Shown here piece after piece: positions 1-64,000 of a DNA stretch of 64,000 nt (within the stretch, counting starts at the first letter, position 1; every line of letters starts with the position of its first letter). The stretch is taken from positions 1 to 64,000 of the forward strand of contig JAGQUX010000008.1 in the NCBI GenBank assembly GCA_020438215.1. The letters are read 5' to 3'. The notes under the pieces were generated by a model. That model did no database searches. It worked only from the letters and a program-made list of their open reading frames with translations, and was not told the DNA's origin. The DNA is from Armatimonadota bacterium. GTDB taxonomy: Bacteria > Armatimonadota > Fimbriimonadia > Fimbriimonadales > Fimbriimonadaceae. Position numbers and translations under genes: made by a program.

Positions 1-1
1 T

Positions 2-100
2 GGCGACGAAAGAGTCAAGGAAATCGCTCGGATGCTCGCTGGAGAGCAGATCGGGGAGTCCGCTTTAGCGAATGCAAAAGAAATCCTCAATCAGGGCTAA
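2..100 (+). CDS. recN: RecN-like DNA repair ATPase, C-terminal end only
   Basis: An open frame enters from the left edge and encodes 32 residues before a TAA. It reads EIARMLAGEQ followed by ESALANAKEIL, which resembles the conserved C-terminus of RecN, the SMC-like ATPase of double-strand break repair (the family ends in a similar R-EIARML-G----ALAHAKELL pattern). Only this tail is visible, so the catalytic motifs cannot be checked. The identification depends on the tail motif alone. Confidence 0.6.
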   Translation, partial: GDERVKEIARMLAGEQIGESALANAKEILNQG

Positions 101-177
101 AACCGGGACGAACTGTATCGTTTTGTTATCCCGGGCGTCAGGCCATATGTACAACTCGGTTGGAGTAACAAAAACTT

Positions 178-1686
178 ATGCTTTCTACTGTTATGTCGCT
201 GGCCCTGCTCGGACAAGTGAGCGGAGCAACACCATCAAAAATTGTCGATGCATCTCTGTTTAAGAACGGATACGCCGTTCTCACTCATGAAATGACTGTC
301 CCCGCGAGCGGAGTCATCAATCTGGAAGAAATCCCGCAAGGCCGACTCGGTACCGTCTGGGTTTCCTCTGATTCACGCACGAAGATCACCAGCGTTGTCC
401 TCACCAAGTCTTCAACGAAAAATGTGACTGAAGTCAGCGCGGATTCTATGGGCGAGGTCCTGAAGCTCAACAAGGGCAAAACCGCCACCTTGACACTCCT
501 CACGACCAAGGGTGAAGAGTACAAAATTGACGCCAAGATCGTGGAGGTACAAGGCTCACTTCTCGTTGTTGATGAAGCCGGAACGCGCCACTTCCTCCCT
601 CTCTCCGCCTTGCTTCGCTTCAGTCTTCCCGATGGCGTTTACAGCCGCAAGATTGAATCGACTAAGGAGTCACCTGTCCTCAAAATCAGCGCGACGGCGG
701 GCGGAAAGGTCTATATCATGGCTCTCCAGCGCGGGATGATGTGGTCGCCAGCCTACAACCTAGAGTTGATGGAGAAAGGCAAGGTGAAGATCATCGGGAA
801 AGCCACCATCATCAATGAGCTTGGCGACCTCATGAACCAGGATGTCAAGCTCATCACCGGTTTCCCCAACATCCGTTATGCCGATCTCCCCGATCCGCTG
901 ACCGATCTCAGCACAATGGGTCGTGGCGCAGATGCGATGCTCGGTGCAGCGGCGAAGGCTTCTCAAGTGCCAATGCAGAATATGGCATTTGCCCGCCGAG
1001 AATCAGGCTCTCCAGGTGCAGACTTCTACGGATCATTTGAAGAAACTGCCACCGGAGGTGAAATGCTGGAAGATCTCTATTTCTATACCCAGCCTAAGGT
1101 CAATCTCAAGAAAGGGGATCGCGGTTACTTCGTCATGTTCTCGAAGGATACGGACTTCAACCATATCTACACACTTAACCTCAATGAAGGCGAAGACAAC
1201 CCCGAGGTTTGGCACGAAATCAAGTTCAAAAACAATGTCGATATGCCGCTCACTACTGGCCCCGCAGTTGTCATGCAAAAGGGCGAGATCATCGGTCAGG
1301 ATGAGCTGAAATACACCTCAAATGGGGCAGACGCCTTCCTGAAAATCTCGAAGGCTCTCGATATTTCTGCTGCCGCAACCAGCGAAGAAATCACCCGAGA
1401 GCGCGGAGCCATCAAGGATCGATACAACAACCCCGCTTTCGATCTTGTGACCGTCAAAGGCACGGTCGAACTTATCAACCGCAAAGGCGAAGATGTAACC
1501 ATGGAAATCACCAAAGACGTGGAAGGCGAACTCACAGAGGCCTCCAATGGCGGCAAGATTGTCAAGACGGCGAAGAGGCTCAATAGCCAAAACATCAACA
1601 GCCGCGTTGTGTGGACGCCAACCCTCAAGAAGGGTGGCAAGCTGACTCTGACATACACCTATCAGGTGTACATCGCGTCACGCTAG
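178..1686 (+). CDS. Exported DUF4139-like protein
   Basis: 502 aa. The first 17 residues are hydrophobic and end in VSGA, like a short signal peptide lacking a strongly basic n-region, so export is likely but not certain. The segment from about residue 25 (SLFKNGYAVLTHE, then a VWVSSDS stretch) and the beta-rich C-terminal half resemble DUF4139 (mucoidy-inhibitor-like) proteins of unknown biochemical role. Residues 225-290 are Met/Ala-rich and low in complexity. The ATG is preceded by GGAG at a rather long spacing of 12 nt. A strong terminator follows. The gene stands alone between recN and the convergent pth. Confidence 0.6.
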   Translation: MLSTVMSLALLGQVSGATPSKIVDASLFKNGYAVLTHEMTVPASGVINLEEIPQGRLGTVWVSSDSRTKITSVVLTKSSTKNVTEVSADSMGEVLKLNKGKTATLTLLTTKGEEYKIDAKIVEVQGSLLVVDEAGTRHFLPLSALLRFSLPDGVYSRKIESTKESPVLKISATAGGKVYIMALQRGMMWSPAYNLELMEKGKVKIIGKATIINELGDLMNQDVKLITGFPNIRYADLPDPLTDLSTMGRGADAMLGAAAKASQVPMQNMAFARRESGSPGADFYGSFEETATGGEMLEDLYFYTQPKVNLKKGDRGYFVMFSKDTDFNHIYTLNLNEGEDNPEVWHEIKFKNNVDMPLTTGPAVVMQKGEIIGQDELKYTSNGADAFLKISKALDISAAATSEEITRERGAIKDRYNNPAFDLVTVKGTVELINRKGEDVTMEITKDVEGELTEASNGGKIVKTAKRLNSQNINSRVVWTPTLKKGGKLTLTYTYQVYIASR

Positions 1687-1712
1687 ATTTTTTGTCTCGA
1701 AAATCTTCTCTC

Positions 1713-1745
1713 CGCCGCTCCACCCGATTTGGAGCGGCGTTTTTT
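1713..1745 (+). terminator. Intrinsic terminator of the DUF4139-like gene
   Basis: A perfect 10-bp stem (CGCCGCTCCA, 1713-1722, pairing with 1730-1739) has a 7-nt loop and runs into a T tract at 1740-1744. The T tract overlaps the end of the convergent pth gene. There is no matching A tract on the other side, so it acts mainly on the plus strand. Confidence 0.9.
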
Positions 1746-2343
1746 ATTCGGTATTGACCGAGTTCATAGCTCGCTCAACGCCATCGGCGAGCCACAATTC
1801 ACACCCATCGACTGACATCCTGATCGCGTCTTGGATCAGCGGCTTTTCTTCCGGTTTGAAGCGCGACAGAACATGATCAACAGTTTCACCCGCCTTGCCG
1901 ATCCCAATCTTAATCCGCGGATACTCTTGCGAACCAAGGCTTTGGATCACCGACTTGTGCCCGTTATGACCACCGGCTCCTCCCTTGGGCTTCATCTTGA
2001 CTTTGCCCGTTGGCAGATCAAGATCATCAGCGATCACAAGGATGTTTTCCGGTTTGATTCCGTGCTGTTTGGCGTGGGCGGCCACTGACCGACCGCTCAG
2101 GTTCATAAACGTCATCGGCTTGACAAGAAGGCAATCTACGCCACCGATTTGAACTTCGGTGCAGAGCGATTGGTTCTTGGTATTCCGAATCTGAGTTCCG
2201 TGCCGCTCAGCCAATGCATCCACAACATCAAACCCAACATTGTGTCGAGTTCCGCGATACTCTGCGCCTGGATTCCCCAACCCGACAATCATGTGGGTGG
2301 GATACAGTTTCGGCCCTTTGTTGCGGCGTTTGAAGAACCTCAT
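1744..2343 (-). CDS. pth: Peptidyl-tRNA hydrolase
   Basis: 199 aa. It releases tRNA from peptidyl-tRNA that drops off stalled ribosomes, in the cytoplasm. Family motifs are in order: GLGNPG (21-26), TRHNVGF with the catalytic His at 34, FMNLSG near 80, DDLDLP near 105 (the Asp partner), and GGAGGHNGHKS near 121. An extra basic N-terminus of about 16 residues (MRFFKRRNKGPKLYP) precedes the usual start and could be a real extension or a start-site artefact. The start lies 10 nt after the uppP stop, with GGAAG upstream, so it is probably translated from the same message as uppP, wecB and the transferase gene. Confidence 0.95.
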   Translation of the reverse strand: MRFFKRRNKGPKLYPTHMIVGLGNPGAEYRGTRHNVGFDVVDALAERHGTQIRNTKNQSLCTEVQIGGVDCLLVKPMTFMNLSGRSVAAHAKQHGIKPENILVIADDLDLPTGKVKMKPKGGAGGHNGHKSVIQSLGSQEYPRIKIGIGKAGETVDHVLSRFKPEEKPLIQDAIRMSVDGCELWLADGVERAMNSVNTE

Positions 2344-2353
2344 GCCGCTTCCA

Positions 2354-3202
2354 TTATGGAGTGATTGGCGTTGTCAGCGGATCAACCGGGATTTTGCCCG
2401 CAAACACGAGCGCAAGCAGAATCACTGCCAGAGCTACGCGATAAATCACGAAGACGGTTGTGTTCTTAGTTTGCAAAAATTTCATGAGAAACGCAATCGC
2501 CCAATACCCACTGATGAACGCCACCACCGTCGCAATGACAGTCGGCATCAGGCCAGCACCCAGCAGAACCTCGCGCTCCTTAGCCAACTTATAAAGTCCA
2601 GAAGCGGCAACGCTCGGCACAGAAAGGAGGAAAGAAACCCGCGCCGCCGTCGCTCGATCAAACTTCGCGAAGAGGCCGCCAGTGATGGTGCTTCCGCTAC
2701 GACTAGAGCCAGGAACCAGAGCCAAGCACTGCCAGAGCCCCATCAGAATTCCATCTTTCACGGTGAAGTCATCAATGGTGCGTTCTTGCTTGCCTTTCCA
2801 ATCGGCGAACCCTAGGAGCAAGCCAAAGCCAGCCAGAGTTGCGGCGACAACGTAAGATGATCGCAGGACAGTATCGATCTCCTTTTCAAAAAGCAAACCA
2901 ACAACCGCCACCGGAATCGTCCCGAAGAATATCCCCCATCCAAGTTTGGCGTCACGCTCGGCGCGGAGATCTGGCTTAAAGAGTGAACCTCCCCAAGTCT
3001 TGATGATGTTCACCAGATCTTTCCAGAAATAGATCAAGACGGCAACGAGCGTTCCAATCTGAATCACCGCCGTGAACCCTGAGCCAGGGTCAGTCCACCC
3101 AAACAATCGCGGCACGATCAGCAAGTGTCCGCTACTACTGATGGGTAAGAACTCTGTCAATCCTTGCAAGAGTCCGAGAATGATCGCCTGAATTACGTCC
3201 AC
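2354..3202 (-). CDS. uppP: Undecaprenyl-diphosphatase (UppP/BacA)
   Basis: 282 aa polytopic membrane enzyme that dephosphorylates undecaprenyl diphosphate, recycling the lipid carrier for cell-wall and polysaccharide synthesis. The first signature LQGLTEFLPISSSGH is at residues 12-26 and the second, PGSSRSGSTITGG, near 163-175. Both hold the conserved Glu/Ser/His and Arg/Ser residues. The length is typical. Its 5' end overlaps the 3' end of wecB by 10 nt, and downstream genes also act on lipid-linked glycan precursors or translation, so this is one minus-strand operon. Confidence 0.95.
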   Translation of the reverse strand: MDVIQAIILGLLQGLTEFLPISSSGHLLIVPRLFGWTDPGSGFTAVIQIGTLVAVLIYFWKDLVNIIKTWGGSLFKPDLRAERDAKLGWGIFFGTIPVAVVGLLFEKEIDTVLRSSYVVAATLAGFGLLLGFADWKGKQERTIDDFTVKDGILMGLWQCLALVPGSSRSGSTITGGLFAKFDRATAARVSFLLSVPSVAASGLYKLAKEREVLLGAGLMPTVIATVVAFISGYWAIAFLMKFLQTKNTTVFVIYRVALAVILLALVFAGKIPVDPLTTPITP

Positions 3203-4326
3203 ATTGTCTCCACAGGGGAGTCGATTCCAAAACGCTTGAGGGCGATGTATCGAATCCGTGCTGATGCTTTCCCATCGCCATACGGGCTCACCGATTGCGC
3301 CATCACAGAGTACGCGTCGGGATCGTCCAAGAGCCGAGAGGCATCCGCTTCGATCTTCTCACGATCTGTGCCAACGAGGCGCGCTGTGCCAGCTCGGACG
3401 CCCTCTGGACGCTCTGTTGTGTCCCGGAGAACAAGAACAGGCACTCCAAATGCAGGAGCTTCTTCCTGCACACCGCCCGAATCTGTCAGGATCAAAGTGC
3501 TTCGCTTCATCAGAGAAACAAAGTCCATGTAGTCCGGCGGTTCGATGAGATCAATTCGATCATGCCCACCAAGTATGGAAGTCAGCACCTCACGAACTTG
3601 CGGGTTGCGGTGCATCGCTACAACGAGCTTGGTGTCGGGCCGCGCATCAATAATCGTTTTGGCTGCTTCGGCGATCCGTTTTTGTGGCTCGCCCCAGTTC
3701 TCGCGGCGGTGGGTCGTAAGCAAGATAATCCGCCCTTCATAATCGGGATACCAGTTGCCGGGGTTCGCCGCAACCATCTGCTGAACTGCGTCAATCCCCG
3801 TGTTTCCGGTCACGAAAACCCGCTCTTGGTTTGCTCCTTCTTTGAGCAGATTGTCTGCCGCCCAAGTCGTTGGTGGAAAGTGCAAATCCGCAAACAAACC
3901 AACCGCTCGGCGATTGAACTCTTCTGGGAATGGATCGAAGACCGTTTCTGTTCGCAAACCCGCTTCGACATGTGCGAACGGTATCTGGCGATAGAACGCA
4001 TTCAGTCCGGCAACAAATGTCGTTGTCGTATCCCCTTGGGCAAAAACCAAGTCCGGCTTTTGCTCATCAATGATCTTGTCGAGCCCTTCCAGAATTCTGC
4101 GCGTGACATCCGCTAGCGTCTGACCGTGTTGCATGATGTCGAGGTCATAGTCGGGCTTGAGATCAAACGCATCCAGAGCCTGAGCCAGCATCTCGCGGTG
4201 CTGACCAGTCGCCACCAAAACCGTATCCACCCGGTCGGAGAATTTCAGCATCTCCTTCACGACCGGTGCGGTCTTGATCGCATCAGGCCGAGTACCAACT
4301 ACAAAAAGGAACTTCGGTTTAGCCAC
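3193..4326 (-). CDS. wecB: UDP-N-acetylglucosamine 2-epimerase
   Basis: 377 aa cytoplasmic enzyme that interconverts UDP-GlcNAc and UDP-ManNAc for surface polysaccharide synthesis. Motifs: GTRPDAIKTAP near the N-terminus, QGDTTTTFVAGL followed by HVEAGLRT near 97-125, TTHRREN near 205, and DSGGVQEEAP then RDTTERPEG near 282-310. These are the substrate-binding signatures of the WecB/MnaA family. It overlaps uppP downstream and the WecA/TagO-like gene upstream by 8 nt. The context (lipid-carrier recycling plus a polyprenyl-phosphate sugar transferase) supports a role in a teichoic-acid- or ECA-like or other undecaprenyl-linked glycan. Confidence 0.93.
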   Translation of the reverse strand: MAKPKFLFVVGTRPDAIKTAPVVKEMLKFSDRVDTVLVATGQHREMLAQALDAFDLKPDYDLDIMQHGQTLADVTRRILEGLDKIIDEQKPDLVFAQGDTTTTFVAGLNAFYRQIPFAHVEAGLRTETVFDPFPEEFNRRAVGLFADLHFPPTTWAADNLLKEGANQERVFVTGNTGIDAVQQMVAANPGNWYPDYEGRIILLTTHRRENWGEPQKRIAEAAKTIIDARPDTKLVVAMHRNPQVREVLTSILGGHDRIDLIEPPDYMDFVSLMKRSTLILTDSGGVQEEAPAFGVPVLVLRDTTERPEGVRAGTARLVGTDREKIEADASRLLDDPDAYSVMAQSVSPYGDGKASARIRYIALKRFGIDSPVETMWT

Positions 4327-5356
4327 TTCGCCTCACTAAGAATAACAATAATCCAGACAGCGCCATCGCAATCAGATACAGTATCCACACCGTTTGCCTT
4401 TGATTCAGTCCCGTCCCGAGAAGCGTGTGGTGCAAGTGCCGCTTATCTGGCTGGGTGATCGGCGTTCGGGAAAGCACCCTCCGCGTCATGACAAACACAG
4501 CATCAAAGAGCGGAATCCCGAAAACAAGAAGCGGAATCAAAACCGCTAGCGTCGCCGCCGTTTTGAACGCCCCAACAATGCTGAGGGATGCGAGCAAGAA
4601 TCCGAGCGTTTGCGCTCCGCCCGTCCCCATGAAAATCTTGGCCGGGTTGTAGTTGTATCTCAAAAAGCCGAGACTTGCCCCTGCGATCGCCATCGCCAGT
4701 AGCGCCACACGGGGTTGACCCTCCAAAGTCGCGATCACGCCAAGAGTCGTCGCTGCAATCGTCGAAATCCCGCACGAGAGCCCGTCAATCCCATCTATCG
4801 TATCCATCGTCTTTGTGACAACGAATATGTAGATCGCCGTGAGAGGAATCGCAAATAACCCAAACCCGAGCCAACCATCATCCAGCCAAGGCAATCCAAT
4901 TCCCGTGATCTGAACGGTTCCCACCGAGCTACTAAAGAACTGAACCCCCACGCCCACCAGCAGCAACACGGCAAGCTGAATCTTTGCTGAATATTGGTGA
5001 AGATCATCCAGCGCTCCATACACCACCATCACAATGGAGCCAAGCAGAATCCCTATCAAATACGGAGGGAAGGGAGCCTCCGGGTAAGCAAACGGCAACA
5101 CGGAGCAAACTGCCACCACAAATGCAATGAAGATGGCAATTCCACCCCAACGCGGCGTTGGTTCGGTATGAACTCGGCGGTCGTCGCGGGTGGGGTCGTC
5201 GACCGCCCCTTTGGAAATTGCAAACTTGCGGACAAAGGGAGTGACCAGCAACGAGACCACCAGCGCGATCAATCCAGTCAGGATTGGCGTTCGAAAGCCG
5301 GGAATGAAGTTCTCCCAGCCTCCCTGCAAATCGGCGATCAGGCTCAAGCTTGGCAC
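4319..5356 (-). CDS. Polyprenyl-phosphate sugar-1-phosphate transferase (WecA/TagO/MraY family)
   Basis: 345 aa integral membrane protein with about ten hydrophobic segments. It is predicted to transfer GlcNAc-1-P (or a related sugar phosphate) to undecaprenyl phosphate, the first committed step of glycan assembly. Family motifs seen: VDDPTRDDRRVH and PTPRWGG near 37-53, DDLHQ near 115, TMDTIDGIDGLSCG near 183, and the HIHH-type cytosolic loop as RHLHHTLL near 307, which marks WecA/TagO rather than MraY. It overlaps wecB by 8 nt and the dCMP deaminase gene by 13 nt. MraY is less likely because no mur genes are nearby. Confidence 0.88.
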   Translation of the reverse strand: MPSLSLIADLQGGWENFIPGFRTPILTGLIALVVSLLVTPFVRKFAISKGAVDDPTRDDRRVHTEPTPRWGGIAIFIAFVVAVCSVLPFAYPEAPFPPYLIGILLGSIVMVVYGALDDLHQYSAKIQLAVLLLVGVGVQFFSSSVGTVQITGIGLPWLDDGWLGFGLFAIPLTAIYIFVVTKTMDTIDGIDGLSCGISTIAATTLGVIATLEGQPRVALLAMAIAGASLGFLRYNYNPAKIFMGTGGAQTLGFLLASLSIVGAFKTAATLAVLIPLLVFGIPLFDAVFVMTRRVLSRTPITQPDKRHLHHTLLGTGLNQRQTVWILYLIAMALSGLLLFLVRRSG

Positions 5357-5829
5357 CCTATTTCTTCCAGACGATTCTCAGCGTACCGAAAGAGCTTGAG
5401 ATCGGCCAAACGGAACAGTTCCAGCGCAAAATCGTCCGGGTAATCCCCTTCAAAGATCACTGCTTTGATGCCGCCGTTGATCAGCATCTTGGCGCAGGTG
5501 TTACACGGCTGGCAAGTGACATAGATCGTTGCTCCTTCCGTTGAAATCCCGAGTTTTGCCGCTTGGAGGAGCGCATTCTGCTCAGCGTGGAGCGAGCGGA
5601 TACAATGCCCGGCCCGCATACAACCGTTCGGCCAATCGTTCTCAGGTCCACCTTCTGGGCAGTGAGGGAGTCCGCTGGGCGCGCCGTTATATCCCGTAGC
5701 GAGAATCCGGCGATCCTTCACGACCACCGCACCCACTTGACGACGCGGGCATGTCGCCCTGGTTTTCACCAGATGGGCGATTTCCATGAAGTATGTGTCC
5801 CAACTCGGCCGCGCCGACATTACTCGCAA
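5344..5829 (-). CDS. dCMP deaminase (ComEB-like cytidine/deoxycytidylate deaminase)
   Basis: 161 aa zinc-dependent deaminase converting dCMP to dUMP for thymidylate synthesis. The sequence shows TCPRRQVGAVVV near 26-37, the zinc and proton-relay motif HAEQNALLQ (His and Glu) near 80, and PCNTC near 107 supplying the two zinc Cys. Extra residues in the GLPHCPEGG and GHCIRSLHAE segment match the dCMP deaminase subgroup with a second metal-binding Cys/His set. Its end overlaps the glycosyltransferase start by 13 nt, so it is probably the first gene of the five-gene minus-strand operon ending at pth. Confidence 0.92.
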   Translation of the reverse strand: MRVMSARPSWDTYFMEIAHLVKTRATCPRRQVGAVVVKDRRILATGYNGAPSGLPHCPEGGPENDWPNGCMRAGHCIRSLHAEQNALLQAAKLGISTEGATIYVTCQPCNTCAKMLINGGIKAVIFEGDYPDDFALELFRLADLKLFRYAENRLEEIGCQA

Positions 5830-5854
5830 TTATGACTGGTCTGGCGGGTTCAGT

Positions 5855-5888
5855 TTGAGTCTGGGGAGTCTGTTTTCCCCAGACTCAA
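5855..5888. terminator. Strong hairpin between lemA and the dCMP deaminase gene
   Basis: A perfect 13-bp inverted repeat (TTGAGTCTGGGGA, 5855-5867, pairing with 5876-5888) around an 8-nt loop lies just after the lemA-like stop and 26 nt before the deaminase start. Neither strand has a real T tract, so this could be a factor-assisted terminator, an mRNA 3'-end stabiliser or an attenuating structure. Confidence 0.55.
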
Positions 5889-5899
5889 TTGCTAGAAGC

Positions 5900-6463
5900 T
5901 CACACCGCCGTGGAAGGAACCTGATACACCACCGGATCAGCTTCAAAGAATGACGCAGGAGTTCCCTTCACAACCAAATTAGAAGGAAACATCTCCAGAA
6001 GATTGTTGTACGCCCGGGCATTGCCATTGTAGAACCGACGAGCGGCGGCAATCCGATCTTCGGTCATGACAAGCTCTTGCTGCAATGCCAGAAAATTCTC
6101 GTTGGCACGGAGTTGGGGATATGCCTCCAAGCGAGCTACCAACTGATTAACGGCTTGGACAAACTCTTTCTCACGGTCGTAGCGGTGATGTTCTGAACGC
6201 AGCTCTTGAACCGCTGCCTCCCGAGCTTCTGCCAACCGTGTGAAGACAGCTTCTTCGTGCTTGGTGACCCCCTTCACCATCTCAACGAGGTTCGGGATGA
6301 GGTCGTGGCGTCGTTTGAGTTGGATTTCAATATTGGAACGGCTCTCGTACAGGTTGTTACGCAATGCCACCCCCCGATTCTGGGTGGCAATCAACCAAAT
6401 CACTGGGAGGATAACGAACGCCGCTAGACAAAATACTGGGGCAATAATTTCCGTGTCCATCAT
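5900..6463 (-). CDS. lemA: LemA family membrane-anchored protein
   Basis: 187 aa from the chosen ATG at 6463, which overlaps the upstream stop as ATGA; a longer reading begins at 6532 but buries this coupling. An N-terminal TM segment (residues about 8-25) is followed by the LemA helical signature: NNLYESRSNIEIQLKRR near 33, then HDLIPNLVEMVKGV near 50, and a long helical bundle with NARAYNNLLEMFPSNLV near the end. LemA function is poorly defined; it often neighbours DUF3137-like membrane proteins, and here two such paralogs precede it in the same operon. Confidence 0.88.
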   Translation of the reverse strand: MMDTEIIAPVFCLAAFVILPVIWLIATQNRGVALRNNLYESRSNIEIQLKRRHDLIPNLVEMVKGVTKHEEAVFTRLAEAREAAVQELRSEHHRYDREKEFVQAVNQLVARLEAYPQLRANENFLALQQELVMTEDRIAAARRFYNGNARAYNNLLEMFPSNLVVKGTPASFFEADPVVYQVPSTAV

Positions 6464-7173
6464 CGTCCGTAATCCTTCCGCAAATAGTCTGGCACGATTG
6501 CTTGAATATCCATCATGTATCGCTCCGCCCAAATAATGAACTGCTCATCCAGCTTCCCGCTCTGGTAGAAGATGAAATCCCCGAGTGAGACTTCAAAATG
6601 CCACATCGGCCATCGCATAAAGAACTCCATCATCTTGGGGGTGAGGAAGTCGTAAGCAAACTTTTCTTGAGGGCTTTGAACAAGGAACCGCTCATTAAAT
6701 TCCGCTGATTCCAACTCAATATCTTGCTTGCCAAACTTCTTAGCGAGCCACAAGAATGTTCCCGCCGGATGCACCCGAAGTGGGGGTGAATAGAAAGGCG
6801 TATCCAAAATTGCCACCTTGTAATTGTAATAATGCGTGTCTTCGCCCGAACCCTCTTCAAACGTATATTCAAAGATCATCAGCTCGCCATGAGGGGTCTG
6901 CTTTCGCATCTCGAAATTGATCTTGCGGTTGTCCCCACGATTGAACAGTTGCACCGTCCCCGCGCCATCTGAGGGCGGCTGCGTTCTCCCGCCGAAGAAA
7001 TCCCACCAGGTGCCATCGAACTGCTTATTGACAACCTCGCCACGGTAAGAGAATCCATGTTTGGCGGCAAGCTGAGCCATATATTCCAGCCGCTTTTGCC
7101 GGGATAGATAAGCAACAATGGAAATCACTCCAAAAATGACCAAAGCCAAGACTATAAACGGCGCAAAATCCAT
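6460..7173 (-). CDS. Membrane-anchored DUF3137-like protein, paralog 2
   Basis: 237 aa. One N-terminal TM helix (about 5-24) is followed by a soluble alpha/beta domain. It shares a recognisable pattern with the preceding gene product: a KHGF or LHGY segment, WW followed by a GA.QAPSDGA-like stretch (TQPPSDGAGTVQLFNRG here), HGELMIFEYTFEEGSG, and a C-terminal IELESAEFNERF then FLTPKMMEF segment. The arrangement next to lemA recalls DUF3137/LemA neighbourhoods in other bacteria, but the family assignment is by eye. It starts 1 nt from the previous gene's stop and ends in an ATGA overlap with lemA, so the three are translationally coupled. Confidence 0.7.
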   Translation of the reverse strand: MDFAPFIVLALVIFGVISIVAYLSRQKRLEYMAQLAAKHGFSYRGEVVNKQFDGTWWDFFGGRTQPPSDGAGTVQLFNRGDNRKINFEMRKQTPHGELMIFEYTFEEGSGEDTHYYNYKVAILDTPFYSPPLRVHPAGTFLWLAKKFGKQDIELESAEFNERFLVQSPQEKFAYDFLTPKMMEFFMRWPMWHFEVSLGDFIFYQSGKLDEQFIIWAERYMMDIQAIVPDYLRKDYGR

Positions 7174-7886
7174 CAGTTGCTCCCACCAAAATCCTGCCGC
7201 ACATACCCCGGAATCCGCTCTAACACTCCGTTCAAATGCCGTTCTGATTCACCCACAAAATCAAGTGACAACTGCCCGGCTTGGTAGATGATGAAATCGC
7301 CATAAACCACTTCCATACTCAAAAATCTCTGACGTAAGCACCACTCCATCATTTCCGGGGTGAGGAAATCAAAGGCAAACCGTTCTTCAGATGCCTTGAC
7401 CACGAACGCCCGATTGAATTCATCGGATTCCAATTCAATATCCTGCATTCCCAGCCCTTTGCCCATGACATGCAGAAATGTCTGGGGATGGATCTCCACC
7501 CTCGGAATGGCGAGCCGTGAATCCAGAATTGCAACCGAGAAAGTGTGCGTCGAGCGATTCTTGCCTGAGCCAGTTGTGAATTGATACTCGAAAATAATGA
7601 GCTCGCCATGTTCTGTTCCTCGGCGGAACTCATAGCGGACGCGGCGGCTAGAACCTCGGTTAAAGAGGCTGACCTCCGCCGCACCATCGGTTGGGGCTTG
7701 GCTTGCTCCGACCAACATCCCCCACCAATCTCCTGTCGTGTTGGTTGGTACCTCTCGCCGGAATGTATAGCCGTGGAGCAAGGCATATTCGGCGAGTTGG
7801 TCACCACGCACCTTCTCAGACCACCACATACCAATAATCAGTCCAGCTATCAGCAGACAAAAAAGTATGAATATTGCGATTTCCAT
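7173..7886 (-). CDS. Membrane-anchored DUF3137-like protein, paralog 1
   Basis: 237 aa from ATG 7886. A GTG at 7934 would extend it by 16 residues, but that start sits upstream of the terminator hairpin of the cyclophilin operon, so the ATG is preferred. One N-terminal TM (about 3-24) then a soluble domain with GDWWGMLVGASQAPTDGA, EHGELIIFEYQF, and DIELESDEFNRAF followed by DFLTPEMMEW, parallel to the next gene. No catalytic motif is evident. It heads a three-gene unit ending in lemA. No Shine-Dalgarno sequence is visible and only 6 nt separate the hairpin base from the ATG region, so how it is transcribed is unclear. Confidence 0.7.
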   Translation of the reverse strand: MEIAIFILFCLLIAGLIIGMWWSEKVRGDQLAEYALLHGYTFRREVPTNTTGDWWGMLVGASQAPTDGAAEVSLFNRGSSRRVRYEFRRGTEHGELIIFEYQFTTGSGKNRSTHTFSVAILDSRLAIPRVEIHPQTFLHVMGKGLGMQDIELESDEFNRAFVVKASEERFAFDFLTPEMMEWCLRQRFLSMEVVYGDFIIYQAGQLSLDFVGESERHLNGVLERIPGYVRQDFGGSN

Positions 7887-7892
7887 GAAACA

Positions 7893-7927
7893 GAAAAGAG
7901 CGGCGAGCTGCTTCAGCCCGCCGCTCT
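7893..7927 (-). terminator. Intrinsic terminator of the cyclophilin operon
   Basis: On the minus strand AGAGCGGCG (7919-7927) pairs with CGCCGCTCT (7897-7905) around a partly paired loop, followed by TTTTCTGTTT. It lies just after the stop of the first cyclophilin gene and immediately before the ATG of the DUF3137-like gene. Confidence 0.85.
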
Positions 7928-7955
7928 CAATCACTCAATACGAGTGGAGCTTCGC

Positions 7956-8510
7956 TTAGGATTCAAGTGGCCAAGTCGTGACCGTAACCTTTTCCATCAC
8001 CGCAGGATTATCCTCAAGCGGATTGTCCCGGTGGTCGCGAGGCAGGTTCACAATCGTCTCAACAACATCCATCCCCTCGATGACTTGCCCGAACACCGAA
8101 TACTGGCGATCCAGGTGCGGGGAGGTTTTGTGCATCAAGAAGAACTGTGAGCCAGCCGAATTCGGATCGGCAGTGCGTGCCGCGCTCAGAATGCCCGGCG
8201 TATGAGGAATCTCATTGAACTCCGCATCGATCGTATAACCTGGGCCACCTGTTCCGTGATATTCACGCGGCATCTCGCGGGAATGCGGGTCGCCGCCCTG
8301 AATCATGAATCCAGGAATCACGCGGTGGAATCGCACACCATCATAGAAGCCTTCGGAAGCCAATTTACGAAAGTTGTTTGCATGACCAGGTGCGTGATCA
8401 TCAAAAAACTTCACGACGATGCGTCCGTGATTAGTTTCTACAACTGCGATTTGATCGCCATCATTCGGGACAACTGCGCCAGGAGCGGCGGTGCTACTCA
8501 GTTCTGCCAT
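7956..8510 (-). CDS. Peptidyl-prolyl cis-trans isomerase, cyclophilin type, cytoplasmic
   Basis: 184 aa. No signal peptide, so probably cytoplasmic. The cyclophilin core is complete: GFYDGVRFHRVIPGFMIQGGDP near 54-75 holds the catalytic Arg and Phe/Met residues, SAGSQFFLM near 117 holds the Gln-Phe-Phe of the active site, and YSVFGQVIEGMDVV near 136 is the C-terminal signature. It speeds proline isomerisation during folding. It starts one base after the stop of the next cyclophilin gene in the operon. The three cyclophilins here are clearly paralogous. Confidence 0.95.
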   Translation of the reverse strand: MAELSSTAAPGAVVPNDGDQIAVVETNHGRIVVKFFDDHAPGHANNFRKLASEGFYDGVRFHRVIPGFMIQGGDPHSREMPREYHGTGGPGYTIDAEFNEIPHTPGILSAARTADPNSAGSQFFLMHKTSPHLDRQYSVFGQVIEGMDVVETIVNLPRDHRDNPLEDNPAVMEKVTVTTWPLES

Positions 8511-8511
8511 G

Positions 8512-9144
8512 TTATTTGCTCACCGGCCATTTTACGACAGCCATCGAATCAATGCTCACGGCGGCGTTCTTAGCCACCTTGCCATTTTGATTGCGATCAC
8601 CGGTTTTCACGATCTTATCAACCACTTCCATCCCGCTCAGAACTCGACCAAACGCCGAGTAGTTTTTGTCCAGCGATGGATAGTCTTTGTGCATGATGAA
8701 GAATTGGCTGGAGGCCGAATTCGGATCTTGGCTTCGCGCCATGCTCACAATCCCGCGCTTGTGCTTGAGATCCGTGAACTCCGCATTGACCGTCACGCGC
8801 TTGCCTTCTTTCTCGTTCCCGCCATAACCCCAAGTCTCGTATTTATCAAGGCTACGAGAATTCGGGTCGCCGCCCTGAATCATGAAGTCTTCAATACAGC
8901 GGTGGAAGCGAATCCCATCGTAAAACCCAGCCTTCGCCAGATCAGAAAAGTTCTTGGCGTGGAGCGGCGCGATGTCCGGGAAAAGCTGGATGACAATGTT
9001 GCCCATGCTGGTTTTCATCACCACGACTTCATCGCCGTTTTTCACGGTCGGAAGCGGGATTTGGTCATCGGTCTGCGCGATGGCCGTTCCCGATAGCACG
9101 GGGCACAGCAGTGCCGTGGCCAAAATCAACCCTTTGGTGAACAT
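8512..9144 (-). CDS. Peptidyl-prolyl cis-trans isomerase, cyclophilin type, exported
   Basis: 210 aa. Residues 1-23 form a classical signal peptide (MFTKGLILATALLCPVLSG then AIAQ), so the mature enzyme should be periplasmic. The cyclophilin core follows: GFYDGIRFHRCIEDFMIQGGDP near 73-94, SASSQFFIMHKD near 144, YSAFGRVLSGMEVVDKI near 162. The His-Arg-Cys version of the catalytic segment is shared with the next paralog. Its start overlaps the preceding gene's stop by one base (TAATG), implying translational coupling. Confidence 0.95.
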   Translation of the reverse strand: MFTKGLILATALLCPVLSGTAIAQTDDQIPLPTVKNGDEVVVMKTSMGNIVIQLFPDIAPLHAKNFSDLAKAGFYDGIRFHRCIEDFMIQGGDPNSRSLDKYETWGYGGNEKEGKRVTVNAEFTDLKHKRGIVSMARSQDPNSASSQFFIMHKDYPSLDKNYSAFGRVLSGMEVVDKIVKTGDRNQNGKVAKNAAVSIDSMAVVKWPVSK

Positions 9145-9851
9145 TATTCGGAGCCACCTGCTGGGGGGTCAATAATGGTTGCCTTCTTCAAGACAATCGC
9201 TTCGTCTGCTTTCACCTTGCCGTTGTCGTTCGGATCACCGGTGACAACAATCTTATCAACGACATCCATTCCGCTGACAACTTCGCCAAACGCAGAGTAT
9301 TGACCGTTCAATCCGGGACTGTCCGCCTGCATGATGAAGAACTGGCTACTCCCGGAATCTGGGCTTTGGCTACGAGCCATCGAAAGGATTCCGCGCTTGT
9401 GGTCAATATCGTTGAACTCAGCCTTGACGTTCTTTTCTAAACCATCAATCATGTTGCCGCCAGTTCCCCACTCAGCGTAGAGGCCAAGATCCTTAGATTT
9501 CGGATCGCCGCACTGAACCATGAAGCCAGGAATGCAACGATGGAATCGCGTTCCATCATAAAAACCGCTCTTGACCAACTCTTTGAAATTTGCAACGTGC
9601 AGGGGAGCCTTTTCGGGGAAGAACTTGACGGTGATGTTGCCCTTATCCGTTTCCAGCAAAACGTACTTGCCATCATCTTCTGGCATCGGAGTTTCTTCCG
9701 CCTTCGCTTCGGAATTGCTCGAAGTATCGGTGCTCGTTTCTGATGATTCACCCAGAACACTATTGCTCGTGTCCGGTTCATTTGAATTACACCCGACAAC
9801 AAATGGGACAAAAAGTAATGTGGCGGCGGGCCACAGCATCCACTTGGACAT
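9144..9851 (-). CDS. Peptidyl-prolyl cis-trans isomerase, cyclophilin type, lipoprotein
   Basis: 235 aa from ATG 9851. An in-frame GTG lies 6 nt upstream, but a CATAAT -10 seven bases before the ATG favours the ATG as a leaderless start. The N-terminus is a lipoprotein signal ending FVPFVVGC, so the protein should be lipid-anchored. A Ser/Thr/Glu-rich linker (about 25-55) leads to the cyclophilin core: GFYDGTRFHRCIPGFMVQCGDP, SGSSQFFIM, and YSAFGEVVSGMDVV. It is the first gene of a three-cyclophilin operon. Confidence 0.93.
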   Translation of the reverse strand: MSKWMLWPAATLLFVPFVVGCNSNEPDTSNSVLGESSETSTDTSSNSEAKAEETPMPEDDGKYVLLETDKGNITVKFFPEKAPLHVANFKELVKSGFYDGTRFHRCIPGFMVQCGDPKSKDLGLYAEWGTGGNMIDGLEKNVKAEFNDIDHKRGILSMARSQSPDSGSSQFFIMQADSPGLNGQYSAFGEVVSGMDVVDKIVVTGDPNDNGKVKADEAIVLKKATIIDPPAGGSE

Positions 9852-9858
9852 GTTCACT

Positions 9859-9864
9859 ATTATG
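9859..9864 (-). promoter_or_regulatory. Putative -10 element of the cyclophilin operon
   Basis: CATAAT on the minus strand ends 7 nt before the ATG at 9851. That spacing would place the transcription start at or next to the start codon, giving a leaderless mRNA. No Shine-Dalgarno sequence is present. Confidence 0.55.
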
Positions 9865-9971
9865 TCAGGAACCTGGAATCAGTTCCCGGCTCAACCCAAA
9901 TAGCAAATTGTCTTCTGCCCACTTTACAAGTTCAACTGAACCTGTCAAGATTACGGAGTAGAGAAAATTCA

Positions 9972-10655
9972 ATGCGAAATCTCACTTTAGCCCTGTTCGC
10001 CGTGGCTTCGGTTTCGGCGTTTGCTCAGAGCGAAATCGATGTATCGAATCGCTCACAATTCATCCAGCGCTCTGGCTATAAGCTAGAGAGTGGAAACGAC
10101 CGCGAAACGTACTTTGGGGTTTCAGGCAACACCAGCCCTGGAGCAACAGGTTTTGGGCTCAATTACTACATTGCCCGCACCAGTTCTTTCTACGGCTTCT
10201 TCGTTAACCAGACTACGTTCTCAAGCAATACCGCAATTAATGCCGGGTTCTACGGAGAGCGGTTCGTCTATAGCTTTGGTGGCGATGAAGGTGAAGGCCA
10301 CACAGCCCGCTTGATCTATGGGTTCAACCACACCAAACCGTCGTTCAACTATTCGACCGTTGGTGTCACTGTTGCTAGCCCCGATTTCGATGGATTTGGC
10401 TACAACGCAACATTCTCTTGGATCAAGACATGGTCTAACGGGAGCGATAACGACGGCGTTCTGGCTGACCTCGGGTTCTATTACGGCATGCCGGATACGA
10501 ACTGCCGATTTGATGCTGGCTATATCTTTGAATCCGGGCTCGCGGGGGAAGACGATTACTTCCTACGCATGTCTAAGAATGTTGGTGATGCAACCCTGCG
10601 GCTAAAACACATGAAAAATAACCGCTGGGGATTCGACGTCATCATCCCCTTCTAA
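9972..10655 (+). CDS. Putative outer-membrane beta-barrel protein
   Basis: 227 aa. The signal peptide MRNLTLALFAVASVSAFAQ should be cut after AFAQ. The mature part is rich in Tyr, Phe, Gly and Asn in alternating beta-strand patterns and ends in DVIIPF, the terminal Phe typical of BAM-inserted barrels. No family is recognised. The start is supported by GGAGTAGAG about 8 nt upstream. It is monocistronic, flanked by the divergent cyclophilin operon and the convergent carbonic anhydrase gene, with a shared hairpin downstream. Confidence 0.65.
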   Translation: MRNLTLALFAVASVSAFAQSEIDVSNRSQFIQRSGYKLESGNDRETYFGVSGNTSPGATGFGLNYYIARTSSFYGFFVNQTTFSSNTAINAGFYGERFVYSFGGDEGEGHTARLIYGFNHTKPSFNYSTVGVTVASPDFDGFGYNATFSWIKTWSNGSDNDGVLADLGFYYGMPDTNCRFDAGYIFESGLAGEDDYFLRMSKNVGDATLRLKHMKNNRWGFDVIIPF

Positions 10656-10665
10656 GCTGAATTGC

Positions 10666-10691
10666 TTCCTGGGCTGTTATTAGCCCAGGAA
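10666..10691. terminator. Hairpin between convergent barrel and carbonic anhydrase genes
   Basis: A perfect 10-bp stem (TTCCTGGGCT and AGCCCAGGAA) with a 6-nt loop lies in the 40 bp between the two convergent stops. Neither side has a good T tract (TCTCTC follows on the plus strand), so terminator function is plausible but weakly supported. Confidence 0.55.
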
Positions 10692-10695
10692 TCTC

Positions 10696-11343
10696 TCATT
10701 CCGGTGTGTGCCAACGACCGAGTTCTAGTTCCCCGGTTGCCATATCAAAAATCGCGCTCACAACACCGAGTTCCCCGGAGCGCACCCGATCCGCTAGTAA
10801 CGGGGATTGATCAAACATCTTCTCAATCACACGATCCACGTTATGTCGAATCGTGTTATCCAGGTGATCACCACCTAAATCACAAGTGGCTTCGACTGAT
10901 GGTCGAATTTCTTCCACGAGGGCATCAATATTAGCGGTGGAAGCAGGTGCTGTCCCTGCGTATGTCGTGACCGCTCGCTCCACCGCCGCACAGCGGTGGT
11001 GCCCTAAAACAACAAGAAGAGGGGTGCCCAGCACAGCCGATGCAAACTCGATCCCCGCAGTTGCCACCCGATCCAAGACGTTCCCCGCCACTCGAATGGT
11101 AAATATGTCGCCAAAACCTTGATCAAAGATCAACTCAGGAATCATCCGGCTGTCCGCGCAAGTCACCATCACGGTATGGGGGTCTTGGATTTCGGCGATT
11201 TCGTCCCGGCGCTCAGGGGTTCTGTTCGGCCCAACCGCCTGATTTGAAAAGTACCGGATGTACCCCTCACGCAACTTTTCCAGGGATTCATTCGCGCGCG
11301 CGCAGGTACTAATTTCCTTCATATCCGATAACACTGACAACAC
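10696..11343 (-). CDS. Beta-class carbonic anhydrase
   Basis: 215 aa. It hydrates CO2 to bicarbonate with a zinc held by Cys62, His115 and Cys118; the Asp64-Arg66 pair sits in CADSR and the second motif reads LGHHRCAAV. The segment GDIFTIRVAGNV is also typical. The GTG at 11343 is chosen because a TATAAA hexamer ends 8 nt before it; an in-frame ATG at 11322 would give a protein 7 residues shorter. It stands alone, divergent from the M14 carboxypeptidase gene. Confidence 0.93.
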   Translation of the reverse strand: MLSVLSDMKEISTCARANESLEKLREGYIRYFSNQAVGPNRTPERRDEIAEIQDPHTVMVTCADSRMIPELIFDQGFGDIFTIRVAGNVLDRVATAGIEFASAVLGTPLLVVLGHHRCAAVERAVTTYAGTAPASTANIDALVEEIRPSVEATCDLGGDHLDNTIRHNVDRVIEKMFDQSPLLADRVRSGELGVVSAIFDMATGELELGRWHTPE

Positions 11344-11351
11344 CTCTCAAA

Positions 11352-11357
11352 TTTATA
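11352..11357 (-). promoter_or_regulatory. Putative -10 element of the carbonic anhydrase gene
   Basis: TATAAA on the minus strand lies 8 nt before the GTG at 11343. The spacing fits a leaderless transcript, and GAGAGG between them could alternatively act as a ribosome-binding site for the internal ATG. Confidence 0.5.
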
Positions 11358-11422
11358 CACCGCTCTCAATGTGATCGTCTCAAAAAACTTGCAATCAGTC
11401 TTGGGACATACTCAACTCATCT

Positions 11423-13105
11423 ATGGCTCACTTCGTTTTTGACCGGTATGTCCGGTACGCCGAACTCACCCAAATCCTCCAAGATGTTGCCGCAGAACAT
11501 CCCGAACTCGTGAACCTCTCCTCCATCGGCAAGAGCCACGAGGGACGGGACATCTGGATGCTGACGATTACCGATAGCTCGACCGGAAGCCACGACACCA
11601 AACCCGGATTCTGGTGTGACGGCAACATCCACGCCAGCGAGGTCTCTGCTTCGACGGCTGTGCTCAAGATCATTCAAACCTTGGTGGAGCAACGCCCCGA
11701 TGTCCTCAAAACGCGGAGTTTCTATCTTGTTCCGCGCCTCAACCCCGATGGCGCAGAGTGGGCGCTAGAAGATGTCCCACGCATCATCCGATCGAGCACC
11801 CGCCCCTACCCATACGACGAAGACGATCCGTACGGCTTGGAGCGACAAGACATCAATGGTGACGGCAAGATTCTCTCAATGCGGATTCCCGACCCCAACG
11901 GCCCGTGGAAAGTCTGCGAAGAGGAACCGCGTTTGATGGTCAAGCGCGAGCCCGGCGAAACTGGCGGCGACTATTATCGGATGATTACTGAAGGGCTGTT
12001 CCACAACTTCGATGGCCTGACTATGCGCCCCCGCAAGATCAAAGAAGGGCTGGACATGAACCGCAACTTCCCCAGCGGGTGGCGACCGGAAAACGAGCAG
12101 TATGGCGCTGGCCCTTATCCCACTTCCGAGCCCGAAATTCGCGCGGCGGTGCAGGCGATCACCGATCACCCCAACGTCTGCGGTGGAATCACATATCACA
12201 CTTTCAGCGGAGTGATCCTGCGCGTGCCAGGGCGTGGCCCCGACGACGACCTTCCGCCGGAAGATGTTTGGACAATGAAAGCGCTCGGAAAGAAAGGCAC
12301 CGAGATGTCGGGATACCCGTGCATCTCCGTCTTCCACGAATTCAAATACCACCCGAAAGAGGTCATCACCGGAGTTTTTGATGACTGGCTGTACGACAAT
12401 ATGGGCGTCTACGGCTGGACGGTCGAGATTTGGTCACCGCAGAGACAAGCGGGAATCGAGGACTACAAATACATCGAGTGGTTCCGCGATCACCCGCTGG
12501 AAGACGACCTGAAAATGCTCAAATGGAGTGATGAAAAGCTCGGCGGCAAAGGCTATTACAACTGGGAACCGTTCGATCACCCGCAACTCGGGCCGGTCGA
12601 AATTGGGGGATGGGATGGGCTCTATGCTTTCCGTAACCCGCCCGGCGAATTCCTAGAAAAGGAGATCACTCCGCTCGCCGATTGGGCGATCTGGATGGCG
12701 GGCACCACTCCCCAACTCACTGAGCGCGGCCTGATTATTGAACCGAAAGGCGACCTGCTCCACATTCGTTGGGCGGTGCAGAACTCCGGGTTCCTCCCCA
12801 CCAGCGTCACCGAGCACGCGGCGAAAAAGAAAATCGTTCGCGGCGTGATGGGCGAAATCCACTGTGTCTCGTCCGACCACGAATCCAAAGGCAATTCCAC
12901 ACCCGATTGGCTGGTGGCTGGCCCGATTCGTCAGGAGAAAGGCCAGCTTCGCGGGTGGAGCCAAACGCCGAGTTCCGGGTTTGGATGGAGCTTTGATTCC
13001 ACCGACGACATGGCGGTGTTTGAATGGGTGGTGAAGCCGGGGCAGTACCGACTCTCGGCTTGGCACGACCGCGCCGGCCGCTTGGAAGCGGAGGTGAGTG
13101 GGTGA
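11423..13105 (+). CDS. M14-family zinc carboxypeptidase
   Basis: 560 aa. The zinc ligands are visible: His70 and Glu73 in GNIHASEVS, and a third His near 259 in ITYHTFSG. The catalytic Glu is expected near 335 in GWTVEIWSP. After the peptidase domain (about 8-400), a C-terminal beta-rich region of about 130 residues probably forms an accessory domain. There is no signal peptide, so the enzyme may be cytoplasmic or exported by another route. The 3' end touches an AT-rich foreign-looking gene (TGATG overlap), so the natural C-terminus may have been altered when that gene arrived. Confidence 0.88.
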   Translation: MAHFVFDRYVRYAELTQILQDVAAEHPELVNLSSIGKSHEGRDIWMLTITDSSTGSHDTKPGFWCDGNIHASEVSASTAVLKIIQTLVEQRPDVLKTRSFYLVPRLNPDGAEWALEDVPRIIRSSTRPYPYDEDDPYGLERQDINGDGKILSMRIPDPNGPWKVCEEEPRLMVKREPGETGGDYYRMITEGLFHNFDGLTMRPRKIKEGLDMNRNFPSGWRPENEQYGAGPYPTSEPEIRAAVQAITDHPNVCGGITYHTFSGVILRVPGRGPDDDLPPEDVWTMKALGKKGTEMSGYPCISVFHEFKYHPKEVITGVFDDWLYDNMGVYGWTVEIWSPQRQAGIEDYKYIEWFRDHPLEDDLKMLKWSDEKLGGKGYYNWEPFDHPQLGPVEIGGWDGLYAFRNPPGEFLEKEITPLADWAIWMAGTTPQLTERGLIIEPKGDLLHIRWAVQNSGFLPTSVTEHAAKKKIVRGVMGEIHCVSSDHESKGNSTPDWLVAGPIRQEKGQLRGWSQTPSSGFGWSFDSTDDMAVFEWVVKPGQYRLSAWHDRAGRLEAEVSG

Positions 13106-14049
13106 TGTACTCAGATATTTCCCCACTCATTTTCACTAACCCAACAGGATGGATTCAAGTCTCGGTTGGAATTTTAGCAGGCGCGATATTCTCATTCCTC
13201 ATCACAAAACATTTTTCGAATAAGGAACAGAGAACTCTAACCTTATGTTACACAGTCCACGAACCTGCCAGAATGTCTGCAAAAGGTTGCGGCAAGCCAA
13301 AAAATATTAAAATGACTCTAGGAGATATTGAGATTGAATCAATATCGGCAAAATATTTTATTTTATGGAATTCTGGAAATGAGCCAATCTTTGGAAAATC
13401 TCATACACAGTGATCGTTCACTAAAGGAGGTGCTCCAGAAATCAGAATCACGCCTAATGCGCAAATTCTATCGTGCAAAATCCTCAGATCTAGTCGAAGA
13501 GGAGAAGAAGCCAGATTGCACATCAAATCCGAAGACACTTGCGAAATTCTATTTGAAGTACTTCAGCCTGGCGAATATATTTCTGGGTGTATTATCCACA
13601 ATAGCGCAGATAACTTAGTCACTATAGACGCAGAGTTTATAAACATAAAAAATAAAGTCAAGATGCTTCAACATCAAGATTTACGCCTATCTATTTCCGA
13701 GAAAACGGTGTCATTGTATCAAAAATTTATTATCAAAAATAGAAAATTATTTATACCCGTAATTACGTCCGTAGTTTTTGTATTGATATCCATTCAAATC
13801 TTTCCCATTATTTCACAATATTTACACATAGTTGATCCGTACTTAACAATCACCTTGTTACTTCTCTTCCCCTTACTACTTTACTTATTTCATTCTTATG
13901 AGCATGCTGAAATTGCATTAAAAAATAAATTTGAGATCACCTTCCTCGAATACAACTCAGATCTGAGTGCCATTCTAAATCTATTTGATAATCTCGCCGA
14001 AGAAGATATTATTGATGTAGCGTCAGTTGCCGAGCAGGATCAAATATGA
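13105..14049 (+). pseudogene. AT-rich membrane protein gene broken by an in-frame TGA
   Basis: One reading frame runs from ATG 13105 to TGA 14047-14049 with a single internal TGA at 13411-13413. Upstream of it are 102 residues with one TM (about 16-34) and a conserved-looking WNSGNEPI segment. Downstream, without any frame change, comes a matching beta-rich continuation (APEIRITPNAQIL, then FEVLQPGEYISG) and two or three TM helices near the end. The pattern resembles a known type of single-gene membrane protein in which a NSGNEPI motif is followed by such strands, so the stop probably splits one gene. Its base composition is far more AT-rich than its neighbours, suggesting transfer. A TTG at 13516 could restart the second half. 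Confidence 0.65.
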
Positions 14050-14087
14050 CATTCTGCCCTGACCCTGAGCCTCGGCCCCCATCCCGC

Positions 14088-15364
<1,277 letters not shown>

Positions 15365-15387
15365 GCCTAATCGCGAATCCCGCAATC

Positions 15388-15424
15388 GCCCCTTTTCGTC
15401 ATTTCAGATGGAAAGGGGCTTTTT
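15388..15424 (+). terminator. Intrinsic terminator of ahcY
   Basis: GCCCCTTT (15388-15395) pairs with AAAGGGGC (15412-15419), followed by five T. It lies between ahcY and the DUF2207 gene. Confidence 0.88.
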
Positions 15425-15447
15425 CATGCCTCGAACCCATTTTTCGC

Positions 15448-17304
15448 ATGAATCTCTCGCGCCTCATCCGCCTTCTGCTGATTTCAACTCTGTTATCAGT
15501 CTGTAGCCTTGCTTTCGGGCAGAGCTACTACGATTTTGAAATCGACCACATGGATGTCGAGCTCAAAGCAAGTGCAGACCGCACATTCCAAGTCCGCGAG
15601 AAAATTGATGTCACCTTTTATCAAACCAAGCGCGGCATCTTCCGGGAGATTCCATATTCCGTCCTGATGGAGAACGGAAAGCGCCGCACCATCCGCATCG
15701 ATCAAATCACTGTCACCGATGAATCCGGCAAGTCGCTGACTACAAAAACCACGATGAGCGGTGGAGTTATCAATATCCGGATTGGTGATGAAAACATCTT
15801 CTTCCCGCCGAATACGCAAAAGTCGTATGTCATCAAATACCGCGTTCGCGATGCGATCAACTTTTTCCAGAGTGAATCCGGTTGGGATTCTGGTCGAGCT
15901 GAAATCTACTGGAATATCACCGGCGATCAATGGCCAACGGTCATCCGAAGCTACTCGTACAACATCGAGTTCCCGTCCGTCACCGAAGGGACATACCGCG
16001 CTCGTATTTATTCCGGCTCCTACGGGTCGCGGGATTACGCCGAGCTCAATCGAGAAACCACGAGCACCGATGATATGCCAGGGATCACCGACTACCGGGC
16101 ATCTCTCACAAATTCCTCTCTCAAAGGAAATAGCCAGGCGGATGGCTCAATTGCTCTCCAGCCGTACCAAGGCGTAACTGCCGTCATCGGTGTGCCCGAT
16201 ACGGTCATCCTTCCTCCATCCCCGGCGGAACTCCGTGCCGCATGGATTCGCCAAAACCTTGGCTTTCTCATCCCTGTCTTCGTGACGGCCATTTTGGGGT
16301 TCTTCTGGTTCCTCTTTGGCCGCGATCCCAAGGTGCCAAAACTTGATGTTCGCTTTGAGCCTCCCAAAGATCTTGGCCCCGCTTTCTGCGGCGTTCTGAT
16401 TGATGACCGGGTAGACGCCCGGGACATTACGGCTGGACTCATGAATCTGGCAACGAAGGGGTTCATCAAGTTCGTCAGTACGCACCCTCATGGAGAGTTC
16501 GCCCCGAAGAGCACCAAGATTCTTTCGACCGGGAAAACCGACAAATCAAAGCTGACCACTTTCGAGAAGAAGCTCTTTGATGACCTGGACGTTAGCTCCA
16601 CCGGAATGTATGTCACCGAGATCAGCGAGCGACTCCGCACCAGCATGCCCGGGTTGATGAAGGAGCTACAAAACACCCTCAAACGACGAAAAATCTACAA
16701 CACTCTCCCCAGCGACACAAAGGGAACAACCGGGTGCCTTGGGATTATCCTGGTGGTTGGGTTGACCATGTTTGGAGGCATAGTTCTGGGACAAGATTTG
16801 GCTTGGGGTTCGTACCTCGTTGGTGGCGGAATCAGCATCATCCCACTCATCATTTTTACGAACCTGATGCCACGCCGAACATCGCGAGGCGCACAACTCC
16901 ACGCCGAGGTGATCGCATTCTTCGAGGCGATGAAATATCGCCAGCACTACCAGCAATGGTTCACCAAAACGAACCTGGATATGGCGAAGTACGAGGAGTA
17001 TCTTCCCTATGCCGTCGCTTTCGGATTGGTGGATGAATGGGAAGACATCTGCGGGCAAGTCGTAGATCGACTCCCGAGCTGGGCCGAAACCACGGCAACC
17101 GATTACCACTTCAACCAGGCGATGTTCTACAACTCATTCCATCGTAGTATTGGGCGTATGGAGCGAGAAGCGGCATCGTCTCTCGTTTCGGCACGCGCAG
17201 GTAGCTCAAGTAGTTCCAGTTCGTGGGGTGGAGGATCAGGGTTCTCGGGCGGAGGCGGATTCTCCGGCGGCGGCTTTGGTGGAGGAGGAGGAGGCTCTTG
17301 GTAG
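15448..17304 (+). CDS. DUF2207-type membrane protein with Gly-rich C-terminus
   Basis: 618 aa from ATG 15448; a longer reading from 15346 overlaps ahcY and is unlikely. A signal peptide (1-23, ending LAFGQ) precedes a DUF2207-like extracytoplasmic beta domain, with ISVKMKAD-type pattern replaced by IDHMDVELKASADRTFQVREKI near 30, then GIFREIPY and an RYRV-like YVIKYRV. One TM lies near 275-292 (IPVFVTAILGFFWFLFG), two more near 430-475, then a cytosolic segment and a C-terminal Ser/Gly tail with repeated GGGGF and GGGS units (about 590-618). Function is unknown; such tails are common in this family. Confidence 0.8.
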   Translation: MNLSRLIRLLLISTLLSVCSLAFGQSYYDFEIDHMDVELKASADRTFQVREKIDVTFYQTKRGIFREIPYSVLMENGKRRTIRIDQITVTDESGKSLTTKTTMSGGVINIRIGDENIFFPPNTQKSYVIKYRVRDAINFFQSESGWDSGRAEIYWNITGDQWPTVIRSYSYNIEFPSVTEGTYRARIYSGSYGSRDYAELNRETTSTDDMPGITDYRASLTNSSLKGNSQADGSIALQPYQGVTAVIGVPDTVILPPSPAELRAAWIRQNLGFLIPVFVTAILGFFWFLFGRDPKVPKLDVRFEPPKDLGPAFCGVLIDDRVDARDITAGLMNLATKGFIKFVSTHPHGEFAPKSTKILSTGKTDKSKLTTFEKKLFDDLDVSSTGMYVTEISERLRTSMPGLMKELQNTLKRRKIYNTLPSDTKGTTGCLGIILVVGLTMFGGIVLGQDLAWGSYLVGGGISIIPLIIFTNLMPRRTSRGAQLHAEVIAFFEAMKYRQHYQQWFTKTNLDMAKYEEYLPYAVAFGLVDEWEDICGQVVDRLPSWAETTATDYHFNQAMFYNSFHRSIGRMEREAASSLVSARAGSSSSSSSWGGGSGFSGGGGFSGGGFGGGGGGSW

Positions 17305-17342
17305 CCCCGATCACCTCAGCATGAATCCCGCAAAATAGAGTC

Positions 17343-18176
17343 GTGCCAATCCTGCATTATCCGATTCGTGGTCAGCGCCTGCAAATGGCGGTAGAGGTCA
17401 ACGAAACTCTCTTTTCTAATTCCAGCGAGTTTCAGCAGATTGACATCTATGACACCCCCGAATTTGGCAAGATGCTGTTCTTAGATGGACATGTTCAGCT
17501 TGCAATCCGCGATGAAGCCGCTTATCACGAAACGCTGGTTCACCCGGCAATGTGGTCGATTGACAATCCCAAGTCTGCCCTCATCATAGGCGGCGGAGAC
17601 GGCGGCATCCTCCGCGAAATCGCTAAACATCAGTCCATTGAGCGGATCGTGATGGTCGAAATCGACCAAATGGTGATTGACGCCTGCACTGAGCACCTTC
17701 CCGAACTCAATAACGGCGCATTCCAAGACCCTCGACTTGAACTCTTGATCGAAGATGCCTTTGCCTACATCGCCGCTATCGAGGAACAGTTCGACTTGGT
17801 CTTTATCGACGCTACAGATATCTATGAGGGCGAAGAAGGTGAGCTCAGTGAACAACTCTTCACCGGAAAATTCTACGCCGATTGCGCGAGTCGCCTCAAG
17901 CCGAACGGATTCCTTCTCACGCAATGCGACAACCCCGTTTTCTGCCCCTATACTCTTGAGCAAATCAAGCCTCAGTTCCAGAAGCATCTTGAGAGTGTGG
18001 GTGACTATTTTGCGCTCGTCCCATCGTTCGGAGGCTACAGCGCGGTTCTCTACGGATCACACCAAAACACCATCAAGCCCGAGATTCCTGCAGGTCACGG
18101 TATTGAACTCCGCTACTTGAACCAAGTGAACTTAAATCACTCATTTTCGCCGCGTCCATTCCCTTGGCCAATCTGA
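17343..18176 (+). CDS. speE: Spermidine synthase-like polyamine aminopropyltransferase
   Basis: 277 aa from GTG 17343. It transfers an aminopropyl group from decarboxylated SAM to a diamine. Seen: the N-terminal beta domain, FLDGHVQLAIRDEAAYHE near 45-62, IIGGGDGGILREIAKH near 80-95 (nucleotide-binding glycine loop), MVEIDQMVIDAC near 101, and VFIDATDIYEG near 153 with the catalytic Asp. The terminal 40 residues are less conserved. Related aminopropyltransferases use putrescine or agmatine, and the substrate cannot be fixed by eye. No speD is nearby. No clear ribosome-binding site is visible. Confidence 0.88.
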   Translation: MPILHYPIRGQRLQMAVEVNETLFSNSSEFQQIDIYDTPEFGKMLFLDGHVQLAIRDEAAYHETLVHPAMWSIDNPKSALIIGGGDGGILREIAKHQSIERIVMVEIDQMVIDACTEHLPELNNGAFQDPRLELLIEDAFAYIAAIEEQFDLVFIDATDIYEGEEGELSEQLFTGKFYADCASRLKPNGFLLTQCDNPVFCPYTLEQIKPQFQKHLESVGDYFALVPSFGGYSAVLYGSHQNTIKPEIPAGHGIELRYLNQVNLNHSFSPRPFPWPI

Positions 18177-18301
18177 GCAATCGGTGGAAATACTAGCCAG
18201 CAAATTCGCCCCGGTTTTGGTGCGGGATTCGCATTCTCCTGCTGAGAGTACGGGGAAATTGTACGAAACATCATGGCAATTCTCTTCTGAGATTGTTTGC
18301 T

Positions 18302-19081
18302 ATGCGTTTCCCTCGTTCAGCAATGGCATTGGCGGTTCTCTGCACCGCCGGACTGGTAGTCGCCGCATCGGGAGTTCTACTCCCGCAGGAAGTCCATCCT
18401 GCGTTTGCGCGATCCATTTCTAATGCCGAAAGTGCTTCTAGTTCTGGTAACAACCAAAAAGCTCTCGCCCTTCTGAAAGGCGTTGTTTACCCAGAAGGCG
18501 TTACGGTCAAAATCGATGAATCTTCCATTCCCGATGGCCGACGCAACGAAGCCTATAACGCAACCGCCGCCAGTATCAAAACTTGGCAGGCGGTGCTGAG
18601 CGGGGATTCGCCACTGCAATTCGTCGGCGCAAATGAAGAAGCGGACATTGTGATTCAATTCACAAACTCTATCCCCGCCGATAGCGCTGATTGTCTCGGG
18701 CTCATACAACTGAAGAAGGAATACCGCTGGAACAACTGGCAGCACGAGCTAGGTGTCAGCGGCACCATCCACGTCATGAAATCTTTCAATGGCAAGCCCC
18801 TCAAGTACGAAGAATGGAACGAGGTCATCTGCCATGAATTGGGACACTTGCTCGGTCTCGATGACGTGACAGAGAACGGAAAGTTGATGGGCCCCCTCCG
18901 TTTTGGGAAGCCGGTGCTTGCACCCGCAACCAATGAAGTCGATGCGGTGAAAACCCTGCGTCAAGCCGCACGACAACGCATCATCCAGATTGAAAAATCT
19001 CTTCGACAAGAAAACGAGACACCCCTGAGTGCTCTCCTCGACTCAACCGAATTCCAGCAACTTCACGGGTGTTCCTTGTGA
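18302..19081 (+). CDS. Secreted matrixin-like zinc metalloprotease
   Basis: 259 aa. An N-terminal hydrophobic segment (about 8-28) suggests export or anchoring. The zinc motif HELGHLLGLDD spans 178-188, giving His178, Glu179, His182 and the third ligand Asp188 instead of the usual His, a variant known in some metzincin-like (matrixin or snapalysin-related) proteins. An upstream segment DIVIQFTNS near 115 fits the edge strand of the metzincin fold, and KLMGPLRFG just after the zinc motif is the expected Met-turn region. The substrate is unknown. Confidence 0.75.
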   Translation: MRFPRSAMALAVLCTAGLVVAASGVLLPQEVHPAFARSISNAESASSSGNNQKALALLKGVVYPEGVTVKIDESSIPDGRRNEAYNATAASIKTWQAVLSGDSPLQFVGANEEADIVIQFTNSIPADSADCLGLIQLKKEYRWNNWQHELGVSGTIHVMKSFNGKPLKYEEWNEVICHELGHLLGLDDVTENGKLMGPLRFGKPVLAPATNEVDAVKTLRQAARQRIIQIEKSLRQENETPLSALLDSTEFQQLHGCSL

Positions 19082-19126
19082 AGAAACATGGAAAACATTG
19101 AATAGGCAGCAAAAGGTGCTACGAAT

Positions 19127-19348
19127 ATGGTGAACCCGACACAAATGTCAATGATGTCGACGCTCGCCGGATTGCAGCGCCTAGAGGCGCAACTCCATCG
19201 CGCCATGATGGAGGCTGGTGCCCCAGGCGATGCAAAAACCGAACAAGCGTCGCCCAAAGCCGAGCCAGCAGTCAAGCTGGAAGCTGATGCTCAACGTGCT
19301 TCGGCACAAGCAAAGAGCGTCATTACTGGTCTTGACCTGATGGCATAA
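19127..19348 (+). CDS. Small Ala/Glu-rich protein
   Basis: 73 aa. The ATG is preceded by AAAGGTG at a spacing of 9 nt. It is mostly helical, with an N-terminal QMSMMSTLAGLQRLEAQL stretch and an Ala/Glu/Lys-rich middle. No signal peptide or known domain is recognised. It sits 105 bp upstream of another small helical protein with a hairpin between, so the two may act together. Similarity to small motility-associated proteins was considered but is too weak to claim. Confidence 0.5.
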   Translation: MVNPTQMSMMSTLAGLQRLEAQLHRAMMEAGAPGDAKTEQASPKAEPAVKLEADAQRASAQAKSVITGLDLMA

Positions 19349-19373
19349 CAAAATCGGTAGCGGGATGATAAGC

Positions 19374-19401
19374 CCCGATTCCACCAACTGGTGGAATCGG
19401 G
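19374..19401 (+). terminator. Long perfect hairpin between two small genes
   Basis: CCCGATTCCACCA (19374-19386) pairs with TGGTGGAATCGGG (19389-19401), a 13-bp inverted repeat with a tight centre. No T tract follows, so it may be a regulatory structure or protein-binding palindrome instead of a terminator. Confidence 0.45.
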
Positions 19402-19453
19402 AACCCGTCCTGTTATCATCGCCCAGAACTTTCAACTGGAGGTTCAAAACAAA

Positions 19454-19681
19454 ATGATTAACCTAAACCCCGTAGACGGTTTTTCATCCGCCCTGATGGC
19501 TCTCCGCGATGCCGAGAGTCGTGCAGCAGGAGCGGCAGAAAAGCTTGCGTCCGAAGGGGTCGATGCGATGCCGGAAGTCGATATGGAACTCCGGTTATCC
19601 AAAATCCAACACAAATCCAATATTGCTGTCATCCGCTCTTTGGATGATATGAAAGGAAACCTCATCGACATGCTCGCATGA
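19454..19681 (+). CDS. Small helical protein
   Basis: 75 aa from ATG 19454, preceded by CTGGAGG 11 nt upstream; an upstream in-frame start at 19391 lies within a hairpin and is not preferred. The product is helical: MALRDAESRAAGAAEKL in the N-terminal half, and LRLSKIQHKSNIAVIRSLDD near the C-terminus. No domain is recognised. It follows another small protein gene and precedes a MarR regulator with its own start signal. Confidence 0.55.
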   Translation: MINLNPVDGFSSALMALRDAESRAAGAAEKLASEGVDAMPEVDMELRLSKIQHKSNIAVIRSLDDMKGNLIDMLA

Positions 19682-19694
19682 GCGTCTGACCCGG

Positions 19695-19700
19695 TAGACT
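19695..19700 (+). promoter_or_regulatory. Putative -10 element of the first MarR gene
   Basis: TAGACT ends exactly 7 nt before the ATG at 19708, with no Shine-Dalgarno sequence between. This is the spacing expected for a leaderless transcript. Confidence 0.6.
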
Positions 19701-19707
19701 CGCCCTT

Positions 19708-20148
19708 ATGTCCAGAGAACTCATAGGGGCGAGGGTTGCCACTCTCTATGAACTCCAATCTGCTTGGTTGGAGCCCCGCCTCCGTGACATCGGAGTTCGC
19801 TGGACAAGCTTCCAATTCCTTGCCGCCATTGTTGGTGCGGGTGAAGAAGCCAGCCAAGCCGAAGTCGCACGGCGGCTTGGGCTCTCTCCCGCCACTCTCA
19901 GCGAGACAGTACAGAACCATATCAACATTGGCTGGATCGAGCAGACCAAGTCAGAACGCGACAAGCGCCTCAAAGTGCTTCGACTAACCAACGACGGTAA
20001 GAAGCTCATGATGAAAATCCGGGCCCTTGTGGTGGAATGTGAAACTTTGGTTGCGAACTCTGTTTCTATCCCCGAGAGCAAAAAGTGTGCAAAAGCCCTG
20101 GACAAGATGATCGATGCTCTAGAAAATGCCCTGCAAGAACAGGGTTAA
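19708..20148 (+). CDS. MarR-family transcriptional regulator
   Basis: 146 aa. A winged helix-turn-helix occupies about residues 35-105: ASQAEVARRLGLSPATLSETV is the helix-turn-helix, followed by IEQTKSERDKRLKVLRLTNDGKKL, the characteristic wing. Helices at both ends form the dimer interface. MarR proteins usually repress a nearby gene and respond to small phenolics, metabolites or oxidation, but the target here is not evident. The start is supported by a TANNNT hexamer 7 nt upstream. Confidence 0.9.
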   Translation: MSRELIGARVATLYELQSAWLEPRLRDIGVRWTSFQFLAAIVGAGEEASQAEVARRLGLSPATLSETVQNHINIGWIEQTKSERDKRLKVLRLTNDGKKLMMKIRALVVECETLVANSVSIPESKKCAKALDKMIDALENALQEQG

Positions 20149-20192
20149 TGCGCTAAACTAGTAAATATTCGGGCATCGAGCGACGTTTTGGC

Positions 20193-20219
20193 TTGTCAGA
20201 TCGTCGGAATTTTTAGGAT
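20193..20219 (+). promoter_or_regulatory. Putative promoter of the small beta-rich protein gene
   Basis: TTGTCA (20193-20198) and TAGGAT (20214-20219) are spaced by 15 nt. Transcription would start a few bases before the GAGGG ribosome-binding site of the ATG at 20230. Confidence 0.4.
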
Positions 20220-20229
20220 TGAGGGCACA

Positions 20230-20589
20230 ATGATTCGTATCGTCGGATTACAGCGCGACTCAGACCCACGGAAGGAGTTTGTTCTCCTGCAAAACCAAGG
20301 GTCTATGCGCGTGTGTCTGAAAGGCCATGCTCTCCTATCCGAATCTGCTGGGGAGAAACCCAATTTCGCCGTCATCCGCGATGACGCTTGCCTCATGCCC
20401 GGTCAATACGCACTTGTCCGCACTTGTAGCGGCACACCCCGATGGGACACAAAAACCGATGGCTACCCGGTTTACTATGTGTATCTTGGGGAAAGCGAAA
20501 GCCTCTGGACGGAAGAATACGTTCCTGTTCATGTGCTTGCACCACAGCACTCTTACTGCGAACGCACAAAAGAGCTATTGATGCTCTAG
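20230..20589 (+). CDS. Small beta-rich protein, possible lamin-tail-like fold
   Basis: 119 aa from ATG 20230, with GAGGG 5 nt upstream. The pattern KEFVLLQNQGSMRVCLKG, an LMPGQYALVRT turn, and a C-terminal YYVYLGESESLW is reminiscent of bacterial lamin-tail domains (EYVVLKN-type strand, then a PGG turn, then a WG-type strand), but the match is faint. There is no signal peptide. Its last 15 nt overlap the convergent TIM-barrel gene. No function is assigned. Confidence 0.5.
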   Translation: MIRIVGLQRDSDPRKEFVLLQNQGSMRVCLKGHALLSESAGEKPNFAVIRDDACLMPGQYALVRTCSGTPRWDTKTDGYPVYYVYLGESESLWTEEYVPVHVLAPQHSYCERTKELLML

Positions 20590-21405
20590 AATCAGTTTCT
20601 TTGCATTCCGGAGCGCGCGTGGCACACCCGTCATTGGATCTTCGGTGCACTCATATTCCAAATTCACCCAGCCATCAAAGCCATGCGCCTTGAGTGCTAG
20701 CAAGCATCCAACCTGATCGACCGCCCCTTCGCCAACAACCGCCCCGTTCAGCTTCCGCCCGGAATCGGTCGTGAAGACTGCCTCGCTGTCCGTGTCCGCA
20801 AAGTCCTTGATGTGGGCCATTACCGCACCCAATCCTACTGAGCGGACAGCTTCAACCGGGTCTTCATCAGTCAGAAGGAAATTACCGAAGTCTGGGTTCG
20901 CAGTGATCCCGGTAAATCCCAGACGATTGTTTGTTTCACTGAGTAAGAAGCTCACTTGGCTGGCTTTGCCCGCTAGTCGCCCGTGATTCTCGAGTGCAAC
21001 ATGGATACCAGCATCCTTGGCAAGCTGGCAAGTCTCCACCAACCCTCGGATGATCTGCTCTTGGTATTCAGAGAACATATCGGGAGTGCCGTCCGCAGGC
21101 ACGTTTCCGGCGAATGTCCGCAGAATCTTTGCCCCGAAAAGCTCGCACATCGCAATGCCGTGGCGAACTTTGTTCATGCCCGTTTCATAGTCACCCACGA
21201 AATCGTTCGTGACCGAAAATACACAGATCGAGATCCCGGTTTGATCCTGTGCCTTAACAATTTCTTCTGGTTCATGGGGCAAGACATCCAGGAGCTCAAT
21301 CCCTTCGCCCCCTGCTTCTGCTACAACCTGAAACAACTCGGGCAAAGTCAATTCGCCCGCTCGGAGCGGGCGAAGAAAGCTATAGGTGCTGCAACCGAGT
21401 TTCAC
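20575..21405 (-). CDS. Xylose-isomerase-like TIM-barrel protein (sugar phosphate isomerase/epimerase)
   Basis: 276 aa. It starts MKLGCSTYSFLRPL, the typical first strand of AP-endonuclease-2/sugar isomerase TIM barrels. Metal-ligand positions follow in GIELLDVLPHEPEEI near 35, VALENHGR near 135 (Glu), NPDFGNFLL near 165 (Asp), VMAHIKDFAD near 190 (His), and WVNLEYECTEDP near 245 (Glu). The substrate cannot be read from the sequence. It begins 7 bp after nuoN and is probably cotranscribed with the nuo genes, without any obvious functional link. Confidence 0.82.
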   Translation of the reverse strand: MKLGCSTYSFLRPLRAGELTLPELFQVVAEAGGEGIELLDVLPHEPEEIVKAQDQTGISICVFSVTNDFVGDYETGMNKVRHGIAMCELFGAKILRTFAGNVPADGTPDMFSEYQEQIIRGLVETCQLAKDAGIHVALENHGRLAGKASQVSFLLSETNNRLGFTGITANPDFGNFLLTDEDPVEAVRSVGLGAVMAHIKDFADTDSEAVFTTDSGRKLNGAVVGEGAVDQVGCLLALKAHGFDGWVNLEYECTEDPMTGVPRALRNAKKLILEHQ

Positions 21406-21412
21406 GACTCGG

Positions 21413-22972
21413 TTAGCCGCCAGCCGCTTCCGAGCCGGTCAGGCCAGGAACAGGTGTCACCGAGCTATCCACGACATCGTCATTGACATCCTCGATATCA
21501 TGCTTGTAGACGTTCAGCTCTTTGCCTGCTTGATTGGTGACATTCAGGATCGGCTGAGCAAACAGGGTCGCTCCCCCAATTCCCAAGATACAGAGAATAC
21601 AAGTCAGGCGCAATCCACTGCTCATGCTGGACATTTGCGGTGAGTAAACATCTTCGTCATCAACAAATGCGGCTCGCACGATTTGGAGATAGTAGAACAC
21701 GCTAATCACCGAGTTGATCGCCAAAGCAATCGCCAGTGTCTGCAAGCCAGAATTCCATGCGTCTTTGAAGATGAATAGCTTCCCAAAGAATCCAGCGGTT
21801 GGTGGCATCCCGATCAAGCTGACCACAAAGAACAAAAGTGAACCTGCCGCCAGCGGAGCTTTCTTCCACATGCCGTTGAGATCTTGCGTGCGAGTGCCTT
21901 CTTTGCCGCCTTTCGCTGTAAGAGAAATCACTGCGAACGCACCGACAGTCATCAGGCTATAACTGAGCAGATAGAACAGAACAGAGCCGAGATTGATCTT
22001 ATCTGGACTATTCAAGTGCGCCAGCAAGCCAACCATAATGTAGCCCGCATGAGCAATGGAGGAATAACCCAGTGCTCGCTTGACATCCTTCTGCACCAAA
22101 GCGACCAGGTTCCCAATTGACATGGTGAGGATGGCGAGAACCACCATCACGTCCATGTAGTAGGATTGCAGATCAACCGCACCTGCCAAAACGCGATATA
22201 GTCCCGCAAATGCGGCGATTTTTGATGCTGCCGCCATGAACGCCGTGACGTTCGTCGGGGCACCTTGATAAACGTCCGGTGTCCATTGGTGGAACGGAAC
22301 CAAAGCCGCCTTGAAACCAAGACCAACAATCATCATCGCCAGGCCGAGGAGTGCGAAAGACTTGAGGTGATCAATATCACTCTGCATTGCCTCGCGGAAG
22401 CCCGAAACGTCCAGTGTCCCTGATGCACCAAACAAGAAAGCAATCCCATAGAGCAGAACAGCGGATGCAAAAGCTCCCATCAAGAAGTACTTGAGCGCAG
22501 ATTCTTCGGAGCGTTGCTCGCGGCGGGCCATCCCGGCAAGGCAATAAAGCGAAATGGAAAGGATTTCCAGCCCAACGAACATCATCAGCATGTTATTGGT
22601 GCTCGCCATCATCATCCCACCGGATGCTGCCCACATTGCGAGTGGATAGAACTCACCAAACGCAATCCGCTTCTCGCGCAGATACCCCTCACTAAAGAGG
22701 AAACACAGCATCGTCACACCAACGGTGATGAGCTGAGCGAGTACTGCGAACTGATCTCGGAGTACCAAACCGCCCGCGGTGGTTGCCGTCGGTGCCCCAA
22801 TCTGTTGGAACAAAAGGAAGGCGGCGTAGCCAAGGCCAACCAGCGAAACCCCAACGATCAAGTTGTTGTTCTGCTTAGGGCGGAGCATTTCCACGATCAA
22901 CGCGGCAATACCGGTCACGATCACAACGATCGTCGGCATCAAAATGGTCCAATCCATTGTTGGGAAATTCAT
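21413..22972 (-). CDS. nuoN: NADH-quinone oxidoreductase subunit N
   Basis: 519 aa antiporter-like membrane subunit of complex I, with about fourteen TM helices. Typical signatures are a GLEILSISLYCLAG stretch near 125, ESALKYFLMGAFASAVLLYG near 155, FHQWTPDVYQGAPTNVTAFMAAASK near 235, and KRALGYSSIAHAGYIMVGL near 300, holding the conserved Lys residues of the proton pathway. A soluble tail of about 45 residues follows. Its start overlaps the stop of the UroD-like gene by one base, so translation is coupled. Confidence 0.95.
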   Translation of the reverse strand: MNFPTMDWTILMPTIVVIVTGIAALIVEMLRPKQNNNLIVGVSLVGLGYAAFLLFQQIGAPTATTAGGLVLRDQFAVLAQLITVGVTMLCFLFSEGYLREKRIAFGEFYPLAMWAASGGMMMASTNNMLMMFVGLEILSISLYCLAGMARREQRSEESALKYFLMGAFASAVLLYGIAFLFGASGTLDVSGFREAMQSDIDHLKSFALLGLAMMIVGLGFKAALVPFHQWTPDVYQGAPTNVTAFMAAASKIAAFAGLYRVLAGAVDLQSYYMDVMVVLAILTMSIGNLVALVQKDVKRALGYSSIAHAGYIMVGLLAHLNSPDKINLGSVLFYLLSYSLMTVGAFAVISLTAKGGKEGTRTQDLNGMWKKAPLAAGSLLFFVVSLIGMPPTAGFFGKLFIFKDAWNSGLQTLAIALAINSVISVFYYLQIVRAAFVDDEDVYSPQMSSMSSGLRLTCILCILGIGGATLFAQPILNVTNQAGKELNVYKHDIEDVNDDVVDSSVTPVPGLTGSEAAGG

Positions 22973-23607
22973 TACGCTCGCACCTCTGCCATAGCAATTG
23001 ATTTCGTCAAACTTTCATTCGGGATGAATCGCACATTCGCCTCGGGATGATCACAAGCCAGCGCGCTATCTCGCATCTGCTTGACTTCCACTGGCTCAAC
23101 TCCGCTGGTGGAATCCCACGCGAACAGATGACCAGGAAGATCACTCGTAAAATCGAGATAAGGCGAATCTTTGCCCGCGACGTAGATCATGTTCAATCGC
23201 GCCTGCGCAAACTCACCCAGAATCTCGCGATCTAGTTCCAAAAAGTGCCCGCCGTATTGCATCGGAGTGGAATAGCTGGGGTACGCCCCATCAATCACAT
23301 AGCAAATCCCGTCCGCTCCTTGACCAATGGCATCAGCGGCATCCATGCGAGTGGCCACCGCGTATTCATCCAGTTGCTTCTCACCAGAAGCTGGATTAGA
23401 TTCGAGCTCTGAATAAAGATCGTTTCCTTCACTCTTCGCTCGGGCCAGTGGGCTGGGAACTCGTGCCAAGATCGCCACATCTTCGTTGGCAGCCAAAGCT
23501 TCTCGGACTTGCCCAAGCTCGACAATCAGCGCATCTTCGCCAATCACCGGAGTACGATCCACATCGCCACCTCGACAAGCTGCAACCATTCGCTCACGCC
23601 CTGTCAT
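22972..23607 (-). CDS. Short UroD-like (uroporphyrinogen decarboxylase superfamily) protein inside the nuo operon
   Basis: 211 aa, against about 340 for the family. The N-terminus MTGRERMVAACRGGDVDRTPV matches the common opening of the UroD/MtaA/CmuA superfamily, and the middle segment GADGICYVIDGAYPSYSTP followed by GEFAQARLNMIYVAGKD fits its barrel, but the rest is shortened. A complete barrel is unlikely, so decarboxylase activity cannot be assumed. One-base overlaps couple it to nuoM upstream and nuoN downstream, which suggests a stable operon member and not a random insertion. Confidence 0.65.
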   Translation of the reverse strand: MTGRERMVAACRGGDVDRTPVIGEDALIVELGQVREALAANEDVAILARVPSPLARAKSEGNDLYSELESNPASGEKQLDEYAVATRMDAADAIGQGADGICYVIDGAYPSYSTPMQYGGHFLELDREILGEFAQARLNMIYVAGKDSPYLDFTSDLPGHLFAWDSTSGVEPVEVKQMRDSALACDHPEANVRFIPNESLTKSIAMAEVRA

Positions 23608-25289
23608 CAGAGGCCCTCCTGATCCATACGCATCAGATCGTCTTGAGTCGTCACGCTGTAGAAGTTGGCGGGTGAAACCAGTCGCTCTTGCTGAACCAGA
23701 TCGCCAGCTTCGTCAATTTCGTAGCTTTGATCATCCCAAGCAGGTCGGCGACCTGCAGGGTTCAGAGTCATTTGCCGAACTGCGTTCACCGATTTCTCCA
23801 TCGGCTTGAGGAAAGTATTCGGATAGAGCCCGCCCCAGAAGACAAAGATCAGGAACACGCCAACCAAAGCGATTTCCCACTTTTTCAGGTCTTTCAATCG
23901 GCCAATCATCGGATTGGTGACAGGGCCGTAGAACACCTTCTGGAACATCCAAAGCAGATAAACCGCAGCAAAGATCACGCCCGTACCCGCAATGAACGGG
24001 AGCCACAACCCAAGTCCAAATGAACCGTTGAAAGCCGAAGCAAATCCGCCGAGCATTGCCATGAATTCACCGGGGAACCCGTTCAGCCCAGGCAATCCGA
24101 CGCTGGAAAGCATCACGATCAGGAACAGAGCCGCAAAGTTCGGCATCTGCTTCTTAAGGCCGCCCATATCCGAGAAAGCTCGGGTATGAGTGCGCTCGTA
24201 AAGCAAACCGATCAAAAGGAAGAGTGCGCCTGTGCTGATCCCGTGGTTCAGCTGCTGGTACGCCCCGCCCATGATCCCCACATGATTCAAGCTAAAGATG
24301 CCGTAGACAACAAAGCCCATGTGCGCTACTGATGAGTAAGCAACCAGCTTCTTGACATCGTCCTGCATCGCGGCAACGATTGCACCGTACACAATCCCGA
24401 TCACCGCCAGAATCATGATGATATTGGTGTTCGCCTGAACTGCTTCTGGGAAGAGCGGAAGGCAGAATCGGAGCAAACCGTAAGTTCCCATCTTCAGCAG
24501 AACGCCCGCCAAGATGATCGAACCTGCGGTTGGTGCTTCGGTGTGTGCATCCGGAAGCCAGGTATGGAACGGGAACATCGGGCATTTGACAATGAAAGCC
24601 AGCGCAAACGACCAGAAAAGGATCATTTGCAAGTTGCCAGTGTTCTGCCAGAACGAACCGCTCGCTACCGCCGATTGCCAAGCAATCAAATCAAAAGTGA
24701 AGACACCAGTGACTTGCTGATGTTGCTTCGCCATCACGATCATGCCAAGGAGCATGAAGATGGATGCGGCAAACGTATAGATGAAGAACTTCACCGCCGC
24801 ATAGTTGCGGTTCTTACCACCCCAGATGTAGATCATGATCGCCATCGGGATGAGGCTCACCTCGAAGAACGAATAGAACACGATCAGGTTGAGCGAGGTG
24901 AAAACGCCGAGCATCGCCGTTTCCAGAAGCAAGATCATCAAGAAGTAAGGCTTCTCGCGCTTGCCGACATAAAAACTGAAAATAGAGCTGAGGAATGTCA
25001 GCAAGGTAGTCAGCATGAACAGCCAGATGCTGATGCCGTCAATCCCGACCTTGTAATCAATCCCGAGCGAACTCATCCAGGGCACAAATTCGACCATCTG
25101 GAAGTGGAACGTGTCGCTAGAAAACTGCTTGAGTAAAGCGAGCGAAGCCACAAATGTGACACCGGTCACGATGGTCGTTAGCCACTTGATGCCCTTGCTG
25201 TTATCTGGCGGCAAAAACAGAAGAAGCAATGCCCCGATAATCGGGAGAGCCAAAATCGCTGAGATCATGCCGAAGCCGGTAGGTTCCAT
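23607..25289 (-). CDS. nuoM: NADH-quinone oxidoreductase subunit M
   Basis: 560 aa membrane antiporter-like subunit of complex I. Signatures: SLIPMAIMIYIWGGKNR near 147 including the conserved Glu region, FIVKCPMFPFHTWLPDAHTEAPTAGS near 235, LLKMGTYGLLRF near 268, KKLVAYSSVAHMGFV near 310, and GLPGLNGFPGEF near 405. About fourteen TM helices are evident. A charged cytosolic tail of about 50 residues ends the protein. It overlaps nuoL and the UroD-like gene by one base each. Confidence 0.96.
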   Translation of the reverse strand: MEPTGFGMISAILALPIIGALLLLFLPPDNSKGIKWLTTIVTGVTFVASLALLKQFSSDTFHFQMVEFVPWMSSLGIDYKVGIDGISIWLFMLTTLLTFLSSIFSFYVGKREKPYFLMILLLETAMLGVFTSLNLIVFYSFFEVSLIPMAIMIYIWGGKNRNYAAVKFFIYTFAASIFMLLGMIVMAKQHQQVTGVFTFDLIAWQSAVASGSFWQNTGNLQMILFWSFALAFIVKCPMFPFHTWLPDAHTEAPTAGSIILAGVLLKMGTYGLLRFCLPLFPEAVQANTNIIMILAVIGIVYGAIVAAMQDDVKKLVAYSSVAHMGFVVYGIFSLNHVGIMGGAYQQLNHGISTGALFLLIGLLYERTHTRAFSDMGGLKKQMPNFAALFLIVMLSSVGLPGLNGFPGEFMAMLGGFASAFNGSFGLGLWLPFIAGTGVIFAAVYLLWMFQKVFYGPVTNPMIGRLKDLKKWEIALVGVFLIFVFWGGLYPNTFLKPMEKSVNAVRQMTLNPAGRRPAWDDQSYEIDEAGDLVQQERLVSPANFYSVTTQDDLMRMDQEGL

Positions 25290-27529
25290 TACTGACCTCC
25301 TCCCATCAATGCTTTATAGAGAATCGCAATCACCACCGCAGCAACACCGAGTTGCATCAGAACCGTGTAGCCCCGGACAAAACCAGTCTGTGTTTTGCTG
25401 AACAGATCACCGATTCGTTGAGCAAGTGCACCCACGTTATTGACGATGCCATCCACGATGGTCTTATCTAGCCAGGAGAACACTCGGCCCACCATGCCGC
25501 CGAATTTCAGCGCGACACCATCAGACATGAGTTCGTCGTAGCCAAGCTGACGTCCAGCCCAAGTTCGGAGAGGATTCCACTTGCCGGTATCCATACCATC
25601 GTTTTCGGGCAAGCCCTTTCCGTATCGCCAAACCCCGTAGCCAACACCGACCGCAAATGCAGTGAGCGACATCCAGAAGAGTGGGTTTTGGAAGAACTCC
25701 GTCAAAATCGAGCCGAGAGTTGCCGCGTGCTCAGTTGCATGCTCGGCACCGTGGCCAGCCTCTTCGTGATGAGCCACCACAACACTACTGCTGAGCCAGC
25801 CTTCTAGGCTCGTCCAATAAACCAAACCTGCCCCACCGAAAATCGAAGCCAAAGCAAGCACCGCAAGCGGCACCCACATCATCCAAGGGACTTCTTTTGG
25901 TGTGTGCGTTTCATCCAAATCGTGGTGATGCTCGTGCGGAGTGCGCGCGGCAATTTCCGCCATTTCTGCATCGGAGTAGAAGAAACCGTGCTCGTCTTCG
26001 TGGTCGCCATGCCCGTGATCATGACCATGCGCCAGATCGTGATCGTGGTGATCACCATGATGATGGTCGTGACCATGTGCATGAGCAGGAATCAACTTCC
26101 ACCGTTCGCCACCACTGAAGAACGTCATCATCGTCATGCGGGTCATGTAAGCGGCGGTCATCACGGCAACAGCCAAAGCACCCCAGAATGCGACTTGCCC
26201 AACCCACGGCTCAACGTGATACGCCTGCGCCGCGTGGAGAATCTCTTCCTTACTAAAGAAGCCAGAGAGGAACGGGAAGCCAGCAATCGCAAGCCAACCA
26301 ATGATCATCGTCGCCGAAGTGATCTTGATGTACTTGGTCAGGTTTCCGTAGTTACGCATGTCTTGGTTGTGCTGCATCGCATAGATCACTGCACCAGAAC
26401 CAAGGAACAAAAGAGCTTTGAAGAAAGCGTGAGTCGTGACGTGGAAGAGGCCAACCCAGTAAGCACCCACACCACAAGCCACGAACATGTAGCCCAGTTG
26501 GGAAACCGTAGAGAACGCCAGAACCTTCTTGATGTCCGTCTGACCAAACGCAATGATCGCACCAACCGCGGCGGTGATCACACCCGTCAGAGTCACGACC
26601 ATTCCCGCCACCGGCGATAGCTCGAACAACCAGGACATGCGGTTCAGCAAGAACACACCCGAGGTGACCATCGTAGCCGCGTGGATGAGAGCCGAAACCG
26701 GAGTCGGGCCAGCCATCGCATCGGGGAGCCAAAGATACAGTGGGAACTGCGCGGATTTGCCCATCGCCCCCACGAACAGCAGAATACAGGTCAGCGTAAT
26801 AATCGCAGGTGGAAATGCGTTTTTGATGCCTTCGATGTTCGCGAAGATGACATCGTAGCTCAGCCAACGCGGGTCTTCAAATCCCATGCCGTTCCCAGCC
26901 ACCGCCGCCATCATCATCACGATCAGGAACATGCCGAGCGTCAGCCCGTAGTCGCCAATCCGGTTGACAATAAACGCTTTGTTTGCGGCCTTGGAATTCT
27001 CAACATCGTGGTACCAGAACCCGATGAGGAGGTAAGAACACACCCCGACGCCTTCCCAACCAATAAAGAGAAGCGCGAGGTTGTTCCCCAAAACCAAGAT
27101 CAACATCGCGGCAACAAACAAGTTCAAATAGGTAAAGAACCGCGTGTAATCCTTATCTTCCGCCATATACGCCGTGGCGTACAGGTGGATTAATGAGCCA
27201 ATCCCGGTGATGATGAGCACCATCGTCATCGAGAGGGTGTCCACCCGGAATTCAAAAGGGATGCTCAGGCTCTTCGTGGTAATCCACTCGAACAGCGTCA
27301 AAATGACGGTCTGATCGCCGTGCATTCCCGCCAGTTGCTTGGTGAGTCCGAGCGCGATGACAAATGCCATCGCCACGGGAGCAACTGCAAGACCGCCCAT
27401 GACAATGCGACCGATTCGCTTTCCAAGCGAATCCATCACAATCTTGCCGAGCAAGCTTTGGACTAAAAACCCGAACAGCGGGAGCAACAGCACCCACCAG
27501 ATCATTCGAAAAGTCAGTTCGCCTTCCAT
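25289..27529 (-). CDS. nuoL: NADH-quinone oxidoreductase subunit L with His-rich insertion
   Basis: 746 aa, longer than most NuoL. Family motifs: LNLFVAAMLILVLGNNLALLF then GWEGVGVCSYLLIGFWY near 130-170, FPLYLWLPDAMAGPTPVSALIHAATMVTSG near 265-293, KKVLAFSTVSQLGYM near 333, FHVTTHAFFKALLFLGSGA near 363. A hydrophilic loop at about 483-540 between two late TM segments contains about 20 His in 60 residues, in Asp/Gly/His repeats, and is absent from typical NuoL. It may bind divalent metal. The gene starts 5 nt after nuoK. Confidence 0.96.
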   Translation of the reverse strand: MEGELTFRMIWWVLLLPLFGFLVQSLLGKIVMDSLGKRIGRIVMGGLAVAPVAMAFVIALGLTKQLAGMHGDQTVILTLFEWITTKSLSIPFEFRVDTLSMTMVLIITGIGSLIHLYATAYMAEDKDYTRFFTYLNLFVAAMLILVLGNNLALLFIGWEGVGVCSYLLIGFWYHDVENSKAANKAFIVNRIGDYGLTLGMFLIVMMMAAVAGNGMGFEDPRWLSYDVIFANIEGIKNAFPPAIITLTCILLFVGAMGKSAQFPLYLWLPDAMAGPTPVSALIHAATMVTSGVFLLNRMSWLFELSPVAGMVVTLTGVITAAVGAIIAFGQTDIKKVLAFSTVSQLGYMFVACGVGAYWVGLFHVTTHAFFKALLFLGSGAVIYAMQHNQDMRNYGNLTKYIKITSATMIIGWLAIAGFPFLSGFFSKEEILHAAQAYHVEPWVGQVAFWGALAVAVMTAAYMTRMTMMTFFSGGERWKLIPAHAHGHDHHHGDHHDHDLAHGHDHGHGDHEDEHGFFYSDAEMAEIAARTPHEHHHDLDETHTPKEVPWMMWVPLAVLALASIFGGAGLVYWTSLEGWLSSSVVVAHHEEAGHGAEHATEHAATLGSILTEFFQNPLFWMSLTAFAVGVGYGVWRYGKGLPENDGMDTGKWNPLRTWAGRQLGYDELMSDGVALKFGGMVGRVFSWLDKTIVDGIVNNVGALAQRIGDLFSKTQTGFVRGYTVLMQLGVAAVVIAILYKALMGGGQ

Positions 27530-27534
27530 TGCTT

Positions 27535-27912
27535 TTAGCTCCTCATCGTGCTCATATCGTCGACGTCAACATCGTTGCGTTGCCGGAAGATCGCCATGAT
27601 GATCCCCAGCCCCACCGCGACTTCCGCGGCGGCAATCGCCATAACAAAAATGATGCTCGCTTGACCCGCCATCGCCGCATGTTCGGCAGTCTTGCCACCC
27701 AAGCCCGTGTTCGGTAGGTATGCGGTGAATGCCAGGAACGTGAGGTTGACCGAGTTCAGCATGAGCTCAATGCACATGAAAACAACCACCGGATTGCGGC
27801 GAACCACAACTCCGATGCCGCCCAGCGCGAACATCACAAAACCCAAAGCCAAGAACCAACCGAGAGGGATCTCTTCGGTGATGGTGGCGAGTAGATTCGG
27901 CATGAGCAACAT
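27535..27912 (-). CDS. nuoK: NADH-quinone oxidoreductase subunit K
   Basis: 125 aa with three TM helices, somewhat longer than the usual 100. GWFLALGFVMFALGGIGVVVRRNP is followed by VVFMCIELMLNSVNLTFLAF, whose membrane Glu belongs to the proton path, and a third helix carrying IIFVMAIAAAEVAVGLGIIMAIFRQ with the second conserved Glu. A one-base TGATG overlap couples it to nuoJ. Confidence 0.95.
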   Translation of the reverse strand: MLLMPNLLATITEEIPLGWFLALGFVMFALGGIGVVVRRNPVVVFMCIELMLNSVNLTFLAFTAYLPNTGLGGKTAEHAAMAGQASIIFVMAIAAAEVAVGLGIIMAIFRQRNDVDVDDMSTMRS

Positions 27913-28415
27913 CAGAACTTCCTCTTAGCTAACATGATTGAGCCGACAATCCCCACCAAAAGCAGGATCGAGATCATTTCAAAAGGCCAGACGTATTCGG
28001 TGAACAGCCGCATCCCAATGTACTGCGGGCGACCGTAATCCGGCACTTGAGAAAGTGTTGTGGAACCCATTACCGGGAGAATCGCCTTCAAGAAAACGAC
28101 CGCGCCCAAAGCCAACGCCCCGAGCAAGGAGAACAAGAATCTGCGTTCCCCGAGTTGCGGTTTGTCCTTGGTTTCATCCGAACGAAGCATCATGATGACG
28201 AAGAGGAAAAGCACCATGATCGCCCCGGCGTAAACCATGATCTGGGAAATCCCGATCATTTGTGCGCCGAGCAAGAAGTAGATCAAGCCCAAGGTAAAGA
28301 AGTTCAAAACCAAAGCGAGCGCGGCTCGGATCGGGCTATGGAAAAACACCACGCCCAACGCTCCAAACAGCGCGACGATTGCCATGACGATAAACGCAAT
28401 CTGATTGCTCGTCAA
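27912..28415 (-). CDS. nuoJ: NADH-quinone oxidoreductase subunit J
   Basis: 167 aa with five TM helices. SPIRAALALVLNFFTLGLIYFLLGA, then IGISQIMVYAGAIMVLFLFVIMML contain the conserved NuoJ core. The TTG at 28415 is the most likely start: GGGAGGG lies 8 nt upstream, and the next in-frame ATG would remove half of the first helix. A 75-bp gap without a gene separates it from nuoH. In most operons nuoI sits in this place; here it does not. Confidence 0.94.
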   Translation of the reverse strand: MTSNQIAFIVMAIVALFGALGVVFFHSPIRAALALVLNFFTLGLIYFLLGAQMIGISQIMVYAGAIMVLFLFVIMMLRSDETKDKPQLGERRFLFSLLGALALGAVVFLKAILPVMGSTTLSQVPDYGRPQYIGMRLFTEYVWPFEMISILLLVGIVGSIMLAKRKF

Positions 28416-28490
28416 ACTAACTTCCCTCCCAGGGATCTCTTTTCTCTCATGTCCTCCTCGTATTGGCCAATCCCAGATTGACCAGAAAAC

Positions 28491-29846
28491 TTATCCTAAA
28501 TCCTCGCTTGTCGCGACCGATTTCTCTGCCGACCGGTTGGGCACCAAAGTCAATGTGCGACGCTCAGCCGCCGGTGCGTTCTTCCCAATAATTCCGACCA
28601 CGTTCTTGTAGATCACGTAGACCACCGCCATCGAAATCGCAACGGCAATCCATCCCATGATTGGGCTACCGATTTGCGGATCGGTGTAGTAAATCCAGAT
28701 GCCCGTGATCATAAAGGTGAGAACCCCGATCGGGAGCATGTTCTTCCAGCCCAGGTTCATCAGCTGGTCGTAGCGCAGCCTTGGCAGGGTCGCCCGCAAC
28801 CAGATAAAGAAGGTGATCCCACCGAAGCACTTCCCAATAAAGAACAGCGGTGCCAGCCAGTAGTTCAGCCCGTCCATCGTGCGGAAGATTTCGCTACCCG
28901 TGGATGCGTACAGGTACTCCCAGTTGATCGGCAAGACGTTGTAGCCTCCCAGGAACAAGCACGCAAACACACCGGAAAGCATGAACATCGCTGCGTACTC
29001 TCCCATAAAGAACACCGCGAACTTCATCGACGAATACTCAGTGTGGTAACCCGCAATCAGCTCGTTTTCTGCCTCGGGAAGGTCGAACGGTGCGCGGTTA
29101 GTTTCCGCGATCAATGCGATCAGGAAGATCACCGCGGCAACAAAACCGAACGGAGTGAGAATCCACCAGTTCTGTACTCCTTCGAAGAATCCCCAAAGCG
29201 CGCCTTCTTGCGCTTTCACGATCTCGGTCATTTTCATCGAACCGGATGCAAGCGCAACACAAGCAACGCCCATCGCCATCGCGAGTTCGTAGGAGATCAA
29301 CTGAGCACTGGCTCGCAAGCCACCCATCAACGAATACTTATTGTTGGAGGCGTAGCCAGCCAAAACGATTCCGTAAGCACCGAGCGAGGAAATCGCGAGG
29401 ACGTACAAAATCCCAATTTCAACATCGGCAACCGGAGTCAGCAAACCGTACAACCCAAATTGCGGACCCCACGGCAGCGTCGCACCGATGGTGAACGCGG
29501 GGAAAAGCGCCAAAGCCGGAGCCAGGAAGTAAATCTTACGATCCACATCGGTCGGCGTGATGTCCTCTTTCATGAACAGCTTCACGCCATCCAAAAGCGG
29601 CTGAATCAAACCAAACGTGCGGATTTTCTTACCCGCGAGAGCTTTCAGCGGGAAGTTGTTCGGGAAAGTGATGGTGCCTGAGCGATTCGGGCCAATCCGA
29701 TCCTGCATCCAACTGAGAAGACGGCGTTCCCACCAGATCAGCGGCGGAACCAAAGCCAATACCGCGAGAAGGATAAATGCCACACGGATCAATGCGACCA
29801 CCCACGGCTTATCTTCACTGAGTTGGAATAAGTACTCCGGTATCAC
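28491..29846 (-). CDS. nuoH: NADH-quinone oxidoreductase subunit H
   Basis: 451 aa, longer than the usual 330-360. It is the membrane subunit that couples quinone reduction to proton pumping. Signatures: [18 protein letters not shown] near 38-56, [13 protein letters not shown] near 86-99, [36 protein letters not shown] region near 155-190, and [38 protein letters not shown] near 247-285. A soluble tail of about 40 residues follows the last TM. The start is GTG, with GAGG and a TAAAGT hexamer upstream, so transcription could partly restart here. Confidence 0.95.
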   Translation of the reverse strand: [451 protein letters not shown]

Positions 29847-29880
29847 TGCGACCTCACTTTACCTCTGCCCCAAATCCGCT

Positions 29881-32025
29881 CTAGGAGAGTTGGGGGAAGC
29901 CTCCTGAAAATGCGTCAGAACGGAATCCACCCTCGGGCTGGGGAATCAAGTATCCATCTGCAGGGATGCGATCATATCTCGCCCCAGAGAACTGCGGTTT
30001 TGCCGCGATCATCTGATCCATCAGTTCCGACGGATTGAAGACCGCCTTGCCATCCTTTGCCCGCGCGAGCAGTTCATTGAATATCCGCCAAACCGCTTTG
30101 GATTCACCTGGCGCCGTCAAGATTGGCTTCATGCGCTGAACGCGGTATTCACTACTCGTGTAGGTTCCGTCTTGCTCGGCGGGGAGTGCCATCGGGAGCA
30201 CAACGCTTGCGTACGCAGCAGACTCGGTAGGAGCGCTTGCCACAACAACCAAATGGTTGACGTTTTCCAACGCTCGTTTTGCAAGATCCTTATCTTCAAT
30301 CAAAGCGATGGGATCGAAATCCACCAGAATCAGCGACTGGACGTTGCCGTTCGCGCATTCCTCAAGAATCTTGTAGGTGTTGGATACATCGCCCTTCGGC
30401 AATGCGCCGAGTTCAATCGCGCCTTGCGTGTTGCATTCCAGCCCCATGTAGTTGAATCCGTGATTCAGAGCCCCTGCAGTTCCAGCGAGGATCTTGTAAG
30501 CATTTGCCCCGCTCGGTGAAGTACAAAGGGAATGCGTTGTCAGGAATGTGACGTTTTCGCCTTTGAGAGCTTCTGCCGCCGCTTTGACATCGGATTGGTT
30601 CAGACCAGCTGATTCACAACATTTGGCGAAGTCGTAGCCCCTCGCGGCGTCAACACCCAACGCAGAAGCAAGTGCCGCCGCCGCAAATTGCGCGGTACCA
30701 GGCTTGTAGTGGAGATTCAAGAAAGCAAAGCTATCAACATCGGTCGCTTTCGAGGTGACATTGATCACCTTCATGCCGTTCTGGAACCAACCTTTACGAA
30801 CTCTCAGGAACGACATCGGTTGCTCATCTGCCAGCGAAGTTCCGAACACCAAAACTGCAGATTGGGATTCCAGTTCAGCAATAGGAGTGCGTTTGGGTTC
30901 GCCGCAGAGTGCTTCCAACCGGTCTCCAGACGCTAATCCGTCTCCAACTGAGCGGTGATCAACCAGATCGCTACCAACAACTTCGCTCATGTAAGTTGTT
31001 GCGGAAAAAATCCCTTCGTTAGAAGTTCGTGGACTAATAAGCATCGCCACTTTTGAGCCGGCATTGCTCAGCTCAGCGCTGATGCTCTTGTATGCCTCAC
31101 CCCACGAAACGCGGACGAACTCATCGCCTTTGCGCATGTTCGGGGCAGTCAATCGCTCAGGATTGTTATAAAGCGCGTCGTGACCAAACTTCGTTTTGTC
31201 ACTCGTCCACTCCTCATTGACGGCTTCGTTTGTGCGACCATTGATGCGGATCAACTTCCCAGCGCGGTAGTCGTAATAGACGTTGGTTCCGCATGGCGTG
31301 AGAGTGCAGACGCCGCCCTTGGTTTCCAAATCCCAAGGTCGAGCGCGGAAGCGATACTTTGCACTCGTCAAAGCACCAACCGGGCAAATTTCAATGACGT
31401 TTCCGCTGAACTTCGACTCAAAATCGGTGAGTTGGTAGGTGGAGGGTTGCATGTTTGCCCCCCGGAACCGAAATGCCAATTGGCTATCGCCAGAAATCTC
31501 TTCGGTGAATCGCACACATCGACCGCATTGGATACACCGCTCCAAGTCGAGCGTTACGTATTCGCTCAGCGGAAATGCCTTGGGAGCGTGTCGCTTAATT
31601 TCGATAAATCGGCTTGTGGATGGCCCGTAAGCCAGTGTGTTATTTTGGAGAGGGCACTCACCACCTCGGTCGCAGATCGGACAGTCTAGCGGGTGATTAA
31701 TGAGCAGGAATTCGAGCACGCCTTTGCGGTCTTTGTGGACTTGCTCGGATTCAGTAAAGACCACCATCCCATCAGCAGCAGGGAGCGTGCATCCAGCTTG
31801 CGGCTTTGGCATCATGCGGACAGAGCCGTCTTGTTGCTCAAAACCGACTTCAACCAGGCACATCCGGCACATACCGACCGGCTTCATGCGCGGGTGATAA
31901 CAAAAGATAGGGATCTCTAATCCCAGCCGTTTCACCGACTCAACAATCAACTCACCCTTTGGAACCTCAATCGGGATGTCATTGATCTTGATCTTGACCA
32001 TCTCTGTGCTTGCGACCGCCGCCAT
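29881..32025 (-). CDS. nuoG: NADH-quinone oxidoreductase subunit G
   Basis: 714 aa from ATG 32025; a GTG at 32088 would add 21 residues and an ATG at 32001 would remove 8. The N-terminal ferredoxin-like domain has IFCYHPRMKPVGMCRMCLVEVG for the [2Fe-2S] cluster, then a second cluster region DCPICDRGGECPLQN, a CIQCGRCVRF [4Fe-4S] motif and NVIEICPVGALTS. After these comes a molybdopterin-oxidoreductase-like domain (about 225-700) that is probably cofactor-free, as in complex I. It is the first nuo gene of the run; the subunits that deliver electrons to it (NuoE, NuoF) are not in the window. Confidence 0.93.
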   Translation of the reverse strand: MAAVASTEMVKIKINDIPIEVPKGELIVESVKRLGLEIPIFCYHPRMKPVGMCRMCLVEVGFEQQDGSVRMMPKPQAGCTLPAADGMVVFTESEQVHKDRKGVLEFLLINHPLDCPICDRGGECPLQNNTLAYGPSTSRFIEIKRHAPKAFPLSEYVTLDLERCIQCGRCVRFTEEISGDSQLAFRFRGANMQPSTYQLTDFESKFSGNVIEICPVGALTSAKYRFRARPWDLETKGGVCTLTPCGTNVYYDYRAGKLIRINGRTNEAVNEEWTSDKTKFGHDALYNNPERLTAPNMRKGDEFVRVSWGEAYKSISAELSNAGSKVAMLISPRTSNEGIFSATTYMSEVVGSDLVDHRSVGDGLASGDRLEALCGEPKRTPIAELESQSAVLVFGTSLADEQPMSFLRVRKGWFQNGMKVINVTSKATDVDSFAFLNLHYKPGTAQFAAAALASALGVDAARGYDFAKCCESAGLNQSDVKAAAEALKGENVTFLTTHSLCTSPSGANAYKILAGTAGALNHGFNYMGLECNTQGAIELGALPKGDVSNTYKILEECANGNVQSLILVDFDPIALIEDKDLAKRALENVNHLVVVASAPTESAAYASVVLPMALPAEQDGTYTSSEYRVQRMKPILTAPGESKAVWRIFNELLARAKDGKAVFNPSELMDQMIAAKPQFSGARYDRIPADGYLIPQPEGGFRSDAFSGGFPQLS

Positions 32026-32192
32026 GAATACTGCATACGTTACCCTCCCCGGGCAACCTTCGGGGCGGTCTCTCCCGGATTTATCCACTCATGCTGATTC
32101 CATGGGCCGAGAACCGCAAGAACCAATAATCCTTGGGACAATCTGCACAATTTGGTACATTTTGAATCCCAGAGCCCGTAAGAAGAGAGAAG

Positions 32193-32198
32193 TAGGAT
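32193..32198 (+). promoter_or_regulatory. Putative -10 element of sufB
   Basis: TAGGAT ends 5 nt before the ATG at 32204, with no Shine-Dalgarno sequence. The 178 bp between sufB and the nuoG start must hold divergent promoters; no other structure is obvious there. Confidence 0.5.
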
Positions 32199-32203
32199 AA
32201 CAG

Positions 32204-33700
32204 ATGCCGGATACCACTATGACGCCTCCAGAAGAAATCTCAACCCAGCCATCGTTTGAAAACGATGACGCCATGCTCGAGCACTACGCCGAGCGGGAAT
32301 ATAAGTGGGGCTTCGTTACCGATATTGATGCCGAAACTCTTCCTCCTGGCCTCAATGAAGAAGTCATCCGGTTTATCAGCGCAAAAAAGAATGAGCCCGA
32401 ATGGATGCTCGAATTCCGGCTCAAAGCGTTTGAGCATCTGAAGAAGATGCCGTATCCCAAATGGCCGAACGTGGACTACCCGCAGGTCGATCTGCAGAAG
32501 ATCAGCTACTACTCCGCGCCAAAGAATCTTCCTAAGCTGAATTCACTCGATGAAGTTGATCCAGAACTGCTTCGCACTTACGAAAAGCTCGGTATCCCGC
32601 TGCACGAGCAAAAGATTCTTGCCAACGTCGCCGTTGATGCCGTCTTCGATAGCGTCAGCGTTGTCACCACATTCAAGGGCAAGCTGAAAGAAGCAGGAGT
32701 GATCTTCTGCTCGATCTCAGAAGCGGTTCAAGAGCATCCCGAACTCGTCAAGAAGTACCTCGGCTCCGTTGTTCCCTATTCCGACAACTATTACGCCACG
32801 TTGAACAGTGCTGTCTTCACCGATGGATCATTCGTTTTCGTACCAAAAGGCGTCCGATGCCCGATGGAACTCAGCACTTACTTCCGCATCAACGAACAGA
32901 ACACGGGGCAGTTCGAGCGAACCCTGATCGTTTGCGAAGAAGGGGCTTCGGTCAGTTATCTGGAAGGATGTACCGCCCCCAAACGCGATGAAAACCAGCT
33001 CCACGCTGCCGTTGTGGAACTCTGGGCAGATGCGGAAGCAAACATCAAATACTCCACCGTCCAGAACTGGTATCCCGGCGACAAGGACGGCAAGGGCGGA
33101 ATCTTCAACTTCGTTACAAAACGCGGTCGATGCGAAGGTCGCGCTTCCAAAATCACCTGGACACAAGTTGAAACTGGCTCGTCCATCACTTGGAAGTACC
33201 CGAGCGTAATTCTGAAAGGCGATGACAGCGTCGGCGAGTTTTACAGCGTTGCGCTGACTGGTGGCAAGCAGCAAGCTGATACCGGTACCAAGATGATCCA
33301 CATCGGCAAGAACACTCGCTCAACGATTGTTAGCAAAGGCATCTCAGCCGGCAACGGGCAGAACACCTACCGCGGCTTAGTCAAAATCAATGCTGGCGCG
33401 GACAACGCTCGCAACTACTCGGTTTGTGATTCTATGCTCATGGGTGATCGGTGTGGAGCGCACACCTTCCCGTACATCGAAGTCAAAAATAACTCAGCCA
33501 AGATGGAGCACGAAGCGACTACAAGCAAGATCGGTGAAGATCAGTTGTTCTATCTTGCTCAACGAGGAATCAGCGAAGAAGACGCGGTGAATATGATCGT
33601 CAGCGGCTTCTGTAAAGACGTGTTCAACGAACTCCCAATGGAGTTCGCGGTAGAAGCAAGAAACCTCCTGGCCGTCAGCCTAGAACACTCCGTCGGCTAG
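32204..33700 (+). CDS. sufB: Fe-S cluster assembly scaffold protein SufB
   Basis: 498 aa. SufB forms the scaffold of the SUF machinery with SufC and SufD. Family sequence is continuous: [13 protein letters not shown] near 65, [29 protein letters not shown] near 189-218, [24 protein letters not shown], then [14 protein letters not shown] near 247 and, near the end, [24 protein letters not shown] with the conserved Cys. No sufC or sufD lies beside it in the window, unusual for suf operons. It is followed by a perfect terminator, so it is monocistronic here. Confidence 0.95.
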
Positions 33701-33729
33701 TTCAACGTACCATTTATCTCAATTACCGC

Positions 33730-33768
33730 AATTTCCCCAAAGAATTAATTTGGGGAAATTTTGTTTTT
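33730..33768 (+). terminator. Intrinsic terminator of sufB
   Basis: AATTTCCCCAAA (33730-33741) pairs perfectly with 33749-33760 around a 7-nt loop and is followed by TTGTTTTT. The 12-bp stem is among the best in the window. Confidence 0.92.
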
Positions 33769-33772
33769 CCAA

Positions 33773-33778
33773 TACAAT
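33773..33778 (+). promoter_or_regulatory. Putative -10 element of the orphan gene after sufB
   Basis: TACAAT ends 8 nt before the GTG at 33787, directly after the sufB terminator. A clear -35 is lacking because the terminator stem occupies that region. Confidence 0.45.
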
Positions 33779-33786
33779 ATCGCAGG

Positions 33787-34410
33787 GTGATGGGTGATAT
33801 GTCACTAATTGACATTGCAACTACTTTTGAAGAACTGGGACATGCCATGGGTTTGTCTACAGTTGAGAACATTTGCTTGAGCCACAGTGGCTTATTGCAA
33901 ATGCACCAAAAGGGCATTGGCGGATTCGCCCTCTTGGTCGATGAGAAAATCGCTCGTGTCGAACCTTTTCAAGTCATCGGATCTGGCCCTCACGGCGTGA
34001 TCGTCACCATTCTAGGTGGCTCAAAATCACTCCCAATTGCTCCGTCAACGGAAGCTGATAAACAAGCAATTCTTGATGCGCTCCAGCCTGAAATCAGCCA
34101 AGACTTTCACAGTGCCCTGAACCGATGCAAAGATCAACCGATCAACTCAATCAGCCTGGCAATGACGCTTGCCCACTTAGCAGAGTCTCGCCCGGGGGCA
34201 AATCAGTGCCTTTCTGAGATTGTGGAGTACTGCATCAAGCGACAGGCAACAAATCAGTATCAGCTTGTCGAGGCAATTGCCGACTTTTCCAAGCTCATCC
34301 CGAATCTCAAAACACAAGTTGAAGTGCAAGAGCTGGCGGGAGAACTGGTATTTGCCGTACTAAAAGTCCCTGCTTGGGAAACTACAGGCAGCAACGTACA
34401 GTTTCTATAA
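33787..34410 (+). CDS. Protein of unknown function
   Basis: 207 aa. GTG 33787 or the ATG directly after it can start the protein; the upstream TACAAT spacing favours the GTG. It has no signal peptide or TM. The N-terminal half (about 1-85) is mixed alpha/beta with a glycine-bearing SGPHGVIVTILGG strand-turn, and the C-terminal half is helical. No family is recognised. It lies between sufB and a MarR gene whose own start signal falls 98 bp after its stop. Confidence 0.6.
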   Translation: MMGDMSLIDIATTFEELGHAMGLSTVENICLSHSGLLQMHQKGIGGFALLVDEKIARVEPFQVIGSGPHGVIVTILGGSKSLPIAPSTEADKQAILDALQPEISQDFHSALNRCKDQPINSISLAMTLAHLAESRPGANQCLSEIVEYCIKRQATNQYQLVEAIADFSKLIPNLKTQVEVQELAGELVFAVLKVPAWETTGSNVQFL

Positions 34411-34464
34411 ATGTCGATTTGCTCCGGGTGGACTATTCCGGCAATCTACGCATCTGTAATAATA

Positions 34465-34478
34465 TTGCGGTTCCGCAA
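34465..34478. promoter_or_regulatory. Inverted repeat in the second MarR promoter region
   Basis: TTGCGG and CCGCAA form an inverted repeat with a 2-nt centre, 19 bp before the putative -10. A further TTGCGG copy lies at 34485-34490. Such repeats beside a MarR gene could be its own operator; this is position-based inference. Confidence 0.4.
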
Positions 34479-34496
34479 GCATTTTTGCGGGGGATT

Positions 34497-34502
34497 TACA
34501 TT
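34497..34502 (+). promoter_or_regulatory. Putative -10 element of the second MarR gene
   Basis: TACATT ends 6 nt before the ATG at 34509. The AGGGG between them is too close to the ATG to be a good ribosome-binding site, so a leaderless start is likely. Confidence 0.55.
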
Positions 34503-34508
34503 AGGGGA

Positions 34509-34979
34509 ATGCAGAAGAACGGGAAACCTCAACTGACTCATCACCAGAAGGAGTCATTTCATGCCTTGCTGTTAGCGCACGCTCGAATTGTTCGAGAGAT
34601 TGATCGCTGTCTGGCAGAAAAGGGGCATGTCACGATAGACGTTTACGACATCCTAGTCACGCTTGAATATGTTGAGGGCCAGAAGATGCGCCTCAACGAA
34701 CTCGCTGAAAAGATATCCTTCAGCAAAAGCGGACTTTCACGCAAACTCGATAAGCTCGAAGACCAAGGGCTCGTCATGCGCGAACCATGCCCGAACGACA
34801 AGCGCGGCTACTACGCAGTCCTTACCAAAAAAGGATACGAAGCTCGGCTCTCAGCTTGGCCAGCACTCCACGACTGCATGCACGACTACTGGGGCGAATT
34901 TGTTGATGATAAAGATGCCGCCGATCTCCGCGAGCTTTTTGGCAAGCTCATCGAAAAGACCGGCGGCACTGCTATCTAG
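34509..34979 (+). CDS. MarR-family transcriptional regulator
   Basis: 156 aa from ATG 34509. An in-frame reading from 34374 adds 45 residues unlike MarR and is rejected. Helices flank a winged helix: MRLNELAEKISFSKSGLSRKLDKLEDQGL near 58-86 is the helix-turn-helix, and PCPNDKRGYYAVLTKKGYEA near 90-109 is the wing. Its target may be its own promoter, which carries inverted repeats, or a nearby gene such as the convergent hydrolase, but this is inference. Confidence 0.88.
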   Translation: MQKNGKPQLTHHQKESFHALLLAHARIVREIDRCLAEKGHVTIDVYDILVTLEYVEGQKMRLNELAEKISFSKSGLSRKLDKLEDQGLVMREPCPNDKRGYYAVLTKKGYEARLSAWPALHDCMHDYWGEFVDDKDAADLRELFGKLIEKTGGTAI

Positions 34980-34982
34980 TTT

Positions 34983-36833
34983 TTAGAGTCGTCCGCTCAC
35001 TTTCACCCGCGAAGCGAATTGTCCACCAGTGAACACGCTCACGTTCGCTGATACATAATCTTCGTCCTTCGCAGTGAAGATGTTCATGAACTTATGCGGG
35101 TTGCGATCCACCAGCGGGAACCAACTTCCTTGCACCTGAATCATGATTCGGTGCCCTTTCTTGAAGGTGTGGAATGTGTCTGGCAATCGGAACGGAACTC
35201 GTTCCACCATTGTCGGATTAAGCGGTTTCGGGTTCGAGAAACTATCGCGGAACTTAGCCCGCATGACTTCCCCACGAACCAGCATATGGAAGCCGGGATT
35301 CTTCGCTTCGTTATCTGGGAAAGCATCGATCAGCTTGACAATAAAGTCCGTATCCGTGCCCGAGACTTTAGCAAAGATCTCAGCTTCCAGCTCGCCTGCC
35401 AGAGTCACATCCTCGTTCAGCACATCGGTTTTGAAAGTCAGGACATCCTTACGATCTAAACAGAATCGCTGATCATCCAGCATGTATTCCCGAGTTCGCC
35501 GAGTGAGCTTCCCACCTTGGTAAGGAACAGGATTTGCCGGATCGTCCAGATAGGTGAGAGCATCTTGCGCGCGGTTTGGCGACCATTTCAGCGAACCGTC
35601 TTGCTGGAAGTAAAGCGATACCGGCTTTGCTGCTTTTGGCGGCCATTCTTCAAATGTCTTCCACTGTTTGCTTCCAGAATCAAATACCGTTACTTCCGGG
35701 ATACCGGGCTTGCCGTTGCCACGCAAGTAAGCATCAAAGAACTTGAATTCGATCTCTTCTTGGAAGTATTGGGAGGTGTTTGAGCCCCAATCGTGAACAT
35801 GAAACGTTGTTCCATTTCCGCCGGCCCACATCCCGTGATACCAAGGGCCAAGAATCATGAAGTTATCTTGCTTCGGGCTCATGACTTCTGCGGATTTGTA
35901 TGCCGCTTGTGGTCCCCAGCAGTCTTCTGCATCAAAGAATCCACCAACCCAGAGCATCGCGCATTTGACATCTTTCAGGCGGCTTTGAATGGCTCGCGCT
36001 TGCCAGAACTCATCGTAAGTATCGTGGCGAATCGCATCTTGCCAGTACGGCATATTGCCCTTGAAAATCTTGGGGTCAACATTCGCCATCCCGCCAAGTT
36101 CCAAGAAGAACTTGTAGGCGTCATCGCCAATGCTAAAAGATGCCGCACGAGGGTTCGTGGGGCCAGGGGTTGGCCGAACTCCTCCAAATCCAGAGAAGAA
36201 CGAGATGTAGTCCTGCATCATAAATGCGCCGTTGTGGTGGAAGTCATCACCCAAGAACCAATCTGTTGTTGGTGCTTGCGGAGAGACCGCCTTCAGCGCC
36301 GGGTGACCAGCTAGTGCGCCAAGTGCCGCGTATCCGCCGGGATAAGAAATCCCCCAAAGCCCGACTCGACCATTGTTCTTCGGCACATTCTTGACAAGGT
36401 AGTCAACAGTGTCGTAGGTGTCGGTGGATTCGTCGATATCGGCTTTGCCAGGCTCAAACTTGGTCTGGGTGAAACCAGGAAGCAATTGTGGGCGCACATT
36501 CACAAAGTCGCCTTCGGACATGTACTTGCCCCGAACATCCTGATAAGCGAAGATGTATCCCGCTTTCTTCATCTGCTCCGAGCCACCATGCCCGCGCTTC
36601 TGAGCCTCTGGCCCGTAAGGTCCAGCTGAATACGGTGTGCGTTGCAGCAAGATCGGGCCATTTGCAGGGCCGGTCTTTGGCACGTAAACGCTGGTGTAGA
36701 GCTTCGCCCCATCCCGCATGGGGATCATGTACTCGTACTTGGTGTACTCGTAGTTTTGGGCAAAGGCATAGATCGAGGCGAGCGCCAAAGTGGCAGCGAA
36801 CCCTGCACGTAGGGAAACACGATATCGAGCCAT
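34983..36833 (-). CDS. Secreted CocE/NonD-type serine hydrolase (X-Pro dipeptidyl-peptidase S15-like)
   Basis: 616 aa. The signal peptide (1-25, ending IYAFAQ) implies export. The alpha/beta-hydrolase domain has PMRDGAKLYTSVYVPK near 37-52, LLQRTPYSAGPYG near 62, and the nucleophile Ser near 163 in WGISYPGGYA. The Asp is expected near 300 in GGFFDAEDCWG. The C-terminal jelly-roll (about 395-616) is typical of the CocE/NonD group, ending near an HKFMNIF stretch. Members cleave esters, amides or X-Pro peptides; the substrate is not readable here. A TAACGT -10 lies 6 nt before the ATG. Confidence 0.9.
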   Translation of the reverse strand: MARYRVSLRAGFAATLALASIYAFAQNYEYTKYEYMIPMRDGAKLYTSVYVPKTGPANGPILLQRTPYSAGPYGPEAQKRGHGGSEQMKKAGYIFAYQDVRGKYMSEGDFVNVRPQLLPGFTQTKFEPGKADIDESTDTYDTVDYLVKNVPKNNGRVGLWGISYPGGYAALGALAGHPALKAVSPQAPTTDWFLGDDFHHNGAFMMQDYISFFSGFGGVRPTPGPTNPRAASFSIGDDAYKFFLELGGMANVDPKIFKGNMPYWQDAIRHDTYDEFWQARAIQSRLKDVKCAMLWVGGFFDAEDCWGPQAAYKSAEVMSPKQDNFMILGPWYHGMWAGGNGTTFHVHDWGSNTSQYFQEEIEFKFFDAYLRGNGKPGIPEVTVFDSGSKQWKTFEEWPPKAAKPVSLYFQQDGSLKWSPNRAQDALTYLDDPANPVPYQGGKLTRRTREYMLDDQRFCLDRKDVLTFKTDVLNEDVTLAGELEAEIFAKVSGTDTDFIVKLIDAFPDNEAKNPGFHMLVRGEVMRAKFRDSFSNPKPLNPTMVERVPFRLPDTFHTFKKGHRIMIQVQGSWFPLVDRNPHKFMNIFTAKDEDYVSANVSVFTGGQFASRVKVSGRL

Positions 36834-36839
36834 ATTTTG

Positions 36840-36845
36840 ACGTTA
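36840..36845 (-). promoter_or_regulatory. Putative -10 element of the CocE-like hydrolase gene
   Basis: TAACGT on the minus strand ends 6 nt before the ATG at 36833, with no Shine-Dalgarno sequence, suggesting a leaderless transcript. Confidence 0.5.
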
Positions 36846-36887
36846 CTCTCTGGCCCGCATCAATCGCAAGAAACTTGCGATTTCTTA

Positions 36888-37445
36888 CTAATCTTTATCC
36901 GCTTTGAACTTGAGCACTTCCGAGTTGATACAGAAGCGAATGCCCGTTTTATCGCGCGGGCCGTCGTCAAAAACATGCCCTAAGTGACCATCACATTTCG
37001 CACAGAGCACCTCAACCCTAGTCATTCCGTAGGAATAGTCCATCTTTAGCCAGACATTCTTTCGCTCATACGGTTGGAAGAACGAAGGCCATCCGGTTCC
37101 GCTTTCGAACTTGGTATCGCTTTTGAAAAGAGGCAGGTCGCATCCTACGCAGTGATAAACACCCTCTTCTTTGTTGTTCAAATACCCACCACAGAAGGCC
37201 GCTTCTGTGCCTTTCGCACGGAGGATCTTGTATTGTTCAGGCGTCAAACGTTTCTGCCATTCGGTATCAGAAAGAACGAGTTTGTCCTCCCGTTTGGGCG
37301 ACTTGTCCTCAACTGTCAGCCCGCCAATCATCTTCTTTTCTTGGGCAGCAGCCTTCGGCGACGGCGACCCGGTCGCATTGATAGCGACGAGTGATCCAGC
37401 CACCAATAGGCTAAGGCCTGATATTGATGCGATCAGAACTTTCAT
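36888..37445 (-). CDS. msrB: Exported peptide-methionine (R)-S-oxide reductase
   Basis: 185 aa. It reduces methionine-R-sulfoxide in proteins. An N-terminal hydrophobic segment (about 4-24) targets it outside the cytoplasm. The zinc Cys pairs are CVGC near 98-101 and CAKC near 146-149, and the catalytic Cys is in RFCINS near 172. The GTGWPSFFQPY and GHLGHVFDDGP motifs are complete. There is no fused MsrA. A start-proximal AGAAGAGAG acts as a possible ribosome-binding site. It is divergent from the lipid kinase gene. Confidence 0.93.
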   Translation of the reverse strand: MKVLIASISGLSLLVAGSLVAINATGSPSPKAAAQEKKMIGGLTVEDKSPKREDKLVLSDTEWQKRLTPEQYKILRAKGTEAAFCGGYLNNKEEGVYHCVGCDLPLFKSDTKFESGTGWPSFFQPYERKNVWLKMDYSYGMTRVEVLCAKCDGHLGHVFDDGPRDKTGIRFCINSEVLKFKADKD

Positions 37446-37492
37446 ACTCTCTTCTAATGGTACAGGACTTCGTTAAGTTCTGAAGTCCCAAA

Positions 37493-38389
37493 ATGCGTAC
37501 TCGACTTTTTTTGAATTCTGGTTCACGGCAAGCAGAAATGCGTCAGGAAGAAGTGAACACGCTTTTCGCCAAGCACAAAGTCGAAGTCGAATCCACCGAG
37601 CTCTTTGACTCCATCCAAGAACTTCAAATTCAGGTTCTTGCCGCGATCAACGATGGCGTTGAAATGATCATTGCTGGTGGAGGCGATGGCACCATCACCG
37701 CGAGCATTGAGCCCATGTTAGGCTCAGACGCCACCTTGGCAATCCTTCCTCTCGGCACTGGCAACCAATTCGCCAAGGAAATCGGGATTGACAGCTTGGA
37801 GTCAGCTGTGTTAGCGATCAAGGCTCTCCGCCGCGCGCGAATTGATGTCGCTACCGTCAATGACCGCCCTTTCTTGAACGTCGCGACATTCGGCTTAACG
37901 ACCGAAATCGCCAAAAACCTCCACGGCAAAAAGCTGCTCGGGAAAGCCGCTTATGTTCCCGCCCTATTCAAAGCAATCAAAAACACAAAGTCCTTCGAAT
38001 TCCGCGCCAAAACAGAAACGATCACCCACGAATTTGAAGCCATCCAGGTTGTTATTGCCAATGGGCGATTGCACGGCGGCCCCTTTGCCGCGAGCCCTGA
38101 TGCCAGCCTCACCGACGGCAACATGGATGTTTACGGCGTCGAGCCGACTTCCCCGCTCAAGCTTGCGCTGGCGGCGACCTTGAGCCTGGATGGGCGGCAT
38201 GTTGTCCTAGAAGAAGTCCCCAACTTCAAATCCAGTGACTTTCATGTGGAAACAAAGCCCTCACTCCCGATGGTGATTGATGGTGAGACAGTTTGGCTTG
38301 ATAACCCGCATTTCAAGGTTCATCCTGCTGCACTGAAAGTAGTTGTGCCGGAAAATTTCCGCGTTCCCGATAACCGGCTTGTCGTTTAG
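37493..38389 (+). CDS. Diacylglycerol kinase catalytic-domain lipid kinase (YegS/DgkB type)
   Basis: 298 aa. The ATP-binding GGGDGT motif is at 62-67 and PLGTGNQFAKEIG follows near 85-97, defining the DAGK catalytic fold; the C-terminal sugar-kinase-like domain includes ANGRLHGGPFAASPDASLTDGNMDV near 184-208. It phosphorylates diacylglycerol or a related lipid, feeding phospholipid turnover. Its TAG stop overlaps the stop of the convergent EAL gene by two bases (one shared TTAG). Confidence 0.88.
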   Translation: MRTRLFLNSGSRQAEMRQEEVNTLFAKHKVEVESTELFDSIQELQIQVLAAINDGVEMIIAGGGDGTITASIEPMLGSDATLAILPLGTGNQFAKEIGIDSLESAVLAIKALRRARIDVATVNDRPFLNVATFGLTTEIAKNLHGKKLLGKAAYVPALFKAIKNTKSFEFRAKTETITHEFEAIQVVIANGRLHGGPFAASPDASLTDGNMDVYGVEPTSPLKLALAATLSLDGRHVVLEEVPNFKSSDFHVETKPSLPMVIDGETVWLDNPHFKVHPAALKVVVPENFRVPDNRLVV

Positions 38390-39426
38390 CCGATGTGAAG
38401 CGGAACAACTGGTCGGCTTGCTTTCGGGCATGGGAACCCGATCAGATACCCTTGCGCCATTTGGAATCCGCACGCATGGACAAACGCCATCTGCTCCACG
38501 GTTTCCACGCCTTCAGCAACGGTTTTGCAACCCAGACTATGAACATAATTCACCATTTCGCGGATGAGCTTTTGCTTGCTAATGCTCAATCCAGAGCACG
38601 CCAGGTGACGATCAAACTTCACGATGTCAGGGCGGAGGGCTTCCATGATCCGCACGGAAGAATGACCTGCACCAAAATCATCAAGAGCAATCTGCGCACC
38701 ATGTGAACGCAGGTGTTCAACAATCCGCTTCAAATCCTTGATCGGAGGGAGGCTTTCCGACTCAACGAATTCAAAAACAACGCGGCTGGGATCAATGCCC
38801 GCCGCGCGAATCGCCTCCCAAGTGAAGGCAAAATCCCGACTTGGGTTTGTCACCCCTCCCGGGATCAAGTTCACAAAGAGAAGGTCTTCGTCATCAAAAA
38901 GCTCGCCGGCTCCTTTGATTGCCGCAATGCGTGCAGCTGCATCAAATTCGCGGGTTTTGCCATAAGCGCGGGCAGCCCGCATCATACGTCCGCCATCAAA
39001 AATCTCTTCTCCGCTCCGGCCCCGAGCCAGAGCTTCAAAACCAATAACATCTGACTGCTTGAAATCGTAAATTGCTTGGAAGTGCGAAACAATGCCTCGA
39101 TCATCCAGCAACTGCGGGAACCATTCGCCTTCAATTCGTTCGCGAATTTGCTGGATCGGTGCGCTCATCCAAGGGTGGAGGTCGGCGTCCTCGTGACAAA
39201 CAATGCCATAGACATTCTCCGCCGCCGCATCGCCGATCGCATCAAGAAAAAGGCGGAAATCGTGTTGCCAGCCTGTACCCGTGAAGTGATGAACATTGGA
39301 TGAGGAGACGTCAGGGATTGCAAACCGCCGGAAATGTGTCTGGACGCTCGCTTCAGTAGACCAAGCGGCAACTCCAACAATCGGCAATTTTGGTGCTATC
39401 AGCGATGCTGATTCGCAACTTTTCAT
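38386..39426 (-). CDS. EAL-domain cyclic-di-GMP phosphodiesterase
   Basis: 346 aa from ATG 39426. An N-terminal region of about 100 residues is not recognised. The EAL domain starts near 105; its catalytic set looks intact: GFEALARG near 127 (EAL), LFVNLIPG (Asn), FEFVES (Glu), ALDDFGAGHSS (DDFG), KFDRHL (Lys/Asp) and VAEGVET (Glu). It should hydrolyse c-di-GMP and lower a signal that promotes sessile behaviour. There is no GGDEF partner and no TM. It lies between the lipid kinase and the nine-gene membrane array. Confidence 0.9.
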   Translation of the reverse strand: MKSCESASLIAPKLPIVGVAAWSTEASVQTHFRRFAIPDVSSSNVHHFTGTGWQHDFRLFLDAIGDAAAENVYGIVCHEDADLHPWMSAPIQQIRERIEGEWFPQLLDDRGIVSHFQAIYDFKQSDVIGFEALARGRSGEEIFDGGRMMRAARAYGKTREFDAAARIAAIKGAGELFDDEDLLFVNLIPGGVTNPSRDFAFTWEAIRAAGIDPSRVVFEFVESESLPPIKDLKRIVEHLRSHGAQIALDDFGAGHSSVRIMEALRPDIVKFDRHLACSGLSISKQKLIREMVNYVHSLGCKTVAEGVETVEQMAFVHACGFQMAQGYLIGFPCPKASRPVVPLHIG

Positions 39427-39489
39427 TTCGCGCAGTGACAACCCTTAAACTCCTTTTTCATGCGCGGGCGATAGTCCATCCTTGAACCC

Positions 39490-39506
39490 ACCCGGTACTA
39501 GTACGG
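39490..39506. repeat. Palindrome between the EAL gene and the membrane array
   Basis: GTACTAGTAC is a perfect 10-bp palindrome, flanked by CCC and GGG arms. It lies in the 142-bp gap between the EAL gene and the array, in the middle of a minus-strand stretch. It could be an operator or an mRNA 3' structure. Confidence 0.4.
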
Positions 39507-39516
39507 GGCTAATTTA

Positions 39517-39560
39517 CCCAATTTCCAACAAGTTTTCCACAATTGGGACAATTTTTTTGA
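39517..39560. terminator. Hairpin at the 3' end of the membrane array
   Basis: CCCAATT (39517-39523) pairs with AATTGGG (39541-39547). A run of seven T follows on the plus strand only, although the adjacent array is read on the minus strand, where no T tract follows. Its role is unclear. Confidence 0.35.
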
Positions 39561-39568
39561 ATAGGTAT

Positions 39569-40330
39569 TCAGTTGAGGTGCTTGAGGAATGACTTTGTCG
39601 CAGGATGGAGCTTGAGGATTTCCTGCGCTTCCGGGGAGAGGTTTTGCCAGGCGTTGTTGAACTCAGGCTGGAAGTGCTTCCGAGAGGAAAGAGGGATTGA
39701 GATACTCCCCCAGAGTCCAATCAGTGCGGCTAATCCAGAGACGATGTATATCCACATCAGAATTTCTGGAGGGATTTTCAGCCCAAAGAAAATAAAGAAT
39801 GCCGCAATGGCAATCCCAAGCGCGAAATTGAAACCAATTTGTCCTCGATCGATACACCTGATGCTATAACTTCTGAATACTGCCATAGCATCATCAAAGT
39901 CATCAAATTGCTGGCTAACAACATGGATTGAAGATTTCCGCCAGCCTGCAGGCATCTGCATCACCAAACTCCCATAGTTCTCACTTCGGGTTTGCTTCAG
40001 ATACAGTTGGCTCCCAAAGTCGCCATTGATAGGGTCATCAATTTGGCTCAGGGCAAACCCAGTGTCCTCTTTGCACACCAGCAAGAAATAATCAATGATT
40101 TTGTCTTGCTTGTCCGACGCCCAAGTTTCCAAGCTGAGAGGAATCAGATATAAGAGCATCAACGGAAATACGATGATCATCCGATACGAATAAAACAGTG
40201 AAACAAGGATAATTACTGGCAATACAAAATAGTTGGAGCGAATCATCCACGGATTCCGCCACTTCTCATACTTCCGGAACCGATCAATCTCTTGCTGAAG
40301 CTTCGGGGTGAGTTCTAGTGAATTAGCCAC
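39569..40330 (-). CDS. Four-helix membrane array protein 9 (last)
   Basis: 253 aa from GTG 40330. Near-identical N-terminus to member 8 (LELTPKLQQEIDRFRKYEKW), then TM1 and TM2 (about 30-70), a soluble middle of about 105 residues with KEDTGFALSQIDDPINGDFG, TM3 and TM4 (about 172-220), and a tail with LSPEAQEILKLHP. Function unknown. It overlaps member 8 by 8 nt. Confidence 0.75.
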   Translation of the reverse strand: MANSLELTPKLQQEIDRFRKYEKWRNPWMIRSNYFVLPVIILVSLFYSYRMIIVFPLMLLYLIPLSLETWASDKQDKIIDYFLLVCKEDTGFALSQIDDPINGDFGSQLYLKQTRSENYGSLVMQMPAGWRKSSIHVVSQQFDDFDDAMAVFRSYSIRCIDRGQIGFNFALGIAIAAFFIFFGLKIPPEILMWIYIVSGLAALIGLWGSISIPLSSRKHFQPEFNNAWQNLSPEAQEILKLHPATKSFLKHLN

Positions 40331-41111
40331 CCTTCACCTCGCGCTTGGAAAGGAAAACTGACACACGTCCATCATGTTTAAGAATTGCTTGTAACGGTGA
40401 CGGCAATCCGTTCCATGCAGCATTAAACTCACCCTGCAACGCTTCCCGAGCACTTTTTGGAATCAGGAATGAGCCCATTAGGCCAATAATCGCGGCGAGT
40501 ATTGCGAAGATAAGCACCCATATCTTAGTATCGGAGGCTGGCATTTGAGTGACAGTAGGAAAGATCGCGACCAACCCGAGGATCGCCAGAAACATACAGA
40601 TAAGACTGCCTTCGCTGAACTTCCTATCAACATACTTCTTCAGGATTTCGTTCAGATGTGTGACTTGATTCTCTTCCGCAATCAAAACCTCCAGCGATTG
40701 GTTCCGATGTCCAATGGGCAGTAGCATCGCGGCATCAATCAAGACATTGTCATCGCTTTGCTTGAGCAAAAGGGCTTTCCCGAACTCTCCATTGAGCGCG
40801 TCATCCACGAGACTCAACGCAAAAGACGTGTCTTCCTTGCAATTGAGGAGGAAGTATTCAAGTATTTCGCCTCGTACTTTCTCTGCTTTTCTGTACATGA
40901 AAGCAAGCGTTAACGAGACAGCTAAAACGCCAAGCAATGCAAACTCAGCCCATTTGAAGTAGTGCCCTAAGGGTAGGAGCGCAAACATCAGAATTTGAAA
41001 AAACACGATTATTCGGCTGTCCGCCCACTTCTCATACTTCCGGAACCGATCAATCTCCTGTTGGAGCTTCGGCGTGAGTTCCAGTGGCTTACTTGCTCCT
41101 ATCGAATCCAT
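40323..41111 (-). CDS. Four-helix membrane array protein 8
   Basis: 262 aa from ATG 41111, with GGGAG immediately upstream; a GTG three codons earlier is possible. Same plan as its neighbours: TM1/TM2 at about 32-70, a soluble middle with KEDTSFALSLVDDALNGEFG, TM3/TM4 at about 180-225, and a tail with LPSPLQAILKHDG. It is a recent duplicate of member 9, sharing 20 identical N-terminal residues and matching DNA. Function unknown. It overlaps member 7 by 13 nt. Confidence 0.75.
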   Translation of the reverse strand: MDSIGASKPLELTPKLQQEIDRFRKYEKWADSRIIVFFQILMFALLPLGHYFKWAEFALLGVLAVSLTLAFMYRKAEKVRGEILEYFLLNCKEDTSFALSLVDDALNGEFGKALLLKQSDDNVLIDAAMLLPIGHRNQSLEVLIAEENQVTHLNEILKKYVDRKFSEGSLICMFLAILGLVAIFPTVTQMPASDTKIWVLIFAILAAIIGLMGSFLIPKSAREALQGEFNAAWNGLPSPLQAILKHDGRVSVFLSKREVKGG

Positions 41112-41887
41112 TTCTCCCACCGATTCAGCTCCGACATTCTTCGACCTAACAAAACTATTTCCCTCACTCCATCAGGAAGTCTCTCCAATATCCCCTTGAT
41201 CTCCGCCCAATGTGGTTTGAACGCTCGCCGCTGGATCACCCACGGGGCAAGCAGAAGCAATCCAAACATCAGCACTAACCCAATCGCTCCAAGCACGGCA
41301 AGCAAATTGGTGGACAAAGAATCGATTACGGCTATCAGGATGGTGCTAAGAATCAACGTCAGGACAATGCAGGAAATGCTCCAAATGAGGAGCCGCTTGT
41401 ATGTGCGCTGGTAGCGATTTTCCGGCACAGACAGCGCATTGACTAAGTCCTGCAAAACGGCTTCCTGCTCAGCCATTTTCCTGTAAATCACATCGGTATC
41501 TAGGCGGTCTAGTTGAGAGGCAAAGTAAGCCGCAGCAGACTCACCTCTCAATGCTCTATCGGCCAACTCTTTCTCGAAGAACTCCTTATGACTGCCTTGC
41601 GCCCCATTTAGAATTTCCTCGTCATCTAACTCCATGAGCATGGCAAGGATTTTCTTTGATGGTCGTGGTGAAAAGGGTTGGACGTTTCGATTAGTCAGAA
41701 CAAGAAGCAAGATGAGCAAAGACCTTGCCTCTTGCATGAAGTTGGCGAGCCCAAGGTGATCTCCCCTGATTTTGTCCGGCAGGATATAACAAGCCAAACC
41801 AAGAAGTGCTATGCAGGTAAGTATCCACATAGCAATCATTTGCTGTCGCGCGATTTCGGCTTTGACTTTGGCTAGCTTCTCACTCAT
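41099..41887 (-). CDS. Four-helix membrane array protein 7
   Basis: 262 aa from ATG 41887, overlapping the previous stop as ATGA. TM1/TM2 span about 16-65, the soluble middle (about 70-165) is acidic and helical with SKKILAMLMELDDEEIL, TM3/TM4 lie near 170-215, and the tail carries LERLPDGVREIVLLG. Little residue-level identity to members 8 and 9 is visible; the link rests on shared architecture, length and operon position. Confidence 0.72.
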   Translation of the reverse strand: MSEKLAKVKAEIARQQMIAMWILTCIALLGLACYILPDKIRGDHLGLANFMQEARSLLILLLVLTNRNVQPFSPRPSKKILAMLMELDDEEILNGAQGSHKEFFEKELADRALRGESAAAYFASQLDRLDTDVIYRKMAEQEAVLQDLVNALSVPENRYQRTYKRLLIWSISCIVLTLILSTILIAVIDSLSTNLLAVLGAIGLVLMFGLLLLAPWVIQRRAFKPHWAEIKGILERLPDGVREIVLLGRRMSELNRWEKWIR

Positions 41888-42666
41888 GGGAGTCCTGCCT
41901 CGATCAGTGACTGCACCACTTGACTTTTCTTGAGCGTTGTCAGGATGGGGTCGGACAATGCAACAAGGTGTGGATAGGTGCGCGGCCCGTACTCAGCCAA
42001 CAATGCGCTCTGGCTTCTTTGCGAGGCAATTGCCAAAAAACAGAGCACACCGAAGAAGAGCACAGCTAATATTACAAACACGGGTAGCAGTTCTTTTTTT
42101 GCCGCCTCTGTAAAAAACAGGAGCGCCAACAGAACCCAGCAGAAAGCCAACATCGAGAATATCGTCTTTCTATGCTCATAAATTTCATAGAATCTTTTTC
42201 TGTGTCGCATCTCGGTTTTTGCGATCGCATTGAGATTCTCCCTGTACTTCTCCATCGCCTGAAATTGAAATAAAGACTCCCCTTTGGGAGCAAGGTAGGC
42301 GTAATATGCAAGGCCACCTAACCCTTGCTTGGCTCGCTCGCGGGCGACTTCGTACGCCATTGCACTCGATGGCGTGTCATACAAGCCAACGATTTGCTCA
42401 TCGCTTATCTCTCCGAGAAAGTCAACACACTTCTGGTGATTTTTTGGAATGAGATAAACCCACCAAACAAATGGCGTTGTTGCGATTGTAAAGAAAACCA
42501 GCATTAGCTGATTTTCTGTAAAGAATGGCGTAGTGAGTTTGTCCGCAATGAACCTCGCGCCGATAAAGCCAAGCAGAGATGATGCTGGAAGTATTTTCTT
42601 CTCCAAGTCGAGCCAAAGCCGCAGTCTCTTGGCTTCAGGGCTATTAAGATTGGGCATATCACTCAT
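41884..42666 (-). CDS. Four-helix membrane array protein 6
   Basis: 260 aa from ATG 42666, which overlaps the preceding stop; longer in-frame readings run into the previous gene. TM1/TM2 about 25-70, a soluble middle of about 100 residues with ISDEQIVGLYDTPSSAMAYE and an Ala/Gln-rich helix, TM3/TM4 about 170-215, and a tail including ILTTLKKSQVVQSLIEAG. No known domain is recognised. Confidence 0.72.
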   Translation of the reverse strand: MSDMPNLNSPEAKRLRLWLDLEKKILPASSLLGFIGARFIADKLTTPFFTENQLMLVFFTIATTPFVWWVYLIPKNHQKCVDFLGEISDEQIVGLYDTPSSAMAYEVARERAKQGLGGLAYYAYLAPKGESLFQFQAMEKYRENLNAIAKTEMRHRKRFYEIYEHRKTIFSMLAFCWVLLALLFFTEAAKKELLPVFVILAVLFFGVLCFLAIASQRSQSALLAEYGPRTYPHLVALSDPILTTLKKSQVVQSLIEAGLP

Positions 42667-43486
42667 TCCCGGCCTCCCACATCTTCCGGGCGTAAGCGTT
42701 CGCAATAACTCGATGCAAAGCCTCATCCGGCAAGGAGTCAAACACCGGTTTGAACTTCAAGCCCATCTCCCGATACTTGTTTCCTAACCATTTGGCGTAC
42801 AGTATCCAACCCACCACGCCCGAAATCACAAGTGCAAGGAACCCGAGCACCCACAATAAATCATCGACAAAGCCGTGTGTCGCGCCGTATGTCACCCACC
42901 AAGTGGTGAGGGCGACAAAGACAATCAGAGGGGTAAGCCAAATTTTCAAAGGTATTCCACGCGCAATCGTCCGATCCTCGAACTTTGAAACCGCCTGCGC
43001 TATTGGCCCGATCTCCACATCAAACGGCTTCAGGATTTCGTAAGCGTCTTCGTTCTCCATGTATATGGAGGATTGAGCAAAGTACATCGCTCCAAACTTT
43101 CCAGCCCAGTGTTTGAGCAAGTCGTGAGCCAAAAAGCAGAAACGTGGATGCTCTCGCAATCCAAAGAACACCTCTCCGCGCAATTCAACTCCGTGCGGTT
43201 CTAAAGCGTTCAGCATCTTCCTATTGAAGTTTCGTTCCAAAAGAATTACGCCAATTGCACCCGAGAGGATAATGATATAGAGGATCTCTCCCCAGCCAGC
43301 GTCTCGCACTTCCCTATTGATTGTGCTGCCAATAAAAATCATTAACATATAGAAGGCTCCGAAACGGTTAACCACTTTCCTCCACCTAAGAAAACCCTTG
43401 ACTGCCTTCGACTCAAGTGTCGCTGCAAGCTCTGGAGAGAGGGGAGGCATCACCGCTTGATCGATTTCTTCACTTTTGACTGGCAC
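42659..43486 (-). CDS. Four-helix membrane array protein 5
   Basis: 275 aa from GTG 43486. GAGGAGG lies 7 nt upstream, a strong ribosome-binding site inside the previous coding region. N-terminus PPLSPELAATLESKAVKGFLRW, TM1/TM2 about 38-85, a soluble middle with LREHPRFCFLAHDLLKHW and AQAVSKFEDRTIARG, TM3/TM4 about 175-225, and a tail with FDSLPDEALHRVIANAYA. Function unknown. Confidence 0.74.
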   Translation of the reverse strand: MPVKSEEIDQAVMPPLSPELAATLESKAVKGFLRWRKVVNRFGAFYMLMIFIGSTINREVRDAGWGEILYIIILSGAIGVILLERNFNRKMLNALEPHGVELRGEVFFGLREHPRFCFLAHDLLKHWAGKFGAMYFAQSSIYMENEDAYEILKPFDVEIGPIAQAVSKFEDRTIARGIPLKIWLTPLIVFVALTTWWVTYGATHGFVDDLLWVLGFLALVISGVVGWILYAKWLGNKYREMGLKFKPVFDSLPDEALHRVIANAYARKMWEAGNE

Positions 43487-44219
43487 GCTCTAACCTCCTC
43501 ACCGTACTATCTTTCCGCAGAATCTCCTTGATATCATCCCGCAATCCAGAAAAGTGCTCTTGAAACTGAGCCAGCCTTTCCTCATTGATTTGGTCACGGC
43601 TCAATAACCAAAAATACGCCCCGATCAACAACAAAAATATGATTGCGGCACCCGGCACAAACACATCCAGCAATCGCTTCGGGGCAAATCTCAACGTGAG
43701 TCCGAGGACTGGTATCGATAAGCATCCCAGCCAACCGATCCACCTCGATGGCCCCTTCGGATCTCTATCCACCTTGACGTTCCGCACAACCTTGCCGACA
43801 GCATTCACCAGACCCTCTTGTTCCACCAATTGGTGGGCCACTGGTTCCCTTTCTTTGTGCTGATTCGCAAAGTACCAAACGTATCCCGCTCCGTGTTCAT
43901 ATTGTTCGGCGGCAAGATGCTCTAAGAACAGCTTGTGTTCCTTCCCGGGAAGGAGTTCCTTGTGGACCGCTTCATCGAATTCGGTTGCCTCTTTCCAATT
44001 GAGTTCGTATTGAGAAACCCGCTTACGCAAATGGCCACTTATTACAAAATAGATGATCGCCAGCACCACATAGAATAATTTTTCACCGATTGGAGCCTGG
44101 TCTAGAGTTTTGAAAAGACTGAATATAGCCATGATCGGAAAGACAGCAAATGCGCGAAAATACTGCTCTCGCCACGCCCAGCGACCGTACTCCTTTGCCC
44201 GGATTGACCAATCACTCAC
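43470..44219 (-). CDS. Four-helix membrane array protein 4
   Basis: 249 aa from GTG 44219 (GTGA overlap with the upstream stop). TM1/TM2 about 20-65, a soluble middle with KELLPGKEHKLFLEHLAAEQYEHG, TM3/TM4 about 165-210, and a tail with LRDDIKEILRKDSTVRRLE. The lysine-rich end overlaps member 5 by 17 nt. Function unknown. Confidence 0.73.
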   Translation of the reverse strand: MSDWSIRAKEYGRWAWREQYFRAFAVFPIMAIFSLFKTLDQAPIGEKLFYVVLAIIYFVISGHLRKRVSQYELNWKEATEFDEAVHKELLPGKEHKLFLEHLAAEQYEHGAGYVWYFANQHKEREPVAHQLVEQEGLVNAVGKVVRNVKVDRDPKGPSRWIGWLGCLSIPVLGLTLRFAPKRLLDVFVPGAAIIFLLLIGAYFWLLSRDQINEERLAQFQEHFSGLRDDIKEILRKDSTVRRLERASQK

Positions 44220-45022
44220 TGCGCACTCTCCGGGGTCACCATGATATGCGGATCGAAGGGATACAGAGCCAAAAGAGCCGCCTTCGCTTCCTGACTGAGC
44301 GGCTCGCTCAGCCGCTTTAGCTCTTCAATATCAGACGCAATACTGCGCTCCTCAATCCTCTGGCTCCAATAGAACATCGCCAGTATCGTCCCGGCGATCA
44401 CGAGCCATATCAAGAACCCGGCGAACTCCCACATCAGACCGATAAAAAACAAAACCAAGAGGAGTGGCAACCCCACCCAGACAATTGCCAACCGCGCGAT
44501 TTTGTGCCAGTGAGTCACCCGCCGGATACGCCATGCCGGAGCCTGCATTTCGCGAACCTGGTTTTCAAAGGGTACCAATGCATCCCACCGCCGCCCGAAA
44601 GACTTCGGCCAACCGGCAATCGCCATCCCCCATGCGCCAATTTCTTGCTGATGCTCAAAGCGAGTAAGCATCACCCAGTGGGCGGTTTCTGAAACCCAGC
44701 CATCGTCTCGGCATTCGCGGAGTTCCTCTTCCGTCCACACTTCTGCGGCCTGGTACAGCCGCTTCACAGAAAGTCGGTAGAGCAACCAAAGCACTCCGCT
44801 CAGGAGCGCGAGCACGAGAATCGCAGTCCAGAATATTGCTTCTACAGATTCAAAAACGACATCTTCGTGAGGTGTCATTCTCAGCGGGAAATAGCCGAGT
44901 GAGGAGAATGCAAGCCCTAGAAAGCCGATGAGTTTTGTGAGCCGCCAGAATCCCCGTGCGCTTTTCCCGAAGAACAAACACAGACGGGTCAGCTTTCGCA
45001 GTTGGGAACGATCCGATTTCAA
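44216..45022 (-). CDS. Four-helix membrane array protein 3
   Basis: 268 aa from TTG 45022, which overlaps the upstream stop as TTGA. The N-terminus is basic, TM1/TM2 span about 30-85, the middle has WTEEELRECRDDGWVSE and an Arg/Trp-rich second half, TM3/TM4 lie near 180-225, and the tail has LSQEAKAALLALYPFDP, very like the LSPEAQEILKLHP tail of member 9. That tail similarity supports common descent. Confidence 0.72.
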   Translation of the reverse strand: MKSDRSQLRKLTRLCLFFGKSARGFWRLTKLIGFLGLAFSSLGYFPLRMTPHEDVVFESVEAIFWTAILVLALLSGVLWLLYRLSVKRLYQAAEVWTEEELRECRDDGWVSETAHWVMLTRFEHQQEIGAWGMAIAGWPKSFGRRWDALVPFENQVREMQAPAWRIRRVTHWHKIARLAIVWVGLPLLLVLFFIGLMWEFAGFLIWLVIAGTILAMFYWSQRIEERSIASDIEELKRLSEPLSQEAKAALLALYPFDPHIMVTPESAQ

Positions 45023-45843
45023 GCCGTCACCTCCCTGGCTTTCTGATTGATCTCGAGCATCTTTCCCAACTCCGGCACATTACGGAGGAGTCTCTTCTGC
45101 TCCTCATCCAATTGGTGAAAATCGTCGAGGGTAAGCGATCGCGCATGTTTGGTGAAGGCAACCTGAGTTCGCCATTGAAAGAACGATTTTGCGACAAATG
45201 CAATAAGGAGTGACAGGGGCAAATAGTGACCGAAGTAGCCCTCCATCGGCTGAATCCTCCAGATCATGAGGACAAGCGGCATGAGGCTGATCAGCAACAG
45301 GATGTACGCGGCTATCAACCAGCTATTCAGTTGCTTTCTCTTAGTTCCAGCACCCTCAAAATCCGCCAGCACCGAAGCCACTGCGGCCCCATTATCAACC
45401 AGGCAGTGATAAGAATCTTCTGGCTCAAGCGGGTCGGCAGCAAGACTGACTTCTTCTAAAGTGGAAATATCAGCCACTCTTGAACGGGAAATTGCGATTC
45501 TGACCGCGGCTTCTTTCTCCCACTTTCCCTGCCCTGCCAATTCCAGTAACTGACTTCCAGTGTATTTCCGTCCTAGCCTTCGGACAATGAAGTCATCAAT
45601 GAAGCGAACTTTGAGAATTGAGAAAGGGACCCCGGCGATGACGGTCAAAATAAGGATCGCGAGAATTGCATTTACGACCGGCCCGAAGGCTTCCTTGTCT
45701 GTTTGGAAGGCAAATGCAACGAAAGCCACCGCAACAAGGGCCAGCATTGAAGCAACGCCTAGAAAGCCCAATGTCGCGTTATCTAGCGATTCCCAAGCCA
45801 CCGCTACCCGCGTCCAAAATCGGAGCGACTTACTGATGGGCAA
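45019..45843 (-). CDS. Four-helix membrane array protein 2
   Basis: 274 aa from TTG 45843, chosen because GAGGAGG lies 6 nt upstream; an ATG at 45858 coincides with that ribosome-binding site. TM1/TM2 about 25-85, a soluble middle with YTGSQLLELAGQGKWEKE and a helical DNGAAVASVLADFEG, TM3/TM4 about 180-230, tail with LDEEQKRLLRNVPELGKMLE. Function unknown. It is coupled to members 1 and 3 by overlaps. Confidence 0.7.
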   Translation of the reverse strand: MPISKSLRFWTRVAVAWESLDNATLGFLGVASMLALVAVAFVAFAFQTDKEAFGPVVNAILAILILTVIAGVPFSILKVRFIDDFIVRRLGRKYTGSQLLELAGQGKWEKEAAVRIAISRSRVADISTLEEVSLAADPLEPEDSYHCLVDNGAAVASVLADFEGAGTKRKQLNSWLIAAYILLLISLMPLVLMIWRIQPMEGYFGHYLPLSLLIAFVAKSFFQWRTQVAFTKHARSLTLDDFHQLDEEQKRLLRNVPELGKMLEINQKAREVTA

Positions 45844-46654
45844 CGCTCGCCTCCTCATTCAGTATCTCCTTCGGCATGTACTTGGTGAAAATTTCAAGAC
45901 TGGTGAGGTGGTGCCGCATCCCGAACGGCAATGCAAAAACCTTAGTGCGAATTGAATCATAAAGTTCCGGCTCCACTTTCTTGACGAGTCGTTTGTCCAA
46001 GTATCCCTGCAAGCTCATGATTGCTAAAAATGGGAAGACACCTAGCAAGATCGACTTACCATCGAAGTCCGGCGTTGCCACGCCTATTGCAATCAAGATA
46101 GCAACTATGATTACCAGGCTTATGTTTCGGTTCCGCTTGTGCTTTGAGGTGGGCGTGATGATCTGATGCACGCGATACAACTCAGCAAAAATCTCGCAGA
46201 TATCCCGCTCCAACACCCGAGCATTCTGCCAATCGGCATCGTTTATTGCCCCAAACGGTCGCTCCACAAACATCTCGTAGCTCACCGGGAGTCCCTTCTC
46301 AAACCGGCGAACAAAGAATAGGTTGATGAGCCGTGCTGCGTGCCAATTCTCAGCGAGGGCTAGGATGCTTTCCGTATCAATTTGTTCTGCATCTTCGGCA
46401 AGCTTCTCAACTTTGTTTTGCTGCAAACCTTCGATATGCCACCCAGCGAGCATAATGATGGGCACTACTAGTCCAATGCAAATAACCCACCAAGCAATGC
46501 CGTTGAAACGAGAATAGTAAAGCGACCCAACAAATGTGATCCCGATGACCAAAGGAATCACCACCATCCAAGGGCTATCTTTGAACGCTTGCCACTTCCC
46601 CTCCTTTCGCATAAGCTCCCTTAGCTCCGCTTCAACATTCTCTTTCTTCTCCAC
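45830..46654 (-). CDS. Four-helix membrane array protein 1 (first)
   Basis: 274 aa from GTG 46654. A charged N-terminal helix (KENVEAELRELMRKEGKW) precedes TM1/TM2 (about 32-75). The soluble middle has DTESILALAENWHAARL and an Ala/Asp region, TM3/TM4 lie near 185-225, and the tail has LPFGMRHHLTSLEIFTKYMPKEIL. No Shine-Dalgarno sequence is strong. It opens the array, with a 244-bp intergenic region upstream that holds a possible structured RNA on the other strand. Confidence 0.72.
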   Translation of the reverse strand: MEKKENVEAELRELMRKEGKWQAFKDSPWMVVIPLVIGITFVGSLYYSRFNGIAWWVICIGLVVPIIMLAGWHIEGLQQNKVEKLAEDAEQIDTESILALAENWHAARLINLFFVRRFEKGLPVSYEMFVERPFGAINDADWQNARVLERDICEIFAELYRVHQIITPTSKHKRNRNISLVIIVAILIAIGVATPDFDGKSILLGVFPFLAIMSLQGYLDKRLVKKVEPELYDSIRTKVFALPFGMRHHLTSLEIFTKYMPKEILNEEASVAHQ

Positions 46655-46697
46655 CTTGTTTCCCTGTCAAAATATTGTAATTGATTTCGACTCTCAA

Positions 46698-46880
46698 GGG
46701 CAAACGTGACGCTCTCCAAAACTTTCTCCCAAGACCACTCAAGAGCGCAACACACCCTGCCGAAAATAACAGTAGCCGACCCGACTAAGAGGTTGGCGAG
46801 AACAGCAATCCAGGGAAAACAGATAGCTGAAAGAGGGTATGGGCGCTTCCTGCTTCAATCATTGGAAGCGCCATTTTTTT
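46698..46880 (+). ncRNA. Candidate structured small RNA with intrinsic terminator
   Basis: Stem candidates in order: GGCA (46699-46702) with TGCC (46758-46761), CGCTCT (46710-46715) with AGAGCG (46742-46747), GCCGACC (46775-46781) with GGTTGGC (46791-46797, one G-T and matching pairs), then a terminator GGCGCTTCC/GGAAGCGCC (46842-46850, 46864-46872) plus seven T. No protein-coding gene lies on this strand upstream, so the terminator implies a short transcript of about 180-200 nt or a leader. No known RNA family is recognised. Confidence 0.45.
46842..46880 (+). terminator. Intrinsic terminator in the array/methyltransferase gap
   Basis: A perfect 9-bp stem (GGCGCTTCC and GGAAGCGCC) with a 13-nt loop is followed by A and seven T. 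It lies 19 nt before the methyltransferase GTG, with that gene's -10 element immediately after it. Confidence 0.85.
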
Positions 46881-46884
46881 CGCC

Positions 46885-46890
46885 TATACT
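46885..46890 (+). promoter_or_regulatory. Putative -10 element of the methyltransferase gene
   Basis: TATACT ends 8 nt before GTG 46899, just downstream of a terminator. The spacing supports a leaderless mRNA starting at GTG and argues against the longer frame from 46839. Confidence 0.6.
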
Positions 46891-46898
46891 TCCTGTTT

Positions 46899-47648
46899 GT
46901 GAGCGAGAAAATCTCCCGATTCGACGGCAAAGCCAGCATCTATGCTTCAAGCCGCCCTACATACCCGCTCAAAACTCTCCATCAGATTTCAGAAGTCACT
47001 GATTTGCCGACAGACGCTACGGTCTACGACCTTGGAGCGGGAACGGGGCTGTTCAGTCAGATCTTACTCGAACATTTCCAGCGCGTCCACCTTGTAGAGC
47101 CTAATGCGGATATGCGTGGTCAAGCTGAAAATGTCTTGCCCACCGATCACAGTACATCCATAGATGCTGAGGCCGAATCCTTCCCGGCTGAACCGCGCTC
47201 TATTGATCTCATCACTGCCGCGCAAGCATTCCACTGGTTTGATCAACCGCGAGCCAAAGCTCATTGGCGACAAGTCCTCAAACCAAGTGGATGGGTTGCA
47301 TTGGTCTGGAATACACGGATCCCCAGTACACCGTTTGCCGAAGAAGTGGGCAACCTACTGAAAGCACTTGTGGATGCTTCGCCGCAAGGAGATATCCCCC
47401 AAGATAGTGCAGATGAAGAAATATTGGCGTTCTTTGAGAGTGCGCAGATTCTCGCAACGGAGCACACGACGCCGCTCAGTGAACAAGAACTCTGCAATCT
47501 CGTGATGTCACGTAGCTATTCCCCACGGTCAGGAGAACCACTCTTCGCTGAGATCAAAGAGAAAGTACAAGACATCCATGCAAGTTATCAATCAAATGGG
47601 TTAGTTGACCTGCCTTACCTAACGAAGCTTTACATCGGGCGCATTTGA
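46899..47648 (+). CDS. Class I SAM-dependent methyltransferase
   Basis: 249 aa from GTG 46899 (a longer in-frame reading begins inside the upstream terminator). The N-terminus SRFDGKASIYASSRPTYP resembles UbiE/BioC-like methyltransferases, and VYDLGAGTGLFSQIL near 40-54 is motif I for SAM binding. LVEPNADM near 64 and AAQAFHWFDQPRA near 100 complete the fold. Substrate unknown. A terminator and -10 directly upstream suggest independent expression. Confidence 0.85.
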   Translation: MSEKISRFDGKASIYASSRPTYPLKTLHQISEVTDLPTDATVYDLGAGTGLFSQILLEHFQRVHLVEPNADMRGQAENVLPTDHSTSIDAEAESFPAEPRSIDLITAAQAFHWFDQPRAKAHWRQVLKPSGWVALVWNTRIPSTPFAEEVGNLLKALVDASPQGDIPQDSADEEILAFFESAQILATEHTTPLSEQELCNLVMSRSYSPRSGEPLFAEIKEKVQDIHASYQSNGLVDLPYLTKLYIGRI

Positions 47649-47678
47649 GTCAGCCAGGGGGCATAACAAATCCACGGG

Positions 47679-47684
47679 TAATCT
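47679..47684 (+). promoter_or_regulatory. Putative -10 element of fabI
   Basis: TAATCT ends 6 nt before the ATG at 47691, with no ribosome-binding site between. Confidence 0.55.
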
Positions 47685-47690
47685 CCACCC

Positions 47691-48455
47691 ATGATCTTGG
47701 AAGGCAAGAAAGGTCTCGTCCTGAATGTGACGAACAAGAACAGCATCGGTTGGGGGATCGTTGAAGCACTGCACGCTCACGGAGCCACCGTCGGTGTCGG
47801 CGCACAGAACGAGAAAATGCTAGAGCGAGTCAACAAGCTCATCGAAGGCTACGAGCGTATGGATTCCTTCGTAGTGGATTTCACCAATGAAGACGACCTC
47901 GCTAACTTGCCAAAAGCGGTCGAAGCCAAATACGGCAAGATCGATTTCTACGTCCACAGTGCGGCTTACGCAAACAAAGAAGATCTGGAAGGTAAATTCA
48001 TTGAAACGAGCCGCGACGGATTTGCGACCGCAATGGACATCTCTGCGTATTCGCTTGTATCCTCTTGCCGGGCTCTAGAACCGGTTCTCAACGACGACGC
48101 CAGCGTCATTACCGTCAGCTATCTGGGAAGCACACGCGCCGTCGGTAACTACAATGTGATGGGCGTTGCGAAGGCGGCCCTCGAAGCCTGCGTTCGTTAC
48201 CTTGCCGTCGATCTTGGAGAGCGCGGGATTCGCGTCAACACCCTCAGCCCCGGACCGATCAACACAATTTCTGCTCGCGGCGTGAAAGGCCTGCTTGATA
48301 TGCTGAAGTACGTCAATGATCGCGCTCCTCTCAAACGCGAGTATGGTCAGGAAGAATGTGGTCTGAGTTCCGTTTATCTGTGTAGCGATCTGAGCAAAGG
48401 CGTCACTGGACAAATCATCTTTGTGGATAGCGGTTACAACATCGTTGGGCTCTAA
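47691..48455 (+). CDS. fabI: Enoyl-[acyl-carrier-protein] reductase FabI
   Basis: 254 aa short-chain dehydrogenase that performs the last reduction of fatty-acid elongation with NADH or NADPH. It starts MILEGKKGLVLNVTNKNSIGWGI, giving the FabI-type glycine loop, then FYVHSAAYAN near 86, and VGNYNVMGVAKAALEACVRYLA near 145-166, with the catalytic Tyr and Lys in the Y-x6-K spacing. RVNTLSPGPINTISARG near 181 and a C-terminal GQIIFVDSGYNI complete it. The Gly-Asn-Tyr version of the triad is as in FabI, not FabG. Confidence 0.92.
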   Translation: MILEGKKGLVLNVTNKNSIGWGIVEALHAHGATVGVGAQNEKMLERVNKLIEGYERMDSFVVDFTNEDDLANLPKAVEAKYGKIDFYVHSAAYANKEDLEGKFIETSRDGFATAMDISAYSLVSSCRALEPVLNDDASVITVSYLGSTRAVGNYNVMGVAKAALEACVRYLAVDLGERGIRVNTLSPGPINTISARGVKGLLDMLKYVNDRAPLKREYGQEECGLSSVYLCSDLSKGVTGQIIFVDSGYNIVGL

Positions 48456-48470
48456 CCAAACGGTTGATCA

Positions 48471-49352
48471 ATGAATGTTCTGACCGTTCCGAATTGGTCG
48501 TTTGGCCGTGAGCGCAATCTTTTGCGTCATGTCATAGATCGGTTAGAAGAGCATGTGGGCGAAGTTCACTACTCCCAAGCCGATATCGACCACAACCGAA
48601 CGGTCACGGCATTCTCCGGCGAACCTGAAGAAGTCGAGAAGACTTTGCTCGATCTGGCTCGGTTGATTCTGCCCAGCATCAACCTCCAACGGCACTCGGG
48701 ATGCCACCCGCGCATCGGGGGGCTCGATGTTTGTCCATTCATCCCCACTTCGCGTGACTTTGATGAAGACACATTCGCCGTTTGGATTGAATCGGTGGCT
48801 AAGAAATTCGCCGAAGAATTTGAAGTCCCCACCTTCCTGTACGAAAAATCGGAGCGCGGAACTCACGCCAGTGACCTTCCCACCCTTCGCAAAGGTGGTT
48901 TTGGGGGATTGCTTGCCCGCGAACTAAACCCCGACTTTGGCCCGAACAAGGCGCACCCCTACCTTGGAGCGACCGTGATGGGTTGGCGCGAGTTCTTGAT
49001 TGCGTTCAACATCAACTTTCAAAGCGAAGACCTGGAATCTGTCCAGCGCATCGCTCATAAAATTCGTGCGCTACGACGCGAAAAAGACCCGCGCTATATC
49101 GGTGTTCGCGCGCTCGGTTTTGCTTTACCCTCGCAAGGGTTGGTGCAAGTCAGCATGAACGTCACCCAGCCCGACAAAACCCCGCTTGATCCCATTGTTG
49201 AATCAGTGACCTTCATGGCGGACAAATACGGACTCCATAATGGCTATGTGCAACTCATAGGTGTGATCCGCGATGTGGATGTCGAGCACTCGGTGCTCGT
49301 TCCTTTCCGCCCTGAGCAAGTGATCGTCACTCGGCAAGGAGCAAGCGCATGA
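48471..49352 (+). CDS. Glutamate formiminotransferase-type protein (FtcD N-terminal family)
   Basis: 293 aa. It moves the formimino group of formiminoglutamate to tetrahydrofolate in histidine breakdown, or acts as a related formyl-transferring enzyme. Seen: FSGEPEEVEKTLLDLARL, then RHSGCHPRIGGLDVCPFIP near 65-85 with the catalytic His, LRKGGFGGLLAR near 143, NKAHPYLGATVMGWREFLIAFNINF near 158-184, and VSMNVTQPDKTPL near 229. No cyclodeaminase domain is fused. It follows fabI by 15 nt and overlaps purK by ATGA. No hut genes are visible, so a purine-linked role is possible. Confidence 0.85.
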   Translation: MNVLTVPNWSFGRERNLLRHVIDRLEEHVGEVHYSQADIDHNRTVTAFSGEPEEVEKTLLDLARLILPSINLQRHSGCHPRIGGLDVCPFIPTSRDFDEDTFAVWIESVAKKFAEEFEVPTFLYEKSERGTHASDLPTLRKGGFGGLLARELNPDFGPNKAHPYLGATVMGWREFLIAFNINFQSEDLESVQRIAHKIRALRREKDPRYIGVRALGFALPSQGLVQVSMNVTQPDKTPLDPIVESVTFMADKYGLHNGYVQLIGVIRDVDVEHSVLVPFRPEQVIVTRQGASA

Positions 49353-50482
49353 ATCGTCCATATGATCTGGGCATCTTGGGTGGAGGGCAACTCGCCCGCA
49401 TGTCCACCCAAGCCGCGCAACGCATGGGGCTCAAAGTGGCCTGCCTGGAACATGGCACCGATACACCTGCAGGCCAGATCACAACGCAGATCAACGGATT
49501 CCTCACCGATTCGCACGCCATCGCCGAGATTATGGAGCTTTGCGACTTCCTGACTCTCGAAAATGAGTTCGTACCCGCCCACATGATCCGATCCGCATGC
49601 GAAATCGCCGGACGTGATGAGGACTGTATCCTGCCTGGCATTGACACGCTGGAAACCATCCAAGACAAGCTTCTCCAGCGGCAAGCGTATGCTCGCTACG
49701 GGGCACCAACCCCCAAGGCCGTGCCCATCAACCCCGATGACCCGAAATCAGCCATGGATGCGATTGGTTTCCCGTGCGTCCTCAAAGCGCGATTTGGTGG
49801 CTACGATGGCAAGGGCACTCGCACAGCTATGACTCCTCCAGACTTCGTGAAATACGAAGACCTCTGGAAGCAAGGTGGCTGGCTTGTCGAGGAATTTGTT
49901 CCGTTTCGCCGCGAGCTAGCGGTGATGGTTTACCGCTCCAAAACAGATACCGGCGTCTTCCCGACAATGGAAACCATCCAGACCAACCACGTCTGTGATC
50001 TCGTTTTTCCCAGTGGCACCGATGCCCGAGCGGTCGCAATTTCTGCTGTGGAAGCTGTCGATGGCTACGGACTTTTTGGCGTTGAGCTATTTGAAACCGA
50101 AAGGGGTGACTTTCTCATTAACGAGATCGCCCCACGTCCTCACAATACGGGGCATTACACGCTGGATTGGGGCGGGATCAGCCAGTTCGAGCAACATGTC
50201 CGCCTCGCCATGCACTTCCCCTGCGAGAAACCGGTCGGCCAAGATTGCGCGATGGCGAACCTGCTCGGCATCGAAAATGCTGTTGATTGGAAGAACGGAC
50301 TCCGCCAAGCAATGATTGATGTCCCGAATTGCCATGTTCATTGGTACGGCAAAGCGGAATCCCGCCCCGGGCGAAAAATGGGGCATCTCAACATCCAGGG
50401 CGACAATTGTCGCGACCTTGCCGACAAAGCTCGTGAGTCCTTCTACCGAGGCTGGGCGGCTCCGGGTCCTGACTTAGGTTGA
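49349..50482 (+). CDS. purK: 5-(carboxyamino)imidazole ribonucleotide synthase
   Basis: 377 aa ATP-grasp enzyme that makes N5-CAIR from AIR, ATP and bicarbonate in purine synthesis. It starts LGILGGGQLARMSTQAAQRMG, the PurK opening, then a TPKAVPINPDDPKSAMDAIGFPCVLKARFGGYDGKGT stretch near 118-155 with the ATP-grasp glycine loop, VEEFVPFRRELAVMVYRS near 182, and NEIAPRPHNTGHYTLDW near 255-271. ATGA overlap with the formiminotransferase gene couples translation; purE is not nearby. Confidence 0.93.
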   Translation: MNRPYDLGILGGGQLARMSTQAAQRMGLKVACLEHGTDTPAGQITTQINGFLTDSHAIAEIMELCDFLTLENEFVPAHMIRSACEIAGRDEDCILPGIDTLETIQDKLLQRQAYARYGAPTPKAVPINPDDPKSAMDAIGFPCVLKARFGGYDGKGTRTAMTPPDFVKYEDLWKQGGWLVEEFVPFRRELAVMVYRSKTDTGVFPTMETIQTNHVCDLVFPSGTDARAVAISAVEAVDGYGLFGVELFETERGDFLINEIAPRPHNTGHYTLDWGGISQFEQHVRLAMHFPCEKPVGQDCAMANLLGIENAVDWKNGLRQAMIDVPNCHVHWYGKAESRPGRKMGHLNIQGDNCRDLADKARESFYRGWAAPGPDLG

Positions 50483-50549
50483 ACTGTAGGGTATCTTGAA
50501 CCGTTCATTCCCGACCCGAGTTTGAGGTCGGATGAGGAGTCGTTTTCAG

Positions 50550-51194
50550 ATGCCGACGTTGCAAGTTGAACCACGAGATAAATCGAAGAGCGCAGCCGTC
50601 AACCGCATGCGCAAAGATGGCGTTATGCCGATGGCCATCCTGACCAAGAAAACAGGAACCCAAATGGTCTCCGCTGACCGCGAAGAAATCAAGACCATGC
50701 TGGATTCCATCGTTGGTCTTCCCATTTTTGATGTTGATGGCGCCGCCAAGACCAAAGTGATTTTGAAAGAAGTCCAGCGCGACGCTGTTTCCCGAAAAAT
50801 CATCCACATGACGGTTCAAGAAGTCGCTGACTCCGACGTCATCAAGGTTTCAATTCCGGTCAAAGTTTCTGGCACTCCGCAAGCAGTTGCCAAGCGACAA
50901 TCCACCCTCATGGTTCCCATGAATGCTCTGGATGTCCAAGCAAAGGTTTCTGACCTTCCGGCAGAAATCGCTGTAGACGCAAGCAACATGACCGAAAACG
51001 ATCGCATTATCGTTTCCGATCTTTCCGGTTACGAAGCCATCACATTCCTCACCTCACCAGAAACCGTTCTGGCCACCACCAAGCAACTCCGCGGTATGGG
51101 CTCATCCAGCGCGGCTGGTGCTGAAGGTGAAGAGGGCGAAGAAGGTGCTGAGGGCGAAGGCGGCGAAGAAGCTGCCGCAGAAGCTGGCGAGTAA
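50550..51194 (+). CDS. rplY: 50S ribosomal protein bL25 (CTC type)
   Basis: 214 aa from ATG 50550, preceded by GAGGAG 10 nt upstream; an ATG at 50532 lies before that site. It binds 5S rRNA. The N-terminal domain begins LQVEPRDKSKSAAVNRMRKDGVMP and the CTC-type C-terminal domain follows (about 95-190). The last 30 residues are almost only Glu, Gly and Ala in GEEGE-like units, an acidic tail seen in some lineages. A bidirectional terminator separates it from tmRNA. Confidence 0.9.
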   Translation: MPTLQVEPRDKSKSAAVNRMRKDGVMPMAILTKKTGTQMVSADREEIKTMLDSIVGLPIFDVDGAAKTKVILKEVQRDAVSRKIIHMTVQEVADSDVIKVSIPVKVSGTPQAVAKRQSTLMVPMNALDVQAKVSDLPAEIAVDASNMTENDRIIVSDLSGYEAITFLTSPETVLATTKQLRGMGSSSAAGAEGEEGEEGAEGEGGEEAAAEAGE

Positions 51195-51220
51195 TCTCAC
51201 TTCAACGACTTCAAAAGCAC

Positions 51221-51252
51221 AAAACCCCTTGCTGGAATAGCAAGGGGTTTTT
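51221..51252. terminator. Bidirectional terminator between rplY and tmRNA
   Basis: AAACCCCTTGCT (51222-51233) pairs with AGCAAGGGGTTT (51239-51250) around a 5-nt loop; T tracts lie on both strands (TTTTT on plus, TTTTG on minus). It ends rplY and the tmRNA transcript. Confidence 0.9.
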
Positions 51253-51268
51253 CTTTATCAAAAATTCT

Positions 51269-51623
51269 TGGTGGAGGCGCCGGGAATTGAACCCGGTTCC
51301 AAAACTGTCGTTACCAAAGTATCCACGAGCGTCTCCTCCACAACTATTTCTCGGCGGTGGACTCTCCGGGAGGCAGGCTGTCCACTCGCTCAACTCGATT
51401 GATTTCGCTGGAGGGCCCCGAGCAGAGATCCTCTTCGCTATTCGTCATTTACGACGCCTTAATCAAACCAGGACGAAACCGTTTTGACCGGCGCGCTGCG
51501 CTAATTAGGCAGCGTATGCAAAATTATCTTCTGCAGTTGTTTTTTTGCCGCTTTTGACAAGGCCAGCGGCGCCTTGGCTCGCAACTCTAGCGCGATCCAG
51601 CTCTGTCGAAACCTTACGCCCCC
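51269..51623 (-). ncRNA. ssrA: Transfer-messenger RNA (tmRNA)
   Basis: 355 nt. The 5' GGGGGCG (51617-51623 in reverse) pairs with the 3' CGCCTCC before ACCA at 51269-51279, giving the acceptor stem. The 3' side contains GGTTCAATTCCCGG, the T arm. The 5' end continues AAGGTTTCGACAG, the usual tmRNA beginning. The tag reading frame ends AEDNFAYAA before TAA at 51505-51507; the resume codon is uncertain (GGC or AAA region), so the tag could be about 14-16 residues (for example starting GKKTT). A long open frame over the same bases is only the tag frame extended upstream. Confidence 0.95.
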
Positions 51624-51639
51624 AAGTTGGTGATTCAAC

Positions 51640-51645
51640 AGTATA
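51640..51645 (-). promoter_or_regulatory. Putative -10 element of tmRNA
   Basis: TATACT on the minus strand is 16 nt from the mature 5' end, fitting transcription of a short 5' leader that RNase P would remove. Two copies of GGAACGT lie just upstream. Confidence 0.5.
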
Positions 51646-51646
51646 G

Positions 51647-51671
51647 ACGTTCCGCATTTTTTGCACGTTCC
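51647..51671. repeat. Two direct copies of ACGTTCC in the tmRNA upstream region
   Basis: ACGTTCC occurs at 51647-51653 and 51665-51671, 18 bp apart, between the tmRNA -10 and the SRPBCC gene. Equal-face helical spacing suggests a possible protein site, but repeats this short can be chance. Confidence 0.3.
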
Positions 51672-51732
51672 AGGGACCCGATTTAACGTTTTCTTGAAAA
51701 GTGTTGTATATCAATAAGAAACAGAGTGTTCC

Positions 51733-52254
51733 ATGCCCAAATACACCAAAGTTTTTACATGCCATATTGAAACCACTCTCCAGAGGTGCTGGGAATTCCA
51801 CAACGACGCCTCTGCGCTCAAAATCCTGACGCCTCCCGACCAGGAGATCAAGATCATTTCTGAGGATAACCGCATCTACGAAGGTGCAACCCACATCATC
51901 GAGGCTAAGAAATTTGGACGTCGAATCCACTGGGTCGCCCGTATCCTCAAAGTCAATCCCCCGCACGGATTCACCGATATCGCCATCAAGAGCCCCTTCA
52001 AAACGTGGGAGCACAAGCACGAATTCTCCGAGAAAGAAGGGATCGTGACAATCAGGGACACGATCACTTATGAACCAAAAGGTGGAATTCTTGGCGCAAT
52101 TGCAAACTCCGTGAAGATTGATGAGGAGATCGAAAAGCTGTTCAAGTATCGCCACCGGACTCTGCGCGAATTCTTGCAGTCCAGTGCAGCCGTGATCAAC
52201 GAGGAGTTGATCGGTACCGGCGGGGATGGCTTGTCAACGAGTTTGGGTGATTAG
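51733..52254 (+). CDS. SRPBCC-fold protein
   Basis: 173 aa. The sequence YTKVFTCHIETTLQRCWEFHND at the start and the following TPPDQEIKIISEDNRIYEG, WVARILKVNPPHGFTDIAIKSPFKTWEHKHEFSEK, and a final long helix fit the START-like SRPBCC ligand-binding fold. No catalytic motif is seen; the ligand is unknown. Nearby TTGAAA and TATATC could be its promoter, but no clear spacing stands out. Its stop is 4 bp from the convergent dapB stop. Confidence 0.7.
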   Translation: MPKYTKVFTCHIETTLQRCWEFHNDASALKILTPPDQEIKIISEDNRIYEGATHIIEAKKFGRRIHWVARILKVNPPHGFTDIAIKSPFKTWEHKHEFSEKEGIVTIRDTITYEPKGGILGAIANSVKIDEEIEKLFKYRHRTLREFLQSSAAVINEELIGTGGDGLSTSLGD

Positions 52255-52258
52255 TATC

Positions 52259-53059
52259 CTAACCGCCAAACATCAGTCGATCCAGACCGATCATAAGCCC
52301 ATCGCACTGCCGAATTTGCCGAACAGAAAGCAAAACTCCGCCCATAAACGAGTTGCGATCAATGGAATCATGGCGGAGCGAGAGCCGCTCCCCTGACCCC
52401 CCAAACAGCACTTCCTGGCTCGCCACATACCCCGGCAAACGCACAGAGTGTACGGAAACCTGGCGATGCTCGCCACCGCGCGCACCGGTCACCTTCTCAA
52501 CTGCACCATGAACCTTTTCTGGCACGCTAGAACGCGCCTCAGAAATCCGCTCGGCGGTATGGATTGCCGTACCACTGGGAGCATCGAGCTTCTGGTCGTG
52601 GTGTAGCTCAATCACCTCGCAATGAGGCAGGAAAGGAGCCGCCATCTCCGCAAATTTCACCATCAAAACCGCGCCAATCGCAAAATTCGGGATGATTGCG
52701 GCAGGTACTCCAAAATCGCTACAAGCCGTGCGGATAGCATTCTGGTCATCAATACTCAGCCCACTCGTGCCGATGATTGGGGCAACGCCCCGCTTGATTG
52801 CACTCAGAGCATGGTCTGCCGCCGCACTCATGTGGGTGAAATCAACCAGCACATCGGCACCGGCCCCATCCAAACACTCACCGAGTTTGTCGGTAACCAT
52901 CAGCTCATCGGAGCCGAATCCCGTGGCGGACAGGACCGACTGCCCCACGCCTTCCCGATCAACAACGCCCACAAGCTCCATATCCTCCGCCTCGGTGACC
53001 ACACGGACAACCTCACGGCCCATTCGCCCAACCGCACCAGCAACAACAACTCGAATCAT
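52259..53059 (-). CDS. dapB: 4-hydroxy-tetrahydrodipicolinate reductase
   Basis: 266 aa. It reduces the dihydrodipicolinate precursor in the lysine/diaminopimelate pathway. Motifs: VVAGAVGRMGREVVRV at the N-terminus (NAD(P) binding), VDFTHMSAAADHAL near 73, IGTSGLS near 97, NFAIGAVLMVKFAE near 124, and the catalytic ELHHDQKLDAPSGTA near 151. ATG overlaps the upstream stop as ATGA, so dapB is the last gene of a four-gene minus-strand unit. Confidence 0.94.
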   Translation of the reverse strand: MIRVVVAGAVGRMGREVVRVVTEAEDMELVGVVDREGVGQSVLSATGFGSDELMVTDKLGECLDGAGADVLVDFTHMSAAADHALSAIKRGVAPIIGTSGLSIDDQNAIRTACSDFGVPAAIIPNFAIGAVLMVKFAEMAAPFLPHCEVIELHHDQKLDAPSGTAIHTAERISEARSSVPEKVHGAVEKVTGARGGEHRQVSVHSVRLPGYVASQEVLFGGSGERLSLRHDSIDRNSFMGGVLLSVRQIRQCDGLMIGLDRLMFGG

Positions 53060-53691
53060 GATTTCTTCTCCAAAACTACGGAATTCTGCTCAATACGGAG
53101 CGGCTCTCCTTTGTCATCCATATAAGCGCGCGCGCTGTCATTGGTCACCAGATGCGCTTTCACTTTTTTGCCGCCAACCATGATCTCCCGGGTGCCGTGA
53201 TAGGTGCTTTTGTTCTCAACCCAGTTCTGCATCCCCAGATCAAAGCGGTAGTAGTTGTAGACATCGCCCGCCTTTGGTTGATCGCGCATGATCCAGAACT
53301 CGGGCAGTGCCTCGATACGCTTGCCTGTTGGACGAGAAACATAGTTCTTGACCGTCTTGCCACCAGCTTCTACCGTCACATTAGCGCCACCGGAATCGAA
53401 GGTCACAACGACCGATTGCTTGGCGGCTCCACCAGCCAGGTTCGTCACTTGGAGCTTTCGCTTTGGCGTGCCGTCTTTCGCATAGACACTCTCCTGCTGG
53501 ATATTGACGGATCGCCCGCCCGCATCTTCCAGCATCATCGAAACACGGACGTATTTGCTCCCATCTTCCAGAATTTTGTTTTCGACCGTGGCTTTTCCGT
53601 TCAGGTTATCACTGGTCACGGACATTTGGGTGGTTCCGGCTTGACAGATCGCCGCAAGCCCCAGGATGAGAGTCAATCCAATGCGTTTCAT
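53056..53691 (-). CDS. Exported protein of unknown function
   Basis: 211 aa from ATG 53691, with a signal peptide MKRIGLTLILGLAAICQAG. A start 57 nt earlier would overlap the oxidoreductase gene and lose this signal, so it is rejected. The mature protein is beta-rich with a conserved-looking GGKTVKNYVSRPTGK and an EFWIMRDQPKAGD segment that resembles proteins of unknown function (DUF-type). It lies in an operon with two FAD enzymes and dapB. Function unknown. Confidence 0.6.
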   Translation of the reverse strand: MKRIGLTLILGLAAICQAGTTQMSVTSDNLNGKATVENKILEDGSKYVRVSMMLEDAGGRSVNIQQESVYAKDGTPKRKLQVTNLAGGAAKQSVVVTFDSGGANVTVEAGGKTVKNYVSRPTGKRIEALPEFWIMRDQPKAGDVYNYYRFDLGMQNWVENKSTYHGTREIMVGGKKVKAHLVTNDSARAYMDDKGEPLRIEQNSVVLEKKS

Positions 53692-53710
53692 GGTTCTTGT
53701 TGTTAGACGA

Positions 53711-54694
53711 TTAGAAACTGTCGATGAGGAGTTCTGCCGCCTTGACACCTATATCATACGCTTGATGGAGCCTGCCGCCAACTAATCCATCACTAGCAAC
53801 TACAAGACGGCTCCCTCGCGGATTGGCAGTATCGAACGCGACCGTGTTCGATGCGTGGCTGAATTTCCACCGCATAACGCCTTGCTCTACCGGAGTGCGG
53901 AATTCCTTACCCAGAATCCGTGAGACATCCACCAGCGTTTCTTTGATGATCGTCTCATCAGAATCTTCAAACCGATAGCGGGAATAGCGTGCGCTCATCT
54001 GCGCAACGATCGCCGTATGTCCTGCAGGAGCACGAAAATCACCCGGCACCTTGATGTTCTCGATACTCAGCCAGGTCAGAGGTTCGGATTGATCCGGATC
54101 GATCAAGGCATGGAACGGCTTGTCGATAGGCTTGTCGTAGCCCACCATCACGCTAAGACACTGACGGTATTTGACTCCGGTAAGAGGACGCTTCTCGCCC
54201 ATCTTTTCCAGAATCTCGCAAGTCTGAGGGATCGGTGGAGTCAAGACGACACCATCAAACTTTTCGCCGTGAATCACATATTCGCCGTTAGATTTCTCAA
54301 CGGTTTCCACTGGCGATTCAAGCCGTACATCCATCCCCTCGGCCAGCAGTTTGCCTAATGTCGTGATCCCAGATTGATAAGCGTATCGAACAACGCGGTT
54401 GTGCTGGGGATCGACTGGAGTAATTCGTCCAAAAGAATGCAGGAAAATCGGCTTTTCAATTCTCACCAGCTCCCCTTTCGGGAGTTCGTCAATCATCGCG
54501 CGGTGAAGATGCCCTTCTCCCGGAGAGATCACCGTCGCGCCAGTATCAAAAGTGTAGGGGCCGATGCGACGAGTCGCGGCTCGCCCACCAAAACCACGCG
54601 ATTTTTCAAAGATAACGATGTCATGACCGGCTTTGCGCAGAGTTCGGGCGGCGGCTAAGCCCGCCATTCCCGCCCCGACAATGCCGATTCTCAC
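53711..54694 (-). CDS. FAD-dependent oxidoreductase, renalase-like
   Basis: 327 aa from GTG 54694, which overlaps the upstream gene's stop as GTGA. The N-terminus MRIGIVGAGMAGLAAARTL is the GxGxxG FAD-binding loop, followed by VIFEKSRGFGGRAATRR, the second motif typical of the NAD(P)/FAD amine-oxidase or renalase family. The C-terminal GSRLVVASDGLVGGRLHQAYDIG completes the FAD domain. Substrate unknown. Coupled to a second FAD enzyme and to an exported protein. Confidence 0.85.
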   Translation of the reverse strand: MRIGIVGAGMAGLAAARTLRKAGHDIVIFEKSRGFGGRAATRRIGPYTFDTGATVISPGEGHLHRAMIDELPKGELVRIEKPIFLHSFGRITPVDPQHNRVVRYAYQSGITTLGKLLAEGMDVRLESPVETVEKSNGEYVIHGEKFDGVVLTPPIPQTCEILEKMGEKRPLTGVKYRQCLSVMVGYDKPIDKPFHALIDPDQSEPLTWLSIENIKVPGDFRAPAGHTAIVAQMSARYSRYRFEDSDETIIKETLVDVSRILGKEFRTPVEQGVMRWKFSHASNTVAFDTANPRGSRLVVASDGLVGGRLHQAYDIGVKAAELLIDSF

Positions 54695-55950
54695 GCCGAA
54701 ACTGGCTCCTTGAGATACTTGAGCACTGCACCAGAACAGGTTTGCGCACTCTTGATCGCACCATCAATGCCAGCGTAAGTGGTGAACTCACCAGCAACAA
54801 AAACGCCTTCGCCGACTTCGTTCTTCGGCATGTGATCCCAAACGCCAGGTCGTTGTGACATCTGCGCCAACTCAATGCGATCAACTCGCAGAGGAATCCA
54901 TGCGTTCACATCGAATTTGGGGAACCAATCAGCCAATTCGTAGCGGACGGACTCGGCGAGGTAACGATCATCAACCGCTGGGCTATCGAGAATCGTTGCC
55001 GAAACCAAATGTTGCGGCTTGGGAGCCAATTCACGGCTCACAACCGAAACTGGCGCGACGTGATTCACCATACCGCGCCCGATTCCGTTCACAAAGATCA
55101 CCGGATCCCACGAAATGCGATCATTGGTCGCGAAGTGTACGGTTGTCGCTTTCTTGAATTCAGTGGGAGCAGGGATACCAGCCAATTTCGCCGCCGCTTG
55201 ACCATCCGTCGCGACGATCACTGCTTCGCAAGGCACGGTTGAACCATCGCAGAGCTTCACACCACTGACATAACCATCGGTCTTGATGATCTCCGTCACT
55301 TTGCGCCCGAAGTGGAAGCACTCATCCGGGATGTCTGCCGCGATCTGGTCGGGGATATCACCCATTCCGAGAGCTGGAGTTGTTGCTGCCCCGGTTTCGA
55401 GCATTTTCATGTAGAAAAGGAACGGCCGTGCGGAATCTTGCAAGCTCCGATCGAGGAAAACGCCACCGAAGAACGGTCGGAAAAAGCGATCAATCGCTTC
55501 ATTACTGAAGCCACGCTGTTTCAAACACTCTTCAATCGTCACGTCGTCGGAATGCCAAATCTCTTCGTCGGACATCTTGGCAAGCTCCATCCCCATCATC
55601 TGCATTCGAATGAGGTCTTGAGGCTTCAGCCAGCGAGCAAAGAATGTATCGAGAACGTTTTCTTTGTGGACTTCGCGGAGCTTTTTGCCATCCCAAACCT
55701 GACATCCAGGCTCGTATGACTTGAGATGCAATTGATCGAGGTTGAGCTCTTGCTGAACCGATGGATATTTGTTGAAGAAAACCTGAAAGCCACGATCCAG
55801 ACGGAATCCATTGACCACATCGGTTTTGATTCGTCCTCCCGCGCGGGTATCCGGATCAACAATGGTGACCTTCATTCCCACCTGATGAAGTCGGCGGGCA
55901 ACGACTAATCCGCTTATCCCAGCCCCAACAACAACGACTGCTTTGCTCAC
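54691..55950 (-). CDS. FAD-dependent amine-oxidase-family oxidoreductase (protoporphyrinogen oxidase/phytoene desaturase-like)
   Basis: 419 aa from GTG 55950. SKAVVVVGAGISGLVVARRL then VDPDTRAGGRIKTDVVNGFRLDRGFQVF is the FAD-binding signature of the amine-oxidase superfamily, and the C-terminal GVFVAGEFTTYAGIDGAIKSA closes the cofactor site. Members include protoporphyrinogen oxidases and carotenoid desaturases; the sequence does not decide between them. It is the first gene of a run of two FAD enzymes, an exported protein and dapB. A TAAAAC hexamer lies 7 nt before the GTG. Confidence 0.85.
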   Translation of the reverse strand: MSKAVVVVGAGISGLVVARRLHQVGMKVTIVDPDTRAGGRIKTDVVNGFRLDRGFQVFFNKYPSVQQELNLDQLHLKSYEPGCQVWDGKKLREVHKENVLDTFFARWLKPQDLIRMQMMGMELAKMSDEEIWHSDDVTIEECLKQRGFSNEAIDRFFRPFFGGVFLDRSLQDSARPFLFYMKMLETGAATTPALGMGDIPDQIAADIPDECFHFGRKVTEIIKTDGYVSGVKLCDGSTVPCEAVIVATDGQAAAKLAGIPAPTEFKKATTVHFATNDRISWDPVIFVNGIGRGMVNHVAPVSVVSRELAPKPQHLVSATILDSPAVDDRYLAESVRYELADWFPKFDVNAWIPLRVDRIELAQMSQRPGVWDHMPKNEVGEGVFVAGEFTTYAGIDGAIKSAQTCSGAVLKYLKEPVSA

Positions 55951-56056
55951 GAGAAGCGTTTTACCTTTTTGGGCTCAAAATTCGTCGTGAGAAAGACCCG
56001 TTGAAAACCTGCTTGCAAGTTGAAACACTCAAGGGGCATTGCCGCGTCAGATCAAT

Positions 56057-57166
56057 ATGGCTTTTGCGACGCGCTCACTTTGTTTGGCTTTCGCCACCCT
56101 GACTCTGGCTGGTATTGGTCAAGCCCAGATCGTGATTGGTTCCGGTCGCGCTTCAGGGATGGGGCGTGCCGGACTTGCCGTGCCCTACGATTGGAATTCA
56201 AGTGGACGCCTCAATCCAGCAATTTATGGGTTGCTCCCCAGCCAATTTCGATTTTCCGTACCCGGGCTAGCCTATCGCTTCCAGGGGCTGAGTTTCAATG
56301 ATCTCCGTACTTATTCAGGCAACATCAACGATGGCGGACTCGACCCCAATCAGCTTTCCGATCTCGCCCGCAACCTGGGTGACGAGAACGTCGAATTCGG
56401 TCTCGGGCTCAGTGGGAGTTTCTTCATGTCCGGTTTTGCGCTGGACTTTTCTGGCGAGGGGCTTGCCGCAACTCGCCCAAACGCTAGTCTTCAAGCCTGG
56501 TCAGGCAGCGGAGCCAATGGCGCACCTCCGGCAGATGCTCAGTTAGATGCATATGGAGTCGCAGGCTACGAAACTGGTTTTGCTTACGGTCGCCGCATCC
56601 GCATGGATGGGGTTCCAGATGCCTCGCTTGGGGTTCGAGTCAAGCTCGTCAAGAGCTATTACACCCACCAGTTCGTTGATTCCAATGCCATCGCCAATAA
56701 CTCGGGTAGCACTCTCGGATCAGAGATGGGCGGAAATCAAGTACTCAGTCGAGATAGCGCCGGGGTTGATCTCGGCATCATCCTCAGTAGCAGTAAGACC
56801 GAAGGCTTCTTCGCCGGGGCAACGATTGACAACTTCATTACGCCAGAAACCAGCTTTGCCGCAACACTCCCAAACAATGTCGTTGGCACCAAAATCATTC
56901 GACCTTATGCACGCATGGTCAACGCCGGAGTCGGTTATCTCACTCCTGACCGCTTCATGGTCGCTGCCGACGTTTACGATATTTTCAATGGCGGTGGAGC
57001 GAAGGAGTTCCGATCTGGATTTGAATATCTGATGACCGATTGGTTCGCCCTTCGTGGCGGCTATGCCAGCCGCTCGGGGTTCACGATGGGAGTAGGGCTT
57101 GGTGACATCAATTTGGCATATTCCACGCAATACCCTGGTCAATTCAACTACGCCTTCCGATTCTAA
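56057..57166 (+). CDS. PorV/FadL-like outer-membrane beta-barrel protein
   Basis: 369 aa from ATG 56057; a TTG 6 codons earlier is possible. Signal peptide (1-24, ending GIGQAQ). The mature protein begins IVIGSGRASGMGRAGLAVPYDWNSS and NPAIYGLLP, the pattern of FadL/PorV-type barrels with an N-terminal GxGxxG-AG-A-P-d segment. Many strands follow, ending NYAFRF with terminal Phe. It could be an outer-membrane channel or type IX-related PorV homologue; the precise role cannot be fixed by eye. Monocistronic. Confidence 0.72.
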   Translation: MAFATRSLCLAFATLTLAGIGQAQIVIGSGRASGMGRAGLAVPYDWNSSGRLNPAIYGLLPSQFRFSVPGLAYRFQGLSFNDLRTYSGNINDGGLDPNQLSDLARNLGDENVEFGLGLSGSFFMSGFALDFSGEGLAATRPNASLQAWSGSGANGAPPADAQLDAYGVAGYETGFAYGRRIRMDGVPDASLGVRVKLVKSYYTHQFVDSNAIANNSGSTLGSEMGGNQVLSRDSAGVDLGIILSSSKTEGFFAGATIDNFITPETSFAATLPNNVVGTKIIRPYARMVNAGVGYLTPDRFMVAADVYDIFNGGGAKEFRSGFEYLMTDWFALRGGYASRSGFTMGVGLGDINLAYSTQYPGQFNYAFRF

Positions 57167-57397
57167 AAATCTGGAACATCGGGAACTCGGGAATCTCTGT
57201 TGTTGTTGAACTGTTCCAGCAGGATATGGCCTGACAATCCTACTAGGTTCAAAATGGGTCAATTGAACTCGGGACCTGGCGGATTTGGGTTCATATTTTG
57301 CCCGCCGCTCCCAAAAGGGTGGCGAAAACGTCTTGGAGAGTGCGGAGCTACGGCTCCAACCCTTTGAGACTCATTGTCACGACACAGGATAACAATT

Positions 57398-57730
57398 ATG
57401 AAAATCACAAAGATCTCGATGCTCGCCCTCGTAGCAGTTCTTTTCGGCGCAATCGTTGTTGGTTGCTCCAAGCCAGCCGAAGGCGAAGGCACCACTGCAG
57501 GCGACACCGTTACCACAACCGGCGGCGAAGAAGGTACTCCAGAAGCTCCGGTTTCCAGCCCAGACGGCGGTTCTGAAGGCGGCGAAATGAGCGGCGGCGA
57601 ATCCACCGAAGGTGGCGAAATGTCCGACGACCATTCTGAAGAAGGCGGCGAAATGTCTGATGATCACGCAACCGAAGGTGGCGACGATCATGCAGCTGGC
57701 GACGACCATTCCGAAGAAGAAGGTCACTAA
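57398..57730 (+). CDS. Acidic His/Glu/Gly-rich lipoprotein
   Basis: 110 aa from ATG 57398 with AGGA 8 nt upstream; a start at 57374 is less likely. The lipoprotein signal ends VVGC, cutting near residue 23. The mature part has repeated units GGEMS, DDHS/DDHA and EEGG (about 65-110), with Asp, Glu and His dominating. Metal binding is a reasonable inference because of His in DDH triplets and because a Mn/Zn-type ABC importer follows 127 bp downstream. Function unknown. Confidence 0.65.
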   Translation: MKITKISMLALVAVLFGAIVVGCSKPAEGEGTTAGDTVTTTGGEEGTPEAPVSSPDGGSEGGEMSGGESTEGGEMSDDHSEEGGEMSDDHATEGGDDHAAGDDHSEEEGH

Positions 57731-57764
57731 TTCACGACGTCGCTGAGCCAAGCTCAGCGAGGGA

Positions 57765-57801
57765 AAGTGCCCAACTGGTTTTCCAGTTGGGCACTTTTTT
57801 G
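57765..57801 (+). terminator. Intrinsic terminator of the acidic lipoprotein gene
   Basis: AAAGTGCCCAACTGG (57765-57779) pairs over 15 bp with 57784-57798 around TTTT, followed by TTT. It separates the lipoprotein from the ABC importer operon. A small extra hairpin (GCTGAG..CTCAGC, 57743-57759) lies just before it. Confidence 0.92.
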
Positions 57802-57857
57802 TCCTTAGCCCTAGAAATCCATCTCCAAAATCAAGATAATAAACCCAGGCTAACTTT

Positions 57858-58784
57858 GTGAATACAGATTATCTTCGAAGTTCTGGGAGAATTTTCTTGA
57901 TGCTGGCAGTCGCCAGTTCTCTTGTGTCCTGCCACAAGGGAGCAAGCTTCACTTCCACCGATAAGATCAAAGTTGTAGCCACAACTAGCATGGCCGCGGA
58001 CATGGCCCGTGCCATTGGCGGCGACCAAGTCGAGGTCATTTCCCTCATGGGGCCGGGAGTTGATCCCCACTATTACAAGCCCACCGCGGGCGATGTCCAG
58101 CGGCTCTCCGACGCCGACCTCATCGTGTATGGCGGACTTCACCTGGAGGGCCGTATGACGCAGGTGTTCGAACGGCTATCGGACAAGTCTTTTTCGATCG
58201 GCGATCAAGTGGATGAGTCTTTCTTGATCACGAAGGATGGAGAGCATGACCCGCACATTTGGCACGATCCATATATTTGGTCGCTAGCAGCAAACCCATT
58301 GGCAAAACGCTTTGCCAGCATTCGAAACGATGATGACGACGCCAAATTCGAAGATAATGGCGAAAGCACATTCGAACAGCTTTTGAATTTCGCCTTTGAG
58401 ATCAATCAGCAAATCCAAAAAATTCCAGAAAACTCTCGCGTAATCGTCACCGCCCACGATGCATTCTCTTATTACGGCAGAAGATTTGGAATCGAAGTTG
58501 TCGGCATACAAGGCACAAACACCACCGCCGAGGCAGGTGCCCAAACTCTCAAATCCCTCGCCGATATGATCGCCAAACGCAAGATTAAAGCGATCTTCGT
58601 TGAATCCTCCGTCCCCCGGTCGACCGTCATTGCCCTCCAAGAGGCAGTCGCTGCGCGGGGTTGGAAAGTTGAGATTGGCGGCGAACTTTTTTCTGATGCC
58701 CTCGGCGATCCGAACACTCCTGAAGGCACCTACGCGGGAATGCTCCGCCACAACACCAAAACCATTGTCGAGGCCCTGAAATAA
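57858..58784 (+). CDS. Metal (Mn/Zn) ABC transporter substrate-binding protein
   Basis: 308 aa from GTG 57858. A lipoprotein-like signal (LMLAVASSLVSC, Cys about 25) anchors it outside the membrane. The TroA/ZnuA fold shows VVATTSMAADMARAIGGDQVEVISLMGPGVDPHYYKPTAGDV near 38-80 with a metal His, HDPHIWHDP near 129-137 (His), a helix with VTAHDAFSYYGRRFGIEVVGIQGT near 195-218 and the Glu/Asp ligand regions VESSVPRST and FSDALG. Without a His-rich loop, manganese or iron fits somewhat better than zinc. First gene of a four-gene operon. Confidence 0.9.
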   Translation: MNTDYLRSSGRIFLMLAVASSLVSCHKGASFTSTDKIKVVATTSMAADMARAIGGDQVEVISLMGPGVDPHYYKPTAGDVQRLSDADLIVYGGLHLEGRMTQVFERLSDKSFSIGDQVDESFLITKDGEHDPHIWHDPYIWSLAANPLAKRFASIRNDDDDAKFEDNGESTFEQLLNFAFEINQQIQKIPENSRVIVTAHDAFSYYGRRFGIEVVGIQGTNTTAEAGAQTLKSLADMIAKRKIKAIFVESSVPRSTVIALQEAVAARGWKVEIGGELFSDALGDPNTPEGTYAGMLRHNTKTIVEALK

Positions 58785-59512
58785 TGTCCTTATCCATCCG
58801 CGATCTCACCGTCATATACCGTGATGCCCCTGTCCTGCGGGACATTGACCTTGACTTACCCAAAGGGCAACTCTGCGCGATTGTCGGGCCAAACGGAGCA
58901 GGCAAATCCACTCTGATCAAGGCTGCTCTCGGGCTAGTGGAGCCAGTCAGTGGCTCGATCAATTGGTGTGGCGCGCCACTCCGAACACAAAAGACGAAAG
59001 TCGGCTACGTTCCCCAACGGAGTTCGGTGGATTGGGATTTCCCCACCGATGTATTCGATGTTGTTCTGATGGGCACGTTCAGCCGAGTCGGATGGTTGAA
59101 ATCGCCCGGCAAAGCAGAGCGAAAACGCGTGGCAGAATGCCTCGATCTTGTTGGGATGGCCGAGTATGCCAAAACCCAAATCAGCCAGCTCAGCGGCGGA
59201 CAACAGCAACGTGTCTTCTTTGCCCGCGCACTCGCCCAGAACGCAGAGCTCACCTTCATGGATGAGCCGTTCGCAGGAGTGGACGCTACGACCGAAGAAT
59301 CGCTCCTCAATGTCCTCAAAACCATGAAATCCGAGGGCAAAACGATCATTGCTGTCCACCACGACCTGCAGACCGTTCGTGAGCGATTCGACCACATTAC
59401 GCTCCTGAATAAGCGCATCATCGCCAGCGGGAGCATGGATGCCACGTTCACGGAATCAAATCTTAAAGCCGCTTACGGAATCGATTTTGCTATTGCCGGA
59501 GGTGTCGATTGA
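58784..59512 (+). CDS. Metal ABC transporter ATP-binding protein
   Basis: 242 aa. Walker A GPNGAGKST at 35-43, Q-loop region GYVPQRSSVDWDFPTD near 76, signature LSGGQQQR near 136-143, Walker B LTFMDEP near 157-163, and the switch His near 190 (AVHHDLQT). The VDWDFPTDV stretch is typical of Mn/Zn-type ABC ATPases. The ATG shares one base with the preceding stop (TAATG). It energises the importer with the two permeases downstream. Confidence 0.95.
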   Translation: MSLSIRDLTVIYRDAPVLRDIDLDLPKGQLCAIVGPNGAGKSTLIKAALGLVEPVSGSINWCGAPLRTQKTKVGYVPQRSSVDWDFPTDVFDVVLMGTFSRVGWLKSPGKAERKRVAECLDLVGMAEYAKTQISQLSGGQQQRVFFARALAQNAELTFMDEPFAGVDATTEESLLNVLKTMKSEGKTIIAVHHDLQTVRERFDHITLLNKRIIASGSMDATFTESNLKAAYGIDFAIAGGVD

Positions 59513-60378
59513 GCTGGTTCAACGACTACACCCTCCGAACTGTCATTCTCGGTACCAGCCTTCTTGGGCTGTTCAGCGGAGCACTCGGGTGCATCGCTGT
59601 CCTCCGCCGCCAGAGCTTGGTGGGTGACACACTGGCCCATGCTTCCCTGCCCGGGATTTGCTTGGCATATCTGCTTTTCCGATCGCGAGAAGCGTTGCCC
59701 CTCATGCTTGGGGCCGCATTTGCTGGCCTGATTGCAATGGGAATTGTCAGCGTCACCCAACGGGCCACCAAAACCGACCCAAACTCCGCACTAGGAACCG
59801 TTCTGACTATCTTTTTTGGGGCCGGAGCCGTGATTCTTGGCATTATCCAGCGTGGACACGATGCCGGGCAAGCCGGACTTGATAAATTTCTTTTTGGGCA
59901 AGCGGCGAGCCTCGTCACAAGCCAGGTTGTTGCCATCGCCACCATAGGTTTGATAAGCCTCTTTGTGTTTGCGATGGTGTTCAAAGAGTTCAAACTCCTG
60001 GCCTTTGACCCCATCTTTGCCGAAAGCGTTGGTCTTCCCGTTCGACGCACCAATATCATCCTGACCGGGCTCCTGGTCGGGGCGGTCGTCGTTGGTTTGA
60101 ACACCGTTGGCGTGATTCTCCTTTCCGCGATGCTCGTCGCTCCGGGTGTCGCCGCACGACAATGGACCGATCAACTCGTCAAGATGGTTGTTCTCGCGGG
60201 ATTGTTTGGCTGTTTGGGCGGCGGATTGGGAGCCTATCTCTCCACCGTCGCAGCCGAGATGCCAACCGGGCCAGTGGTTGTGCTTGTCCTTGTTGCCTGG
60301 GTCGTGATCTCGTTGATCATCGGACCAGCTAAAGGAATCGCTTTCCGTGCAAAGCGACGTCAGGAGGCGACTTCATGA
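59509..60378 (+). CDS. Metal ABC transporter permease 1
   Basis: 289 aa from TTG 59509, overlapping the ATPase stop as TTGA. About eight TM helices. LFSGALGCIAVLRRQSLVGDTLAHASLPGICLAYL near 23-56 is the ABC-3 family opening and contains the GD-HA motif contacting the ATPase. VLLSAMLVAPGVAARQWTDQL near 204-224 is also typical. It forms one of two different permease halves. Confidence 0.92.
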   Translation: MSWFNDYTLRTVILGTSLLGLFSGALGCIAVLRRQSLVGDTLAHASLPGICLAYLLFRSREALPLMLGAAFAGLIAMGIVSVTQRATKTDPNSALGTVLTIFFGAGAVILGIIQRGHDAGQAGLDKFLFGQAASLVTSQVVAIATIGLISLFVFAMVFKEFKLLAFDPIFAESVGLPVRRTNIILTGLLVGAVVVGLNTVGVILLSAMLVAPGVAARQWTDQLVKMVVLAGLFGCLGGGLGAYLSTVAAEMPTGPVVVLVLVAWVVISLIIGPAKGIAFRAKRRQEATS

Positions 60379-61475
60379 GTCCCTCTTTTTGGCTTTATCT
60401 CATCGCTAGTCTGGCAGGGGTCACTTGCGCCCTGAGTGGAATCTATTTGGTTCTTCGACGCCAAGCTATGCTCGCCGATGCGATCAGCCACTCCATCCTC
60501 CCAGGCTTGGTCGCTGGATTCTGGATCGCACACGGGCCAAACTTGATCGCTGGATTTGTTGGGGCAGTTGCCGCAGGTCTGACAACCACGATGCTCGTCG
60601 AAGGCTTGACCAGAACCAAGAAAATCGCTAACGACAGCGCGATTGGCCTGGTGTTCCCTGCGATGTTCGCGATTGGCGTGATTTGGATTTCCCTCCAATT
60701 CTCTAACGTCCATTTGGACACCGACTCCGTTCTGTTCGGCGAAATTACGCTGGCGGTATTTGATCGCTTTGTTATCGGTGGACGCGACCTCGGACCACAA
60801 TCCGTGTGGATTCTGCTCGCCGCCCTGGTTTTGAACATCGCATACCTCGTTCTTTTCCGAAAAGAACTCCGCATTGCCACATTCGATGCTGACCACGCGT
60901 GGCTCCAAGGATTCGATTCCCGCGTAATCCACTACAGCTTGATGGTCGTCGTCACGATCACTTCTGTCGCCGCTTTTACGGCAATTGGAGCAATCCTCAG
61001 CGTTGCCCTCATCATCGTTCCCGCCGTCATCGCACGGCTTCTCTCTAACCGCTTGGTTCCAATCATCCTGGTTACTCTTACTGTTGGCCTGATGAGTGCG
61101 CTGATCGGAACCAGCACTGCTATCGCGGGCGATCTCAATATCCCTGGACTTGTCTCTGTTTTTCTCGGAGTCATTTTCGGGATGACGCTCCTTTTTTCTC
61201 CCCACCAAGGAATCATTGCCGAGCGCGCCAAGCGAGCACGTCAACGGATGCACTTCGCCATCCAGTCGCTGCTTATTCATATTCACGAGCACGAAAACAC
61301 GCCCGAAGAGGCGACCGAATCTACGCTGGAGCACCTTTCCGACGAATTTGGGTGGAGCGATTCTTGGTCGCATTCCGTTGCTCACAACGCTGAAAAACGG
61401 GGCCTTTTGAGCCTAAACCAACCCATCATCCGGTTGACCGAGAAGGGGCGCAAGGAAATCCAACCTGGTAATTAG
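60375..61475 (+). CDS. Metal ABC transporter permease 2 fused to a winged-helix-like domain
   Basis: 366 aa. Residues 1-280 form the ABC-3 permease, with LVLRRQAMLADAISHSILPGLVAGF near 25-49 and AFTAIGAILSVALIIVPAVIARLLSNRL near 201-228. After a basic linker (about 281-293), a soluble tail of about 75 residues has HLSDEFGWSDSWSHSVAHNAEKRGLLS and IRLTEKGRKE, the pattern of a winged helix as found in metal-responsive regulators. Such permease-regulator fusions are known in chlamydial YtgCR. It overlaps permease 1 as ATGA. Confidence 0.88.
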   Translation: MSPSFWLYLIASLAGVTCALSGIYLVLRRQAMLADAISHSILPGLVAGFWIAHGPNLIAGFVGAVAAGLTTTMLVEGLTRTKKIANDSAIGLVFPAMFAIGVIWISLQFSNVHLDTDSVLFGEITLAVFDRFVIGGRDLGPQSVWILLAALVLNIAYLVLFRKELRIATFDADHAWLQGFDSRVIHYSLMVVVTITSVAAFTAIGAILSVALIIVPAVIARLLSNRLVPIILVTLTVGLMSALIGTSTAIAGDLNIPGLVSVFLGVIFGMTLLFSPHQGIIAERAKRARQRMHFAIQSLLIHIHEHENTPEEATESTLEHLSDEFGWSDSWSHSVAHNAEKRGLLSLNQPIIRLTEKGRKEIQPGN

Positions 61476-61527
61476 GGGAACCAGACCCGGTTTGTGAATA
61501 CGAAATCAGGGCACAATTCCCAAGTCG

Positions 61528-63855
61528 ATGTTTTTTACAAAATATCCCCATCCTGCGAACTTTGCTTTCGCACAAAAACTCCCCGCGAATTCTGGATCTG
61601 TTTCCATCGGGGAAATTTCCTTGGGGCTCAGCATCGACCATCACGGCGAGAACATCTCCCGTCTCACTCTCAGCGGCCCTTGGCCCGAAAATCTCAGCCT
61701 CACCGATATCATCGCACCTGAGAAGACATCGTGTGGGCCTGCGCAACTCGATTCGAGCAACCTAGAGCTGCGCCTATCCAACGGCAACACTCTGCTTGAT
61801 CTCGTCCCCCAGCAAGGGCTTGGCATCAATGGTCGCCGCTGGATCATGCAGTTCCGAGTTCCCGATGGTGCCCGGTATTACGGGATGGGCGAAAAGAATT
61901 TCGGGGAAATCGAGCTGAGCGGCTACCGGACAGTGTTCTGGAACACCGATGTTTGGAGCGACTTCCACTGGGGGCAATGGGGCGGAAATCCAACCGATCC
62001 TAGCTATTTCTCCACGCCATACATCTTGGTTAAGTGCGCCGACAAAGGCTATGTAGGAATCCTTGTCCATAACCCGAGCCCAGTCTTTATGGAGACACCT
62101 GGCAAAGATGATTCCCGTGTGTTTGTGGAGTGGCAACGCACTTCCGAACACCTGACCATCGGGGCCTACGATGGCCAGCCAGATCTTTGGATCATCACCG
62201 GTCACACAGCCGCCGAGGTCACACAGCGAGTTAACCAATTGGTGGGAGTCACGCCAACGCCGCCGCTCTGGTCGCTTGGCTTTCATCAATCTCGGTGGGG
62301 TTACGGCGGCGAGAAAGACCTTTTTGACCTCGACGACAATTTCAATAACGAAAAGATCCCGTGCAGTGGCCTTTGGCTCGATCTGGACTACATGGATGGC
62401 TTCCGCATCTTTCAAACATCCAATGAGATGTTCCCGAATGGAGTCCAGCCCGTTGCCGACAAACTCGCAAAATCAGGTAGGAGGATCGTACCGATCATCG
62501 ACCCTGGCGTCAAATTTGAACCTGGATACCGCGTATACGACGACGGCAACAAGCAAGACGTCTTCTGCAAGAACCCAGTCGGTAATGAGTTCATCGGACT
62601 AGTCTGGCCCGGCGAAACGGTCTTCCCTGACTTCACCAAACGGTCAGTTTGGGATTGGTGGCGCGGCTATACCAAGGAGTTCCGCGAGTCAGGCTTCGGG
62701 GCTTGTTGGGTCGATATGAACGACCCTAGCACTGGGCCGGTTGATCCGAACGACATGTTGTTCGATGATGGCAAAACCTCGCACGCGGAGCATCGGAACC
62801 AATACGCGCTTGGGATGCAAATTGCCACCCACAAGGGCTTCTTGGATGCCAAACCCAACGAGCGCCCGTTTATCCTGAGCCGGAGCGGATTCATTGGATC
62901 ATCGCAATATTCCGCCATTTGGACCGGCGATAACTGCTCCAACGATTTCTATCTCAAACTTTCGATCACAACCAGCATCGGGATGGCGTTCAGTGGTCAC
63001 GTCTTTAACGGCCCAGACGTCGGCGGGTTTGGCGGAGATAGCTCCCCCGAGTTGATGACTCGCTGGCAACAAGCTTGCTTCCTCTTCCCATTCTGCCGGA
63101 ATCACTCCACCGCCGGAACCCGGAACCAAGAGCCGTTTGCCTACGAAGGAGCGGCGAAGAACAACATTGCCCACTACATCCGGCTCCGCTACAAGTTCTT
63201 GCCCTATCTCTATTCCCTTTTCGCACAGCACGAAGAGACAGGTGCACCAATCCTCCGCCCGCTTTTCTATGAGTTTGAATCTGGTGGGCTGGACGAAGTC
63301 TGCGATCAATTCCTTGTCGGTTCGGGCATTCTCCAAGCCCCGATCATCGAAGCGCGAGGCAAAGAGCGCGATGTCGTTCTTCCCGGCAACGAACCTTGGT
63401 GGCATTCCAGTACAGGAGATTGGCGTGAGCCTGGCACGATGAGTCTGCAAGTGCCGATGAAGAACACCCCTCTCTTCTTCCGTGCGGGTGCAATCGTACC
63501 GATGCAAAAGCATCTCCCCTCCACCACCGAAATTGACCTGTTGAACCCAAGAATCCTTATCACCGCACCAAAGGGTTGGAAAGGGGAAACTCAGTTCGAG
63601 TTTGTCGCTGATGATGGAATCAGCTTCGACTATCGCGACGGAAAGCGGAGCAAGCTCCTCATCACTGCAAAAGGGGATGGTAAAGCCCTGCATATCACGG
63701 CAGATCACACCGCCACAGGATTCGGAGAAGTCACTCCCGAGTTCACGGTTGTGGAACATGTGCCTGTTACCGTGAACGGTCAAGCAGCGACGCTACAACC
63801 GAGCGTGATCAGGCTCACCGGACGCGCAGACACGGTTTTCAACGTGACCCTGTGA
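61528..63855 (+). CDS. GH31-family alpha-glucosidase
   Basis: 775 aa without signal peptide. N-terminal beta-sandwich (about 1-225) contains [12 protein letters not shown], as in GH31 enzymes. The barrel follows, with [17 protein letters not shown] near 246-262, [12 protein letters not shown] near 287, the nucleophile Asp396 in WVDMNDPS (394-401), and the acid/base Asp near 468 in WTGDN. C-terminal beta domains complete it. It should release terminal alpha-linked glucose or related sugars. No neighbouring sugar genes are present, so the natural substrate is unknown. Confidence 0.93.
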
Positions 63856-63861
63856 TAGAAT
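63856..63861 (+). promoter_or_regulatory. Putative -10 element of coaD
   Basis: TAGAAT begins inside the GH31 stop region and ends 7 nt before the ATG at 63869, a spacing suited to a leaderless transcript. Confidence 0.55.
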
Positions 63862-63868
63862 CGCGCTG

Positions 63869-64000
63869 ATGATCCGCCGCGCCATCTACCCGGGATCTTT
63901 TGATCCGCCAACCAACGGTCACCTCGATATCATCGAGCGCGGCGCTAAGATGTTCGATCATCTCATCGTTGGGATTGGCGTGAATTCCGAAAAAGCCCCC
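63869..64000 (+). CDS. coaD: Phosphopantetheine adenylyltransferase, N-terminal part
   Basis: The first 44 codons are seen before the window ends. They read [19 protein letters not shown], with the nucleotidyltransferase TxGH motif at residues 15-18 and the YPGSFDP opening of CoaD. The enzyme makes dephospho-CoA from phosphopantetheine and ATP. The gene follows GH31 by 13 bp with its own -10 element. Confidence 0.95.

Follow-up and report, generated by a model that had tools for sequence, protein, structure and literature searches.

Gene organization at the locus

The window analysed here, a 64-kb stretch of DNA from an Armatimonadota bacterium, carries on its plus strand a gene that consists of 102 codons, an in-frame TGA (13411–13413), a further 211 codons and a terminal TGA (13105–14049, by translation of the frame). 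The gene is preceded on the same strand by a native M14 zinc carboxypeptidase gene (11423–13105; PF00246 and orthologs) and followed by an S-adenosylhomocysteine hydrolase gene (14093–15364, plus strand; PF05221 and PF00670). Its ATG at 13105 overlaps the stop codon of the M14 gene (TGA, 13103–13105), the 3′ end of which is the insertion site. Hydropathy and the profile matches described below assign to the part before the TGA (13105–13410, plus strand) an N-terminal hydrophobic segment and a WNSGN block, and to the part after it (13414–14049, plus strand) the rest of a predicted beta region and two C-terminal hydrophobic segments. The first canonical in-frame start codon past the TGA is a TTG (13516–13518, plus strand).

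The 211-codon stretch behind the TGA was open in none of 20,000 base shuffles, and the alternative frames across it contain 13 and 16 stops. Stops with at least 100 open codons before and at least 150 after them number 11 in the window, TGA 13411 included; long open frames flanking one stop are not rare in themselves, and openness alone is weak evidence here. We take the interrupted frame to be real because both of its halves match one protein family. The case for a single gene across the TGA is argued from the equal composition of the two sides: GC content is 37.3% before the TGA and 35.1% after it, while the M14 gene has 58.2% and the hydrolase gene 54.8%, and GC3 is 0.333 and 0.336, against 0.705 and 0.622 in the two neighbouring genes. 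Positions 13105–14049 are one gene holding one stop, with a foreign composition. The sequence-only reading had described a frame unbroken on either side of the TGA, a start exactly at the carboxypeptidase stop and a base composition far from that of the neighbours, and all three observations stand.

A family of membrane proteins with a WNSGN-type motif

Seven homologs were assembled: Agrobacterium plasmids contributed two, a Paraburkholderia plasmid and a viral-contig collection one each, and the phylum genomes G221 and G250 one and two, respectively; both G250 frames were trimmed by eye and are ambiguous in their starts. All are remote, with an identity to the window protein of 14–27% that varies by alignment. 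Against a profile built from these seven sequences, with the window protein left out, hmmsearch gave 27.8 bits for the part before the TGA (profile positions 8–80) and 20.7 bits for the part after it (profile positions 91–227), so that the two halves match the family profile in order and in the same frame. Shuffled versions of the first half were reported by hmmsearch in 786 of 1000 cases, the best at 4.9 bits, and those of the second half in 949 of 1000, the best at 6.3 bits; none reached 27.8 or 20.7 bits, respectively.

The window protein has one N-terminal and two C-terminal hydrophobic segments. Exactly this layout is found in three of the seven homologs, an N-terminal segment in five and at least two C-terminal segments in six; the layout is not strict within the family. 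The product is predicted to be an uncharacterised membrane protein with terminal hydrophobic segments around a beta region. The earlier suggestion that residues on both sides of the stop belong to one type of membrane protein is borne out, since the WNSGN block, the block behind the stop and the hydrophobic segments at the ends recur in the remote homologs. For instance, WP_010974293.1, from plasmid At of Agrobacterium fabrum C58, resembles the window protein in its beta region, its WNSGN-type motif and a later F-x-L-x-P-type block; homologs of this type also carry hydrophobic segments at both ends and are annotated only as ‘hypothetical protein’. Unlike these homologs, the window protein has a loop that is 4–7 positions longer and a frame interrupted by a TGA.

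Pfam holds no family for the window protein, an NCBIfam match (14.2 bits against a cut-off of 589) was rejected as chance, and PADLOC assigned no family to the window protein and five homologs (E 0.1). Two homologs match PHROGs of unknown function with E values of about 0.007. A by-product of this work is thus a membrane-protein family without a Pfam or NCBIfam name. Structure prediction from two sequences gave a mean pLDDT of 38.8 and placed residue 103 between strands 81–89 and 112–115, a placement of little worth at that confidence.

The read-through window protein had no matches in phages and plasmids (E 0.01), viral contigs or genome contigs, and BLASTN of the gene against plasmids returned only short matches, the best with an E value of 0.02. 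The family first surfaced in plasmids only at E 5 (10 Agrobacterium records) and in the phylum at E 0.016 (G221), and using these homologs or small alignments as queries brought in its further members. No new kind of member was added by L021 as a query in phages (E 0.1) or by L024 and L023 in plasmids. Patterns drawn from six sequences were too variable, and those drawn from three retrieved 162 genome-contig stretches, none of which was confirmed. The best other phylum match (L002, E 9.8e-5) was dropped, as it runs antisense to a long frame, presumably mutS as recognised by eye, and contains three stops. The weak phylum matches L003 and L005–L020, together with 13 matches without a locus, by design outside G000, were taken as chance on their pairwise listing.

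Probable foreign origin and the site behind the M14 gene

The window protein is unmatched in 60 relatives, seven genus mates included (E 0.001), and among 290 other genomes of the phylum only G221 and G250 match the family profile (E 0.01). Composition, the lack of a match in the 60 relatives and a location where sister species carry restriction-type genes agree with the proposal, made from the sequence at the outset, that the gene was acquired. That the acquisition was recent we infer solely from the absence of a second lesion.

Orthologs of the M14 gene are present in six of the seven genus mates, and in three of these six (G004, G005 and G006) restriction-type genes lie behind it. In G002 and G007, a TIM-barrel gene, convergent to the M14 gene, follows it directly. 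In G005, a gene for an NgoMIV-type restriction enzyme and a C5-methylase gene stand between the M14 and TIM-barrel genes, and the end of the enzyme gene has a 4-nt overlap with the M14 stop. In G004 this pair recurs at a distance of 8 nt from the M14 stop, followed by a TIM-barrel fragment, another frame and then the whole TIM-barrel gene. The fragment (L049, 3661–3855) corresponds to 65 residues of the end of the TIM-barrel gene, with 69% identity, and looks like a leftover of insertion. In G006, an SRA-HNH gene is located 19 nt from the M14 stop, with the TIM-barrel gene next to it, and in G001 the M14 gene is followed by a different gene, which we take by eye to be LacI-like. PADLOC lists both restriction–modification pairs, of G004 and G005, and not the SRA-HNH gene of G006.

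The 3′ end of the M14 gene is a site of gene exchange (window 13103–13105; L049, L050, L051, L048 and L036), where the distance between the M14 stop and the restriction-type genes of the three sister species ranges from −4 to 19 nt. The window gene resembles the occupants of restriction-gene integration hotspots in lying directly behind the M14 gene, as do the NgoMIV-type or SRA-HNH genes of sister species. It differs from the restriction-type genes of those species, which are convergent to M14, in being codirectional with it; it has no PADLOC match, and the TIM-barrel gene is missing from the window. An exact empty site for the window junction was not found among 30 relatives, in all of which the hydrolase gene was located; the 29 hydrolase loci that were fetched contain no M14 match, and 13 of these hold only more distant hydrolases.

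The native M14 end offers a Shine–Dalgarno-like GGAGGTGA that is well spaced for the ATG of the acquired gene (window 13090–13105). The GGAGG of this putative site (13090–13094, plus strand) still belongs to the M14 coding sequence and precedes the ATG at 13105 by 10 nt. At the M14 end of two sister species without the gene (L050 and L051), GCGGAGGTG is also present.

A restriction endonuclease gene lies nearby (about 0.8 kb) in one of the three homologs with annotated surroundings. This homolog, from an Agrobacterium At plasmid, has the endonuclease gene some 0.8 kb away on the opposite strand (L021, 2965–3735 and 4499–5617). A connection between the family and defence is no more than a lead. 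The trading of restriction-type genes at an M14-linked site within one genus is a second by-product of this work, and it gives reason to test the family for phage defence.

Sequence context of the in-frame TGA

The stretch that runs from the first NSGN residue to the Leu of the following block spans 34 positions in the window protein, the TGA included, versus 27–30 in the seven homologs. The TGA therefore falls in or beside a stretch private to the window protein. Opposite it, the homologs have V, K, P, R, K, G and W. Homologs that are two separate genes split at this place, the refuting case named by the sequence-only reading, were looked for: none of the seven is split and all seven read through. 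The sole TAA counted in the G221 homolog is the terminal stop of that gene.

The TGA lies within an imperfect palindrome (13409–13422, plus strand), which equals its own complement except for two mismatches. RNA folds that start at the TGA are no better than those of shuffled sequences (z 0.66 for 40 nt and 0.29 for 60 nt), and a 90-nt stretch including upstream sequence gave z −2.56, with 2 of 200 shuffles as good. Around the TGA (13390–13440), the fold stronger than shuffles arises via an inverted repeat that spans the stop. A compact fold in which the TGA is paired at the base reaches −1.9 kcal/mol and is less stable than the simple hairpin behind the TGA (−4.0 kcal/mol with flanks). An Rfam search of 13000–14200 gave three matches up to E 10, all well under the gathering scores.

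Interpretation of the stop

The premature stop probably reflects nonsense mutation of an accessory gene that was acquired at a restriction-gene site. An accessory gene would have been acquired horizontally and set flush with the native M14 stop codon, in the place that restriction-type genes occupy in sister species; a fairly recent nonsense change would then have created the premature TGA within a loop of the predicted beta region and cut the product to 102 residues, and the full protein would probably no longer be made. On this account, the stop would be real in the organism, ribosomes would end there and the change would be recent. The two sides of the TGA are similar in their composition at each codon position and none of the seven homologs is interrupted, which supports a nonsense change. 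The TGA stands where all the homologs read on, and the suggestion of a nonsense mutation, already made on first inspection, comes out as the best one. Against decay speaks that the 211 codons behind the TGA hold no further disabling change, as a long-dead gene would be expected to. Moreover, plain decay does not account for a perfect Shine–Dalgarno match past the stop or for a core common to a hairpin there and that of SelD. As a disrupted accessory gene, the locus would be ordinary.

That the TGA is instead an artefact of sequencing or assembly, the gene of the organism being uninterrupted, seems to us unlikely. The draft genome comprises 119 contigs and the rest of the frame appears intact, both of which would fit an error, but a substitution-type error in any given gene is unexpected at 99.37% completeness and 0.29% contamination, the sequence bears no sign of one, and a one-base error does not account for a loop that exceeds those of all seven homologs in length. 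The choice between nonsense mutation and error cannot be made from the sequence, because no close relative was found in the data searched; a nonsense mutation is the most likely, with an error ranking second. Neither an intact copy nor a close relative that would date the stop turned up in relatives, phylum genomes, phages, plasmids or contigs.

Another scenario, which we regard as improbable, is expression as two chains, with a stop at the TGA, a restart at the Shine–Dalgarno sequence behind it and, possibly, assembly of the two pieces in the membrane. In its favour is AAAGGAGGTG (13423–13432, plus strand), a putative 10-nt perfect Shine–Dalgarno match without another copy on either strand of the window; its longer form, AAAGGAGGTGNTCC, is found at a single place in the genome. 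Its GGAGG lies 10 nt before an ATC at 13441, the same spacing as between the GGAGG at 13090 and the ATG at 13105. Nine clusters on both strands, by our own grouping of the listed positions, bind the anti-Shine–Dalgarno sequence as well or better, including AAAGGAGGTG and one before ATG 13105. ATC is a very poor start codon, and ATC 13441 is the only candidate at Shine–Dalgarno spacing; the first in-frame ATG, GTG or TTG past the TGA, TTG 13516, is 102 nt behind it. Furthermore, the homologs are single chains and the Shine–Dalgarno resemblance was spotted after the fact. A stop followed by a Shine–Dalgarno sequence also has the appearance of a gene boundary, but the idea that two unrelated genes share one frame by chance has almost nothing to recommend it, as the two parts align one after the other to a single family profile and not one homolog is split. 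General readthrough, in which an ordinary tRNA would read the TGA inefficiently and a little full-length protein would suffice, agrees with the intact appearance of the second half. It is nevertheless highly improbable: TGA is also the true stop of both the window gene and the M14 gene, and among the eight tRNA genes read by ARAGORN the Trp tRNA has a CCA anticodon, UCA being found only in the tRNA for selenocysteine. Of the forms of readthrough, raised as an alternative by the sequence-only reading, selenocysteine insertion is the one chiefly to be considered, because the genome possesses the machinery for it.

This machinery comprises tRNA-Sec with a UCA anticodon (L039; 71.9 bits, cut-off 47), SelB (L055; 361.7, cut-off 242.25) and SelD (L063; 351.3, cut-off 125), the last with one in-frame TGA at what looks like its active-site motif. 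On these three genes, the genome very probably decodes selenocysteine, and for this reason hairpin-guided decoding of the window TGA by the genome's own SelB and tRNA-Sec was tested as a reading. The candidate signal is a weak hairpin of SECIS-like shape, GGAG-GTG-CTCC (13426–13436, plus strand), at a spacing of 16 nt between TGA and loop. The published bSECIS model (PMC13188914) has a loop of 3–9 nt, a stem of 4–16 bp, a G at loop position 1 or 2, a spacing of 16–37 nt and an energy limit of −7.5 kcal/mol, and the same paper states that some real elements fall outside the model. The window hairpin agrees with this geometry, having a 3-nt loop that begins with G, a stem of 4 bp and a spacing of 16 nt, three of the values being at the lower limit, but its energy, by our own calculation and not with the published bSECIS program, is −2.4 kcal/mol, or −4.0 kcal/mol for 40 nt from the TGA, and falls short of the limit; 60 nt from the TGA reach −8.4 kcal/mol owing to a second, separate hairpin. 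Such a geometry, moreover, follows 486 of the 826 TGAs in positions 1–20000, 30 of them at −7.5 kcal/mol or better; when the 60 nt behind the window TGA were shuffled, 103 of 1000 versions contained a hairpin at least as stable as the original one. The SelD hairpin, likewise by our own calculation, is strong (stem 8, spacing 33, −10.4 kcal/mol) and passes the bSECIS limits.

The two hairpins share the core GGAGGTNCTCC. Of its seven sites in the genome, only these two lie 16–37 nt behind a TGA that is preceded by at least 20 open codons and followed by at least 200. The core is, however, not enriched (seven sites in the genome versus six for a reversed control), the pattern is present in 8 of 100 shuffles of the window, and it was picked after both copies had been seen, which makes the coincidence weaker than it appears. 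Like SelD of the same genome and bacterial selenoproteins in general, the window gene combines an in-frame TGA, the presence of tRNA-Sec and SelB, and a hairpin behind the TGA with G first in its loop; unlike in SelD, this hairpin is far weaker and the position is private to the window protein. The residue opposite the TGA is never Cys, and no Cys occurs in the loop of any of the seven homologs, all of them remote. The deep-Sep authors state that a Cys homolog now seems to exist for every known selenoprotein (PMC12013277), a statement that selenocysteine at this position would break. Decoding of the TGA as selenocysteine is very unlikely. It would amount to a selenoprotein of a membrane family without a selenium link in the sources searched, with its Sec in a private loop, no Cys precursor and a minimal hairpin, read by SelB, that shares its core with the SelD element, and we hold such a protein to be very unlikely too.

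Elsewhere in the window, a molybdopterin oxidoreductase frame on the minus strand (29881–32088) matches PF00384 with 139.4 bits, and the matched part is free of inner stops.

Follow-up and report, generated by a model that had tools for sequence, protein, structure and literature searches.

Strings of membrane immunity genes are the closest described parallels to the gene array analysed here. Staphylococcus aureus carries strings of up to 11 variable tsaI genes, which encode membrane immunity proteins of the DUF443 family, with 11 copies in RN6390 (PMC9484751). The toxin gene tspA adjoins the tsaI strings; their products are conserved over the first ~75 residues, and the intergenic regions vary. 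The immunity proteins for CDI ionophore toxins, which protect the membrane against ionophores, are highly polymorphic, with about 30% identity within a group (PMC11630599), and there is one of them per cdiA gene. EsaG (DUF600) and TipC immunity strings consist of tandem paralogues that recombine via conserved blocks at the gene ends (PMC9484751).

We analysed a 64,000-nucleotide stretch (the window) of contig C108, part of a 2.64-Mb, 99%-complete genome of an Armatimonadota bacterium (class Fimbriimonadia), in which nine consecutive genes (g1 to g9) encode membrane proteins of one plan. Like the tsaI strings, the array is a tandem run of variable paralogous membrane proteins, but it has no toxin alongside, its genes overlap and its paralogues are only 13-17% identical. 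A Pfam search gave no DUF443 match for any of the nine proteins at E up to 5. Because there is neither an adjacent toxin nor a DUF443 match, membership of DUF443 fails, and the proposal is limited to a similar mode of action. Compared with the single immunity gene per cdiA gene, the array has nine genes in tandem, and no sequence link to the CDI immunity proteins was found. Recombination at the gene ends of EsaG and TipC recalls a tract shared by the 5' ends of g8 and g9, although EsaG and TipC paralogues are much closer to each other than those of the array and belong to other families.

Results

Nine intact, overlapping genes occupy 39569-46654 of the window. All nine ORFs that an earlier note on this DNA had listed on the minus strand are present, consecutive, and, with our preferred starts, of the length it gave (249-279 aa). 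The first gene, g1 (45830-46654), has a GTG start and encodes 274 aa, laid out as two transmembrane (TM) helices, 106 residues, two TM helices and a tail; hydropathy places the helices at residues 27-45, 52-70, 177-195 and 201-219. It is followed on the same strand by g2 (45019-45858, ATG start, 279 aa), g3 (44216-45022, TTG, 268 aa), g4 (43470-44219, GTG, 249 aa), g5 (42659-43486, GTG, 275 aa), g6 (41884-42666, ATG, 260 aa), g7 (41099-41887, ATG, 262 aa), g8 (40323-41120, GTG, 265 aa) and the last gene, g9 (39569-40330, GTG, 253 aa). For g6, the ATG at 42666, giving the 260 aa, was preferred over the TTG at 42741 of the ORF list. Overlaps of 4-17 nt had been described at almost all junctions; overlap in fact occurs at all eight, and its spread is wider, 4-29 nt (29, 4, 4, 17, 8, 4, 22 and 8 nt in order from g1/g2 to g8/g9). 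Purine-rich motifs resembling ribosome-binding sites can be seen by eye just 5' of the starts, for g2-g9 within the preceding gene. A consensus scan returned a candidate weak sigma-70-like promoter, TTGAGA-17-TATTTT, on the minus strand at 46669-46697, 15 nt upstream of the g1 start codon. No terminator was recognised 3' of g9, and no RNA families at 36-50 kb of the window. We infer one promoter for the array, and coupled translation from a single message would be plausible. No pseudogene or recent duplicate was seen among the nine genes, so birth-and-death turnover is not visible.

In the shared architecture of the proteins, a helical middle of 93-106 residues separates two pairs of TM helices, and a tail follows the second pair. 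This common plan, claimed from the letters alone, was recovered in 8 of 9 array proteins by one strict rule with fixed length and spacing criteria on hydropathy, compared with 0 of 319 other ORFs from the window and from neighbouring or syntenic loci. Only g6 fails the rule; its first TM helix is of low hydrophobicity. Close to the TM helices, the short loops contain 0-2 Lys and Arg residues, and the N-terminal, middle and tail segments 10-15; these segments are also longer than the loops, yet the direction is identical in all nine proteins. Because these positive-inside counts agree in every case, a cytosolic location is the most likely one for all three segments. AlphaFold2, with the other eight array proteins as alignment input, predicted g8 to be all-helical, with two long hairpins, a middle of short helices, and tail helices (pLDDT 72.7, pTM 0.58); helices 58-93, 150-191 and 195-237 of the model exceed the length of a membrane crossing. 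The prediction for g1 was also all-helical, with a helix order similar to that of g8, at low confidence (57.5). As for the tail, the proposed LP/LS-x-E amphipathic helix is significant in g4-g9 but fails the tail-motif test in g1-g3.

Homology within the array is graded. The suggestion of a diversified paralog family is borne out for g4-g9 by leave-one-out profile tests and weakly for g2-g3, but not for g1 by sequence. BLAST within the array linked g8 to g9 (3e-43) and g4 to g8 (2e-4), all other pairs being weak. In leave-one-out HMM searches, with controls shuffled in 20-residue blocks so that the hydrophobic pattern was preserved, g4, g5, g6, g7, g8 and g9 were supported, g3 was marginal, and g1 and g2 failed. 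The scores against the shuffle maximum were 29.7 versus 14.4 bits for g4, 14.5 versus 7.1 for g5, 24.6 versus 10.2 for g6 and 30.3 versus 19.0 for g7. In profile-profile comparison (hhalign), g2 scored 16.7, where the best of 40 shuffles reached 11.0, and g3 scored 22.4 (shuffle maximum 15.8); g9 was still detected with g8 left out (22.7 against 11.8). The score of g1 (8.6) lay below its shuffle maximum of 13.2, and g1 beat shuffled controls in no test. Pairwise Z-scores resolve the subgroups g2-g3 (Z 4.9 for the pair), g4-g7 and g8-g9. Nearer genes tend to be more alike (Mantel r=-0.30, p=0.02, g8-g9 pair included), as tandem duplication predicts. On these comparisons g4-g9 can firmly be assigned to one family, and g2 and g3 probably belong to it; g1 is counted as a member by plan and position only.

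The middle was also examined for the divergence that had been taken to suggest different ligands. In g4-g7 it is as conserved as the membrane parts (18.7% identity, compared with 15.4% in TM1-2 and 25.2% in TM3-4), and over all nine proteins it is only slightly lower (14.3% versus 15.6% and 17.9%). Since identity there is comparable to that of the TM regions in g4-g7, the middle is not specially divergent, and the idea of different ligands drawn from it gains no support. Neither duplication of one hairpin into two within the array proteins nor descent of the array from the neighbouring 2TM family (PF13239) gave a signal above shuffles, except for one isolated paralogue (9.3 bits; best shuffle 8.3).

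That family is encoded on the same contig, where five consecutive minus-strand genes at C108:65412-68066 (positions 1412-4066 of L050, C108:64001-80000) form a second tandem membrane family. One gene has the Pfam 2TM domain PF13239 at 65 bits, and the rest are 24-33% identical to it. Each other member of the genus has 1-3 matching places, which makes this an older genus-wide family, expanded here. It resembles the array as a set of tandem membrane paralogues but differs in size (168-202 aa), in its one hairpin and in its conservation across the genus. Elsewhere in the window, three consecutive peptidyl-prolyl isomerase-like genes, of cyclophilin type by eye, stand in tandem at 7956-9857. Two consecutive paralogous membrane proteins, the second-listed of which matches DUF3137, are encoded at 6460-7934, upstream of a LemA family gene. 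A tmRNA gene with the tag AEDNFAYAA lies on the minus strand at 51269-51623.

The pair g8/g9, previously described as two recent copies, turns out to be only 34-37% identical, with synonymous sites saturated outside a 67-nt tract. Outside the tract the same codon is used at 22 of 63 identical residues, compared with 22.8 expected from codon usage. The tract itself, at 41025-41091 in g8 and 40259-40325 in g9 (both minus strand), is 90% identical, and its 19 identical residues share their codon 14 times versus 7.8 expected (p=0.0024). By this codon evidence, g8/g9 is an old duplication followed by later partial gene conversion at the 5' end.

A nine-protein profile matched only these nine genes in their own genome. 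It found nothing in the 7 other genomes of the genus, nothing in the family and order, and nothing convincing in the 290 other genomes of the phylum (291 with its own); the search covered the organism's own phylum and would miss any member that diverges as far as g1. The same gene array is thus absent from these related genomes, which makes it unlikely to be core machinery. Weak matches at C31, L002, L012, L013, L014 and L015 proved to be short and to lie in unrelated proteins or wrong frames. Single-protein or g8/g9-pair queries, whose reach is limited to close relatives, found nothing in GTDB contigs, viral contigs, plasmids or phages.

The impression that the proteins belong to no known family held up, with no match over cut-off in Pfam, NCBIfam, PHROGs or PADLOC and none in PDB sequences; nor did profile searches place the genes in unrelated known families. 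Fold searches of PDB and viral structures gave no significant match. The C-terminal domain of DUF2207 was weakly matched in Pfam by 6 of 9 proteins, at best at 21.7 bits against a cut-off of 33, and hhalign gave a probability of 0.6% to the DUF2207-like protein (annotated by eye) of the window itself; on this profile-profile result the link was dropped. SLATT 2TM effectors scored 13.5-14.2 bits in NCBIfam against a cut-off of 45-55, with no PADLOC match, and both SLATT and holin matches, below cut-off, span one TM hairpin only. ABC exporter membrane domains came top in Foldseek, with E >= 0.16 and TM-scores of 0.15-0.29 among the matches listed, and are a long-helix artefact. A viral origin was rejected, there being no relative among viral folds, PHROGs, phages or viral contigs. 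The array is a new species-restricted membrane-protein family in tandem.

The array is flanked by an EAL gene and a methyltransferase gene. In relatives whose sequence is contiguous here, sufS lies upstream of the EAL gene of an EAL-DAGK-msrB block, and a methyltransferase-fabI-ftcD-purK block is about 35-40 kb away. In this genome the EAL block and the methyltransferase-fabI block are joined with the array between them, and sufS is on another contig, C43 (L066). The gene directly upstream of sufS there, at 6148-7347, is predicted by eye to encode a cytosine-5 DNA methyltransferase; genus relatives have EAL in that place, and this is the other side of the rearrangement. Because the blocks are joined around the array and sufS is elsewhere, the array marks a rearrangement junction that is absent from the genus relatives. 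Together, this site and the restriction to one species favour accessory, fast-evolving genes over core machinery. At 0.53-0.63, GC3 in the nine genes falls inside the spread seen in neighbouring genes, and their codon composition is host-like, so that nothing in the composition points to recent import. Contamination of the contig is made less likely by the genus-level orthologues of the flanking genes.

An RHS locus was found in the same genome, at 5284-9667 of C27:40000-56000 (L073). A 574-aa RHS protein is followed there by two ORFs, at 7010-8155 and 8576-9667, with a near-identical RHS core start (MALKKRYYSLNGQILGEHDV...) and different C-terminal ends; the pair resembles a displaced toxin-tip arrangement. 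With at least one RHS-repeat locus in the genome, polymorphic-toxin-like genes may exist in the lineage.

Discussion

Function here is a matter of inference, and we slightly favour immunity-like proteins over one hetero-oligomer. By analogy with the strings of membrane immunity genes, we tentatively read the array as encoding immunity-like membrane proteins, each with a specificity of its own, that would serve self-protection. These species-restricted tandem paralogues would be translated from one polycistronic, coupled message into the inner membrane, where each protein would hold two helical hairpins in the membrane and keep its N-terminus, helical middle and tail in the cytosol. Each would meet its own membrane-acting partner or toxin, non-redundantly, as in those strings; individual specificity and a role in self-protection are presumed for every member. 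The tsaI strings (PMC9484751) and the CDI ionophore immunity proteins (PMC11630599) are precedents. Consistent with this reading are the shared plan (8 of 9 versus 0 of 319), the homology of g4-g9 and, more weakly, of g2-g3, the absence of the array from the 7 other genus members and the 290 other phylum genomes searched, a rearrangement junction typical of accessory genes, and the sign that paralogues have recombined in the 5' part of the otherwise saturated g8/g9 pair. However, no toxin gene adjoins the array, its members are far more divergent than those of typical immunity strings, and turnover is not visible. PADLOC, Pfam and NCBIfam immunity models gave no match, and the only RHS locus found in the genome has no array-type protein in the stretch after it.

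The nine proteins might instead be subunits of one hetero-oligomeric membrane complex, duplicated and then no longer interchangeable. This is possible, if still on the unlikely side, and comes close to self-protection in likelihood because the nine genes are intact, old and overlapping. Every junction overlaps, by 4-29 nt, the synonymous saturation of g8/g9 points to old duplications, and the long helices predicted for g8 leave the membrane and could pack with neighbours. Against this, the machinery of complexes is usually conserved across a genus, whereas the array is absent from 7 of 7 other members, and overlaps are common in this genome, for example among the nuo genes. A previously undescribed hetero-oligomer, found so far in one species and built from nine paralogous four-helix proteins whose stalks lie in the cytosol, appears improbable.

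The array could also be an accessory operon, either acquired or vertically kept here and lost elsewhere, for membrane sensors or modulators of transport, each with a divergent function of its own and no part in conflict. We consider this rather unlikely. The array is species-restricted and at a rearrangement junction, its GC3 indicates long residence in this or a similar genome, and the small 2TM proteins on the same contig show that the lineage expands membrane genes. Yet no ligand-binding, enzymatic or transport family is recognisable in the nine proteins, and a donor was not found. It is doubtful that only g4-g9 form one family and that g1-g3 are unrelated membrane proteins of similar size, alike by convergence, as the failures of g1-g3 in the tail-motif test, of g1 against every shuffled control, and of g2 and, marginally, g3 in the leave-one-out searches might suggest, given that length, TM spacing and overlaps match the rest, that the plan is unique to the array among the ORFs compared, and that in profile-profile comparison no shuffle reaches the score of g2 or g3.

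Nine intact membrane paralogues of ancient divergence, without a detectable relative even in the genus, are hard to fit to normal vertical descent. The array shows that a whole operon can be missed by profile libraries, and it offers a clean case for asking how orphan membrane families arise. It also lets one ask whether strings of this kind are self-protection repertoires that have gone unrecognised, and whether operons of paralogues can form species-specific membrane complexes.
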